A stretch of 64,000 bases of DNA, taken from NCBI GenBank assembly GCA_950295325.1, contig OX485803.1:68279554-68343553 (forward strand), read 5' to 3'. Source of the DNA: Polytrichum commune (lineage: Eukaryota > Streptophyta > Polytrichopsida > Polytrichales > Polytrichaceae). A model generated the notes under the pieces. That model was given only the letters and a program-made list of their open reading frames with translations. It was not told where the DNA came from and ran no database searches. Positions within the stretch are counted from its first letter, which is position 1. The number at the start of each line of letters is the position of its first letter. A program made the position numbers and the translations under genes. Positions 1 through 64,000 of the stretch are shown in pieces.

Positions 1-2680
1 TTTGTGGTATAATCTAGCCAACTATTGCATATGTAAGTTACCACTAGAATTTTCTCTAGGCCTTGATTTAGTTGTGAGATTGAGAAGGATAGAGTGCCAA
101 TGTTTGCATAGATACAAAAAACATCATGTTGCTTTTGTAAATGTTGATCATCATCTCAAGAGGTTGTAGAGTGTGTTGGTGAAGATGCAAGTATCAACAC
201 TATTTTAAGGCCTGGTATCATAAGTCATGCCCCACAAAGCTATTTATTTTGTCATTTGCCATAGCCAAATACATATTGTTATCAATGTTTTTGTTAATGG
301 ATTTTCGCACTCCTTCCTTGCTCCATTAACTAGTTCGCCGCTAGTCACGTCCAAGCCTTGCATAAACACCTCCCAAGCTAGTTCCTCATCCCTAGACATC
401 TCCTTTGACGCACAATCCCCTCCAACTTCCGTTTAAGGCTTGAAAACATGCCCTGGACACTACCTACCAGCTCACGTTTTTAGTCAGATCCGGCAACTTC
501 TGGAGATGGTTTTCACAAACCAAGTCCGGATCTGACCTCTCTAACCTTCTACCGACTTATGGTACATTTTTTAGGTCATTCTAACTACTTGCTCTGGACG
601 TCCTCCCATAAGCGTCACGTCCGTGCATACCCACATTTTCTACTTTCGAATGCATTCTTTGGTACTACATCACAAGTTCTCCGACGCACATTTTCGATAA
701 CACATTCAATCCCTTCGTCTTGTCAACACTAAGACTATGTTAGCTTCCAAGACAGGTAGAACACCAACAATGAATCTACTCTTCAAATCCCTCCTTCAAC
801 ACTTTATTGCTTGTTTTTCCAGGACTGTGGTTCTGTTCGGACTGCAATACACTTCCGGATTGCCACCCGTCCAGATCTAAAAACTCACAAACATACATAT
901 CTTCTCTAAGGGTCTAAGTCCTCTCCGCATATGTGTACTAAGAGAGCCAAAAGGCTCTAGGACCATCTTTATATACTTCAAAACAACTATCATTAGGTGG
1001 ATCAACTTGGTAGGTTGCCATCCTGTCAAAACACTGCAACTAGTTGTTCTGACGCTTTCCTGCCCTCTGTCCAGTTCATGACCAACTGGCACACTGGGGT
1101 CATAAAACACAATCAACTAATAAAAGACTCCCAATGCCATTTTAATAACTTTGGACCTACAAGTCATTTTCTGATTACCTAAGTTACTAACCCCAAACAC
1201 TTACTACTATTGAATAGACCATTCAGTAGTAAAATACTAAAAACCAACTAGTGGACGTTCTAACAATTTTGCATCAAGGGCAAATTTGACGTCAACTAGT
1301 AAACTAGCATTTTTTGCCTTTTTGACAATTTGTGACCAACTAGTCAATTTTTGACAACTTAAAACACAATGCTAAATTCTACCTTAACAGTTTTTACTTT
1401 AAATCGACTACTAATTTTTTGAGTTGAGTGATGTTTTCATGTGTGTTTATCAATTTTGAAGTTATATGTGGTGGTGGTTTTTTTTTTTTTTGTTACTTTT
1501 AAAAATTCTAAAGTGAATGCATTTCATAGCGCACATAACAACTATGATGTTGTGAAAATACCATCCACTCATTTTTGGGGACACTTTTTTTTTCCATTCC
1601 ATAGAGCTATTGACATACCCAACATGATGAACAGCTTCTTGGCCCCTTTCCATGTGTGCATTGTACTCCTCGCCTTGTTCTATCACAAACCTCCATGATG
1701 GCCCATTCTCATTTTATCACTTTTAGACTATCAATGAAATACCATACATCTCTGTAATGCAAAAAAAACACTTCAAAATATATCATGATAATATAATTGC
1801 ATGCTCGTGTAATGCAAGTATAATTACATTATAACTTAATATCGTATGGTGTTTTATTTGTAACTCGTGAACCAAGGGTGATATATGGTGTTTTTTGGTT
1901 TTTTTTTCCCCTTTAGTGCACATGGGTGAAATGGATGATTCCTTATGTTAGTTTTTTTAAAATAATATATACTAGATCTAATCATAACCCTAGGGTTGCA
2001 CTCAATGAAGAAATTCAAAATGATGTTGGTGGAAAATAATGCTAATTAGCTGGCTCCCCCCCCCCCCCCTTCACACACACACATACATTAATGTTTATTG
2101 TGATAATTTTTGGGTCATTATTTTGGGATTGCTCATTCCTTATAATTCTCTCATTTGACAAACAAATGACATAGGCTTTTAAAAAAAAATACAAATGTCG
2201 TATTTTTGGAACACGCTTAGGGAGGCGGGGGCCTTCTACAGTCCTAGTTGTATCTATCCCTCCTTCATCCAACACTATTCCTACCATCCCACATGGATTT
2301 AGCCCACATACATCTACCCTTTCTTCTTCCATTCCTATTTCCAACCCCTTATGAGGACTTACCCAATTTTCATATATTTCATGATCAACCTCCCTAATTG
2401 CATTTCGTTCTTTCTTCTACTTATGTATCTCCACCGTTCCTTTTTTCTTTCTTTCCATTTTTCCTCAACCTCTTCTTCTATCCCCCTTCGTCTCATAATT
2501 TATGAGTGCTTCATTGTTTATGATGCACTCATCACCCACCATTTTCCAAGCAACACATCTTCGGGACGTACATGGTGTACGGCCTTTTCCAAGCTTTGTA
2601 GATTTGCACCATATTATGAATGATCCTTTCTTCCCTCCTTTATTTAAGAAATCACAATAGTCTATATTTGGTTCACGGGG
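1..2680. other. AT-rich intergenic region, no supported gene
   Basis: I see no gene here. The open frames are short, lack recognisable motifs and overlap on both strands. Visible simple sequence includes a T-run near 1480-1491 and a C-run followed by CA repeats at about 2056-2092. The motif CAACTAGT recurs four times between 1037 and 1345, without regular spacing. Confidence 0.6.
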
Positions 2681-3058
2681 AGGTCACTCCATTGTCAAGT
2701 TGAGCACCACATGCGAACAAAAAAAAATTACATAAAGCATCGCCAAAATGGGTCAAAATTTTATCAAATTTTTTTATGAGTAGATATACACAGTATTTAC
2801 GACATAGTACAAAACGGTAACCAAATTTCATGAGTTTTTTTTTTTATTAAAAACATAACGTTTCTAACTAGAATGACGTAGAATTGAACTAAAAAAACGA
2901 AGATGACTAAAAATTTCAAAAATATATTCAAAAGATACTATCAATGGTTATGTATATGTAGAAAAAAATATCATAATTTTTAAAATTATCTATGACATGT
3001 AATATAGGGGTAGCAAACTTTGTTCGTATGTGGTGTTCAACTTGACAATGGAGTGACC
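2681..3058. mobile_element. MITE-like element with 40-base terminal inverted repeats
   Basis: The left end, 2681-2721, starts GGTCACTCCATTGTCAAG. It returns as its reverse complement at 3019-3058 with about three mismatches in 40 bases. The interior of about 300 bases is AT-rich and codes for nothing, which fits a non-autonomous DNA transposon. The right end runs directly into telomere-type repeats. I could not identify a clear target-site duplication, so the superfamily is open. Confidence 0.8.
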
Positions 3059-3094
3059 CTAAACCCTAAACCCTAAACCCCAAACCCTAAACCC
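3057..3094. repeat. Interstitial plant telomere-type repeats (CCCTAAA)n
   Basis: About five units of CCCTAAA, one carrying a C substitution, abut the right end of the inverted-repeat element. This is the plant telomere unit. The tract is too short and too internal to be a chromosome end. Confidence 0.9.
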
Positions 3095-4202
3095 GCTTCC
3101 AAGATCTTCCAAAATCTCCAAGCCTCCAAGGTGTTTAAAAACTCCAAGTTCATCCAAGATATTCAACATCTACAAACTCCGCTAAACCTCCAATTTTACA
3201 ACTCTAAACTTGGAATGATTCTTTTGGCTCTCAAACTCTTCAGTATTGGATGGTAAATATCATTTATTTTTTAGGGTCAAGGTTTAACAACCCATGGTGA
3301 CTAGGGTTTCAGATCCTCGTGCAGCTAAGGTTTGGCCACCACATAATAATCTAACATCTACTTACATTGTCTCATTATTTATTTGTCTTCAACATCTCAA
3401 TTTTTAACGTTCAATCGTAAAACACTCGTCTATTCGATTAATCATTCTACATAATCATAATGTAAGCCGAATTGTCAAAATTAATAATCAATCCCTCATA
3501 AACTATCAGAGTTTGCAAGTTAAAATCCCAAAAACCTCCTATGAGTTATTTTGTATAACTTATTAAAAAAATCACTAAAATGACGGAAAATAAAAGTATG
3601 TTCCAATTTCATGTTGAAGTCGGCCTACATCATGATAGCCTTAAGATAATGTCTATTTATCAAGCCTCAAAATTTCAACCTCATTGATCAACTTCAAGCC
3701 ATGTACACGAAATTGTGACCCGCAAAGATGATACCAAATGTGGGGTTGGTGTAGCTTTGTATGAGATAATGTGCACTTGCATCATGTGTTTCTAGTGACC
3801 AATTCATAAAGAAGGTGGGGTTGATACTTTTGATCGTCTGAGATTTTGTCACGTTCCTTCTTTATACAAGAATACACTTATGAATGCACATGACACACCA
3901 ATGTAAGATTTTTCAAACTCTTTAGATTACAAAAAGCTATACAATTTAATCACAGTATTGTGATTGCTATGAGCTCAAACCACCTGACCATAAGAGAAAC
4001 ATAAGATTTAGAACATAAGCTCAAACCCCAAGCTCTCTTTCATACCCCAAAGGCACTCCTAGTCTTATCCATCTTTATCCATAGTATCTATGAGATATTT
4101 GTAGAAATCTCATGCATTCTAAATTTAGAACATAGTTTTCTTATCTATATACATAGATTATTCCACCGTATGATCTTTCTTATCTTTTGGCTTAATCACA
4201 AT
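3095..4202. other. AT-rich intergenic region, nothing recognised
   Basis: No open frame of useful length and no clear repeat structure were seen in this stretch. Confidence 0.5.
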
Positions 4203-4530
4203 CCTCTAACTGGAACTATCTAATTCCCATTCGATGTATTCATCCATTCTTCTAGTTGGAACTATCTAATTCCAACTAGATTCATTCATCCATTCTTTTG
4301 GTTGGAACTGTCTAATTCCAATTAGATTCATTCATCCGGTCTTTTGGTTGGAACTGTCTAATTCCAACTAGATCATTCATTCATTCTTCTAGTTGGAGAA
4401 GTTTAATTCCAACTAAATTGATTCATTGAGAGTTGCCTAGCTCCAATGAATAACATCTACCCGCTGGGAGTTGTCTAACTCCAATTCATATTTTCTAACT
4501 GGAGTTATCTGACTTCAATCACCATCTACT
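4203..4530. repeat. Tandem repeat of about 55-60 bases with an internal dyad
   Basis: Four to five diverged copies of a unit containing TTGGAACT, then TCTAATTCCAACTAG, then TTCATTCATCCATTC. Each unit pairs with itself through TTGGAA and TTCCAA. The last copies decay towards 4530. There is no coding potential. Confidence 0.75.
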
Positions 4531-4916
4531 CACATGCTAAGTACAACAAAACATGATTAATCCTTCTTTCTTGCATAATCCAACATCAAATCTTTTAATA
4601 TGGGTATATCACATGTCGGGTCAGATCTTTGTAATGTTATTATTCAGTTCATGCATTATGTGATTTTGTTAGCATAAATAAAACACATAGCCTGTCCTGA
4701 GTACTACTATGGTGGTGTTGTGATGCTATTTAAGGTTAAAAAATTCACAATTTGATTCTTATACATGTAATTCTTGCAACAATGAATGATATATATATAT
4801 AAAACACCATATTGATTGCTATCCTTACTTCTTGACCAACAACCAATTATTCATTGATATGATTTGGTTATTCCTTGTGTTTTTACATTGAAATAGCTTG
4901 TTTTATCTCTTAAGCA

Positions 4917-4948
<32 letters not shown>

Positions 4949-5534
4949 TCCATTTATGGTTCATTATCTAGAGTTTTGTTTTTGAACCGGTAATTTAGCA
5001 AAGCAAACCGGTTGATCCGTAACTACAATCAATATTGTATTCGTGTCACCAATTCTATTTGTCTTGCTCAATACTAATTCTAAATTGCATGTGTAGTGTC
5101 ACCAACATTAAATGCAGACCTAACATTATTTGTCATTCCTTTTATAAAAAAGATTTGGGCATTATAGAACGACAATTTTGTAAGTACAGTTGCTTACCAA
5201 GTATTTTTCATCCAAATTTCTATTATCCAGGACTGTATTTCATTACAGTAGTGTCAGGATGCATAATATACGAATCTTTGTTCGATAATTGACATATGGA
5301 AGAACTAAAAGTAAGTTTAGAGACAGTATTCGTAAACTTCATCCTAAGAAGTGTCACTAGAAGAGTTACCACATGACACTAAATACAATATTTAGTGTAG
5401 TAGCCGGTTCTCCCCGTTAATTGCTCAGGAGGATGAAATGCTAACCTTAATGGATGTCATCCATAAATGAACTCCACAACCTTGCCAAAACAATGTCTTG
5501 ACAATGGAGTTGAGATACCCTTAGCCAATTCAGG
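4531..5534. other. Intergenic region with a (GTT)n microsatellite
   Basis: A ten-unit GTT microsatellite lies at 4918-4947 and a short AT repeat at about 4790-4801. The 85-residue open frame at 5035-5292 shows no motif or supporting splice context and I do not call it a gene. Confidence 0.5.
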
Positions 5535-5542
5535 GTCAAACA

Positions 5543-5558
5543 GGGTTTAGGGTTTAGG
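5543..5558 (+). promoter_or_regulatory. Telo-box upstream of the SEN54-like gene
   Basis: Two linked copies of GGTTTAGG. Telo-boxes of this kind are known in plants in the promoters and leaders of translation- and RNA-processing-related genes. The position, about 670 bases before the first recognised SEN54 exon, suits a promoter or first leader. The assignment is inference. Confidence 0.45.
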
Positions 5559-6044
5559 ATTCGTAGCATTCTATCAAAACGAAACGACGAGCATCAAACC
5601 TTGTTCCTGTCCCAAATCAATAACTTTCGAGAGAGAATGATGCGATTTGATTTCCGAACTCCAAACTAATAAGAACACAATTTTCTCCGGAGGCTTTTTA
5701 TTTGAACCAGCCACTTCCGGCAATTTGTCGCCCCAGGTACCAAATTTCGTCCAGGAGTGAGTCTTTATTGCTTGAGAGCTTCATTTGGTGGCAGCAGGGG
5801 GATGTCGATTTGTAGTGCATCTGCTTGACTCTAATCATGCGAGTGTTCCACATTGAAGAATGTTTGTGAGTAGAAAGAATTTTAGCATACGGTAGATGAT
5901 ACATTAGAGAGTTATCGTCTAACCCATCAACATGACTTTTGGTAGGGAGTTGGCTGTTTTGCACACAACGCCTTTCATGCTCGGGAACTTTTCGGTGCAT
6001 TCTTGGAGGTAGTGAGGAGGTTCAATTGAGGAACACGCTATATC

Positions 6045-6167
6045 AAGTCTAAAATGAGTTCGGCTCTCAATGAACCACGCGAAATAGGTTGCACTTCACT
6101 CAAATTCAAACACTACCCCCGGGCATGCATCACAAGCGGAAAGGAACGATCGATATTGTATGCAAAT
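6045..6167 (+). repeat. Dispersed repeat fragment, copy 1
   Basis: This stretch aligns in the same orientation, with gaps, to 11700-11840 inside the CPN20 intron. Shared blocks include the CACTACC core, GCATGCA, TCACAAG and GTATGCAAA. It ends about 50 bases before the first recognised SEN54 exon. Confidence 0.6.
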
Positions 6168-6213
6168 CTTCCAATGGATCAATTTTGACGTTGTGATCTT
6201 GTTTACCCTTCAG

Positions 6214-7423
6214 GATATGGAGAAGTCAGTTGCAGTGTGGCAGCCAGAAAGTGGTTTGGCAAAGGTTGTACAAGCACATGGAGAATACTGGGACTCTATG
6301 GCCATTGTCCGGGACGAGACTCTCTACTGCCATGTTGAAGAAGCTGTGTAGGTTTTTGCATCTTGAAATTGCTCTCAGGAGATTACTTTTGGTTAGGTAA
6401 TCAGAATTTGATATCTCAATTTGAAATTGGTCACTTTAAACTCGTGCAAACTTTGAGAGATTGAGGATTGGTGAAGCTCTCAATAATTTTGAGCTTTTGA
6501 TAAAAGCTAGTTGAATCGAAGCATCAATCTCCCGAAAATTGCAAGATTGGGCTCTAGTGTATTGGGGGCGATAAGATAACCGATCAAGAGTCCTAAGTGT
6601 TGTGTTGTGTGTGTGAAGAATATTGATGTTGCTGAGAGACCTTCATACAAGTGCTTTAACGGCTGAATCCAATCACCTGCCATGTTTTTATTTGGTGTGG
6701 AACAGATATATGGTGGAACAAGGGACTCTGGAATTACGAACTGGTGACAGGGGAATGAGTCAGGAGGAAGCTTATTGCTTACTTGCCACACCTGCTTATG
6801 GAAGCTCATGGAATGCTTACCAGGTGTTTGGCCAACTAAAGAAATTTGGTTACATTGTTGGACGCCATGGAGTGCCATGGACATTGCAAGAAGACATTGG
6901 GAAAGATGAATCCAAAGCTTCTTTAATGCGTGAAAAGCTGGAGCTGACATTTGATGTCCATAAACCCAGCGGCCAATTCCAAAAGGCTAAACCTGGTGAA
7001 CCAGCATTTAGCATATGTTTCGCCTGGTAAGAATATAAATCTATGGCTATGAAACTTAAAATCCCAAGTTCTGTTTCTGTTTTATTTTCTGAGTGTTCAA
7101 TCAGTTTCAATCACCTCACTGTGCACCTATTTCTGATATGTCAATGTCTTCTAACACACTCATTTATGTATCAATGTATGATCACTCTCAACCATGGTTC
7201 AGTATCATGAGTTTTTTTCTTGTGGGGTATGTTTCTGGTGGTTGAGGGATTGTGATTATAATGTTGGAGTTATGACATTTGTAGGGATTCTCCACCCAAT
7301 CGCTTGGATGCATTGGCTTTACAACATGCAAACGGGGGTGTGCCTGTGAAATTTGCATCGGCTGAGAGCGGACACGTATCGTATTTTTCATTTGAAACAG
7401 TGACGCTGCCAATACTGATGTAG
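6214..7423 (+). CDS. SEN54: tRNA-splicing endonuclease subunit Sen54-like (5' end not found)
   Basis: Sen54 is a structural subunit of the nuclear enzyme that cuts introns out of pre-tRNA. I join 6214-6347, 6706-7026 and 7285-7423; phases agree at both introns. The product is about 196 residues. It begins in the conserved block with GLAKVVQAHG and LYCHVEEAVY, then the Sen54 N-terminal domain signature YGSSWNAYQVF and FGYIVGRHGVPW, then a long insert, and ends VSYFSFETVTLPILM, as Sen54 proteins end in a short beta-strand before the stop. Plant homologues have a further N-terminal stretch, which I could not locate between 5560 and 6213. An ATG at 6217 could start a short form. An acceptor-like site at 7843 suggests a spliced 3' leader or an unrelated exon. 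Confidence 0.85.
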
Positions 7424-8609
7424 AGTTGGCAGCATGTGGAGGCAGTTTGTGATTTTGCACGAGCAGCTGAACAATTATTCTTGAACGTGACAAAGGACTT
7501 CAGGTTCCTTGTTGCATACATGTTGATCTGAAGCACTAAAACTATCGCAAGGCAAACTAAGTGTTCAAGTTAGGGTAAGTATACATCTTATCATCTCCAG
7601 TCTGGATAAATACCAATGTTGGGCAGGTATTTAATTCTGTTAATGACCTCCACTTTTGGATCTAAAGAAATAATTAAATTGAAGATTCTTTGGTTTGGGG
7701 TTTTGAAAACTTTCAAAAGAGAAGAACCTTCTGTCCTGGTTCTTTTTGTATAAAAACAAAGTAGAGAAGTTTGTATGATAGCAGCATCAGACCTGAGGTT
7801 TTTCTGTTATTTTACTGGATTTTGATTTTCTTATAATTGTAGGTATGAATCAAATCCGGTTATTTGGCATTCTAAGAACCGTGGGTATGAATTTGAAGAA
7901 ATGCCCTGATAACCACCGGGAAATTGGCACCAATTTTTATTACCCGCCCAATATTGGTAAATACCAGAGCCACCTACAAAGATGCACCCTGCTCTTTCAA
8001 TATATGTCAGATTTTGGTGTATGCACAATGCAATTCTGGTAGTTGCAACAGCAGTCATATCATTAAGTCTGATGTTATTTGTTTATCATGTGCTTGACCA
8101 GGTTCACATTTGGGGAGCATTCAGAAGGCAGATTTTATTTCTATAACCTATGAGTCCATTCTAAGATCCTTATTGACACAAATTCATGTCAATTGACAGG
8201 AACATATTCTAAGTTGCACAATTGAAGTGTTATGTTGCCTGCAACTGTTATCAAACAACAACATGCACCAGACTGGTGTTACAAAATCCGCACTCCTGCC
8301 TGTTGGCAAGGGGCCACCATAATGCTACAAGACTGAGGGCTTACTACAAATTCACTTCTGTTCACATTAGGAAGTTATTGAACCTTGGGGGCTGAAGAAA
8401 TGTATATCAATGGTTAATTTAGAACTCCACATAGTACAAGTCCTTCTGCCGTGTGATTCAGGAAGGTTTTGCATTAGCTACTTGTGTTGCTGATGTACTT
8501 CATTTGGGGTCTAGGGTTTAGGCATTTTCAGTGCAGGATAGTAGGTTTGGCATGGGAATCCATGGATCCTAGCCAATGTGGTAACAATATGTGGCAATTT
8601 AAGAAGCAA
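7424..8609. other. Region downstream of the SEN54-like gene
   Basis: Probably 3' untranslated sequence in its first part. A donor-like GTAAGT at about 7572 and an acceptor-like TTGTAG at 7843 could bound a 3' UTR intron. The short frame after 7843 contains NRGYEFEEMP; I do not recognise it. Confidence 0.4.
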
Positions 8610-8960
8610 ATATATTGTGCTCAAGGTATGTGGGTGTTATTTGGTCTATTTTTTATGTTCTCCAACTTCTACCAATTAGATTTACACAACAAAACTTGCA
8701 TTGCATTAGCAAAGCTGTGATGAAACATCTGCAAAAACCAGATTGAAAATTGGACATCCCGCGATTTAGCTATGGTTATCGGAAGTGCATGTTTGTTGAT
8801 TTCTTAATTGTGTTCATTATTGAGTGTAGAGTAGTTATTCATATTGAAACGTAGTCCCATGTTTATTAAACATGTGCCTTGTGGTGTTTGCTCTTTGATC
8901 CTTGTTGAACTGCATACCAATCAAATGTAGGAGTCTGATTAAGAAATGAGCCACTTAAAA
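8610..8960 (+). repeat. Dispersed repeat family R1, longest copy
   Basis: Contains the blocks ATGTTCTCCAACTTCTACC, CATCTGCAAAAACC, AATTGTGTTCATTATTGAG and TTTGCTCTTTGATCC. The same ordered blocks return at 12700-12900, 13225-13440 plus 14020-14150, 26290-26415 and, inverted, 19130-19290. The copies are strongly diverged and non-coding, so this is an old mobile or duplicated sequence of unknown class. Confidence 0.65.
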
Positions 8961-11128
8961 CTCATCTACCTTGGTGTACATTCCATGACTCCACGAGTGA
9001 TTGGTGTTTGAGATCCTTCTTGTAAATACATTAACTTGTTTAGGATTCATTATTTGAATAGTCAAATGTTTTGTAAGTGATTTTGACCAGTGAAAATACA
9101 AATAGTGATTATATTTTACTTGTCAAATGATGAATCATCTTGTGACTATGATTTTCATATATATACAATCAAAATTTATTTAAACTGTATGTAGAAGATA
9201 ACCATAAGGTGTTGTCTGCTTCAACACAACAGAATAATTTTGGGGAGCATTTTGCCACATGTTGCATCACATTGGTCAAAGACCATGCTCAGTCCAATGT
9301 GGAAATTAGCTTTCGGCACTCAAAAGTGTTGAACCAGACATTACTCTACAGTTGTCATATGTAAAAACTTGAATTTGAAACACCTGAAAATCAAGGTTTG
9401 TCTTCTCCAAAAGAGGTAGTCAACAGGAATCCTAGAATGCTCACAAACACATTATTAAACTGGTAAAGCTACTGTGATGGATTTATTACAAAGTGGATTT
9501 GAGGCAGTGGTTGCCATAGGGAATGTACTAACATTTCTCAAAATTCTTGCAACCAAGCATAGGCAAATGGGTGGGTTAAATGAGTGGATCCCCAAAAGAT
9601 AACCTACTACACCTAAATCTGGAGAGTATATGGTTCGTTTTACTATTGATCAAACCATTTTAGGCATAATACACATAATGTGTTTGAAAGAAAAAGTATG
9701 GTAGTTGGATTCTAGACAATCCACAGCCTTGTGCTCTTGGCTTGTTGACAACTCAGGCACAGCAAACAAATACACGGTTGATTTTGATTTCGACAATTGG
9801 TGACTTAGAGAACCTATATAACACATTTTTCACATTTGATTTGGACAATTGATAATAAAAATAAAAATAAAACTCAAGTTTCTCTTGTTGCACAACAGCG
9901 TCAAGATCTTGAAAGCACGTGCATATGACATTAAACATTTCATTGCTGCCACAATGGCATTCAATTTGAAATTTATGTGCACTCCAAAAATTTATGTGCA
10001 CTATCTACCACATTCACATACAAATTCACAAATAACATGGCCATGTTCAACACTGCTTTCACTATATTACAATTCCCACGTGTAAAAGGCACCACTTTGT
10101 CAGACAACACAGGTCTCCGAAAAATCACCTGCCAGATGCGTCAATCCAAATTCCACTAAGACATCTTTTCTAGGAATGTGTTTGTACTCTGCCAACCGTC
10201 AACTATCCCCAATTGTCAAACACAAAATGATCTACTTACTGAAAGACGTCAGCAATACAGAAATTCAGCTCGCCGCACTTCCAGAAATTCCTACCTTTGT
10301 GCATTTTCATATCTCCAGAACTTGTATTCACATGTGAAGCATAAGTTTCCAGAGCCATGTAGTAGAGGCATTAACCAATAAGCAGGAACTGACAGGGAAC
10401 AGAATCTATATGAAAAAGCCCGCATCAAAGAGATGAACAAATGCATAGCAACAAGGTGTAGCCTGAAGCTGGAAGGAGGTACTACTGAATATTACCAACA
10501 GCGTGACCAGTAGAAATGGGTTTGATTTAACCTACCGACACTGAAAAGACTCCAAAAGCCAAATCAATATCCAAAGACTGAAGCTCCAATCTGAACATAA
10601 TCTGCATAATAGACACCTACATTGTGTGGACAACATCGCTATGCAGCTTCATCGCTCAACTTTTCACCTCACTCAAACTGGACACAGTCGTTTCCTCCCT
10701 TCAGCATTAACATCCAGGAGACACTGAAACTCTACCTTGTCAGAAAGTGTGCATTAAGAGAATCAGTCTTCGAATAGCCAACTTTGAATGGACCTTCTGT
10801 AATGACATCACAAAAACCTCCACCAGCCAAGATTCTAATCTGAACCAGACCACTTGGCGATGGCAATGGTTGATTGAATGTAGCTTTACTGGCAAATCCC
10901 CTGTTCAAACAACAAAGCTCTACTGAAAGGGCTTATGATTTTGCCATGCTGTACGTTGCACGTATCATCTCTTGACTAACAGGTGCTCATTGAAGTAAGA
11001 CAATCTTGCTCAGCACACAACTAAAGCCGGAGTGCCCACATTCTCGCCACTACCTAAATCTATTGTGCCTGGAGAGGGGAGAGAAGTTGCATTGCGATTG
11101 GAGACGAGCCTAAAACTGGGGGCGAAAT
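8961..11128. other. Intergenic region, no supported gene
   Basis: Open frames between 9753 and 10381 are short and overlap on both strands. I see no motif. The part just before 11129 is presumably the 3' untranslated end of CPN20. Confidence 0.5.
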
Positions 11129-12234
11129 TTATGAGAGAATGGCCAGAATATCAGCAGCTCTCATCACCACATACTGTGTACCGTCCTTGCTTTTGAAGTC
11201 GTTTCCGGCGTACTTCGAGTATAGCACAGTATTATCCTTAGAAACTTCCAAAGCCTTCCTTTCACCGTCTTCACCCAAAGCTCCCGGTCCTACAGCAATC
11301 ACTGTACCAATGACAGGCTTCTCCTTGGCGCTATCAGTTAGCAGAACTCCACCGGCTGTCTTGGATTCAGCCTCTGTAACTTGGATAAGAACCCTGTCAT
11401 TTGCTGGTTGCAAATCCTTAACGTCATCGGTAGAGAGGAGGCCTACTACATCATCCTCCTTCAGCAGCAAGTGAGACTCGCCATTGAAGTCAACCTCTGT
11501 GCCTGCATACTTGGAGTACACAATCTGCGCCCCCTTTGACACTGATGGCTCAATCTTCTTATCTCCGATGGTCCTTCCCTCGCCTACTGCCACCACTTCA
11601 CCACCTGCACATAACCCAAAATATAAATTCCTCACTCTATCACTGAAATATGCATTTTACCTAAAATCCAGACACATTGGTTCGCTGAGGGTCAAAATCA
11701 TTCTGGCATGCCAAGAGATGCTATAATGAATTTGGCCCCCCAACGAACCTCAATAGGTGTCTCTTCATTCAATTCAAGCACTACCTCCAAGCATGCACCA
11801 TCACAAGTGGGAAGACATTAATTATAACGTATGCAAAACAACTAATACAAAAATCATAGGGGACCAACTCCCGACGAAAAGTCCCATTGCATTCAATAGT
11901 TAACTTCACGGAAACAGAAGACTAACTGTAACTAACCTTGTGGCTTGGTTTGTGCAGTGCTTGGTAACAAAATGCCTCCCATGCTCTTCTCCTCCATAAC
12001 TTGCACCTTAACCAGAATGCGGTCACCGAGAGGCTTCAATGTCGTGAACTTCGGTGCCACAGCGGTGGCCGCCCTGACGGAAACAAGAGATCGACGGAAA
12101 TTCACAGCGCCAGCAACCTGGCCAGGGTTGAGGCTGACGCGCCCTCCGGAGGCTCTGAGGCCCTGGAACGACGCCATTTTGCACTGTCCGGCGACGGCCG
12201 TGCCCAGCTGCCCCACGGTTGCCATGGCCGCCAT
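11129..12234 (-). CDS. CPN20: 20 kDa chaperonin, chloroplast (CPN20/CPN21 co-chaperonin)
   Basis: Chloroplast co-chaperonin that caps the Cpn60 ring and helps fold stromal proteins such as Rubisco. Two exons, 12234-11937 and 11604-11129, phases match, 257 residues, the usual length. The first 55 or so residues form a Ser/Ala/Arg-rich transit peptide starting [11 protein letters not shown]. Two GroES domains follow in tandem: the first with [12 protein letters not shown] and GGILLPS, the second with [10 protein letters not shown] and GGVLLTD. Each ends in the typical YSKYAG strand. The tandem arrangement is diagnostic for the plastid 20-kDa form. The start is the first ATG after a C/T-rich leader. 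The single intron holds a dispersed repeat. It is divergently placed to the shikimate-kinase-like gene, whose N-terminus resembles its own. Confidence 0.97.
11700..11840 (+). repeat. Dispersed repeat fragment, copy 2, in the CPN20 intron
   Basis: Aligns with 6045-6167. Both contain the CACTACC core, the GCATGCA block, TCACAAG and GTATGCAAA. It occupies most of the 332-base intron of CPN20. Confidence 0.6.
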
Positions 12235-13224
12235 GTCTGCGACGAGGATCTGCGAGGATGGATTGCACGAGAATGCAAGAATCCAAGAGAATGCGGAGGG
12301 AGAATTGTTGCTAGGGTTCGGATGGAGATATGGAAGAAGAGAGGGTTTAGGTTTTAGGAATTGCTCTTGTCGAGAGGATTGCTCTGGAATGCTCCAGAAG
12401 CTGGTATGCAAGGCGAGAGGGTTTTGTGGATATGGTTGTATGGGGCATGACCCATCCCATGCCCATACCCGCCATGACCATGACCATGACCATCATGCCC
12501 CATTCAGGTAGGAGGATTGGTGCAAGGTGGATATGGGTCTTAAATGGTTACTTTTGTCTGACTAGCCGGCTTCTTCTAGGATATAAAACATGCGATTAGC
12601 ACAAGATGGTTAGAAAATCCAAATTAAGGTTGTAGTCGCTTTCTTTGTAATTTTTGGAGCTCATATGAATATCTTATTTATATCAAAGTGAAGATTCTCA
12701 CGCTCATCAAGTGGTCGTCGTACATGTTCCTCATATTATGTTGCTTATTGAACCTAAAATGGTTATCATATTTTGGAGCATGTATTTTAATCTCCTTCAA
12801 ACACATGTCTTTCTGGTAATTGTTTTTGGAGCCTTGTCTAACCACATGCCACTCACATATAAGTGTCCAATTAAGATAAGTAAATGTACTAGGCATGTTT
12901 ACATGAGGGGATGAAACTTTTAGATACAAGCATGTGAGAATGCACGCAACTCTACAAAGATGTTAATGACGACTTCTTGGGATGAAAATCTCTTCATGTG
13001 GGAATAGCCATTGAAATTCGAAAATCTCCAAGGCTTGGGAACCGGTTCATCGCACTGGCAGTGTGAACTTTCACTTTGGGAAAGTGGTTAAAGACTCTTT
13101 AGCAAATATGGGGAGGTTTAGCTAGGTCGAGTGGAGGAGGGGCTCAAGGTTTTCACTAAGGTTTTTTTGAGTAAACTTGACTAGGTTAGTGCTATTAAAT
13201 CAAGTTTTGAAATTCAAGAACATG

Positions 13225-14150
13225 GTCCAAGGATATAAAGGTATTTGGGTGTTATTTGGTTTACTTTCCATGTTCTCCATGTTCTCCAAATTATATTTAT
13301 ACAACAAAACCCATGTTGCATTAGTAGATCTACGATGAAATATCTGCAAAAACCATAATGAAGATCAGACCTTTCCCTAATTTAGTTGTGGTCATTAGAA
13401 GTGTGTGTTTGTTGATTTTCTAAACTAGATAGAGTAGAGGTGCCTATTCCCGATCGAGACCCCGTGGGGAATCTATAAAGTGCCATAATTCCGATAAGGC
13501 TGGGACTAATTTTTGTATCTTTTTTTCGTAGGTGGTTAGAATAAGGTGTCACGTTTCACAAGTTTTAAGGGTTAGTTTCCATGTAGGCCACTTTGCCCAC
13601 CAGATTCTATTGGAAATGTAGATTGCACATAGTGGCATCTACATTTCCACTAGAATTTGATGGGCGAAGTGGCCTACATGGAAACTAACCCCAAGTATCC
13701 AACGTTGATTATGGTATCACCATGTAATCAATAGTGCCATGACATAGGTCACCATTTTTAAGTGCTCAAAAGTGAGGAAGATTTCATCTCAAATGAGCAG
13801 CTATGGCAAACTCTAGACATTGGTAATGTGTTGAGGGCAACCTTTGACTTCAAATATTCATAGTAACTTCATTTAAGGAATAAAATTACCCAAAAAAATG
13901 CAGTCTTCCTTATTTCTATCTTCCTACAATTTTTTGACCTCCTCATACTTCTCCAATTATGACACAAAATCTCTTTCAAGTCATCGGTTATGGGCACCTC
14001 TGCTCTACATAAGTCCTCCCAATTGTGTTCACTATGGAATGTAGAGTAGTTACGAAGACCTAATTTAACCTCTTTTAAACATGTGTCTTCCCGATGTTTG
14101 CTCTTTGATCCTCACCAAACCACATACCAATCAAATAAGGTAGAAATACC
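13225..14150 (+). repeat. R1 dispersed repeat copy, split in two
   Basis: 13225-13440 matches the first half of the R1 copy at 8610-8960 and 14020-14150 matches its second half. About 580 bases lie between, including the foldback element at 13569-13691, which suggests an insertion into an older R1 copy. Confidence 0.55.
13569..13691. mobile_element. Foldback element, 53-base arms with an 17-base loop
   Basis: The arm starting GGGTTAGTTTCCATGTAGG at 13569 returns inverted up to 13691 with four mismatches in about 53 bases. The centre is a short spacer. It would form a near-perfect hairpin in DNA or RNA. It fits a small foldback MITE or a hairpin RNA precursor; nothing here decides between them. 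Confidence 0.75.
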
Positions 14151-14857
14151 ATAAGCGGTTAACCACCCTCTAGCCGTGCACTAGACCGCCATCATAATGG
14201 TGAAGTGCCATTTCTGAAACAGATCATGGCTCGGCGACAACTTCAATGCGTGCACACCTAGTATAGCCAATGGGAGTCAAGTGTTATTGTACTCACGAGG
14301 TAACCGATTTAGGTGATGTTCTGTATGGAAATGCAGATTACCTTGTTCGGTGTAGGGAGAATCTAGTGAACGAATAGGGGGTTGGACAAACTTTCCACTT
14401 TGAAAAATTGTAGCATTTTTTGTATAGGGCAGAAAAATATGAAACAACTTGCATTCTTCATGAATCCTTCTCGTCTATCTTGGGAAATTATCTCATGATT
14501 GTCAGACCAGATCTTCAATGCGATTCACCTTAGTTTCACGGGTTAAGGTATTTCTACCTTATAGGGGTCCGATAAAGAAAACGAGCCTCTTAAGACCCAT
14601 CCATGTACCTCATATTTCATCCATTTTAGTGTTCCTAAGGCCACATGAGTGGAGATGCTCTTGTGATAGGGTCCTCAAGCAACCACATCCACAAAATCAC
14701 CTCCCTCTCCTTCTCGATCGCTCTTCTCTCATTCCAGAGCCTTCAACAGCAATTCCAATTGAGCTTGCAGTGACAGAAAATTACAGCAAACACCTAAACC
14801 TCAATCACCAAACCCTACCAAACCCTAGCATTCTCGGTCAAGTTCCAGCTTCCGGAC

Positions 14858-17800
14858 ATGGCATCCATGGCAACCGCATGTCAGCTGGGCACGGCCGTCA
14901 CCGGCCACTGCAAATTGGCTTCATTTCAGGCCCTCACGCCCAGGAGCGCTCATTTGCGACTCAATTCCAGCTCGATCGGTGGTTCAGTTAGGTCGAGAAG
15001 CAGAAGCAGATGCAGCAGCTGTGTTTCTGTGAATTCGGCCCTTGTTTCTGTAAGTGTAACGTGATTTTGCGTTCCTTCTGCTTTCCTCCATTTCAATCAG
15101 CTTGAGACTATGTAGCAAGCTCAATGCCGGCCATGGGGAGGTGTGTGTTGTCTGAGGGATACGATGTTTCATGGTGTCGATGTGGAGAATTTTATCGTGG
15201 TTTTACTGGATGTGTTAAATATGCATGTGTTAAACAAGTGGAAAGTCAATGCCTATTTTGAATTTCACTTTTAACACATTTATCGATTTGGTCGAAGGAA
15301 AAGTTGTGCTGATGATGATGTTAGTGCATGTGTGATTTGTTTTTCTGTTCCGTTCTGATGATTTCTGTTTGCTTCTTTTTGGATTGCTCTGTATTAGTCT
15401 GCTCTTGATTTTTATTTTAAATTATACTGGTTGCCATATATCTGTAAGTGAATGTAACTTTCCTGCAGGAGAAAGCAAAAGAGATAACAGACGATCTGAA
15501 CGGGACGTGCATATTTCTTATTGGTAATGCTCATACTCTAAACAGCTGTGAATGTACTGCACGGATGAATTCAGCATAGGCAATGACTTTCCACTTGTTT
15601 CTGAAGAATCTTGCTCCTGTAGGTATGATGGAATCTATGAAAAGCAGCGTCGGTAAAATCCTGGCGGACTCGCTTGGCTACTATTTCTTTGACAGGTACA
15701 TGACCTGCCTGTTCATCATCAAACGACTTCAAAATTATTTGATGTGCTCACAAATGCGTCAATCACATTACTTGGTTACTTTAGTTCATTTCTTTTCCAG
15801 ATTGCACTTGTGCTGTCAAGTGGTGGGGCTTTGAGTCCTGAAGTTGAAGTTGATGATTGCAGTACAAGCTGCTATGTTGGCAGTTTCTGTAACATCATCA
15901 CATTGCTGTTGTTGTTTGTGAAGAGTTCACTCTGCTCTTCACAAGACTGATGTACATTCAAAGTGGCAATGGCTATGCTGATTGTGAAGAGCAGTGATGT
16001 GCTGGTACAATCAGCAGCAGGTGGTTCTGCAGAGATATTTGATGACGAGGAGACTTACAGGGATGCTGAGGTGTGAGTGAATCTCAACATTGATCATTTG
16101 TGACCTAGGCATGTAACTAATACCTTTGGCCGCGCAAAAATGGAATTAATCCCATCACAAATGTACAATTTCGAAGCTGTCACATGTTAAAGATCTACAA
16201 CTAATCACTTTCACCCATATTTACCTGTCTGCGTGTCTTTCAATATCAAAATGCTGCACAAGGTTCATACGTATTAATGGTGCTGGGTTTCATTTGCAGA
16301 CTGAGGTGCTGAGGCAACTTTCACCCATGGGCCGTTTAGTTGTTGCAACAGGTAGCGGTTCTGTGGTCAGGTCGGAAAACTGGTGAGAACCTATATTCTT
16401 CAGCTAAAAATTAACGTGTGCGACAAATTTTGAAGAGTTTTTTTAATCTTTCGAACCTTTTGTACATGGAAAAATGTTGGGCTCAACTGGAAATCTACAT
16501 TCAATGGCTCTGTTAGTCCACTTGTTCTTCAGGATCATAAGCTACAAATATTAGACAAGTCATCCATTTTCTAATGTCATGGCTTTGAAAGTGTGTATCT
16601 CCATTTGACATTTGTTGTGTTGATGCAGGGGGTATTTGAGGCATGGCATTATTGTGTGGATTGATGGGCCACTAGAAGGTTCTGACAAAAAGAAGGTAAC
16701 TGTGGTTTCATCTGTAATAGTTTAGGTGTTATTATTGGGTGCCACTATTAGGTGTTCTATCAGCTATAGCTCAACATGTTTATATTAGACTTCTGATCTG
16801 TGACAGTTTTTAATAGTGGGGACTTGATTTGAAAGCTCAAGGTTTGGCTTGCAATAGGTTATCAGGTCCGTCAGGCAAACTAACTGATCTTGGGTGATGG
16901 TATATTTTCTTCCTTTTCTGAGAAATATTTTATTTGACCTGGAAGCACGTGCCTGTTATTGGTGTGAATGCAGGATCTAGCAGAAGTGTCCAAATTATAC
17001 GAGGCAAGAAAGGGTGCTTATGGACATGCAGATGCAGTTGTGTCTATGACAGGTGAGCAATTATATACCACACATAAATATTAGATGAGGGTTCAAGGCA
17101 CGGGTGCTTTAACCCTTAAATGGTGAGAAAGCCTTGACAGTGCCTTTGAAACAAGAAAATAATATTTTGTTGATAACGTGCAATCGGGTGCGAATTCGGT
17201 CAAGTATGTGAAGATCCCACATACTTGACTGTGTTTGCACTCTGCTTTCAATTGATTTCTTCAATCAGAGAATCTCATGTACAATTGAGCACACTATCCT
17301 ATGAAATATCTAGTATTTTTAGCCACCATTTCTACACATGATTGTGTTTTTTTAATCTTTCCACATAAGTTTGTTTTGAGACTTGGGACACAACTTCATC
17401 AAAGAGTACTTTAATAAGAATTGTGTATGAGCATTTGCAATCAAGAACTCATACATGGTTATCTGCCATTTACACATCTTAATGCTAAATATACCTTTCA
17501 ACTGTATGGATGTAGTCTTTAAGTGACCTATAACAAATTTTGTATTAGTGTAAACAACAATTGAGCATTGAAAGTCTTTCAATATAAATCATTGCGATAT
17601 CCAAAAAACACCCTTTGACCATTAAGGGTCAAGGTAGTTTGCATGGACCTAATTCTACAAAAAAATGGGTGTGTCTAGGAGGCATTCTTTAGCCCATCTG
17701 ACTGCTTGTCTGATGTGGTGTTGGGTTCTGGGTCTGCCAGATGAGTCTGCTAAGTTGGATCTTCAAGAACCTTCCGCACTCACCCCAGCAATGGTCGCTG

Positions 17801-18196
17801 CAGCGGTATGTGACATTTACATACATTATATATTCAGATTTATAGCCAATTCAATACAGGGAGTACGCATTATGCCTGTGTTATCCTTGACAAGTCTAAC
17901 TAAACTGAGGAAGTTAGGACTGGTTCAAGCACCTACTAAACCTAAGTGGTCATGTCTGGAAAATCTCAGAGATTGGTCTTAGCTCTGAAGGCTACTTAAT
18001 TCTTTACACACCTACCGTATCTGCTGCAAGACATACTGGCTATATCTAATCCAGGTCTTAGAATTTAAATTCAGCACCACTGTGTGATTTGTAGACCAGC
18101 TCAAATATGTGTGACTTTTCTATTTGGTGACAGGTATTGGAGGTAATTGAGGAGAAGATCAGCGCAAAGAAACGAATGGGTGCAGTAAGGTACTGA
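14858..18196 (+). CDS. SKL1: Shikimate kinase-like protein, chloroplast, probably non-catalytic (SKL1-like)
   Basis: Nine exons: 14858-15049, 15469-15523, 15623-15695, 15995-16070, 16300-16382, 16629-16695, 16974-17052, 17741-17805 and 18134-18196. All phases agree, giving 250 residues. An N-terminal transit peptide of about 64 residues is followed by a shikimate-kinase fold: CIFLIG strand, P-loop region GMMESMKSSVGK, FFDSDVLV, TYRDAE and LVVATGSGSVVR. The P-loop lacks the usual GxGKT pattern, with Met in place of the last Gly. The GGG motif is GSG, and the LID segment with Arg-Pro-Leu-Leu is missing. Shikimate phosphorylation is therefore unlikely. In Arabidopsis, SKL1 is a shikimate-kinase relative that lost that activity and is needed for chloroplast development; I infer a similar role. 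The first 26 residues resemble those of CPN20 next door. Confidence 0.85.
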
Positions 18197-19588
18197 AAAT
18201 TGGATACAGAAAGGTATTGTAGATAGAGGTTCACAACAAGGGCACACACAGTTAAAGTGAAGCAGCTTGCACAATCTCTTCACAGTGCCAAATGGCATCA
18301 TTATTTATTAAATCTCCAAGTGGTTTCTATCCACACGGCAATTGAAATAGAGTAATTGAGGACTACAATATTGAAGAAAGCTTGATTGTAACACTAGGTA
18401 GTGTTTATGCTGTGGAGTTTCTTACAAACTCCATGGAAACTTCATTTCTGTGGTGTCTGGGTACATTTTGGGATGCATGGTTTAGAGCTTCCCATCCATG
18501 GTTATGGACATTGCAAACAACTTTTCTGGGGATCGAGTAGCTGGGAGACTGTTTTTTGCTCTTAGTGAAGAAATTTAAATTTGTAGAAACTTCTGGCTGG
18601 TCAAAATACGGCTTTGGGAAGTTACTTTGGGGTCAAGAAAGTAAAATTATGGTAATACTTAGAAATAAAATTGGAACATTGGCAGACACTTGCATTTCTC
18701 TTTGCAAATTGTCTTGAAGTGGGTATAGTCCTTGGAATTAGAAGATCGTGTTGAGGTTAGTATCATTAGCTTGAATACTGTGTCTTGAAATCAAAAGAAC
18801 TGTTAAGGCTTGTAAGTTGGTGTCTGAAGCCAGAAAATATAGGGCATTGTGTATGCTACTATCCAACATTGACTAGAAATTAGTGTTGCTGTTTCATTTC
18901 ATTTCATTTCCTTTAATTCTGATCTCAAGTCAATATTTCCATAGCGGGATCCTTAAGCCCAAGTCAAGTATCCTATAAGAGAATGAGAGAATTGTTATGT
19001 AACCAGAGCAAAGTTTGATTATGATGACACCTAATGTTTTGTGACGATTACAAGTTCGAGTTCACCCCTCGGCGCCCCCAGTGACCTCTTGGCGGAAAGT
19101 ACTAGGGAATGCAGGTGATATTTGCTTGCATTCCTTTATTGAACACCTACATTTGATTGGTGTATGCTTAGATGAGGATCAAAGAACACACACCATGAAG
19201 ATACATGAAGACCATGGAGATTGAACTACATCTTCAAATTTAATCAACTACTCCACACTCAATAGTGAACACAATTGAGAAGACCTATGTATTTAGTCAA
19301 GGAATCTTCTATAGAATGATACATGTAGTTCTCCATAGAACCTTTCATTTGGAACCATACATCCTATTGCATGCAGACCTTCTGATTCAATGCTTGTGTT
19401 GGTCCAATTGTGAACTTCTTCTTGTGTTTCTTCCTCATTAGCAAGGGAGGTTGCTTCTTCATGTGTAGACCTAATTGCACTACAATGCCTTGCAGCTTGG
19501 TGTTAGTTGCACCCAGTCCGCATGTCTAGTGCAACCTCTCCAATGTCATTAATTGATTGTGTTGGTTGCATATCCACTAGTAGTTATC
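18197..19588. other. Intergenic region with an inverted R1 repeat copy
   Basis: No gene recognised. 19130-19290 matches the second half of the R1 family in reverse orientation. The remainder is unremarkable AT-rich sequence that includes the 3' untranslated parts of both convergent genes. Confidence 0.5.
19130..19290 (-). repeat. R1 dispersed repeat, inverted partial copy
   Basis: Its reverse complement shares AATTGTGTTCACTATTGAG, TTCTTTGATCC and ACCAATCAAATGTAGG with 8810-8935, in the same order and spacing. Confidence 0.65.
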
Positions 19589-20914
19589 TTATTCTTCAAT
19601 AATTCCTACTTGTTCTTCTTTCTTATCGAGTAACTCTTCTAATTCTCTTAACTCTTCTTCACTCAAATCCCCACAAATGAGAAACTCATCACTTTCTTGA
19701 GCTTGATTTGGATTTGACGAGTACATGTTTTGGAAATCAGTCACACATACTTGTGGTCTTTGTGCACCCAAATCTTGCCCTTGATCTAGTTCAACATTGG
19801 CGGGTGGTTGATAGAACATTTTCAGTTGTTCAAGACCTGGTTGCGTTGCAGTAGCATGTTGTTCCCATGAGTCATGCCCAAAATTCATGCGTGTTTCATT
19901 GTTCCACCAAGTGTGTTGAGTTTGATCCGGATATGACATGTGCATGTCTTGACTATTTGGGAGATGTTGTTGTGGTCCTTGTGCATTAGCGAAACGCAGT
20001 GCAGCAAACCCTACTTGATGCATTCTTTGCTCAATATCTCCTTGTGATGATCCTCCACGCCCAACAACTCTCCCTTTCCTCGATGATGATTCTCCACACC
20101 TCAACAAATCTTCTCTTTCTATAGTAGCCATCAAGAGCTCAAATTCTCTTTGTTGTTGTTGCATCATAGTTTGTTTTGGCATGTTCATAGCCTCCTGATG
20201 TCCCATGTGCACTTGGTGCTGGAATTGACGATATTGACCTTCATTCCCAACATATCTTGAATGCTCATTAGGTTTTTGTGGCACCTGAGGTGGTTGATCA
20301 TTTTGTACAGAGTCTTTAGATTGGAGAGGAATGTTACCTCCCGCTTTCTCTTTGTTCACCAGTTCAGCATAAGTTCGCACATCCTTCTTCTTTTCATTAA
20401 ACTCTAATATTGCTTTTTGATTGTTCTGTAGTACCTCCTCAAACTTGTTTAAGAGGTTACGCTCGTTCAGGTTTTGAAGCTCGTGCACTGTGAATTTCCG
20501 TAACCGCGGATCGATCTTCATGCGATGAAGCTCCAAATTGTATTTGAATCGGGTAGCCTCGTGCTCGAGGGCCTCGACATGTGCCAACTTGTAGTAGAGG
20601 GCCACGAGCTCTGGGTCCACGGTGTGTCCTTCTTGCTCCTGTTTCTTCACCAAGTATTGGTGCAATATGTGGGCTTTTGTGTTACTGGAGAATTCATATA
20701 GTTCGCCTTGAGATGAAAACACAATGAGTGTCACATCCACCCCACACAACGTTGCTAGTTCTCTTGCTTTCTTCAAAAGTCCTGCGCGACGGTTCAAGAA
20801 CGTCGCGTTCCTCTTCTTATCTGTTGGTTGCCTTTCGATTAGGATTCTCCTCTTCCCTTGGTGATTGCCTTGCTGACTTTCCTTTGGTTCCATGTTGGTG
20901 GCATGCACTCTCAC
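19589..20914 (-). CDS. MADS-box transcription factor, intronless
   Basis: Nuclear DNA-binding regulator. One open frame of 441 codons; translation may instead start seven codons in, at MEPKESQQG. The MADS domain covers about residues 20-80 with KRRILIERQ, RRAGLLKKARELATLCGVDV and LIVFSSQGELYEFSS. It is followed by a helix-rich section of about 100 residues with heptad-like Leu spacing (roughly residues 95-190) that resembles a K domain. The tail is Gln/Asn/Met-rich, with an acidic end containing LSEEELRELEELL. The MADS domain looks MIKC-like, yet MIKC genes normally have several introns and this has none. It could be a type I gene or a retrocopy; I cannot tell which. There are no frameshifts, so it appears functional. 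Confidence 0.9.
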   Translation of the reverse strand: MRVHATNMEPKESQQGNHQGKRRILIERQPTDKKRNATFLNRRAGLLKKARELATLCGVDVTLIVFSSQGELYEFSSNTKAHILHQYLVKKQEQEGHTVDPELVALYYKLAHVEALEHEATRFKYNLELHRMKIDPRLRKFTVHELQNLNERNLLNKFEEVLQNNQKAILEFNEKKKDVRTYAELVNKEKAGGNIPLQSKDSVQNDQPPQVPQKPNEHSRYVGNEGQYRQFQHQVHMGHQEAMNMPKQTMMQQQQREFELLMATIEREDLLRCGESSSRKGRVVGRGGSSQGDIEQRMHQVGFAALRFANAQGPQQHLPNSQDMHMSYPDQTQHTWWNNETRMNFGHDSWEQHATATQPGLEQLKMFYQPPANVELDQGQDLGAQRPQVCVTDFQNMYSSNPNQAQESDEFLICGDLSEEELRELEELLDKKEEQVGIIEE

Positions 20915-21472
20915 AATAGAGTTGCAAATTTAGCACAAAAAGAAGACTCTACTATGAAAATAAAAAACAGAGCTTGGGAATTGAGCCGTGCTGAGAAATC
21001 GTGATCTCTTAGGCATGATTCTTAAATGTAAAAGTTTCTATTTATGAAAATAAAATTAAAGGATCATGTTACTTAAAGTAAAAGTCACTCACAAATAAAT
21101 CAATAAAAGTAAAATTATGGTGTCCTCCCCTCACATTTGTTGTTGGCTCTGCTTGTAGGACAAAGACTATGCATCAACTTCTTCGTTTCAAGAGCAAATT
21201 TCCTAACCACTTTGTGTTCACACTTGGACATTAATTGTCTTGTATTCTTGTTTGGAACATACCCAAAATCCTTAGCATGCTTAACATCCGTACCAAAGTT
21301 TTTGTGATCCACATTACCTTAAATTCATCTCTTAATACAAAACTCTTAATTTAAAAACTCTCTAGGACATAAATTTAGATTTGGTTTTCACCCTGTCACG
21401 AGATCCAAGGGGGTTTACAGGGGAGGGTGACGGCTTTAGGTGCATATACCTTAGTGTTGAGCTCCCATTGCA
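20915..21472. other. Intergenic region between MADS-box gene and RIO2
   Basis: Divergent spacer of about 560 bases that must contain the MADS-box and RIO2 promoters. A 65-residue minus-strand frame at 21115-21312 shows nothing recognisable. Confidence 0.5.
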
Positions 21473-21495
21473 GGTTTAGGGTTTAGGGTTTCTCC
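21473..21495 (+). promoter_or_regulatory. Triple telo-box in the RIO2 leader
   Basis: Three linked GGTTTAGGG-type units lie 80 to 100 bases before the RIO2 start codon. Telo-boxes are known to mark plant genes of ribosome biogenesis and translation, which fits RIO2's function. Confidence 0.6.
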
Positions 21496-21574
21496 TCCTT
21501 TGTCTTCTCTCTAGCTTTTGGAGAGCTGCATCGTTGCACGGTGTACCGATTCCAGAGATTTTGTCGTTGGCAAG

Positions 21575-25738
<4,164 letters not shown>

Positions 25739-28700
25739 GTAGATCAATCAAGAGATTTTTGACTGTCATTCTTCACTCAGAATGTGTACATTATGAAGAC
25801 TCTCTTCCTTTTGCCAATAAGAGGTCTTCAAATATAAATGTGTGCTCCACTGGGAAATGCTTCCCCATGTGAAGAAAGTGAGAGACCCAAGGTTGCTAGA
25901 GCAGTTCGGATTTAGATGACTTCACTAGGACAATAATCCTAGTCGAGATTTAAAACTTTTCCTTTGCCAGGTTGCTCACAATGATTGCTCGTCTTGAAAC
26001 AAGATATTTCAGCAATGGGTTTGATCATAAGTTAGAAGTGAGTATTACTGTGCTGCAAGTGTACAGATGAAGCTTTCATCGCGTTGAAGTTCAATTAAGG
26101 TTCGATGCTTTTATGCAAATCTCATATCTTCTGAACTCAACCTTCCATCTAGCTTAATTCTCTGATTTTGCCTTGGTGAATAGCAGTGGGATTGTTGTCT
26201 TGTTCAATGTTGTGTTTATATGGCGACAGGTCCTGGATTATATGCAGAAGCCAACCTCATATTGAAAATGCGGGAAGAAAAATTTGTGAGGTATGTGTCA
26301 TGCAGTTCATTTTCCATGTTCTCCAACTTCTACTGATCAAGTTAAACCAACACTATGAAACTTATGTTGCATAAACAAATATCTGATGAAGCATCAGAAA
26401 AACTCAGTTTGAAAAGTTTACTTTACATGTGGTATGTGGAGTCCACCTTCCAGGCGAAACCTTAATCCTTCACTCCCCAGCCTATGAAAGGGTTCTTTAG
26501 AGTGCATTTCACTCAATGTGGTAGTTTTGTGGACATATTTTTAGATTAAAATGGGATCTTGAAACATGGGAGGTGAGCTAATTCATTTGAAAGAATGAGC
26601 ATAATTTAGATTGTAATACTTCAAAGGAAATGATGCACAAGAAAATGCCATGTTTTATTCTTCAAAAAAGACTTTTGACCAACCAAATTCACCTTGAAAA
26701 TGAGCGGAATGCTGGTGTGATCCACTAGATAGGCTCAACTCATTGGTTGAGCACCTTCCAAAATGTGGAAACCACAATGCACATACTATGCAATTGGAGT
26801 ATGTACATTTGTCCCACATTTCTAAACACATATATGCAAAGAATTCCCTAAAAATTAGAGTTTTTGAATGTTAACTTGAACGGGTGACGTGAGTTCAAAG
26901 GTCATTGTTACTTGAACATAAAAAAAACTGACTTTTACCAAAATGAACATCATTGATGTTCATGCAAAGTTGCAGTGGAGTGGCAACCATTGATTGGAGT
27001 CAACACCCTTGTGCATGAGCTCGCAACACAACAAAAGAATGGTTGACACCGCCCATGTTTACACAGAATGACTATGAACATCAAGCCAACATGGATATCT
27101 ACCCATAGATACATGAGATGATGAGAATGAGATGCATGGTGCAATCATGGGTGATGTCAACCATTCTTTTTGGTGACATCACCCATTTTTTTTCCCTCGA
27201 TGGGTGGATGAGTTGGAAGGGTTCATGTGACTTGACCTTGGCATACCTAATTTTGAGGTAAGTCACGTAAAGACATGGTACTTTTCTTTTGTTCCTTCAA
27301 AATTGTCCATCAATTAACAAAATCCACTCATTTAAGGTGACAACACATGATGATCCGTGTAATGTCCACTATACAATGCTTTATGCGGTAATGCCAATCA
27401 TACATGGTCTATATGCAAGGGAATGCCCTTTGGGATCATACATAATGAAATTCTAAATAAACGTGCCCTTGCACAAGTGCCCTTAAATTCCATAATGCAC
27501 ACCACTCTAGGTATTCCCCTAGACATACTAATCCACGTGTCACTCATGGGGTGGTCTTTGAACGTCCTCTACGTGTCAGATAACACCATGGGGAACGCAA
27601 GTTGAAAACTAGGGTTTCCTGCATCTTGAACCCCAATAAGTGAAGTGTTTGCCTTAGTTTTCTCGCAATCTAGAAGTGTGAGTTTCCCAATTATGGAGCA
27701 ATTAAGAGCTCAGTCATCGCCTCGACATGATTCCTCGTGACATTGTGAGAAGCGTAAGAGTGATAGAGCTCCCAAACTGTCTTCTGTTTTGTGTTTTATA
27801 TTTTCAAGATCGCTTCATGTGAGCTCAATTCTAGTAGCAATGGTAGTACATGGAACATTAATGCTAAGCCAAGGTAAAGCATTTCTTACTTTGTGTGGTG
27901 TCTGAGACATACAGTTGATATCAATTTTTTTGCATATTCTCTTCGTGCACCACATTTACTTGCCACTTTGGAAGTGATTGGGCCGTTTACGCCGAAGTGC
28001 TAAATTGTAATTCAGGACAACAGGAAGCTTCACATTGTCGCCTAAACACTAGATACAAGTCATAAGCCACCTAGACTTTTAGTTAATTTGCTACGCAAGA
28101 GCTTAATTTACCACCAAACACATTTTGGAGTTCATACATCTGAAAATTTCCTCAATGTACGTAAACTTTACAAAGAGTAAGACTTGTTTTCGTTGCAGGA
28201 AAGCTCAATCTATTAATAATGACTGCGTCTCAGCGAGAGGCTAGACTTGAAATCATGTGACATTATTTCCAGTCTCGCGAGGTTGGAAGAGAATTCGGAA
28301 CTCACTTCCATTCTATTTGCACGCATACTTATTACTCTCTCAGTCTAGCTCTTAAGACCCTGCAGCGTCATCTCAAACAAATGATGTAGGGAACCATGGT
28401 CCTGCGCATCATCACTTCCCACAACCTCGAGTTTCATGGCTGATTGCTATAATTATATCTGCAAGATTCAAAGTGCAGTGATACAGATTTGCTATTAATC
28501 ATGACACAGACCTAGCGGCCGCAAATACGTGATTGGCATGTACGCATCCACCTAGGTATGTGCCTCTCTTGACAACAAAGAAAACTTGAATAATTAGATG
28601 CAGCCTGAGTGAGCAGCATAAGAGTTGCTCCTTCGAGCCCTGGTGCACTAATTTGCATGAGAAGTTGCAGATATTAACAGACATAATACATTGTTGGGGA

Positions 28701-29037
28701 CAACAGGATACCCGATTCCTATTGCTTACGATGAATTTCCAATCCAGCAGTTAGATAAGAGATAGTCATCCACAAAGGCCTTCTTTAAATCAGTGCTTAT
28801 CAATGACACTTCCACTCACGGTGTCTTTATTTCGATTACAAAGTAGTACACACACAACTGCATATATCATATATAAGAACCATCTCCAACGCCTGGTACA
28901 AAGCCCCTGATCATATGTTACCTTAGTCTTACATGCAAGCAAGCACTAAAGAAAGTTCCTGATGATCTCAAAAGCCAAGTCGACACTGTATGTCCTGCAT
29001 TCTTACAGGCATGTTCTGAACACTTTTCGGCACCACC
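25739..29037. other. Intergenic region, no supported gene
   Basis: 3' untranslated end of RIO2, then repeats. 26290-26415 is a short R1 copy (CCATGTTCTCCAACTTCTAC). A 12-base-arm hairpin lies at 27148-27185 (TGGGTGATGTCA and its mirror). Open frames up to 85 codons show nothing recognisable. Confidence 0.5.
26290..26415 (+). repeat. R1 dispersed repeat, short copy
   Basis: Matches the first part of the R1 copy at 8610-8960, including CCATGTTCTCCAACTTCTAC and the following AT-rich block with ATATCTGATGAAG. Confidence 0.5.
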
Positions 29038-29808
29038 TCACTCGGGATATGGCTTATTAGAGGCGACGAGCTTGAAACGGTTCTCGCCGTTGGTACAGAT
29101 ATCGCGTGCCATGAGGATTGCATAGAGGATCCGAATGGCATTGATGCAATCTGTGGAACCCGCCGCCATGGCCGTGGCGAGCTTATCATCCCCCGTCCTG
29201 TACACAAAGGAATAGCCAAAGGTGAAGGATTTCTTGACGCCGCTAGCGCTATATCCCAACGCCAGCTGCAGCTGGCAGTAGTTGTCTTCCTGGCTGGACA
29301 GGTCCTCAGGTTCATAAGTACTTGCCCCGTCTTGACCGATGGAGAGGACCTGCTTGGTGATGGAGGTGGCATCCCAGATGGCATAGTTATCATCAAACTC
29401 ATTATCCGAGCACTGGCTGAGAAACTTTTCGGCTTTAGCCTGCATCATGAGCGCAGTGGCCAGGAAACCTTTCTTCTGTTTGAGTTCTTTGACGAGGTCG
29501 TTGACCAGTCCCAGCACCGTCTTGGCGTCCTTGAGATCAACGTTGGTGCTTCCACTGAGATCTCCTTTCAAAGGCTCCTTGATTCCCCAGGTTTCTACAA
29601 TCTGTTTGGCCCGGTCGAGCCGATCAGGGGTGGGCACAAGGATGTTGATAATGTCTTGATTGTGAGCGTTGGCAGGAGCTGCGCAATTGCTCATCGTGAC
29701 AAGACCCGGTTTGACGCTGTCGGCAGTGGAGGCTTCGATGAGAGCGACTTCCTTGTCGGTAAGGCTCCGCTCTTCCTTGATGGCGGTGCTGATATGTCGG
29801 GCGGCCAT
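29038..29808 (-). CDS. Unrecognised single-exon protein, 256 residues
   Basis: I do not recognise this family. The frame is complete and intronless, from MAARHISTAIKEERS to LVASNKPYPE. It is clearly richer in G and C than the surrounding DNA, especially at third codon positions, which supports real coding. There is no signal peptide or membrane segment. The N-terminal half is helical and charged, with VNDLVKELKQKKGFLATALM. The C-terminal half has YCQLQLALGYSASG, SFTFGYSFVY and an Ala-rich helix around ATAMAAGSTDCINAIRILYAIL. The GC-rich, intron-free state could mean recent transfer or strong expression. The start ATG lies in a good context just after a purine-rich leader. Confidence 0.7.
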   Translation of the reverse strand: MAARHISTAIKEERSLTDKEVALIEASTADSVKPGLVTMSNCAAPANAHNQDIINILVPTPDRLDRAKQIVETWGIKEPLKGDLSGSTNVDLKDAKTVLGLVNDLVKELKQKKGFLATALMMQAKAEKFLSQCSDNEFDDNYAIWDATSITKQVLSIGQDGASTYEPEDLSSQEDNYCQLQLALGYSASGVKKSFTFGYSFVYRTGDDKLATAMAAGSTDCINAIRILYAILMARDICTNGENRFKLVASNKPYPE

Positions 29809-29959
29809 CTCGTATCAGGCAAGCGATCGGACACTCTGATGAAGGGTGTAGTGAGCGAGGGTGTGTGAGAGCGGGCGAGAGGGAGCTCCAATGGTGAGAG
29901 CGGGTGTGATATGTATTAGATAACCGACGAGCCGCGGAAGCGGCGAGTAGGTTATCAGA

Positions 29960-30130
29960 CATAACCGGTTGTCCACTTTTCAATCGCAACCCTTGATCTT
30001 CATGATCCAAGGGCATAGGATGCAAGTTGAAAGGTGAGAAGGTTATGAGTTGCAACTTGTGATGGCGATGGTGACGGGTTGCCAATGGGATGGAGCCACA
30101 TTGGCGTTGAAAAGTCAACAACCGGTTATG
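29960..30130. mobile_element. Small MITE with CATAACCGGTTGT terminal inverted repeats
   Basis: The left end at 29960 (CATAACCGGTTGTCCAC) is mirrored at about 30105-30130 (reverse complement CATAACCGGTTGTTGAC). About 24 bases per arm match. The whole is about 170 bases and has further self-complementary pieces inside. It lies roughly 150 bases upstream of the unrecognised gene at 29038-29808, so it may affect that promoter. Confidence 0.65.
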
Positions 30131-30616
30131 ATTTTGGGACTGTTCATCGGTACTGCAATTCTAAACCAGATCCTTGAAGGCTACGCACACATCACGAGCC
30201 TGTACCATGCGCATGTCAATGACTCCGTGCGGGCTTTGTAATGCTGCTTCATGTGACAAGTGATTCCTTCATTTCTTTGGTTTCTCAGAAGCGGCAACCC
30301 GGACGAAGTAACAATCTACCACGCTCCTTCATGGACTCAACTCCCCATCCGTGATTTCATTGAAGCTACGACACACAAGATTTTAGAGCAATGTTTTGGA
30401 GGCACCGGTTTCTCATTAGCATGGATTATGAGAGTTCTGTTGACTGTGTTGTTGGAATTAGTGCATCTTTTCGGACGTCCCTGCGCCAATCTATGTACAT
30501 TATATTGTTACAAGCGGAGTAATTTGGGAGTAATTACTGAACCCTACAGTAATGCCCAGTTGTTCCTGATTGCTCAACTACACTTTTCCTTCCCATCCAT
30601 GCTGAAGGAATACTAG
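30131..30616. other. Intergenic stretch, nothing recognised
   Basis: A 118-residue plus-strand frame at 30260-30616 shows no motif or gene structure, and I do not call it. Confidence 0.4.
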
Positions 30617-31242
30617 AGGGTGCAAGCATGGTAAAATGGATCACAAAATGGCTATGGTATACTAACATCATAATTTTTTTGGTCAAAGGCCTAAAAGTAG
30701 TAGCAAAGTGTTACTTAAGTTGGATTTTGTTTTATGATGACCTCTATTGTTGTGTTAAATACTCAAACGTAGAATATCAAGTTGAGATCTTCGAAACTTA
30801 CCATCAAAAGTGATGCTCAAAAGCAAATGATTGAGTATGGTTTTGGACGTAGATTTCATAACCTTAACTATTTTGAAGTTGGAAATTTAAAAAATAAAAT
30901 AAAATTCCTTGAATTCATTATCTACTTGAGGGCATCATCACAAAGCTTTGTAGAAAAGCATCAATTTAATGTAATTTTATCATATTTAAAAAAAAAATTA
31001 AACAATCACTTGTTCAATATTACCTACTTGCACACCACTTGCACTGTCTTCTAAAATATGTAGACTTTTTTTGGAATTTTTTTTGTCATTAGAAATTGCT
31101 TGGCTTTGTAGATCAATATGTTTTTAAGATGTCCATGATTTTTTTTCTTCACAAAATTCAAAGTTAATACATAAAATGAAATCACTATCACTTAACACTA
31201 GGCAAGGATCAAAAATTGTCCACTTTACCATGCTTGCACCCT
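30617..31242. mobile_element. Inverted-repeat element A, about 626 bases
   Basis: Ends GGGTGCAAGCATGGTAAA at left and its mirror at right, about 22-25 bases per arm. CTAG occurs on both sides and may include a short target duplication. The AT-rich interior is non-coding. A second, diverged member lies at 31881-32481 in the same orientation and shares the internal sequence. Confidence 0.7.
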
Positions 31243-31320
31243 AGAATGTATCGAGATCTCCCCCTTATTTCCCAAGTCCTTTGTAGGTCAGTTATGCTAG
31301 TGCTATAGCGAATCTAACGC

Positions 31321-31680
31321 TCGCTCGTGGGTTTCCGGATAATCTAGACACCTAAGAAATCATGAGGGAATGAAAGGCTTCTCTTTGTGAAAAGACTGGA
31401 CACCATACATTGTCCAAGGATCAAAATTTGGAAGGCATAGGTTAGGTTCATTCCCCGGGGGGGGGGGGGTGGAGTCTTCATTGAATATGAAACACACGGC
31501 TATAATTTTCAACACTTGCTTGGGGGTTCCCGGATAAACTAGACACCTAAGAAATCATGAGTGAACCAAAGGCTTCTCTTTGTGAAAAGATGGGACATCA
31601 TACATTGTCCAAACATTCATGATGGTGCCTGTGTATCGAAATTTGGAAGGCATAGTTATTACTTGGTTAGATTCATTGTT
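31321..31680 (+). repeat. Direct duplication of a 130-150-base block
   Basis: 31321-31455 and 31505-31680 share CTAGACACCTAAGAAATCATG, a GGCTTCTCTTTGTGAAAAGA block, CATACATTGTCCAA and AATTTGGAAGGCATAG in the same order. A G-run lies between them. It sits between the two inverted-repeat elements. Confidence 0.75.
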
Positions 31681-31880
31681 GTCCAATGAAGAACATCGAA
31701 TACATGAACGATGATGTGTTGACGTGCCAACATTTTTGTTGAGCCGGTGATTGGTGACATGCTTCCCATGTCTTGGTGTGTGTTCCTAAGTGGGACATGT
31801 TGCACATGTTTAGTTTTTCAGTTGTGTCCTATTTTATTCTCTTCCAAAAAATGCATATTTGGCAAGTTGATCTTAACTTC

Positions 31881-32481
31881 TAGGGAGCAAGCACAATCAA
31901 GTATACAAAATAAGTGATGCGGTATACTAAAACCATTTTTTTGGGGTCAAACGCCTAAATGTAGTAGCGAAGTGTTCTTTAAATTGGGTTATTTTCATGG
32001 TGCTCTCTATTTTTGTGTTAGGTACTCACATATAGAATATCAAAATGAGATCTTCAAAACTTTTCATTAAAAGTACCGTGCAAAAGGTAATGGCTAAATC
32101 CGGTTTTGGACATAAATTTCATGACCTTAAATATTTCGATGTTGGATTGTTTTTTCATATTCCTTGAATTCATTATAAACTTGAGGGCACCATTACAAAA
32201 AATTATATAAAAATGATATTTTAGACAAATTCAAGACAATCATGTGTTCAGTATATCTAGTTGCGCACTACTTGCACTGTCTTCTCAAATATGTAGACTT
32301 TTCTTGAATCTTTTTTTATCAACATAAATTGCTTGGCTTTTTGAATATGTTCTTCAAACGTTTATGATTTTTTCCTTCACAATATTCAAATTATATATAT
32401 ATATATCTATCTTTAAATCACTTTCACAGAAACCTATTCAGGATAATGGAGTTGTGTACTTGACCGTGCTTACGGCCCCTA
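31881..32481. mobile_element. Inverted-repeat element B, about 600 bases
   Basis: Diverged relative of element A. Its ends begin GGGAGCAAGCACAATCAAG and, inverted, GGGGCCGTAAGCACGGTCAAG. CTA flanks both sides, consistent with a three-base target duplication. Internal blocks such as GTATACTAA, GTAGTAGCGAAGTGTT and GAATATCAAAATGAGATCTTC match element A in order. Confidence 0.65.
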
Positions 32482-35358
32482 CTTATATTAAAATGTTCAA
32501 TCACTTGTCTAGACCAACACCAAATGTGACAGTGGACATGCCGTTTGTGTTGAATATATACCGTGGCTAGATTAATGTCTGGGGAGATGTTTGGGCATAA
32601 TTGATTAAGGTCCTATCATTTTCTACTTGAAGTCCAACCGAATACATGTTGACATCTTTTGGGTCTTCTTTATTAAAATGGGGTATATTCTACTAAAACA
32701 ATTGGTAGTTTTCTTGAGGTTTTGAACTTCAAACGGCTATTTCTCAAACTCAACTAGTTCATTTGTAACTATTCGTCAGTTCTCCCCGTTCATTTGGCTA
32801 CATAGCCAGTCCGACACAAAATATTTCTTTAAAAAAAATGACAGATGATTTTGAAAACGATAGACACAATTTTTTGGAATTATTTTAAAGTGCCTTACAC
32901 ATTTATCAAAATACAATAAATTTTGACTTTACACAAAGCTTTTGTGGTGTTAATAATCCGTTGTAGGATATTACAAAGTGAAGGGGTTCGCATTATATTC
33001 CAAGTTGGTCCTTAGTCATCACAAAGAATACAATTGCAAGACTATGTACTAAGAACTTGGTCTATGTCCTTAGGTAAGGTGTGCTAGGTAGGATGTGGTA
33101 GGTAAGGTGTGGTAGGTAAGGCGTAGTAGGTAGGGCGTGGTATGTAGGACTTGTAGTTAGGGTTTTCTATTGGCTGAAGGGGCAAGGGAACAGAGTATTT
33201 AAGGGGTGGAAGAAGGATGGTAGGCATTGTGAGTTCGGCCTTCGGAGTTAGGAGGAATTGAAGACCTTGCAGGAGTTTGGAGGGGCTTGAAGGCATTTAG
33301 AGGCGTTGAATATCTTGGACGAGCGGTGGAGACCATTGACGGAGCTTTGGAGACCACCGAAGACCATTTGTGAGAAGCGATGGATTGAGAGTTTATTTGA
33401 GTGATGGATTGAAAGTTTAGTTTGACTGAAAGATTGAAAGTTTAGTTTATGTGAAGGATTGAGAATTTAGTTTGAGTGAAGAAGTGAGGTTTTAGTATAA
33501 ATATTAAATTAAGTAGATATTTTGATCCATTGAATTTGTATCCAAGTTGTAAGAAAAACTCATATTTAATAGAATCAAAATATGTATTTTATTATAAAAA
33601 ATGAATCTTTAGAAACTAACTTGTATTTTGCAAACACATTTAGATTACAAAACTTACACTACGGAAAACCCTGTGCTTCCGAACAAACACAAACAACAAG
33701 CCATCGTGTGATCTATACTATAAGCATTGAGCAATGTTTTTGATGAGAACCCACACACTAATGAATGCAATCATGACTCATACACTTGACTCATTTGATT
33801 TACTTGTTTCAATTGTTGAAAATTAAATGATTTCCATTGATTGGTTCACAATTTATGCCCCATGTCACATTCAATATAACAAGTGAAAAAAAGTTGGAAA
33901 TTCTAATAAGAATTGGACATTATAAAATTTAAGTTATAAAACACATATATATTCTTGAATCAAATTTCAAATTTCACTTCCATATACGTGTGTTACATGA
34001 TAACTTAGTATAATTTTTTAATTGGAGAAAAACAACATTCCTTCTCATGTATATTATTTACGCTAATCCTTCAAATAATACTTCCTTTTACAATCACGTT
34101 AGTTTGTACATGGTGTGAAAAGTGGACCCCCAAGACCTCAAGGAGTGTATAAAAGGAGTATTAACTATGATTGTGGTTTGCAAAATATACAAAAGGCTTG
34201 GGTGTTCTTTTGCTTTGCAATGTAACTATATATATCATGCCCTATGAAATATTAGTTCCATACGTAATGTCAAGTGGCTCAATGTGGACTTATGATTTGA
34301 CCACCACATCACGATTCATGGTAGCCTTGAAAATGGTTAATGTGTTGGTTACAATGACATTCATGATAGAAACCAATTTATATGAGAACTACACCCAGTG
34401 AAAGAAAGAGTTTCTTATGACTTCATGCACCATAACTAAGGTAGTTTTTTCTATAAATGTTAGAGGCATAATTTTTTTTGCAATAATACTTTTCTCATAT
34501 ACATAGTGATAGGGCAAAATCTTACCTTTTTGTGGTATATATATATATATATATATATAGTCATTTCCCAACTTTAACTTTATATGTATATGATTTTTTG
34601 GTCCCCCCTAAATTCATGTAAAGGGGTATTTAAAGGTGGTGTACGCATGTACATTTTTTTTAATCAAGTGTGCACCATTGTCATTGCTCAGTATGTAACC
34701 TTTTGTGTATATTAAGTAACCTTAAATTGGTGTTGGTCTTCAAAAATATGTGGTAAATCCCCTTAGCAAAACAACTACACTTGAATCCTCAATCACTCAA
34801 TATGATTTCATTCTTTCACATCAAGTGTTGGTAGGTTGTGAAACTAAGAAGCTTGAGAAGGAAAATTGAAGAGCCAAATATCATTTCTTAATTCCGAGAA
34901 CTGGAGGAATCATCAAAAAACACATTGAAGTGCACTTAATTGTTAAATGGTCATTATGTCCAAACGATTGCAAGTTAAAAAGCATATTTGGTATCAATGG
35001 AAAAAATTATGAAATCTTTACCAGATGAACTCTTGTTGTGTAAAAATTGAGAAAGATACGAAGGAGATATCATCATTCAAAGTATATGGAGGAGCTTCTT
35101 GAAGGTGAGCGCCACCTTGAACTATACGAAGGAGGTTAGGGCATGATTGGCCACCTTGCAATACATTACTACCCTAACTTAGGCATACCCCCAAGTTATT
35201 GAAAGTCTCTTCCATTATGCATTTAGGGCCACCTCTCAAGGTAGCGGCCCCTTTTAAATATAATTCCCTTGACATTCTCCCCTAATGTACCTTCTTTTCC
35301 CCTCTTATTTATTTTCCTTCCCTCCACAACTCCCTCTCCATTAGCCACATTAGTATGT
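32482..35358. other. AT-rich intergenic region with minor tandem repeats
   Basis: 33072-33150 holds about four copies of an 18-base unit of the type GGTAAGGTGTGGTAGGTA. 33370-33500 holds about four copies of a 25-30-base unit around GGATTGAAAGTTTAGTTT. A TA microsatellite is at 34537-34559. No gene is supported. Confidence 0.55.
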
Positions 35359-35757
35359 GCAACAACGTGGAGGCACCACGGGCCTTGGCTTGGTGGTTAG
35401 GGCTCATGGCCCCCAATGAGGAGGTTGTGGGTTCTATTCCCCATGCCGGCGTGGTGCTCACCACCTTAGTCCACCCAACTATGGTGGGGGGTCCTTGGAC
35501 CTTGTTGTATGGGTACCTCAAAGCCCTTTGGGGGGATACCATGTCCGGTATCTTCAAGGCACTAGTGGCTAGCTAGGAACTAGTATAGTGTGTCACTATA
35601 GTGTCCATCCTCGAAAGGGGAGAGTAGTATTGTCCCAATGTCCCCTTGTCCAGTGGGCATCGGGTCATTGGCATTACGAACGGACACTTCATTCACGCCG
35701 GCCCCTTGCTAAAAAGGGACCGGAGTTTCTATCTATCTATCTGCAACAAAGTGGAGG
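35359..35757 (+). mobile_element. tRNA-derived SINE with 15-base target duplication
   Basis: The 5' part resembles a tRNA gene with an internal RNA polymerase III promoter: A box about GGCTTGGTGGTTAGGGC at 35386 and B box GGTTCTATTCC at about 35430. The body of about 369 bases ends in a short ATCT repeat. The flanks GCAACAACGTGGAGG (35359-35373) and GCAACAAAGTGGAGG (35743-35757) form a target-site duplication with one mismatch, so the insertion is fairly young. It needs a LINE for movement; none is seen here. Confidence 0.85.
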
Positions 35758-36660
35758 GCAATGCTACATTGATTATCCTAATTAGTGCGTGTGGTACTAA
35801 TTCCTGAAACACATACTACTTTGCCAAGTCTCAAATTTAGCAAAGCCTAAATTTTTACTAAGTGATATTATATTCATGAATATAAGCTCATTTATCATAG
35901 ATTTCTAGAAATTTTGTGCATGTTTTGAGGTGTTTGTAAAGTGATAAAAATAAAATAAAAATTTTAGGCCAAATTGAATAGTGCAAGGATGAATAGTGTT
36001 GGTACTTTCAATGAACAATACCGTTATGAATAATATTTTCAGTGAATATTGTCAGGATGAACTATGCTTTCTAGATCTTTTTGTCACACTAATTTCATAA
36101 CGTAAAGAAGTTTAATATCACCTTCACTAATTTCCCATACTTAGTATTAACCCTCCTCACTAATTGGGATAATTAGTGTACCTATTTGTTTTCACTATAT
36201 AAGCTAACTTGTATGCTTGAGACAAAGGATCAAGGGCCATCGACTTGGATGTCTTTTGGTGGGATTGAGCTATATTATGCATTGGAATTGGATGAGGATG
36301 TGGCAAGTGCATTTCACCCCCAAAAAATGAACCTATTAAAGGGCTTCCATTGACATCCATTCCTAGGTAATGGGAGGGGTGGGGGCAAGCATTTCATTAA
36401 AAATAATGTGGTGTAATAAAAAATAGAGTCTCCTTTAAAATTTTGAGGTTAAAATCAAAAATACTAAAAAAAGAAGGAAAATGGGAATTAATCATTCTCT
36501 AATATAATATAATTATTTCCTGAATATTTGTGAAATATATGGAATATCTCATGAATATGCACATGACCTCCTTGAAATACCTTTTTACTGCATGTGATTC
36601 ATAGCTCTACAAGGTAGTCACTTACTTCTCCCCCCTGGTAATTGTAATCTTCCCACATCA
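35758..36660. other. Intergenic stretch between the SINE and the large transposon
   Basis: AT-rich, with no open frame that I can support. Confidence 0.5.
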
Positions 36661-37488
36661 CTTTAATGCTCGGGGGGGGGGGGTAGTCATTGGTTGGAGT
36701 AGCAATATACGTGCAAACAAATGATAGGGTATTTTAAAAACATGGGGGCAAAAAATTATAAATAATACTATATTCGTTAAATTGAGACTTTCTCTAGTCT
36801 CAAATTAATATATGGATCAAACAACATGAAGATGCCTGAAACTATATTGTCAACAATCTCAAATATATTAAATGTTCTAATATCCCACACCTATGATGTG
36901 CGGACATAAGCACATATGGTAGAGCACTCAACACCAATTTCATCAACAAAAACACATTGGGTAGAGCACTCCAAACAAGTTTCACCCAAAAATATATATA
37001 TAATGATTTCTATTATTAGCATGCTCCATAGAATATAGACATTGCAACATACAAAGTGCATGTAATAAATGCATATTTTTTCAATGGACAATTTAGTCCC
37101 AAACTTAATAAAAAAATGAACTTCACATTTGTATTGAAATATAGTAAATGGATATTCATCCAACTCCAAAACAATATAGTATTCGTAAGTTCTACCCAAA
37201 CTCTGCCCCAATTTTGAAGAGCACACATATGAGTAATATATGTTCGTAGAATTACTGTTTACACTATAATCATGCTAACACAATCCTACCAACTTCTCAT
37301 TCAACGTGGGTTGCTTCTTCTGCGATCCGAGCAAGGTTGTCTTTTGCAAAAGTTATGTACTTTTGAGGGATGGACACTGATCCACTATGATTTTTCCGTG
37401 GTTTCCATGCTATGAATATGGAATCTGTATCTACCCAAGATGGACCGTGCTCAGAATCCACCTTCCACCGAAAGTTAGGGTTTGTATC

Positions 37489-40361
37489 CTAGCCTGTATA
37501 ATGCCGAATCACATCTTCATTCCTTGCCGTCGGTCGGTAGTACTCCACTTGTATTTGTCGAAAATGAGGGCTGGAAGTTACAAAATTGGGTTTGGACAAA
37601 GCTCTTGCCACCCACACTGGCTTCACATATGTCTCGTCTCCAGGACGCAAAATGAGCATATATCCTTCATGACAATCCACTGCAATGCGAAAAGATGGTG
37701 GCGGACGACTACTAGCAGGCCCCACATAATGGTCGTCCACATCAAACTCCTCTCGAACCTCTCCATTTCCCAAAAGACTAGCCTCTGAAGCTTGTACATC
37801 GACTCGTGTTTGTGGCCAAAATCCATGCCTCAAAGTATGAGGGCTATCTTGGTGGAGGTCTACCAAGGCGGCACGAACACGTGTCCAATAATGTATCCAA
37901 CTCCCATAACGATGCCAACATGATCCGCCAACATCCGCTATCTTCAAACTCTCCCAATATTGTATGAAGCCTGATATACCTTTCAAAATATCCTCCAAAT
38001 TCTTCATGGCTATTGGCTTACAAGGGCTAGGCTCCCCATCCGGTAACATGGTCTTCCCATCCGCATCCACGCGCCACACAAGAAGACCCTCCGGCGGGCT
38101 CCAGTCTTGTGTCGTGCACAACAACTTGTATTGCATGGCCGGGACACCATCGTCACGCATGTAGAACCGGAATTGTTGTGCCTTCGTATGCCCGATCAAT
38201 CGGTGAGCTCCACTTCGAATATAAGGTTCTATAAATGCCTTGAAGTCTGGCACCTCCTCAATCATATGGGGGATGACGGGAACGTTCTCCAAATCCATGT
38301 ACGACTTCATCAATAATGGGATTGTAGGAAAATCCTCCTCCCGCAACTTCATGCTCCACCGCCCAAAAGATGCATCAATATCATCGTGCGTGTGGCCTAC
38401 CAATAGGAAGGACACAAAAACCTCCTTGAAAATGCCTTTCGCAACCAACAACGACCAATATGCAAATACATATCTGCTTTTATTGTCCTTGGCACAATTG
38501 TCCAATTGGACACGCAAAGTTGGAGGCAATTTCTTGGCAATCACGGGTTCATTGGGTGGCTCGGGCAACGAATGCAAGCATACATCTTTTCCATCCAACA
38601 CCGCTTCATATAAAGGTGTTGAACCCGTGTTCTCAAATAACAATCTTGAAGAATAGGCTGGTGGTTTCTCTAAATCACGTAAAAGCCTTGCAAATGATCC
38701 TATCGTGTGGTTTGAATCCGCTGGATACAAATCAAGAGCATAATGAGCAAACTTGACATCACCGTGTCCATGTGCAATCATTCCTGCAATGCCAACCCAA
38801 CGTGATTAGCATCTATGTATGAATAAACCATTATGAAGGAATCCATGTTCTCCAGTACATCACGGAATAAAAAACCACAACATTTAGGGTATGTCATGAC
38901 ATTGTTTCGAAGTTCACTTGTAACCGATACAGGCAACTTAAAAAACCCATCCGTGGCCTTGATTCGATTTGCAAAACATGGGGAGGCTGTTTTGGCATGG
39001 TCCATTTTGTCATGGATGACCGTAAGAACCTCCAAGGGCCTGGAGATGGACAAAGCTCTATTTGTGTAGTAATCATTACGGTGTGCCTCTTGCATGTTTA
39101 CGTGCTTGAAATAATTCAATTGATGCGCTGCATATGACTCGGTACCCATCGTGTGTGCATCCCGGAGGCGCTTCAACTTCTCGCAATTAGAGCACCTAGC
39201 AAATTTGTCCCCTCGTCTTTTTGTAATGTATTCGCTAAAGTTTTGTTTCTTGATTGCACTTAATTTTGACAATGAAATTGGCTCCAACCCAATCTTCTCG
39301 CCAACTGCATTAACGTCCAACAATATGTCTTTCCATTTTGTGCCTGTGGGAAGAACTTTCTCCACAACCTTTTCACCGGTTGTGAGTGTGCGTGTTTTGT
39401 GCGGCATTGCATCAGCAAGGGGGACAATGATGGTTGCTAGAGTTGCCGTTGCTTGCCTTGTTGCTTCCCTAGGTTTCTTTAAACCCACGTTCCCATGGTG
39501 ACGGGACCGGCGGCCTTCCTTGGCATAAGCAGCTTGTCTATAGAAGTCCGCCTTCGACACACCGTAAATGGTGTACCATGCCTTACAACACACGTCTATG
39601 CTTTCAATGGTGATTACCTTGCGACCCGTCCCATTCACATGTATTGCCCTATGGACATCAAGTTTTTTTGTGGATCTTAGACGAAAATCTCCAAGCCACA
39701 TTTCTTCACGGATGGCCTTCAATTTATCCCTTGGAAACAATTAGCAACAACAATGCACACAACAATCCTTTGTGGCAACTTCTCTTATGGACTCCTCCCC
39801 AAGCAGCCTTTGACGTTTACAATCAGTTGCAGATGGAGAAGGACGTGCCACAGTATCGTACTTTCTTTGACCCTTGCGTGGCCGCATGTTTGATTGCATT
39901 TCCTTTTCGAGTTGCATGTGTCGTTGCTCATGTTCACGCAAGCTAACTCCATCAGTCGTGACATTCCTCAATGGCCACCTGCGGAGGGAGAACCTATGAA
40001 TGGGATCCACCTCAGAAGGAACGAGTGACTCCAATATGACAATCCCAACGTCCTCGGTGCCAAGCGGATTTTGATCAATGCAATCTTGTGGATGGGTGTT
40101 ACGACAGATACCCTCCGCCACAACAACCCCATTGTCATTAAGAAGTAACACATCCAAATTCACCCATGAAGCTCTTGAAAGCACGGCACACTTTGGAATG
40201 GGACAGTCCGGTACGGAACGCGAAGGTATATCGAAATGCTCTTCATCTGAACTCTCATCCATAGTAGCCTCCCCGACAATGTCTAGCTCTTCCTCAGATG
40301 CAGATGGCCAAGTGGCCATGTCTTCTCCAGACGAATACCCTCTTCCAGTATACCCATCCAT
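37489..40361 (-). CDS. DUF7869-like putative transposase, one in-frame stop
   Basis: Two exons, 40361-38918 and 38783-37489, with agreeing phase; about 911 residues apart from one TAA at 39741-39743 (codon 207). Motifs of the widespread DUF7869-type proteins are clear: SRHHGNVGLKKPREATRQ, IHDKMDHAKTASPCFANR, LQLDNC-like VQLDNCAKDNKSRYVFAYWS and LVGHTHDDIDASFGRWS. The conserved Asp of HDKMDH, Asp of LDNC and Asp of HTHDDID are spaced as expected for an RNase-H-like transposase or integrase core; that reading is inference. A Cys cluster (CCVHCCC) before the stop and CSNCEKL further on suggest zinc binding. The start at 40361 follows an acceptor-like TAG, so a leader exon may lie upstream; an alternative ATG is at 40421. 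The frame is otherwise open, so the stop is recent or read through. Confidence 0.75.
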
Positions 40362-40549
40362 TTTGCCTACACACATGAACATGGAACCTTGTAAAGAATT
40401 GACAAAAGCTATAGGGTCCAATAGAAAAACACAGAAACCTTATCATAACACATGTTGTATGAATATTATATCGATGGGTTCCAAAAAGATGGAGCGCACA
40501 ACAGTTTATTCAGGATCCGTCTATGCACATCCCCATTGTGTGCATGAGG

Positions 40550-41315
40550 GTGGGTTTGGGTCGAGCAACCCAAACCTCGTGATAGGATGGGCCTGCTAAT
40601 CCAGGCCCAACCCGTGACAGGGGTGGGTTTGGGTCGCTCGACCCAAACCTCACAATGGAGGTGGGTTTGGGTCGCTCGACCCAAACCTCACAATGGAGGT
40701 GTGTTTGGGTCGAGCGGCCCAAACCTCGTGACAGGATGGGCCTGGTAATCCAGACCCAACCCTTGATAGGGGTGGGTTTGGGTCGCTCGACCCAAACCTC
40801 GTGACAGGATGGGCCTGCTAATCCAGGCCCAACCCCTGACAGGGGTGGGTTTGGGTCGCTCGCCCCAAACCTCACAATGGAGGTGTGTTTGGGTCGTGCG
40901 ACCCAAACCTCATGACAGGATGGGCCTGGCAATCCAGGCCCAGCGCGTGATAGCGGTGGGTTTGGGTCGCTCGACCCAAACCTCATAATGGAGGTGGGTT
41001 TGGGTCGAGCGACCCAAACCTCGTGACAGGATGGGCCTGCTAATCCAGGCCCAACCCGTGACAGGGGTGGGTTTGGGTCGCTCGACCCAAACCTCACAAT
41101 GGAGGTGTGTTTGGGTCGAGCGACCCAAACCTCGTTACAGGATGGGCCTGCTAATCCAGGCCCAACCCGTGAGAGGGGGTGGGTTTGGGTCGAGCGACCC
41201 AAACCTCGTGACAGGATGGGCTTGCTAATCCAGGCCCAGCCCGTGATAGGGGTGGGTTTGGGTCGCTCGACCCAAACCTCACTATGGGGGTGGGTTTGGG
41301 TCGAGCGACCCAAAC
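40550..41315. repeat. Palindrome array, 14 copies, between the two divergent genes
   Basis: Fourteen copies of GTTTGGGTCG, two variable bases, CGACCCAAAC (with flanking G and C). They start at about 40553, 40625, 40664, 40702, 40774, 40846, 40886, 40958, 40996, 41069, 41108, 41181, 41254 and 41292. Centres are mostly CT or AG. Alternating spacers include a second hairpin, TGGGCCTG mirrored by CAGGCCCA. The long minus-strand frame across the array is a repeat artefact. Confidence 0.95.
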
Positions 41316-43187
41316 ATTCCGCAAATTCCGCCTTAAATTGCGGTAATCTTCCATATTCAGCTACGTGGATACTAATTGGAAGAATTCAGGCCGTGCATGG
41401 CTGTTGTAATTAGCTACTCATCAACGGATGCATACACGAACCTTGCACTCCACCACTACTTGAGAGAGCTTGCAACCATTTCAGAATGGAGAGATGAGAA
41501 AAAAGGAGCAAAGTTTGGGGGGTTTGGTACTTTATACTACCTGCCTCCGCCTTGGCCTTCCTCTTTGGATCCCTTTCCCGCCCGAACGTAAACCCTAAAC
41601 CTAAGTTCAAACCTTCTGACAGAATTTCCCGCTTCTTGTTGGTAATAGAGCATCCATATTTAGCTTGCCTCTTCGTGGCGCCAACCATCAAATGACCTTG
41701 GACAACTAACCTCCTAATTCCGCTATTAAATAACTACACAAAATATGATGTGTGGATTTGATTATATGTAGTGTTGTTACCACCAGTGTCCGAAAAGTTT
41801 TTGAAGTTATTGAGGTTAATTGCCTACCTCTTTAAAAGGGCATAGGCTATTTCCCTCATGGCATAGGTTGCATCCTACAATATCAAATTTTTGTAAGTTG
41901 AAAACCTTTTGAGTTTTTAAGTTACTTGCCAATTGCCTTTAAAACTAATTTTTAGTAGGTTAAAATCCTTCATATCTTTTAATGTTGTAGGCTTTAAATT
42001 CAAAATTTGAGTACTAAGTGGTATCCTTGGCAGGAATTGAACCTGGCTAAGCCCTTCACCACGTTTGAAGGCCAAGGATTAACCAACTCCTTTTTAAAGA
42101 GTTGATTATAAGTTATGAAAGGTTGCTAAAATTCAAATGAGTTTAAGGGTGAAAGTCCTCACCATCTTCTGATTCAACCTCTATGCGGTGATGGGGCTTG
42201 GGCTGTGGTATTTGTAAAGATCGACGGGGAGGGAGTCAGGGCTATTATTGATATCCGCCTATGTGCCACTCAAGAGCCCCGAGTATTAGCCTAAAGATAT
42301 GTACTTAGGCCAACTAATTTCCCAATTTGAAGAAGGATGAATGGCTAAAATCCGCTCTTTTAAAAACTTTGTAGGCAAAATTTCCTACATGTTTTTTACC
42401 ACATAGGTTGATATCCTATGTTTTAAAATTGTCCATAGGCTCTTTGTCCTACACTTTCAAAATTTTATAGGCTAAGTCACAAATTTTGTAGGCTGCATTT
42501 ACACTAGCCTTAGGCTCTTGGCGGACTATGGTTACCACCCTTACATGCTCAACATTAATTTTCAATCCTATGACAGTTAGTGTTAGAAGTAAATGTGTTG
42601 CTACCTTCTACTCTCACGTATATTTCTTCTTTTCACATCCTTACTAACACTAAATTCAAACATGTCAATGCCACATATTACTATAGCTTATATTTAATGT
42701 TTATTACTTTCATATGGTTATTGATATATTGTGTATTCACTTGTATTTAGTGTATCAAACACTAAATATCATACTTATTGTAGTTGTGTTTTGTACCTAT
42801 AGTTTTTATTGATTTGGCTTGCCAAAAAAAATGTAATCAACTTTATTTGTTTTAACAAATGTTTGATGAAAAATCTAAACATATATAGTTGTATCTATTC
42901 AATGCAAGTTGAGCAGAACATGTCCTTAAATACATGTTGGTGTGTTCTAGTGTCACTACACTAAATAAGATATTTAGAGATTTATACACTAAATATGAAC
43001 GCATCTACGACGTAACATAACATACATAACAAACATAACATGAAATGTAACCAACGTTCATGTTCATGAATTAGACTATTGTGATATCTATATACATTTG
43101 TTTTTAGAACCACAAGCGACTTGGCCCCCTCATTTGACCTATGCGCCATTCATTTATGGCTTCGAGTGCAACAAGACACATTTATAT

Positions 43188-43245
43188 ACCCTAAACCCTA
43201 AACCCTAAACCCTAAACCCTACACCCTACACCCTACACCCTCGTA
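43188..43245. repeat. Interstitial telomere-type repeats (CCCTAAA)n, then CCCTACA
   Basis: About four CCCTAAA units followed by about three CCCTACA variants. They lie next to the inverted-repeat element at 43259-43822, as at 3057-3094. Confidence 0.9.
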
Positions 43246-43258
43246 GTTGTTCAGGGTT

Positions 43259-43822
43259 GCTTCCCACGGGTAGGTCACTTAGTGCATTTTAAAAACGACG
43301 TGCGGCATAATATAGAGAGGATTGAAATCATTTGAAATAAAAATTATAAAGGAATTCCAAATAATGAAGGGGCCATTAAATGTAGACAATCCCATTATAA
43401 GTAAGTTAGACGGACATAAAATGTGGGCCATTATTTTTTTGTAAAATTAATATAGGGGCTGAAGATAAGGTTCCTAGAAGGTATGTTTAGTATAATGTTT
43501 GCTATGGTCTCCTATGTGTTTTCTTCATAACTTTGTTTGCAATGATATTATTGTTTGCACCCTTCTTTGTTTCCATGGTTTCCCTTAACAGGAAGTAGAT
43601 TAGCTTTTATTACTTAAAAGGAATATAGAGTACAAAAAATTGCAGTGACTTGGACAATATAAGTAATGGAAGGGTGCAAACAAATGGGCCATTTTTGAAA
43701 TTCAAGTAATTATAGGGAGGCTTTAATTCAACCCTTGAAGGTAAATAGCCCCAAAACAAAAAAACCCTGAGCCGCACGTGGTGCACAAAAATGCCTTAGA
43801 GTGACCTACCCGTGTGGCTTCC
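43259..43822. mobile_element. Nested MITE-like element with ends containing GGGTAGGTCACT
   Basis: 43259-43306 and 43771-43822 are inverted repeats. They share CACGGGTAGGTCACT, then a looser GCATTTT block, then ACGTGCGGC. The interior of about 460 bases is AT-rich and non-coding. The AGGTCACT core recalls the end of the element at 2681-3058, which also touches telomere-type repeats. Confidence 0.65.
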
Positions 43823-44639
43823 ATATAGAACACCATCTACTGTAATTTGTGCCTCATTTCCTAATAAGATATGTTGTTTAATATATGTGGAGGGATCATC
43901 CAACAACAAAGTGATTGCTTAAATGGCTTCATATAATGTTGAACTCCACATATTAGTATTTGATAGCTTCATATTTGTATACATGGTGCTTCTCTCATTT
44001 ACTATCACTATATTCAATATTTGTAGACTTTATCTTGTCTCAACTAAATATATGAACAACAACAACATTGTCTAATGTTTGGGTTGTCCTACCTAAACCA
44101 TCTTCATATGAGTTCTTAATTGGGTTCTTCAGCAAAAACACCCGCTTCAATATATTTGTATCTCATAAATATGTAAACTTGTAAATAAGTATGTTAATGT
44201 TCCATCATGCTATAAATCAAACAACATCTTTGTTGCTTTTCGCAAACAACAATGATATTAAGTTGTCAACACTTAATATTGCATAATTCCATATTATAAT
44301 GAATGACACTACATAAACTTGTATAATTAGATTTAGTTCAATGGTATGTGTTAACGGATCCATCGTAGGCTATAGCATTGTCCTTTACCAACAACCTTCA
44401 TAGATAATTACAATATATAACTCGAAACCATTCATTGTGTAAATGGTTACCATAGTTATATTATTCCATTATGTAATTGCCTACGAGGATTGCAATATAA
44501 TTATTAAATACTCCTCTTAGTCTAGTATCTATCATTCTCGATTCATGCATATGTGTAGATTACTAAAATTACAAAACCAATACAGTTTCATTATTTGATA
44601 TTAGCAAATCCATCGGGGGACCATTAAATTAAAAACCTT

Positions 44640-45110
44640 AGGCTATAAAGGTTTTTTAGTATCCTCAAGGATGGTATGGGATAGGTGGCTAAAGGATACC
44701 CACCTGCGAGGCCTATCGACCGTCAATGGGCCTGGGGCTCTCCAATGGCTCAGATTGTGTATTCGTTTGGGCCATGGAGCGCCCCGTGACACGTGGCGGC
44801 CATGAGCCGAACGGACACGAAAGGCGCCGGCCCGAATGGGTCCCGCCCTTGAGTGACCTTCCCCCTTTCACTCTCCCCTCCGCACTTTCTCCTTCTCTCT
44901 CCTCCGCTCCAAGCTCCTCCTCCTTTGTACGTTCCTCATACTTTCTGGAGGCGCCGCCGCTCTTGAAAGCGCCGCCTCCTCCCTTGCATTCTCTCTCTCC
45001 TTGTCGAACTCGCATTCCCTCTCTCCTTCCCTCTTCATCATTATCTCATTCTCTCTTTCACTCCTCCTCTTCTTTTGATCTATTTTGTTGTTCATTGAGT
45101 GCGCATTGAC
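44640..45110 (+). promoter_or_regulatory. Probable promoter and pyrimidine-rich leader of the large element gene
   Basis: A TATAAA at about 44645 precedes a GC-rich segment with CACGTGGC at about 44789. A long C/T-rich stretch (44860-45080), typical of a plant 5' leader, follows. A leader intron of more than 1 kb would then carry the palindromes at 45730-46425 before the start codon at 46448. The promoter call is inference. Confidence 0.4.
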
Positions 45111-45729
45111 CGAGTTCTGAGTGTAGTATGAGTTTAGGGTTTGTTTTTGTATTAAAGTCTATACATTTTAGCCATTTCAGAACGTCTTTGTTGTTTTGGA
45201 GTGTGAGTGTTGTTTCAAAGTGGTTGTGTCAGTTCCTCCTGGTCTTAGAAACATTCATGTGTGAGTGTAGAGTGATTTCGGAATTAGAATGATTGTTCGA
45301 AAATCAGGATGCATGTGTGGCCTTCAGATAGCTTCTTTGTTCATGTTTGTAAACACTTGTTACATTCAGAGTGAATGTTTGTGAGGGATTGTTTAATTCT
45401 GAGTGAATGTTTGTGAAAGCTTCTTCAATTCAGAGTGAATGTTTGTGAGGCGTTCTTAGTTTTCTGATATCCAATCCTTTCTAGAATCAGCTTCCAAGAC
45501 TAGCTTGTTAGAACTGCTTCCAACAGCAGCTTGTTGTGTAGTTTGCAAAGCAAGGTGATTTCTTCAACTTCTTTATGTGTGTCAATTTCTTTAGAGTTTC
45601 GCAGCATCTACAATGCATAAGCATTGTATATGCTGCGTAAACACATTATAAAGGTCTCTGGAATCAAAAGTGTTTCGAGAGACGACCCAAACTTCAGTTT
45701 GAAACCCTAAAACACTAAACTCTGCAGCT

Positions 45730-46425
45730 GGTTTGGGTAGAGCGACCCAAACTCTCCAGCTGGTTTGGATCGTTCGACCCAAACTCTAAAGATGGTTTGG
45801 GTCGTTCGACCCAAACTAGCAGATGCTCTGGGTCGTGGGCGCCAATCCATCTGCAGAGTTTGGGTCGCTCGACCCAAACCATAAGCATTGTTTGGGTCTA
45901 GGGTTTAGCCAAACTCCGCATCAAATGTTCATTTATAATTAATTTAATCATCATCTTGGGTGAATATCTAACCCTATCGACCCAATCCATCTGCAGAGTT
46001 TGGGTCGTTCGACCCAAACAGCACATGAAATGGTAATTCATAATTTAGGTAATCATCATCTTGGGTATGATCTAAGGCCATAGCCGATCATTCCATACCG
46101 CTACAAAGTTTGGGTCGAACGACCCAAACTCTGCGTAAATTTTTACTGCTTACGAACAATACTTACACTTATAAACAACAACTCAAACACCCAAGCAATA
46201 ATGAAATGACCCACAACTAGAACAGTAGCTCGTGATGATTGTTGTATCCATGAACTTAAAGATTGGTTTTCGTAGCCAAATAATATATTATTCATTAGCC
46301 ATTGTAGGCACAGGTTTGGGTCGTTCGACCCAAACCTGTGAAAAGTAACCCCATATATAAATGTTACTAAACCCAGACATAAGCCTTTATGATTTGAAAG
46401 AGTTTGGGTCGCCCGACCGAAACTA
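45730..46425. repeat. Palindrome cluster upstream of the large element gene
   Basis: About eight spaced copies of the 22-base palindrome and some halves, at about 45731, 45762, 45793, 45857, 46000, 46109, 46313 and 46402. Here the central bases are often TT or AA instead of CT or AG, while the arms stay constant. Spacing is irregular, unlike the array at 40550. Confidence 0.9.
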
Positions 46426-46447
46426 ACATATGTATTTCTACTTGCAG

Positions 46448-49400
46448 ATGCCCCCCAAGAAAAGACCTGGAGAACGATGGTTCAAGCCGGCATCAGACGC
46501 GATCTGGCAGGAGCACGAAACTCCTAAAAACCAATCCTACGTAGCAAAAGAAGACCTTGTAATTGCATGGTCCTTTCTTGTAGTAAAGGCAGCTCAATTC
46601 AAAATCCTCCTTGTTTTGAAGGTTGGCACGGAGAAGCAACACACATGGGATGCTTTGACGGGATGGGAGGTGGCATCAGTTCATGCTCTAGGAGAGCACG
46701 TTGACGTCTGTGAGCCCAAAAGGGTGCCCACATTTAGTCTTAGACCCCTGAAACGTTAGTTGATGCACTTTGAAGTAGCATGTTACTTCACAAAAATATA
46801 AAAAGAGTGAAATGTTAGTCTTAGAAGTACCATGTTGTAAGAGGCTAGGATGTGAGTTGTTATTGTGTTTTTACCTTCGGAAGGATTTGAGTGAATGAGG
46901 ATAGGTAAGGAGAACTTGGATTGAGTAGTTAGTGAGTAGGCTAGTACAAATGGATGGAGACAACCAAAGTGACTCAAGAGGCAAGTGCATTCGAATTGGG
47001 ATGAATGGAGGATCACATGGAGCGCACAAGTGGACCACCTCATCATGGCCACTTAATGGGGAAGGCCCAAGGAAGAATGCAAGGTGGAGGATAAGCAAAT
47101 TCTCAAAGCACCAATCAAATCACGAGTTAAGCATCGTGGTTTGAATTAAGTGGTGAGCGACGATTTGGGAAAGTAAGGGGAGAAAGTTATGGCGGCGGAA
47201 AGCGAAGGAGGCTAAGTTTGGGTTGAAGCATCCCAAGTTTGGTAAAGTGTGGTAGGTAGAAAGCCAAGGCTAGTTAAATGTTCGAATTAGGATCCTTGTT
47301 GATCATTTGAGGGAGGAAGGCTTAGAAGATAGGATTGGCGCCTACTAAGTAGGAGGAAATCTCAAGGGCTTATCGTGAGCCTTGAGGGTGCTCACCCCCT
47401 CAAGCTTACTATATAATCCCTCATTCTTCCCTCACTCACTCTCTCTTTCCTTGGTGCTCCAAGGCACCCCACGAGTTATAAGTGTGGGTGTGGGAAGCCA
47501 TATTGGAGCACATGTGTGTGCTTAGTTTTTAGTTTGAGAGCCAAGGCTTGTTAGCCTTGAAGAGGGCTTGACCTCTTGGTAGAATTAGTGTTGACGTGAA
47601 GGATTTTAAAGTTAATTCATGATTCCAATTTGTGGTACTTAAAGTTCATGTTTTGAATACACGTGGTTGCAAGTTCCATGTTTAAGAGTTGAGCACTTGA
47701 TGTTGTGATGAGTGCAAAAATATACTTGTGTGATTTAGTTAGTCTTAGTGAAGTTAGGAAATTCTCTCTGCCCCTCTCCTCTCTAGGATTTTAGGATTTT
47801 AGGATTAGAGAAGAATTGTGTGATTAGAAAGGGGTTGTTAGTAGAATTAGGGAAATTAGGTAGGAAGATTAGTTAAGGGCTTGAATAATTAGTGAGGTAG
47901 TTGGGGATTACAACTACAAAGTTGTGGGTTCATGAAAGAGCTGGGTTTATGAAGGAGCTGGGTTTGTTTAGTTAGAAGCTAAGAAGCTGGGTTTATGAAG
48001 GAGCTGGGTTTATGAAGGAGCTAGGTTTATGTAATTAGAAAGTAAAGAGATGGGTTCATGAAGGAGCTTAGTAGATAGCCTACCTAATTAGCTCATAGAC
48101 AAGTAGTTAGTTACATTATGCTAGTTAGTGTTATGGTGGCTTTCATAAGTAAATGTATTTGAGATTGACTATAGAGAATAGTGTTTTTTTTAACACTTGC
48201 ATCCTCTCTTTAAAAATAAACCACGTGCACAAATTAATGGAGAATGTGGAGCACTCTCGCGATGGCAAGACAAAGGAAGCAAAGACCAAAGGTGCGAGGG
48301 AGAGATTGACATAAGTCACATAAGTATTTCTTAATACTTAAAGGCTTATGTACGGTATGGAGACACCAAGTGAGACCTCTTATAGTAGCGATACGGAATA
48401 CACAAGTGATAGTTCAAGTGGTAGTATAGAGTCAACGGCACGGACTCCATTTAGGAGAGGGATATCCTTAAGGGCTTGTGTAGCTAAAGCGGCCGGATGG
48501 ACGTTAGAAGCAAACAAAGACAAAATAGCACCCGAGCATAAGGAGGTTAAAATAACATAGTTAACTTGTGCATTCTCCACATACGTATTGAAATTGTACA
48601 TTGAGTTGTTAAAAGTGAAATTCCAGTTAAATCCAAGACCACTTGAAGGGTGAACCTTGCACTATGGACTCATTCAAGTCCAAATCCAATACCGCGGAGG
48701 AATGTGAGCCCAAACCCACTACTCGGACTACGGACGCTTAAGGGTGGGGGGTTTGGCCTCACAACGTCATCCTGGAAAACTCTTCTCTGGAAAATGTGCA
48801 CATGTTCATGCATGAGCAAGCCGAGCCATTCGATCCGGTATACGTGAAGGAATCCTGCGCTGAGCCAGACATTGTTAAACCGGATACAATCTTCATAGAT
48901 GCGATCATTTCAAACACGAAGGTTGCAACCAGGTTCACTAAACTTAAGCAGGCAATCAACGCAATAAACAAGACCCAGCAAAGCAAGTCAAAATCTCAAC
49001 AAGCTGTGAGGCGCAAGGCGACTGCTGAAGAGGGCGCAGGGTCGTCAAGACCTCAAACAGTGAGGAAGCCCCGACCGGTTCCAGCTGACTCGAGGAGAAC
49101 AACACCTACGGCAACTCCTGCTGATAGTGAAACACCGACGCCATCACAAAGCCGGCAGACGACACCATCTAAGAGGCCGAGAGAGTCAGTATCTGCCATG
49201 ACAGATGAGCCTGTTTCACCGGAGCTACGTATGCCCAAGCCCGGGGAAGGAGTGGAGCCATCGGAGATCCAGAAAATACTCAACAATTTCGACACCAAGT
49301 GTTTACATTGTTTTTTCATGGGCAGAGAATTCAAGTTTGATGTCAACATCGCACAATGCCACCTAGCGCCACCAGAGAAGTGCGTTCGGGCAAAGGAAGA

Positions 49401-52400
49401 TGCGTATGTTGATTGGTTAATCGCCCAGATGGTGAGCGACCAGTTTAAACATGATAGGCAGACTATTGTTGTCATGCCTCAGGGACACAAAAGAATGCCT
49501 ACACCGGATATGTGGCCTTCTATAGAGAAAGGCGATTTTTGGCTGATTGACGGTTAGCACAGTGTTGAAGCTTCAAAGAAACTTCAACTGATGACGGAGT
49601 GGAATGATCCTAATGGTCTAAAGGAAAAATTGAAGGTATGGAAGGCATTGGTCGTGTGGTCGGACGACGAAACCCGGCTGAGCGATATCTCCCGCTATTT
49701 CAACATGAATAACAAGAAGCGGGCATATCAAGCTTCTTGGATTAGGAACATCATGGCATCGCGGGATGTGTGGGAGTTCTACGGCCGGCCTCCCAAGGAA
49801 AGGGAGAATGCAAAAGACAAGAATCCAAAGTGGGAGGTGAGCATTGTTTCTCAAACAGAGTTTGGGTCGCTCGACCCAAACTTTGGGTTTCTTCATACAG
49901 TTTGGGTCGCTCGACCCAAACTTTGCGTTTTTTCATACAGTTTGGGTCGCTCGACCCAAACCTTGTGTTTCTTCATACAGTTTGGGTCGCTCGACCCAAA
50001 CCTTGTGTTTTAGTTTGTGTTTGTCTACGCAGTTTGTTGTTCATCATTTTTCTTCTTTGTTTGGAAACAACATATTGAGAATTAACACGCATTCTATGCT
50101 CTTGTGCAGCTTTTCAAATACCAAATGATAAACAAGTTCTCCTCAATTGACAATTCAAGTCACAAGCAAAAGAAGTACAATGAGCTAAGAGGAGAGATCT
50201 ACTTGATTACATCATCCGACATGGTTTGGCAGAAGTGGAAGACAGTGTTTGAGAAACACGAGACAGGGGATCTCATGGATCCTGACACATGCAACCTCTT
50301 CAACTCGTCCTCTCGATTCAAGGCGATGAAGCCTCTCATGAGAGAATTCTTTAGAAGTCTGCAGGGTCTTTCGGAGGCGGAAATGGGGAAGGCGGCAACG
50401 CACATCTTGCACAACAACCCGACCCCTAAGAGATTTTGGGTGTACCCCAAAATAGTCTTCACCAAGCCGAAATCCTTTGTTCCTTCATGCTACACAATGA
50501 AGGAATGGGCGGAGAATAGGAAGAAGAAAACAACGATCGTCCAGGAGCTGCAGAAGCTAATCCCGGAAAAAAACATTTTTGTCGATGACGAGGTGAACGA
50601 GGTGAACTGGAGAGCGTTCAAGGCTGAATACAACTTCACCAGTGCATCCATGGCAGCTCTGATCAGGGAGGCAGGAGAAGACTTCCTAAAGTCAAAACTG
50701 GTGAAGGGTGGGAAGAACCTGGCTCTTCCAGAACACTCGACGCGTGCCTTCTCAAACTTTATAAAGGAGAAGAAGATTGTAAGTTTTGAGGGGGATGCGC
50801 ATTTCAACCTTGTCGCTTTTGACCCTATTAAAATCCAGGGATGGCCCGGCCTTGATTCCAGGAAAAAAATACGAGTAAGAGCAGCGGACCGGTTCCCCTT
50901 TGGTATAATAGACTTCCGGAGCATTCCTGGGAGTACGTTTGAGGGCACAATGGGTACACCCTTCTACGAGCCCTTCATGTCGAAGTTCGTGGAGTATGCA
51001 AGCCCTAAGTTTAGGGAGGTCGATATGTGGCTGTGGATAGTAGAGGATAGGAGAGCAGAGCAGGTGTATGAAATTGTGAGGAAATTGCAGCCTGAGTATG
51101 CGGTGTCTAAGTCTCACTACATTGCTGCACCGGCGGAGGGGGTGTACACGACACTAAAGGACAAGAAAACCAAAGTCATGAATTTGTTGTGCTTGTACTT
51201 TGTGTTCAAAGCAACCTTGCTGAAGGTGGAGAACCACCCCATAACCCGGATGCAGAAACTATTCCAAGTTCCAGAAGGCCTGGGCGCAAGTAAGTCCCTC
51301 TACGACGAGACAAAATATGCCATATACCATTCGGACGAGTTGCGGATGGAATTCTATCTCCGAATAATGAGGGCCTTGACGAGAAGAGGGGACTGTATAT
51401 TCAACGTCTTCGGCGGCACCAAGCCCGTCTTCGCTGGCATGGTAAGCTCATTACCATAATTGTTTTCATAGTTTGGGTCGCTCGACCCAAACTAACACTG
51501 ATGCTAGTTTGGGTCGCTCGACCCAAACTATAACCTTTGCAATTGATATTAGGTCTTGTATGTACTTCCCCTTTTCGGTGGAATCACATGTTATGCCATA
51601 TAATAACATCTGGTGGGATTTCTGTAGATGCTGGGGCTGAACGTGTACAGCTATGTAGACCTTAATGACATCCAATTCTACAAAGCCCAAAAATCATTGG
51701 CGAAGAAGATGGATATACTAGATTGGATCCCTGGGAGCTACGCCGAGGAGACTGTTGAAGGGGGTGAGAGCCCGCTGGATAAGGCGAGGCGTGTCAACCC
51801 TGAAGAATTGGCCATAAAGGTTCCAGTTGCTGTACCAGAGCCTCTGGTCCAAGTGCATCCAGGCACATCCTCTCGGCGACCGCGTGACGAGGAGGGGGAG
51901 GAGGAGGAGGAGGATGAGGAGGTGGAAGAGGAGGAAGAAGAGGCTAAAGTGGAGGGCGAGGTCGAAGAAGGGGGAACAGGCTTCACTCAGGAATCTGAAG
52001 CCCCTCAACGAAAGAAGGCAATGCGGGTAGCAACTCCACAAAGTAAGTTGGTGCCCGTCCTGACGGTTGATGATGCCCGCGACATGAACTCCAGGGATGC
52101 GACTGCCGCGTTCAGGGAGAGGAGGAAACTAAAAGGCAAGAAACTCTATGGCGACTATGCCATCGAGGAGACAATTGCCATTAGCAGCGAAGACGAGGAC
52201 GACATGGAGCTCGCGAAACGGCTCAGGTCGGACCCTCCCTCTCCAGGTGCCTTCGCAGGGATGGTGAAGGTGAAGCCGGAAGTCCTCACCGTGCAAGAAG
52301 CCAACGAGAAGATGTTAAGGGACGAAGAACAACGCGTCCGCTTGCAAAAGGCCGCTGCTGAAGAACCCTCAGTGCGGAACGAAGTGGCAAAGCTAAGGGC

Positions 52401-54431
52401 TCTCTTATTGGAGCAAGAGCGACTGCGGGCATTGGCGCAACCTCCAACTAGTGCGGACTTGATCACGCAAGTGATTCGAGGCATGTGGGCGCAGGGTTTG
52501 GTGGTGGCTCCCCCGGGCTCATTTCCACACTTGCCCCCCGGCTTCCCTCCCCAGAACATTCCTCCGCAGCCCGTGCCGCAATCCTCCTTCAGCTTTCAGC
52601 ACATGGTTCCCCCCCACGTCCGTCCGTATCCGCCGGTGCAACAAGCGGATGACCCCAATATATGGCGCCTTCCCGGGTCTTCTAGACCTGTGACCCCCCC
52701 ACCACTTCGGCCGCCCTTGGTGATCCCCCCGCCCCATCAGCAGGACGACCCCCACATGTTTGGGTCGTCCGACCCAAACCCGCCCCCCCTTACAGTGCAA
52801 CAAGGCCAATCTCATGATGCACGAGAGTTTGGGTCGGCCGACCCAAACCCCGTTACCGCTCAGTCTTCAATGGACCAGCATGGGTCTGAAAGAGACACAC
52901 CCATGCCTGATGTTGAAGGTCCTCGAGGGCCTGGTGATACCTCTACTCCTATCCCAATCGATGAACCTATGCATGATGCACATGCGGAGGTTGGGTTAGG
53001 AGAAGGTCCTGACACTGAGCGCTTGCAGGACAGGGGTGCTGACATCGTCGGAGAAGGCGGTGGCAAGAGAGAACGACAAGCGGAGGCGGTGGAGGCTTCC
53101 ATGGCGTCCAGGCATGACCAGGGAGAGGTAATACACTGAGACCTCCTCAGTTTGGGTCGCTCGACCCAAACTCCTGGTCTATTGTCTTGTTGCCGTGGTC
53201 GTGTCCCCCCTAGCTAGGAGGAACTGCCCCCACCCCGTCCATCCGCTCTCGCATCCCTTCAGCCCCCCCCCCCCCGACGATCACTAACGTCGCCCGTCCC
53301 ACGATTTTACTCGAACTTGGAGGCGTGCACACAATTTTGTAGATGTTGTATTAGGATAGTTTGAACGGATCGTTCAACGCGGCTTCGCACCCCTAGGCAT
53401 TTTGTACATAGAGCATTGCAACCAATAAAATTATTATTTTGTGCCCTTATGTTTGTTTTCGTGTTCAAATGTATATTTTTTCCTCTTGCCCCCTCTTGCA
53501 TTTGTATGGCCGCCTATGCATAGTGGTTCTTGTATTTTTCACAGAAAATATTGTATTCACTTTAAGTGGACATAGCATGACATAGTCTTCCCCCGCCTTA
53601 TGTCGCTCGTCTCCACAGGGATCGGAGCATAGCGTCGCGGCTCCCCGCCGGGCCTCTCCAAGAAGCGAGGAAGGTAGCGCGATGGTCCCCCCCATTTTAC
53701 CCGTTCCACCTTTGCCGCCTAAGACCCGGTTCCTGGTGTTAGACCTCAACGGGGTCCTCGTCCAATGCGTTCATTGCCCGAGGACCCCCACGGTGCCCTT
53801 TTGCAAGCCCGAGGACGCGAATTACGACAGGCCGCCCACGTTCATAAAGAGCAAGCTAGTTCACCTCCGCCCGTGGCTTCGGACCTTCCTCCAGATCGCC
53901 CAACAACGATGGTGGGTGGTCGTGTGGAGCTCCATGAAGGCCGAGAACACCAATGCAGTCGTGGAGTTCATTTTCAAGGGCATCGAGCCCCCCTGCATGG
54001 TCCTAGCACAGGAAGCCTGTAGAATATTGTACACACCGGACGGCAAAGTCGTCAAAAAACCAAACAACCCCGCTTCCCCCCAATACCTCAAGGTCTTGAA
54101 GCCCATTTTTTGGGACCAGCGTCCGTCATTGATAGGTGTCCCCTACGACGTCCGTCCCACCCGGGAGAACACGCTCATGGTGGACGACAGCGCCGCAAAG
54201 AACATGTTGAACCCGACGGCCAACTTAATAGTTTGCCCTACGTGGACGGTCGAGAAGGTCCGGGACCGATTTTTGTTAGACCTTAGTAAATACCTCCAGG
54301 CGCTCAGGGGAAGCGGACTACCTGTAAACAATTTTGTTAGGAATAATCCGATAGGCGAGAGATACTTGGATCCACGAGACCATTTGTACAGAGAGTTGTT
54401 CTCTCACGCGAAATTTAACAAGCTCATTTGA
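46448..54431 (+). CDS. Methyltransferase-like / FCP1-phosphatase-like fusion protein of element 1, one in-frame stop
   Basis: Five exons: 46448-46709, 48743-49836, 50110-51441, 51628-53127 and 53619-54431. All phases agree; about 1666 residues with one internal TAG at 49555-49557. The N-terminal third is unrecognised, with a basic Ser/Thr/Pro-rich linker. Exons 3-4 resemble a beta-class (N6/N4) DNA methyltransferase. A region with FGIIDFRSIPGS lies where the DPPY motif would be. Later comes GDCIFNVFGGTKPVFAGM followed by MLGLNVYSYVD, where the AdoMet motif FxGxG would be. Key residues are altered, so activity is doubtful. Exon 4 continues with an acidic stretch, coiled coil and Pro-rich tail. 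Exon 5 is an FCP1/HAD-like domain: FLVLDLNGVLV, VVVWSS and LMVDDSAAKN. The second catalytic Asp is Asn. Exon 5 could also be a separate gene, but splice phase and the related copy support the join. Confidence 0.6.
46760..48742 (+). other. Intron 1 of the large element gene with an LTR-like insertion
   Basis: 47390-47480 has TATATAA followed by a C/T-rich start region and a GTGCTCC stem, like a plant LTR promoter. 47924-48066 has about five copies of an 18-base unit near GAGCTGGGTTTATGAAG. A 70-codon frame at 48348-48560 (SETSYSSDTEYTSDSSSGS) could be the start of a gag-like ORF. Ends and protease/RT domains are not seen, so this is a fragment at best. Confidence 0.35.
49858..50005. repeat. 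Four palindromes in regular tandem, intron 2 of the element gene
   Basis: Four copies of the 22-base palindrome with centre CT, spaced 40 bases apart by a conserved spacer like TTTCTTCATACA. The nearly identical spacers point to recent local amplification. Confidence 0.95.
51471..51530. repeat. Two palindromes in intron 3 of the element gene
   Basis: Two copies with centre CT, starting at about 51472 and 51507, lie between the exons that together encode the FGGTKPVFAGM-MLGLNVYS region. Confidence 0.95.
52757..52850. repeat. Two palindromes inside coding exon 4
   Basis: Copies at about 52757 and 52828 with centres TC and GC are in the reading frame and encode FGSSDPNP and FGSADPNP. A further intronic copy follows at about 53150. 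Confidence 0.9.
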
Positions 54432-54435
54432 GGCA

Positions 54436-54437
<2 letters not shown>

Positions 54438-54473
<36 letters not shown>
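54438..54473. repeat. (GT)n microsatellite after the FCP1-like stop codon
   Basis: About 16 GT units begin seven bases after the stop of the FCP1-like exon. It may sit in the 3' untranslated region or spacer before the next ORF. Confidence 0.9.
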
Positions 54474-54476
<3 letters not shown>

Positions 54477-54582
54477 CGCCCGCCCACTTTGTGTAATATA
54501 TGCTTCATATGTATCTTGATTTTCACGCGCTCTAGCAAACCCTCTTCCTTTGGGTTTTGTTTCGTTTCCTTTTTTGCGCCAG

Positions 54583-55388
54583 CGTTTGGAGCCCTCGATT
54601 GACATCGTCAGTGAGTCAGAGTTGGGGAGCTTCTTCTACGAGACCGTTTACGACGCCGCGTCAACCATTGACTACTCCAAGGAGCCTATTGACGCCGGCA
54701 TCGTCGATAGCCCCCCACCCAAGCAAATCTTACGGCGATCTCCGTCCCCGTCGCCGCTCAAGGGCATAAATCGCAAATGCGTCCGGACATCCCCCTCTCG
54801 GCCCGGCGGAAGTATTACACCTCAACAGCGGCTGCGGATGGACGCACGGCCAACGAAGAGTGGAACCCTTCCTATTCCTTTGCGGGACGCCTTGCCCCTC
54901 CTTGCCAACTCCGATGGGAACGCCCCCGGTGACAAGGTGAACCCCCCCCCCTCTCTAAAACATGGTTAACCGCGCATTACAATCATTTTGCACTTAAAAA
55001 ATGATCGTGTGACACGTTTGGGTCTTCCTCCCTAAACTAACACATGTGGTCTTGCAATGACGCGTTGCAGGTTGCTCCCACCCGTAAACCTATGCGGTCT
55101 AGTGCGTCCATCGAGTTCGAGCGTATGTACGCCATGACCAGAAATGCGAGACAATCCACTTCATCGTATTCGAATTCTTCGACGTATATTTCGGGCGGCC
55201 GACGGACTCCAAAATGTCTTACGGATGGCGGTCACCCCAAGAATGGCTATAGTCGCGGGGCGGAGATTTTCAGGAATGTTGAAGCAATGCGAGCAAAAGA
55301 AGCCGCAGCAAAAGAAAAAGAGGCAAAAGAAAAAGAGGCAAAAGATAAAAAAGCAAAAGAAAAAGAGGCAATCTCCGAGGCTAGATAG
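54583..55388 (+). CDS. Small C-terminal ORF of element 1, function unknown
   Basis: Two exons, 54583-54936 and 55071-55388, phase 0 at each side. The 5' end is undefined: it starts at an acceptor-like site, or at an ATG at 54550 that would lie before it. I do not recognise the family. It is about 224 residues, Ser/Pro/Arg-rich, with FYETVYDAASTIDYSKE, VDSPPPK and SPSPSPLK, then GYSRGAEIFRNVEAMRAKE and a Lys/Glu/Ala-rich end that could be a nuclear signal. The same two-exon layout and the blocks DAAS-DYS, NSPPP and GYSRGPEIFR occur in element 2 at 61422-62427, so it is a conserved element gene rather than a chance frame. Confidence 0.6.
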
Positions 55389-55528
55389 GCCATAGTAGGC
55401 GTAGGGTTTTGGGCCATAGGCAACATCATTTTGGGTCGCACTATCCAATGTATGTGTGGTGTTAGCATGCTATGCATTTTACATGCCATACTTTGTATGT
55501 TTTTTTTGCAATAATATAAGTGTCACAT

Positions 55529-55800
55529 GATTTCCCCTTCAATATGGTCCAAGGTTTGGATTGCCCTAACTAAACCATCACAAATATGAGTTTGGAATAT
55601 TTTGTATGTTATATTATATTGGTTCACATAGTTCCCCTTCAATATGGTCTAAGGGTTTGGAGTGCCCTACCTAAAACATATTCATACAAGATCTCATATT
55701 TTGTGTGCGATAATATGAATGTTTTAAGATTTCCCCTTCAATTTGGCCTAAGGTTTGGATTGCGCATCCTAAACAATCCCAAATATGAGTTATTAATGGG
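55529..55800. repeat. Three subterminal repeats with degenerate palindromes
   Basis: Three copies, about 100 bases apart, of TTCCCCTTCAATATGGTC followed by a 22-base GTTTGG...CTAAAC dyad (55554, 55651, 55752). Same length and outer arms as the main palindrome but an eroded centre. Another degenerate copy is at 55018. Confidence 0.8.
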
Positions 55801-56192
55801 GTTCTTGTTCTAAATACCCGACACAAAGTGTTCGCATCTTACAACTTTCTCCAATATGTGTTCCATTTATCCTTGTTCTTATTTATGTGAATGTCTCAAA
55901 ATGCCCAAAAAGTCTCAATTTAACGAATATAGTGTTAAATGGACTTAAGAGTGATATAAGGTATCAAAAATGGCACTGGACATCTTTAAAGTACTATAGG
56001 GTATGGAATAATAGGTAATTTGGAATTATAAGTAATGCAAGCCATTTTTCTATTAACCCAAAGTAGAAATTTACATAATGATAGCATGTGAAAAAAATAA
56101 GAGAATTGAAAGTAATACCCCCCTATAAAATAGTGGTTGTTCGCACCTATACTCTTAACTTTTTAACACAGTGCCCCCCCCGAGCTTTAATG

Positions 56193-58142
56193 CTAGGCAT
56201 TATTACTCCAGCATGTGGCATATAGTGAAGCCGATGTTGATTTTTGCATAATTGCATACATTTTTACGCCACAACAAGACATCCTTGTGCAATTTTGTAT
56301 GCCAAATGAGGGGATAATGTTATTGTTTTTTTTGCTACAAGGTGCACCATGTCACTATGCCCCCCGACACTCTGCCCCCTTTCACACCGAGGGGGGTGTT
56401 GGGGGAGGGGGGGGGGCTTTTCATATATTATGTACGAAATAATTTGAGTGTAAGAAGGGTATTATTTAAGGATTTCTTGTACATAGTATACATGAGGGAG
56501 AAATGTTCTTTTTCTCTAGTTCATATATTTAAAAAGGTTGTTAACAACTTTAAAGTAAAGCTAGGTGTATAAAAGGTCTTAAGGTTTAGTTGACAACATT
56601 GTGTTAGTTTCATCCAATTCACATTTTCTCCCATTGTTGTCATATGGTAATAGTCCTTCATGACTACCCTATTCATTCTTGTTAGGGTTTGCATTTGGGT
56701 TGTTATAGCACTAGATTGCTCGTAACTTATTGCAGCTCAATAGCATTAGATTACTTGTAGTTATAGAAACGTAATACTAGAAAGAATGAGGTTGTAATAA
56801 GCCTACAAGACTGGTCGGTAGTGGGGGAAGATTTAACCCATTTTGTCTCTGAATGATTTGGCATGGAGTGTATCATCCCTATAGAACTTTGTGGCGTCAT
56901 TGCACCTTAAATTTGTCACCAATTAGGGTTTAACGTTTGGTTCCTCAGACCATTATTTCTTACTATGCAACCTCCACGTTCGACCTTTTCGTAAATTTCC
57001 TACTTATTTCACTCAATTCCGAATGAAATCACCATTCCAGTTCGAAGTTGTGATTTGCTAGCAATTGTGACTTTGAATTGGCCATTTTGTGTCTGTGAAT
57101 GTTTGGCATGAAGCGCATTATCCCTAAAGAATTCTCTGGTGTCCTTTTACCCTGTATTTGTAGCCATTAAGGGTTCTAAGGTTTGGTTTCTGAGGCCGTT
57201 CTTATGTTGCTATTCCAGTTTCGGATGTGTAGCTCTGCAAGTCTGGCATGACTGCAACACAAGAAGGAAGGATGGGTTTAGATGAAAGAAATCAAAAGAT
57301 TGATTTCTGGTAGCATGAGTGGTTGTGAGGATCATCAATCTAATTGCAAAGTGGTGTGACTCACAGTTCAGTTTCAGTTGTGGAGGTTCTGGCATGACTG
57401 CAGCGCATGAAGGAAGGAGGGAGGGAAGGAGGGAGGGAGGGTTAAGATAGAATTAGTGGAGATTTTGATGGCACACTTAATTTCCAAGAGTGATTGTATG
57501 GGTTACTTACACAAGCACTGAGATGGGTGAGGTTGCTTTGTAGGTTGATGGCTGGCTGGCTGGCTGCAGACTCGAAAGGCATCCATATTTGTACTCCTGA
57601 CACTTGTGTACCAAAGCTTCGGAGTGGCCGACGACAATGGAGAAGGTGCAATTCTTCATAATATACAATGTTCTTCATTGCAGTGTTCATGTTCACAAGT
57701 AGTCTTTCTATCCTTGTAGTTCACCCGAATGATCATCTTGTGAATTGTGAGAAATATATGGAAATTCGTGTCCTGCGCATGTTGTTGGACACGTAATTCA
57801 TAAGATGTCATATTTCCATCGCAGTTTACCGAGTTTTCATGTGCAGATTTAGACTTACTGTCCTCGGAGTTCACCTGGAATAATCATCTTGTGACTAACG
57901 AAAGATTGATGAAAAATCATGTCCTACACATGTGGTCAAACATGGAATTCATTGTATATTATGTCTTCATCACAGTTTAGTTCTCTAGGAGTTGAGTTCA
58001 CCTTGAATCTTGCGTTTGGAAAGGAATTTATGGAAACTTGTTGTTTTCTGCACATGTATTTGGTCAAGGGAAACATTTGGACTGTATTATTTGCTGTGCC
58101 GTCATGTAAGCTTAGCATGATATTGAGGATCTGTGAACAACG
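56193..58142. other. Host DNA between element 1 and the transporter fragment
   Basis: No supported gene. G-runs are at 56391-56417, a GGGA-type repeat at about 57415-57441 and a TGGC repeat at about 57548-57567. The remainder probably includes decayed upstream parts of the potassium-transporter copy. Confidence 0.45.
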
Positions 58143-59345
58143 GATGAAGAGCTGTCCACTTTCAAGTTAGCCCAGCCTCCGGAGATACCACGGGGAGTTT
58201 GGATTCGCATGCTGTTGGATAAATATGAATGCATCCACACTCGGCTCCTGATCCTCATGTTGCTCGGCACTTGTATGGTCATTGGCGATGGCGTCCTCAT
58301 TCCAGCTATCTCAGGCATAGAATTTAACTTGGTGACCAACCTTCTTGGAACCTTGAGTGAGTCTTTGTAGCTCCAAGATAAAAAAAAATCTTGATTGCAT
58401 TTATGGGTTAAGTTGATGAATCTCACTTTATGAGGGACTGGGTTATGTGTGTCCAAGAAACAAAGCTCGAATGAATCCATGGGTTAAGTTTCACAATCTC
58501 ACGTTGTGAGGAACCGAGTTACATGTGTCCAAGAAAGAAGCTGGAAGGGATCCATGCCATGTTAAGTTGATGAATCTCACTTTGGGACAAACTGGGTTAT
58601 GTGTGGTATGCATGCAGTGTTGTCAGTGATCTCTGGGATTGGATTTGCAGCACCTCATCAATACCAGGGCGAGTATCATTAATATCTGCCTGAATAGAGA
58701 ATGAGCGATCCTAATGTCCAATTTAGCTCGGTGGAGAAGGTCCAACTTGGTGTGATTGTGATGCTTTGTTGATGGGTTGATGGTAACAGATCCGGGATAA
58801 GTCTGGTTCTTCATGCGTGCACATGTGTTAGTATGTGCAAGCGCATTAAAACTTATATTGTACTGGCAGATGTAAAACTGGGCTTGAAAGAAGCTTCGCC
58901 CATGCGATACAATTATGATGGACGAGACTTGACATGATTCTTCCAGCCTCATCATGTAAGAACAAAGATTCCCCTAAACTTACTTTCGCAAGTACTTCGA
59001 GGCCACGAAAAACCACAAGGTATGGCAGGCCGGCAGGCATAGAATGTTGGTATCAAATGTTTTCTTACTCGCAAGTTATTATTGTAATTATGCCTGTGTC
59101 TCTGGCGGTTTTGTGCTGCATTTTGGTCATGCTTTTTTCTCTACAGCACAACGGCACACATCGTGTGCTGTTTCTCTTCGCACCCATCATTATGGCATGG
59201 CTCTTTTGCAACAACACCATCGGGTTGTATAACTTGTTCAACAATAACCTCGAAATCTTGCGAGCAGTGTCTCCCTTACTACTTGTACAACTATTTCAAG
59301 GTGTCTGGAAAGGATGGCTGGATCTCACTTGGCGGTGTTCACCTC
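58143..59345 (+). pseudogene. Potassium transporter (KUP/HAK/KT) pseudogene fragment
   Basis: Three exon-like pieces carry the central part of a KUP/HAK transporter. 58143-58314 encodes DEELSTFKLAQP and LMLLGTCMVIGDGVLIPAIS. 58618-58665 encodes VLSVISGIGFAAPHQ. 59074-59345 encodes FAPIIMAWLFCNNTIGLYN, then YFKVSGKDGWISLGG after a one-base frame change near 59277. The first donor is GC rather than GT and the piece ends without the following GTEAMFAD motif. The N-terminal selectivity region and the C-terminus are missing. Intact proteins have about 12 membrane segments and 750-800 residues; only two or three segments remain. Confidence 0.85.
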
Positions 59346-59399
59346 CGAATCACAGATAGGTTGCATGAATGTCTCCCTTTTTTTTCCCTCAAATTCATG

Positions 59400-60969
59400 T
59401 TACCATGAATTCACATCGACCCCAGAAGCACCTTATTTGCGAGGTGGGGTGAAAAATGTGCAGGAGCGAAGGCCATGTACACTTGGGACACCTTTCTCAG
59501 CTGCACGAGTTAGCAAATAAGAGGCGCATTGCAGTAACATATGTTTCAAAATTGCTTGCAAATACTCTCTATTCATATAGACGCAATCTGGGTTAGAGGG
59601 GTGTGTTTAGGGTTTAGGAGTTTAGGGTAAAAAAGATGGAAGAGGTTTGTTGGAAAATTTTGATTGTTCCATCGGCAGCTTCTATCCAATGCAACTTTCA
59701 AGGAACAACACACTGTCTGAAGGAGTTGTGGCAGTTTTATAAGGCTCATAGGGTAATTAGGATATGTCATAATATGGCATGTATTACACATGACATGCTA
59801 TTATTGCACATTATGTCTTTTGCATTCAATATAATGTCTCATTCATTTGATGAGCTATAGATTTATAATAATTTTTTTGATTTAATGTTTCATACATTTA
59901 TGTTGTTGCGATTGTCCCATTGTACACAGTATCCAATTGTCCCATTCTACATAATTTCCAATTGTCCCATTATACATAATGTCCACTTGTCACTTCTTCA
60001 AGTTGTTCATTCCTCAATAAAGTCCCGATCTGTATATTTCAATATTCTTATGACATTTTCCTTTGAATAAATTCCCAAGTAGCATATTTGCATCGTCCAT
60101 ATAGAATATCCCATCTACACAATTTCTCATGTATAATTGAACATTCTCATTATCAATCAAAGAACATGAGAAAAATTCCCACTCTTTCCACATTCCCTTC
60201 CAAGCCTTGTGAACCACGGGACATGAACTAGACTAGGAGTGGAATGATGCTTGTGTCAACCCAAAATGGCTAATTAAAAAGTGGTGGCCTGAAACGGATG
60301 CAGTTATAGGCCGGATAGGTCTTGTTTCACACCAGTTGGGATCATTTTTGGGTGCCATTGAGTTAACCGTTTTGTGTGCTTCGTATGCATAGTAGGATAT
60401 TTTGATGTTGAAATTAGGGAGATGCTATTGTACAAGTAGGGGGTTTGACTTACTTGCCTCTATGGAAAAATGCAAATAAATATCTATAGGAAATAAAATT
60501 ACGAAGCAACTTGCATTCATCATCATTTCCCTACTCCATCTCTGACAAATATTGCACAAATTTCAAGCCACTCTTTCTAGTCAAATCAACTTATTTTTAC
60601 CATTTTCCATTCTTCTACCTTAGTACATAGTTCCGTACATAGTTTCAAGTATATCTTCTTCGTTGAACATACGTGCTATGATACATAAAAGTAGATGCAT
60701 CCCCCATGAGAAATGAAAGTGTCTTCCAATCGAACCATAATTCTCGTTTCATCCATCTTAGAGACTCAGGCTTGTAGAGGGCTTGGAGAATATATTAAAT
60801 GCAAAATGTTCCTTTTGGACAATTTTGCATCCTTATATTCAAAATTGGGTTTAGGGTCTCCATCAATGGAATTTGGCAGGCACAACAACACAAGGAATGT
60901 AATTTCTCCACGATGTTATTGTTTAAAAATTTACTTGCGAGTGATAGAGTGTAAACTCCAATCAAAGTT
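59400..60969. other. Intergenic stretch up to element 2, no supported gene
   Basis: AT-rich. 59890-59995 repeats AATTGTCCCATT with small variation three times. No convincing open frame. Confidence 0.5.
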
Positions 60970-61421
60970 CTCGGGGGGGGGGGGGGGCAGTGTGTTAAAA
61001 AGTTAAGGATATAGGTGCGAACAACCACTAACACTATATTCGGTATTTGGAGACTTTTTGTTGATTATGAGACTATATAAGGATGCACCTTTCAAAATTG
61101 GACCAGTAATGACGACTAAAAATTCCATATGTATAATGGTATGCTACTATTATTATACATAAAGGCATGGAAGTGAACAAAAATGTGAGGCATACATGAA
61201 AATAGTTGCATATGAAATCACAACTCGTTATGAATGGAAGGGAAGGTGCGAAGAATGAATGGAAGTTGAATGAATTAATTGGGATTGAAATACAATTATA
61301 ATGGAAATACCATCAATGTCTTGAGTAACTTGGAATAGCATAGAAAGTAAGCACTTAAATATGTTCTACACCTAAGCCCATTTAGGGAGTCCGTCCCACT
61401 AGTACGCTTCTAGACGTCACA

Positions 61422-62427
61422 CTAGTCCGACCCATTATTTTTTTTTGCGGCTAAGCCCTTTTTTTTGGCGGCCTCCATGGCTCTAAAAATCTCAGGCCCA
61501 CGACTGTATCCTTGTGTGTTGCCTGGACAGGAATATGTGTCGTTCTTGCATGTTTCAGGACGCGCTCCCGAATTGTAAGAGGTGGTATTATAAGTAGAAT
61601 GCGAGGGTGTTTGCGAAAGGGAACGTCTTGCGCTTCTCCGGAGGGCCAGACAACGATCGGACTCGGAAGATGCGGCCTTGAGGGCGTGCCTATCCAAGGA
61701 GGACGTGGAGGAGGGCCGGGCACCAAGCGAGCGGGTAACCACCTGCGAAACAACGTCATAGGAAGATAAGAATAGGAATGGAGTGGGGAAAATAATGAGG
61801 GCGGTTTGGGATGGGCGCTCGTAAAGAGAACGGCACGCAAACGGAAGACAAGGAAAGCAAAAGCGAGAAAGGGGTTCAGGGTTGAGGAGGGCACCTTGGC
61901 TTTGGGGACGTCCATGCGGGGAACGGTGGGAACGAGGGGGGCGTCGACGGGAGCATCCGGAGCCGATGGAACTATTGCAATTATGTTGGATGGCGGGGGG
62001 GAGTCGAGGAGTGGAGGGCCCACGATCGCGGAGGACGTTGCGGGGGGAGGAACGGAGTCGGCGGGGGAGGTGTGGCAACGGGGGCCTTCCATGCGGAGAC
62101 GCCGGCTCGGCCCGCGACGAGCGACGGCGTCGTCCCTCGAGGGCGAGAGGTGTCCCAAACGAACGAGCGTCCGTTTCTCCTTGGAGAGGGGGGAGGGCGA
62201 CGGGGCGTAGGCGCGGGCGACAAGTGGTGGGGGCGGGCTGTTGACGACGCCGTCGTCGATGCCGACGTCGCGGGAGTAATCCACGGCCGAGGCCGCGTCG
62301 ACCGCCGAGAACTGGTAGAGGGATGGCATTTGGAAGCCCGTGACGTCGCGGGAAGGGGAGGCAGGGGGCGAGAGGGGACGGGAAGGGCCGTCGACCACAG
62401 GGGCGTCGCATATGGGGGCAGACTATG
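61422..62427 (-). CDS. Small C-terminal ORF of element 2, homologue of 54583-55388
   Basis: Exons 62427-61895 and 61742-61422, phase 0, about 284 residues. I do not recognise the family. It shares with the element 1 ORF the blocks DAASAVDYS, VVNSPPP, SPSPLSKEKR, RRLRMEG, and GYSRGPEIFRAMEAAKKK at the end. The Pro/Ala-rich centre is longer here. The 5' boundary is an acceptor-like CCCATAG after a T/G-rich tract, as in the other copy. The stop is TAG at 61422-61424. Strong GC bias opens long shadow frames on both strands here; homology to the other copy decides the frame. Confidence 0.6.
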
Positions 62428-62533
62428 GGCAAGAACAACAACAACAACAATCACAACAACAAAAGACATCCAAAAACGAAGCAAGCATTAGTAAATGTGA
62501 ACCACATGATACAAGCAAAGACATGGAGGCATT

Positions 62534-63301
62534 TCAAATCAATTTATTGAGTTTGGCGAGCCTCATGATGCTCTTGAATACATTATCGCGGGGGCTTAGC
62601 GCCGCATTGCCGAAGGGGTTGGACCTAACAAAAAATGGGATGCTACCGGCGTGGAGCACGAGCCTTCTAAGGTAGGGGGCTAGCCTATCGACCAAAAATG
62701 TGTCTTGCCTATCGCCGGTCCAAGTGTCCGGGAAGATGACGTTGCCCGGGGGGTTCAAGACACTCTTGGTGGGGCTGTCGTCGATGAGGACGGTGTTCTC
62801 TGGAGTCGGCCACCACCCGTGCGGCGTCCCTTGCAGACGGGGGACGCCTCGCCAGAGTCTCGAGCGGAGGACCTTGAGGAACTGTTGTCCTCCGCCCCGA
62901 CCGCCAAACTTGGGCACCGGTTGACCTTTCTCGTCGAGCAGCTCGTCGCAGTCCTCTTGGCCGAGGACGAGGCAAGGGCTCGGGAGATCGCGGAACAAGA
63001 AGTGCACGATGGGCTCGGTGTTCTCCATGACCATGGAGCTCCACACAATGACGTGAGCGAACTCGACCACCTCGCGAAGGAAGTCACGCAAGCCGGGACG
63101 GGCGCGGACAGCCTTGCGGTTAATGAGGGTGTCGAGCTCGCCGTCGTAGTCCCTTTCGTCGGGGTGACGGAAGGGACGCGTGGGGACCCTTGGGATGTGT
63201 TGGGTGTGACACAACACCCCGTTGAGGTCAAAAACGATGAAAGGTTTGTTCCGGGTGGGAGGTCCACTGGTAGAGGGGTTGCGACCAATCTCCGGGGGGT
63301 C
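62534..63301 (-). CDS. FCP1/HAD-phosphatase-like exon of element 2
   Basis: One exon of 255 residues plus stop, beginning at an acceptor (CACAG at 63302-63306) in phase 0, exactly as exon 5 of element 1. HAD motifs: FIVFDLNGVLCHTQ, VIVWSSMVMENTEP and VLIDDSPTKSVLNPPGN. The second acidic residue of the first motif is Asn, as in element 1. It ends LAKLNKLI, against HAKFNKLI in element 1. The frame is open and, within the window, undamaged. FCP1-type phosphatases act on phosphoserines such as those of the RNA polymerase II tail; whether this one is active is doubtful. Confidence 0.8.
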   Translation of the reverse strand, partial: DPPEIGRNPSTSGPPTRNKPFIVFDLNGVLCHTQHIPRVPTRPFRHPDERDYDGELDTLINRKAVRARPGLRDFLREVVEFAHVIVWSSMVMENTEPIVHFLFRDLPSPCLVLGQEDCDELLDEKGQPVPKFGGRGGGQQFLKVLRSRLWRGVPRLQGTPHGWWPTPENTVLIDDSPTKSVLNPPGNVIFPDTWTGDRQDTFLVDRLAPYLRRLVLHAGSIPFFVRSNPFGNAALSPRDNVFKSIMRLAKLNKLI

Positions 63302-63432
63302 CTGTGATGAACAACTCGACTAGTTTAATTCTATGATCCAATAATGAAATTTTGCGTAGAAAATGAAGACGGTGCATTATGGGGAAAGACGAGGAAGTGA
63401 GGAGAGTGCAAGGAAAATGTGCTCAAGGGCAC

Positions 63433-64000
63433 ACTTGCGAACGAGCGTTCGTGAATGAAGGCTGCGGGGGCGGTGCGCATCATTTACGAGCGCTCGTTCG
63501 TGAGCGCGGCTACACGTACATTTACGAGCGGTCGTTCGCGAATGAGGTGGACAGTGGGTCGCAGCCTTTCACGAACGAGCGTTCGCGAATGAGGTGGGTA
63601 TGCAAGAATGAACATAATCTCATCAACATATACAACATACGAGAAGGGGTCGAGGGCAGAGAATTTGAAGCAACGCGATGCAGATAACATAGGCTCATAT
63701 ATTAATCCGTTGAATATTTACATTTCTCACGTGATAGTCTATCACATTTTCCTAAGGCAAAATGATGCCGTGTCCTACAAAACTGTTCGGCCCTAAGGGG
63801 GACCGCTGAAGAGGGCTCTCGCAAGGCCACTGGATGTCGATGAAGAGAAAAACATCGCGATGTTAGAGAGGTTACGAACGCGCGTTCGTAAAAAAATGGT
63901 ATTCTCAGAGGAGAGTTACCTCGTCATCGGGGGGAGGGGTAGCGGCGCTGGACCGAGCAGCAGGTCCCTCCTCAACGATTAACGAACGCGCGTTCGTAAA
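63433..64000. repeat. Second palindrome family (TTTACGAACG and mirror), six copies
   Basis: Copies at about 63433, 63483, 63520, 63569, 63871 and 63979. The best form is TTTACGAACG, a CG or similar centre, then CGTTCGTAAA. Variants such as GAGCG for GAACG keep the symmetry. They occupy the intron before the FCP1-like exon and the exon upstream of it. None occurs in element 1. Confidence 0.9.
63920..64000 (-). CDS. Partial exon of the element 2 large gene
   Basis: Minus-strand exon end with donor GAG|GTAAC at 63920, phase 0, matching the end of exon 4 in element 1. The visible product ends ATPPPDDE. The palindrome at 63979-64000 is inside the frame and reads as FTNARSL. Continues beyond the window. 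Confidence 0.5.

Follow-up and report, generated by a model that had tools for sequence, protein, structure and literature searches.

Two homologous elements and their ends

The window analyzed here, a stretch of 64,000 nucleotides of Polytrichum commune DNA, holds element 1 (family A) and part of element 2 (family B), which are homologous gene for gene and carry different palindromes at corresponding places. The question raised by this locus is whether each family uses its own palindrome to recognize itself, and through which protein.

36764..55936, strand not applicable: element 1 (family A), 19.2 kb, with a 4-bp duplication, AAAT
61030..64000, minus strand: in-window part of element 2 (family B; loci L021 and L022), with the AACACTATATTCG TIR at both ends and a 4-bp duplication, AGTG
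60973..61029 (left limit approximate): flanking piece of a ~335-bp repeat with G-run/C-run ends, the insertion target, outside element 2

The true ends of both elements are AACACTATATTCG repeats, nearly identical between A and B, and element 2 extends to window coordinate ~77165, i.e., 13 kb past the window. The G-run/C-run sequences (60980-61030 and 56131-56181), which a preliminary description had taken as shared termini, were rejected as element ends because the locus of another family, C, holds the ~335-bp repeat intact; they are parts of this repeat, into copies of which both A and B were inserted. Sola1 transposons are characterized by a 4-bp target duplication, and such duplications were found in both elements (n = 2). 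The termini of CACTA/EnSpm transposons start with CACTA and are accompanied by a 3-bp duplication; the terminal repeat here contains CACTA, but the ends consistent with the duplication read AACACTA, with 4 bp.

Gene content

The following coding features were distinguished in the window.

37489..40439, minus strand: DUF7869 gene, element 1 (ORFs 37489-38805, 38778-39740 and 39741-40439; Pfam DUF7869, E 7e-43)
46427..49858 (limits approximate), plus strand: large-gene exon 1 region, element 1, ending in a predicted ParB/sulfiredoxin-like domain (fold taken from the element 2 relative)
50086..51459, plus strand: large-gene exon 2 ORF, element 1, a helical part and a predicted amino-methyltransferase-like fold (taken from a G-family relative); 37% to element 2
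51628..53139, plus strand: large-gene exon 3 ORF, element 1, with two palindromes near its end (52758 and 52827)
53586..54431, plus strand: FCP1-like (Pfam NIF) exon, element 1 (E 1.2e-15)
54520..54966, plus strand: C-terminal ORF, element 1
62534..63319, minus strand: FCP1-like (Pfam NIF) exon, element 2 (E 2.9e-16; at least 146 scored genome matches)
61454..62422, minus strand: C-terminal ORF, element 2

We infer the exon structure of the large gene, and the joining of exons 1 and 2 in one protein, from the reading frames and the conserved order. In element 1 of the window, exon 1 is broken by an insertion (~46709-48763) and a TAG codon, but A, B and C do include copies in which the large gene is open. 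The DUF7869 protein is the best conserved between A and B, its three ORFs being 67, 72 and 54% identical (the last at the N-terminus). The Pfam entry carries no function, and no mention of DUF7869 was found in the open-licence literature available to us; the protein is the candidate for a Sola1-type DDE transposase.

The FCP1-like exon and the C-terminal ORF are indeed common to the two elements, as originally proposed, with 43% identity over 236 amino acids for the former and 42% over 86 amino acids (E 3e-10) for the latter. The NIF domain, of the FCP1/SCP phosphatase type, was found in A, B and C. Phosphatases of this type carry the catalytic motif DxDx[T/V], in place of which the exons read DLNGV (A and B) or DVNGI (C), the second Asp being replaced by Asn. 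Family C has homologues of the DUF7869 gene, of the FCP1-like exon and of large-gene exons 1 and 2; comparison with A and B revealed no C counterpart of the C-terminal ORF or of exon 3. A further family, D, yielded no FCP1-like match in its 23.6-kb locus, and the FCP1-like gene may therefore not be required.

Number, position and conservation of the palindromes

The palindromes are distributed in the window as follows.

40554..41315: A array, upstream of the DUF7869 gene
45683..46423: A array, upstream of the large gene
49860..50001: four A palindromes, inferred intron 1
51471..51528: two A palindromes, inferred intron 2
53150..53171: single A palindrome in inferred intron 3, which precedes the FCP1-like exon
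63434..63589: inferred intron preceding the FCP1-like exon, with four degenerate B sites that start at 63434, 63483, 63521 and 63568 and have 3 mismatches each
63871..63892: single B site (1 mismatch)
63979..64000: single B site, one mismatch from TTTACGAACGNNCGTTCGTAAA

The A sites read GTTTGGGTCG-NN-CGACCCAAAC and the B sites at the matching places TTTACGAACG-NN-CGTTCGTAAA, in agreement with the preliminary description, except that the second arm, there called a mirror, is the reverse complement of the first. Each of A and B has a palindrome of its own, composed of two 10-letter arms and a 2-letter spacer, in about 30 copies upstream of both genes and in the inferred introns. None of the six B sites of element 2 that fall in the window is perfect (two have 1 mismatch and four have 3), and the perfect copies lie beyond its end; the whole element holds 31 B sites at ≤3 mismatches, 15 of them exact. 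The palindromes of A, B and C are mutually unrelated and occupy mostly matching places.

In total, 420 sites were counted in 223 kb of element units, a set that includes many mutual copies and in which L023 and L026 overlap the C and D units; each of three first-order Markov shuffles gave 0. Exact copies in the entire genome numbered 9231 for A, 2909 for B and 853 for C and a close variant, C', together, and the reversed controls gave 0.

The sites are conserved in diverged surroundings. In seven comparisons between A subfamilies, based on alignments upstream of the FCP1-like exon with site columns set by the exact sites of the window copy, 59-60 of 60 arm letters were identical (98-100%), versus 59-69% for the flanks and the rest; L001 and L002 are too near the window copy to inform this comparison. 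An A-intron alignment (L062 and L063 versus the window) was left out, its low site identity (69/120 and 80/120) being due to sites and tandem units that are out of register. Half-site changes affected one arm in 529 cases and both arms symmetrically in 23, a count in which copies are related, the one-arm changes come largely from B and D, and double changes are somewhat disfavored by the limit of 3 mismatches. Such a one-arm excess is the expectation for half-sites of a protein. Moreover, the same letters recur at the sites of a family.

Further families and motif geometry

Six further motifs of the same kind, designated C, C', D, F, G and H, were detected in related families of the genome. 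The eight half-sites share a 2-bp spacer and a core of ~10 bp per arm. Judged per letter over distinct sites, the edge of conservation is sharp at 10 letters in A, C and C' and at 10-11 in B, while the F sites are conserved for four letters past the 10-letter core (81-93%), and the G sites (only 5 distinct) and H sites are also conserved beyond it. Thus outside the 22-bp core, whose boundary is partly the analyst's choice, the F, G and H sites keep both conservation and symmetry for several letters. Most D sites are asymmetric, only 3 of 70 being exact, and their conservation is weak at letters 1 and 6. C and C' differ by one letter per arm.

Agreement between motif and protein

Among 60 sampled loci with an FCP1-like match, 58 carried the motif of their own clade, two (L015 and L017, whose upstream DNA is foreign) carried none, and none carried that of another clade, in scans allowing ≤3 mismatches in one set and ≤4 in the other. 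The loci were picked across the identity range of the matches listed (138 of 1289 and 146 of 1268 first-look candidates), with six more loci added. For L036-L052 the agreement is partly by construction, because the motif was first discovered in these loci; the independent test is provided by 40 loci chosen from the protein lists alone, and covers A and B only. Among 50 units, those lacking a motif were L015 and L017 and two loci with the DUF7869 gene, L029 and L030. In a tree of 21 rows, the seven motif labels required 6 changes, which is the minimum and was reached in 0 of 200 shuffles; likewise, motif distance rose with protein distance in the 12 pairs compared.

A search for near-identical proteins with unrelated palindromes disclosed no such case in these loci. 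Unrelated motifs were likewise never mixed within one element, but related motifs were: both H loci (L048 and L052) combine CTTCCACTCG with the related GTTCCTCTCG, and C occurs together with C' in L039 and L042. These sequence comparisons suggest that each family recognizes only itself.

When same-motif and different-motif pairs were compared by region and in 25-column windows of identity, no protein region stood out as tracking the motif, and the ParB-like part was the most conserved. The earlier proposal of element-specific recognition with co-evolving protein and sites is partly supported, in that motif and proteins vary together family by family. Because no region that follows the motif emerged and binding is itself predicted, recognition and co-evolution are used here as interpretive terms. 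Furthermore, the DUF7869 and FCP1-like proteins also diverge between families, which argues against singling out the large-gene protein as the binder.

Predicted folds of the large-gene protein

Two folds are predicted for the large-gene protein, first a ParB/sulfiredoxin-like one and then an amino-methyltransferase-like one, and the motifs of both are non-canonical. Structure models were made of the B protein for exon 1 and of a G-family protein for exon 2. With the exon-1 model (residues 265-392), which is weak (mean pLDDT 48), 21 of the 24 top rows were titled ParB, Noc, KorB, PadC or sulfiredoxin and the other three SbnI (2) or Atu1540 (Z 9.4-6.2; next row, Z 5.0); the best rows included ParB 7bnr (Z 9.4, rmsd 3.0, 95 aligned), Noc 7ng0 (Z 9.2) and sulfiredoxin 6ky4 (Z 7.0). 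With the exon-2 model (residues 245-466), all 50 listed rows were titled DNA or RNA amino-methyltransferases (Z 10.4-8.4), including MTA1c 9u92 (Z 10.4, rmsd 3.7, 168 aligned) and M.BceJIV 9c3s (Z 10.2), and the predicted fold resembles MTA1, M.BceJIV, CcrM and the Adineta N4C enzyme. These fold calls are a re-comparison of Foldseek's own candidates, with Z of ~9-10 where 7-8 is common.

Foldseek itself matched neither model at E ≤0.001, and the exon-1 result was dominated by a low-confidence beta region. Pfam and NCBIfam gave nothing convincing for the large-gene exons, with no ParB-type Pfam match in 13 members; sequence searches of the PDB returned nothing relevant, and scans of IMG/VR found no relative of the large-gene proteins.

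The canonical CTP motif of ParB is of the GERR type. This position reads [DN]GQH[ST] here, with G340, Q341 and H342 invariant in 13 sequences. No helix-turn-helix was identified in the protein. Active beta-class and MT-A70 methyltransferases carry a DPPY/DPPW catalytic motif and one of the D-P-F-x-G-x-G type. In the exon-2 protein, matched by position only, the former is replaced by D-x-R-x-x-P (D286, R288 and P291, invariant in 11 sequences) and the latter by N-x-x-G.

Proposed role of the palindromes

In our preferred reading, to which we assign a probability of roughly 0.6, these are giant DNA transposons with private address systems, in which the palindromes of an element serve as loading sites for its large-gene protein, and this protein protects or activates the element. 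A dimer of this protein would recognize two ~10-bp half-sites separated by two bases; such sites recur upstream of both genes of the element and in its introns. Once loaded, it would spread or recruit partners, the FCP1-like domain being the obvious candidate link to RNA polymerase II. It would thereby keep the genes of its own element open or expressed, and sister families with a different palindrome would be left untouched. The large-gene protein as the binder, its action as a dimer and the outcome, whether anti-silencing or activation, are presumed from the evidence above.

The alternative that survives best, albeit an unlikely one, regards the palindromes as plain operators through which the large-gene protein feeds back on the element's two genes, with no anti-silencing involved. 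The arrays do lie upstream of both divergent genes, and repression is a known role of ParB-fold proteins (the structure rows name KorB as a transcriptional repressor), but the many sites per array and those in introns exceed the needs of an operator.

Somewhat less plausible still is an active methyltransferase that marks the element by placing N6-methyladenine or N4-methylcytosine in or near its own palindromes. In its favor are the resemblance of the predicted exon-2 fold to the enzymes named above and the suggestion, in the available parts of the Ectocarpus account, that ParB-methyltransferase transposon proteins may bind and modify their own element (PMC12477816); against it, the catalytic motifs look altered, as described above.

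It is improbable that the palindromes are the sites at which a DUF7869 transposase binds for excision and integration. In all three of A, B and C, one of the two large arrays adjoins the DUF7869 gene, where the D sites lie as well; on the other hand, neither A nor B has a subterminal site, the outermost lying 3.8 and 2.8 kb (A) or 3.8 and 2.4 kb (B) from the element ends, and the palindromes recur in introns of the other, large gene. In addition, no protein is better conserved between A and B than DUF7869, and the terminal repeats are nearly the same, yet the palindromes are unrelated. Finally, RNA or DNA hairpins, serving for example intron splicing or small-RNA production, can practically be dismissed: many sites are perfectly self-complementary and a good part lie in inferred introns, but half-site changes are mostly uncompensated (one arm rather than both), and pairing alone does not demand that the sites of a family repeat the same letters.

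A bolder version of the private address system, which we regard as doubtful though conceivable, is a radiation, within a single genome, of codes for self-recognition. ParB-fold proteins of methyltransferase origin would have lost catalysis and serve as sequence-reading clamps, each locked to its own palindrome, which load at promoters and introns, spread, and shield or drive transcription with a catalytically altered FCP1-like partner. New families would arise as protein and dozens of sites shift together in steps of one or two half-site letters; the change from C to C' would be one such step, and H, in which F-like and hybrid sites occur, would be intermediate.

Comparison with known systems

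ParB, Noc and KorB proteins bind palindromic sites. The large-gene protein resembles them in its predicted ParB-fold domain and differs in the GQH[ST] that stands for the GERR-type motif and in the lack of an identified helix-turn-helix. VirB, a ParB-type transcriptional antisilencer, binds specific sites upstream of promoters and counters silencing (PMC10770331, PMC10653881). It is a precedent for the proposed chemistry, but is a bacterial plasmid regulator, for which the available parts of these sources mention no methyltransferase-like part or diversified family of sites.

ParB-methyltransferase accessory proteins are already known from algal transposons. Sola1-1_Ec32 of Ectocarpus, a giant transposon of 21.5 kb, encodes on the strand opposite its transposase a protein with ParB-like and N4C/N6A methyltransferase domains, suggested to bind its own transposon (PMC12477816, as far as available). 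The present elements are likewise giant, with both folds predicted in one protein that is encoded opposite the candidate transposase, but differ in their altered catalytic motifs and the added FCP1-like domain. The available parts of that account mention neither binding sites, sister families with different sites, palindromes nor FCP1, and the open-licence literature available to us yielded no account of palindromes that vary in step with a protein of this kind. The algal suggestion that accessory proteins bind their own element becomes testable, because candidate sites are now named. The families furnish a natural series of protein/DNA-site pairs, from identical through one letter apart to unrelated, from which one can establish directly how a ParB/methyltransferase-like protein reads DNA.

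In the VANC/VANDAL system of Arabidopsis, related families differ in a transposon protein and, in step with it, in short repeated noncoding motifs, often arranged in tandem (PMC5735166, PMC10398659), the motifs of VANC21 and VANC6 being 8-9 bp (PMC5735166). The available parts of these accounts do not mention the folds found here, nor does that of PMC5735166 mention palindromes, and anti-silencing, shown for VANC, is proposed here. The precedent, invoked from the outset for its logic only, holds to that extent: here, too, a family-specific motif differs between related elements along with the protein. The best reading, by analogy, is that the overall logic would be VANC-like and the chemistry VirB-like. 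These elements would then offer a second, independent case of the VANC principle, in which transposons escape silencing privately and damage to the host is therefore limited.

Gene content and ends of the two elements

The genome searched comprised 408 Mb in 64 contigs. All of the genes of element 1 (family A) were matched in element 2 (family B), with order and orientation conserved; element 2, on the minus strand, is truncated by the window end, and 18 kb beyond that end were included in the comparison. Between A and B, parts of the DUF7869 gene were 67, 72 and 54% identical, and in the divergent large gene identity was 31-34% and 51% for parts of exon 1, 37% for exon 2 and about 30% for part of exon 3. 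The FCP1-like exon (43%) and the C-terminal ORF (42% over 86 aa) are common to both elements, as the preliminary description had reported. The genome is probably that of a plant: among the window genes are a double Cpn10 gene and one of MADS type (SRF-TF), both of which we take to be plant-like.

The termini which that description considered shared were ruled out as element ends, since they are pieces of a repeat of ~335 bp, intact in the locus of a related family (C), into which A and B were inserted at different points. The true ends of both elements are AACACTATATTCG repeats, the left end of A being AATACTATATTCG.

Elements and repeat pieces (window coordinates unless stated)
36764-55936: element 1 (A), 4-bp duplication AAAT
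61030 to about 77165, minus strand: element 2 (B), 4-bp duplication AGTG
about 36671-36763, 55937-56184 and 60973-61029: pieces of the ~335-bp repeat
3699-4031 of the C locus (reverse complement of L033+L032+L023): ~335-bp repeat

The repeat has G-run and C-run ends and, judged by eye, an apparent 9-10-bp duplication. Exon 1 of the large gene of element 1 is interrupted by an insertion of ~2.05 kb (about 46709-48763), whose ends are of the TGTGAGSCCAAA type and which shows a duplication of 5 bp, and a TAG codon replaces the conserved Gln of a GQH motif; judged from its sequence, the gene is broken by both in this copy and open in other copies. A short telomere-like stretch of CCCTAAA units lies within element 1 (43185-43233).

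Palindromic sites of A and B

Each site consists of two arms separated by a two-letter spacer (NN), the second arm being the reverse complement of the first. With up to three mismatches allowed, 32 sites of the A motif, GTTTGGGTCG-NN-CGACCCAAAC, were counted in its element (25 exact) and 31 of the B motif, TTTACGAACG-NN-CGTTCGTAAA, in the other (15 exact); at that threshold neither element contained sites of the other. The sites within the window are imperfect copies in the case of B. The different palindromes occupy corresponding places, namely the arrays upstream of the DUF7869 gene and of the divergent large gene, inferred introns and the end of the exon preceding the FCP1-like exon; for that exon end and the intron after it, this had been proposed previously. 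Exact sites numbered 9231 for A, 2909 for B and 853 for C with its variant C' genome-wide, while the reversed-pattern controls gave 0 in each case. The nearest palindrome to any end of A or B is at least 2.4 kb away, which argues against a role as transposase sites.

Further families

A search with DUF7869, in which 150 of 1488 candidates were scored, revealed additional subfamilies. Seven of nine inspected loci carried other palindromes upstream (all but L029 and L030), with the motifs C (CCCACGGGTG), C' (CCCACGGGCG) and D (GGGTGAGGCA). The C element matched in the DUF7869 gene (52%), exon 2 (25%) and the FCP1-like exon (32%), its exon 1 being 26% identical to that of B, and its own sites occupy both arrays and inferred introns and also lie downstream of the FCP1-like exon. 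The C exon-1 protein as query yielded 17 more loci and three new motifs, F (GTTCCTCTCG), G (CTTTCACTCG) and H (CTTCCACTCG).

In all eight motifs, the inner end of the half-site is CG, TG or CA. The arms stop sharply at 10 letters in A, C and C' and span 10-11 in B; in F, G and H, conservation and symmetry extend farther outward. D sites, which resemble GGTGAGGCATATGCCCCACC, are asymmetric for the most part and accompany the DUF7869 genes of L026, L027 and L028 in long arrays. In the D locus, these are followed by weak similarity to the ParB-like exon (34% over 64 aa); an FCP1-like match was not found there.

Specificity and constraint

The sites are family-specific and constrained. They were present in 46 of 50 units (absent from L015, L017, L029 and L030), and none of the 50 mixed unrelated motifs. 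Related motifs were found together in four units, so that the earlier expectation of unmixed palindromes holds for unrelated motifs only: L039 and L042 carry C and C' sites, and the H loci L048 and L052 carry CTTCCACTCG sites upstream and F-like sites in intron 1, either GTTCCTCTCG sites (L052) or hybrids with unlike arms (L048). From their sequences, the latter two are possible intermediates of a motif shift. At FCP1 loci, the motif of the locus's own protein clade was found in 18 of the first 20 (none in the other two) and in all of 40 more (20 A, 20 B), i.e., in 58 of 60, with no foreign motif in any of the 60.

Between A subfamilies, the 1.5 kb upstream of the FCP1-like exon are 59-69% identical, and the arms of its three sites matched at 59 or 60 of 60 positions in all seven comparisons (L003-L008, L010). 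Half-site changes affected one arm in 529 cases, both arms symmetrically in 23 and both arms differently in 7; the excess of one-arm over symmetric changes fits protein contacts better than hairpins, with the reservation that the copies are related to one another. Spacers represented 11 of 16 dinucleotides in 119 exact A sites, many being copies, and were AT only in exact G (11) and H (7) sites.

Co-variation of motif and protein

When seven motif labels were placed on a tree built from 21 ParB-like regions, they required six changes, the minimum, versus a mean of 12.8 for shuffled labels (0 of 200 as low as six), with 13 of 18 inner branches weakly supported and near-copies favouring such clustering. 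The C and F groups each required two changes by themselves. Over 12 pairs, motif difference increased with protein difference: zero letters in three same-motif pairs (72-99% protein identity by region), one in C84-C73 and G-H, two to three in F-H and F-G, and five to six in pairs with every protein region at or below 46%. Sites thus co-vary with the encoded proteins as a correlation; the proposed recognition and protein-site co-evolution remain inferences.

Predicted proteins

The model of B exon 1 had a mean pLDDT of 48, its best part being residues 251-390 (51-87 in 10-residue blocks). In VIA-align, its top 24 matches had Z scores of 9.4 to 6.2 (the following one, 5.0); 21 were titled ParB, Noc, KorB, PadC or sulfiredoxin, and the others were entries for SbnI and Atu1540. 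The large-gene protein is likely the reader of the palindromes.

For exon 2, a model of a G-family protein (pLDDT 72) matched amino-methyltransferases over residues 245-466 in all 50 listed entries (Z 10.4-8.4), MTA1c and M.BceJIV being the best; Foldseek by itself gave no match at E 0.001, its 50 listed entries being methyltransferases. The methyltransferase motifs appear altered relative to the canonical ones. The FCP1 phosphatase motif is DxDx[T/V], and both FCP1-like domains (53586-54431 and 62534-63319) have DLNGV at this position, so the phosphatase may be inactive. Together, the altered motifs and DLN in place of DxD suggest that these products are likely adapters rather than enzymes.

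Comparison with known systems

In the portions of the literature available, no set of palindromic sites diversifying along with such proteins was found. VirB is an antisilencer of the ParB type (PMC10770331). For the elements described here, anti-silencing or activation would be a plausible outcome of site reading. The VANC proteins follow the same logic with different short motifs (PMC5735166, PMC10398659).
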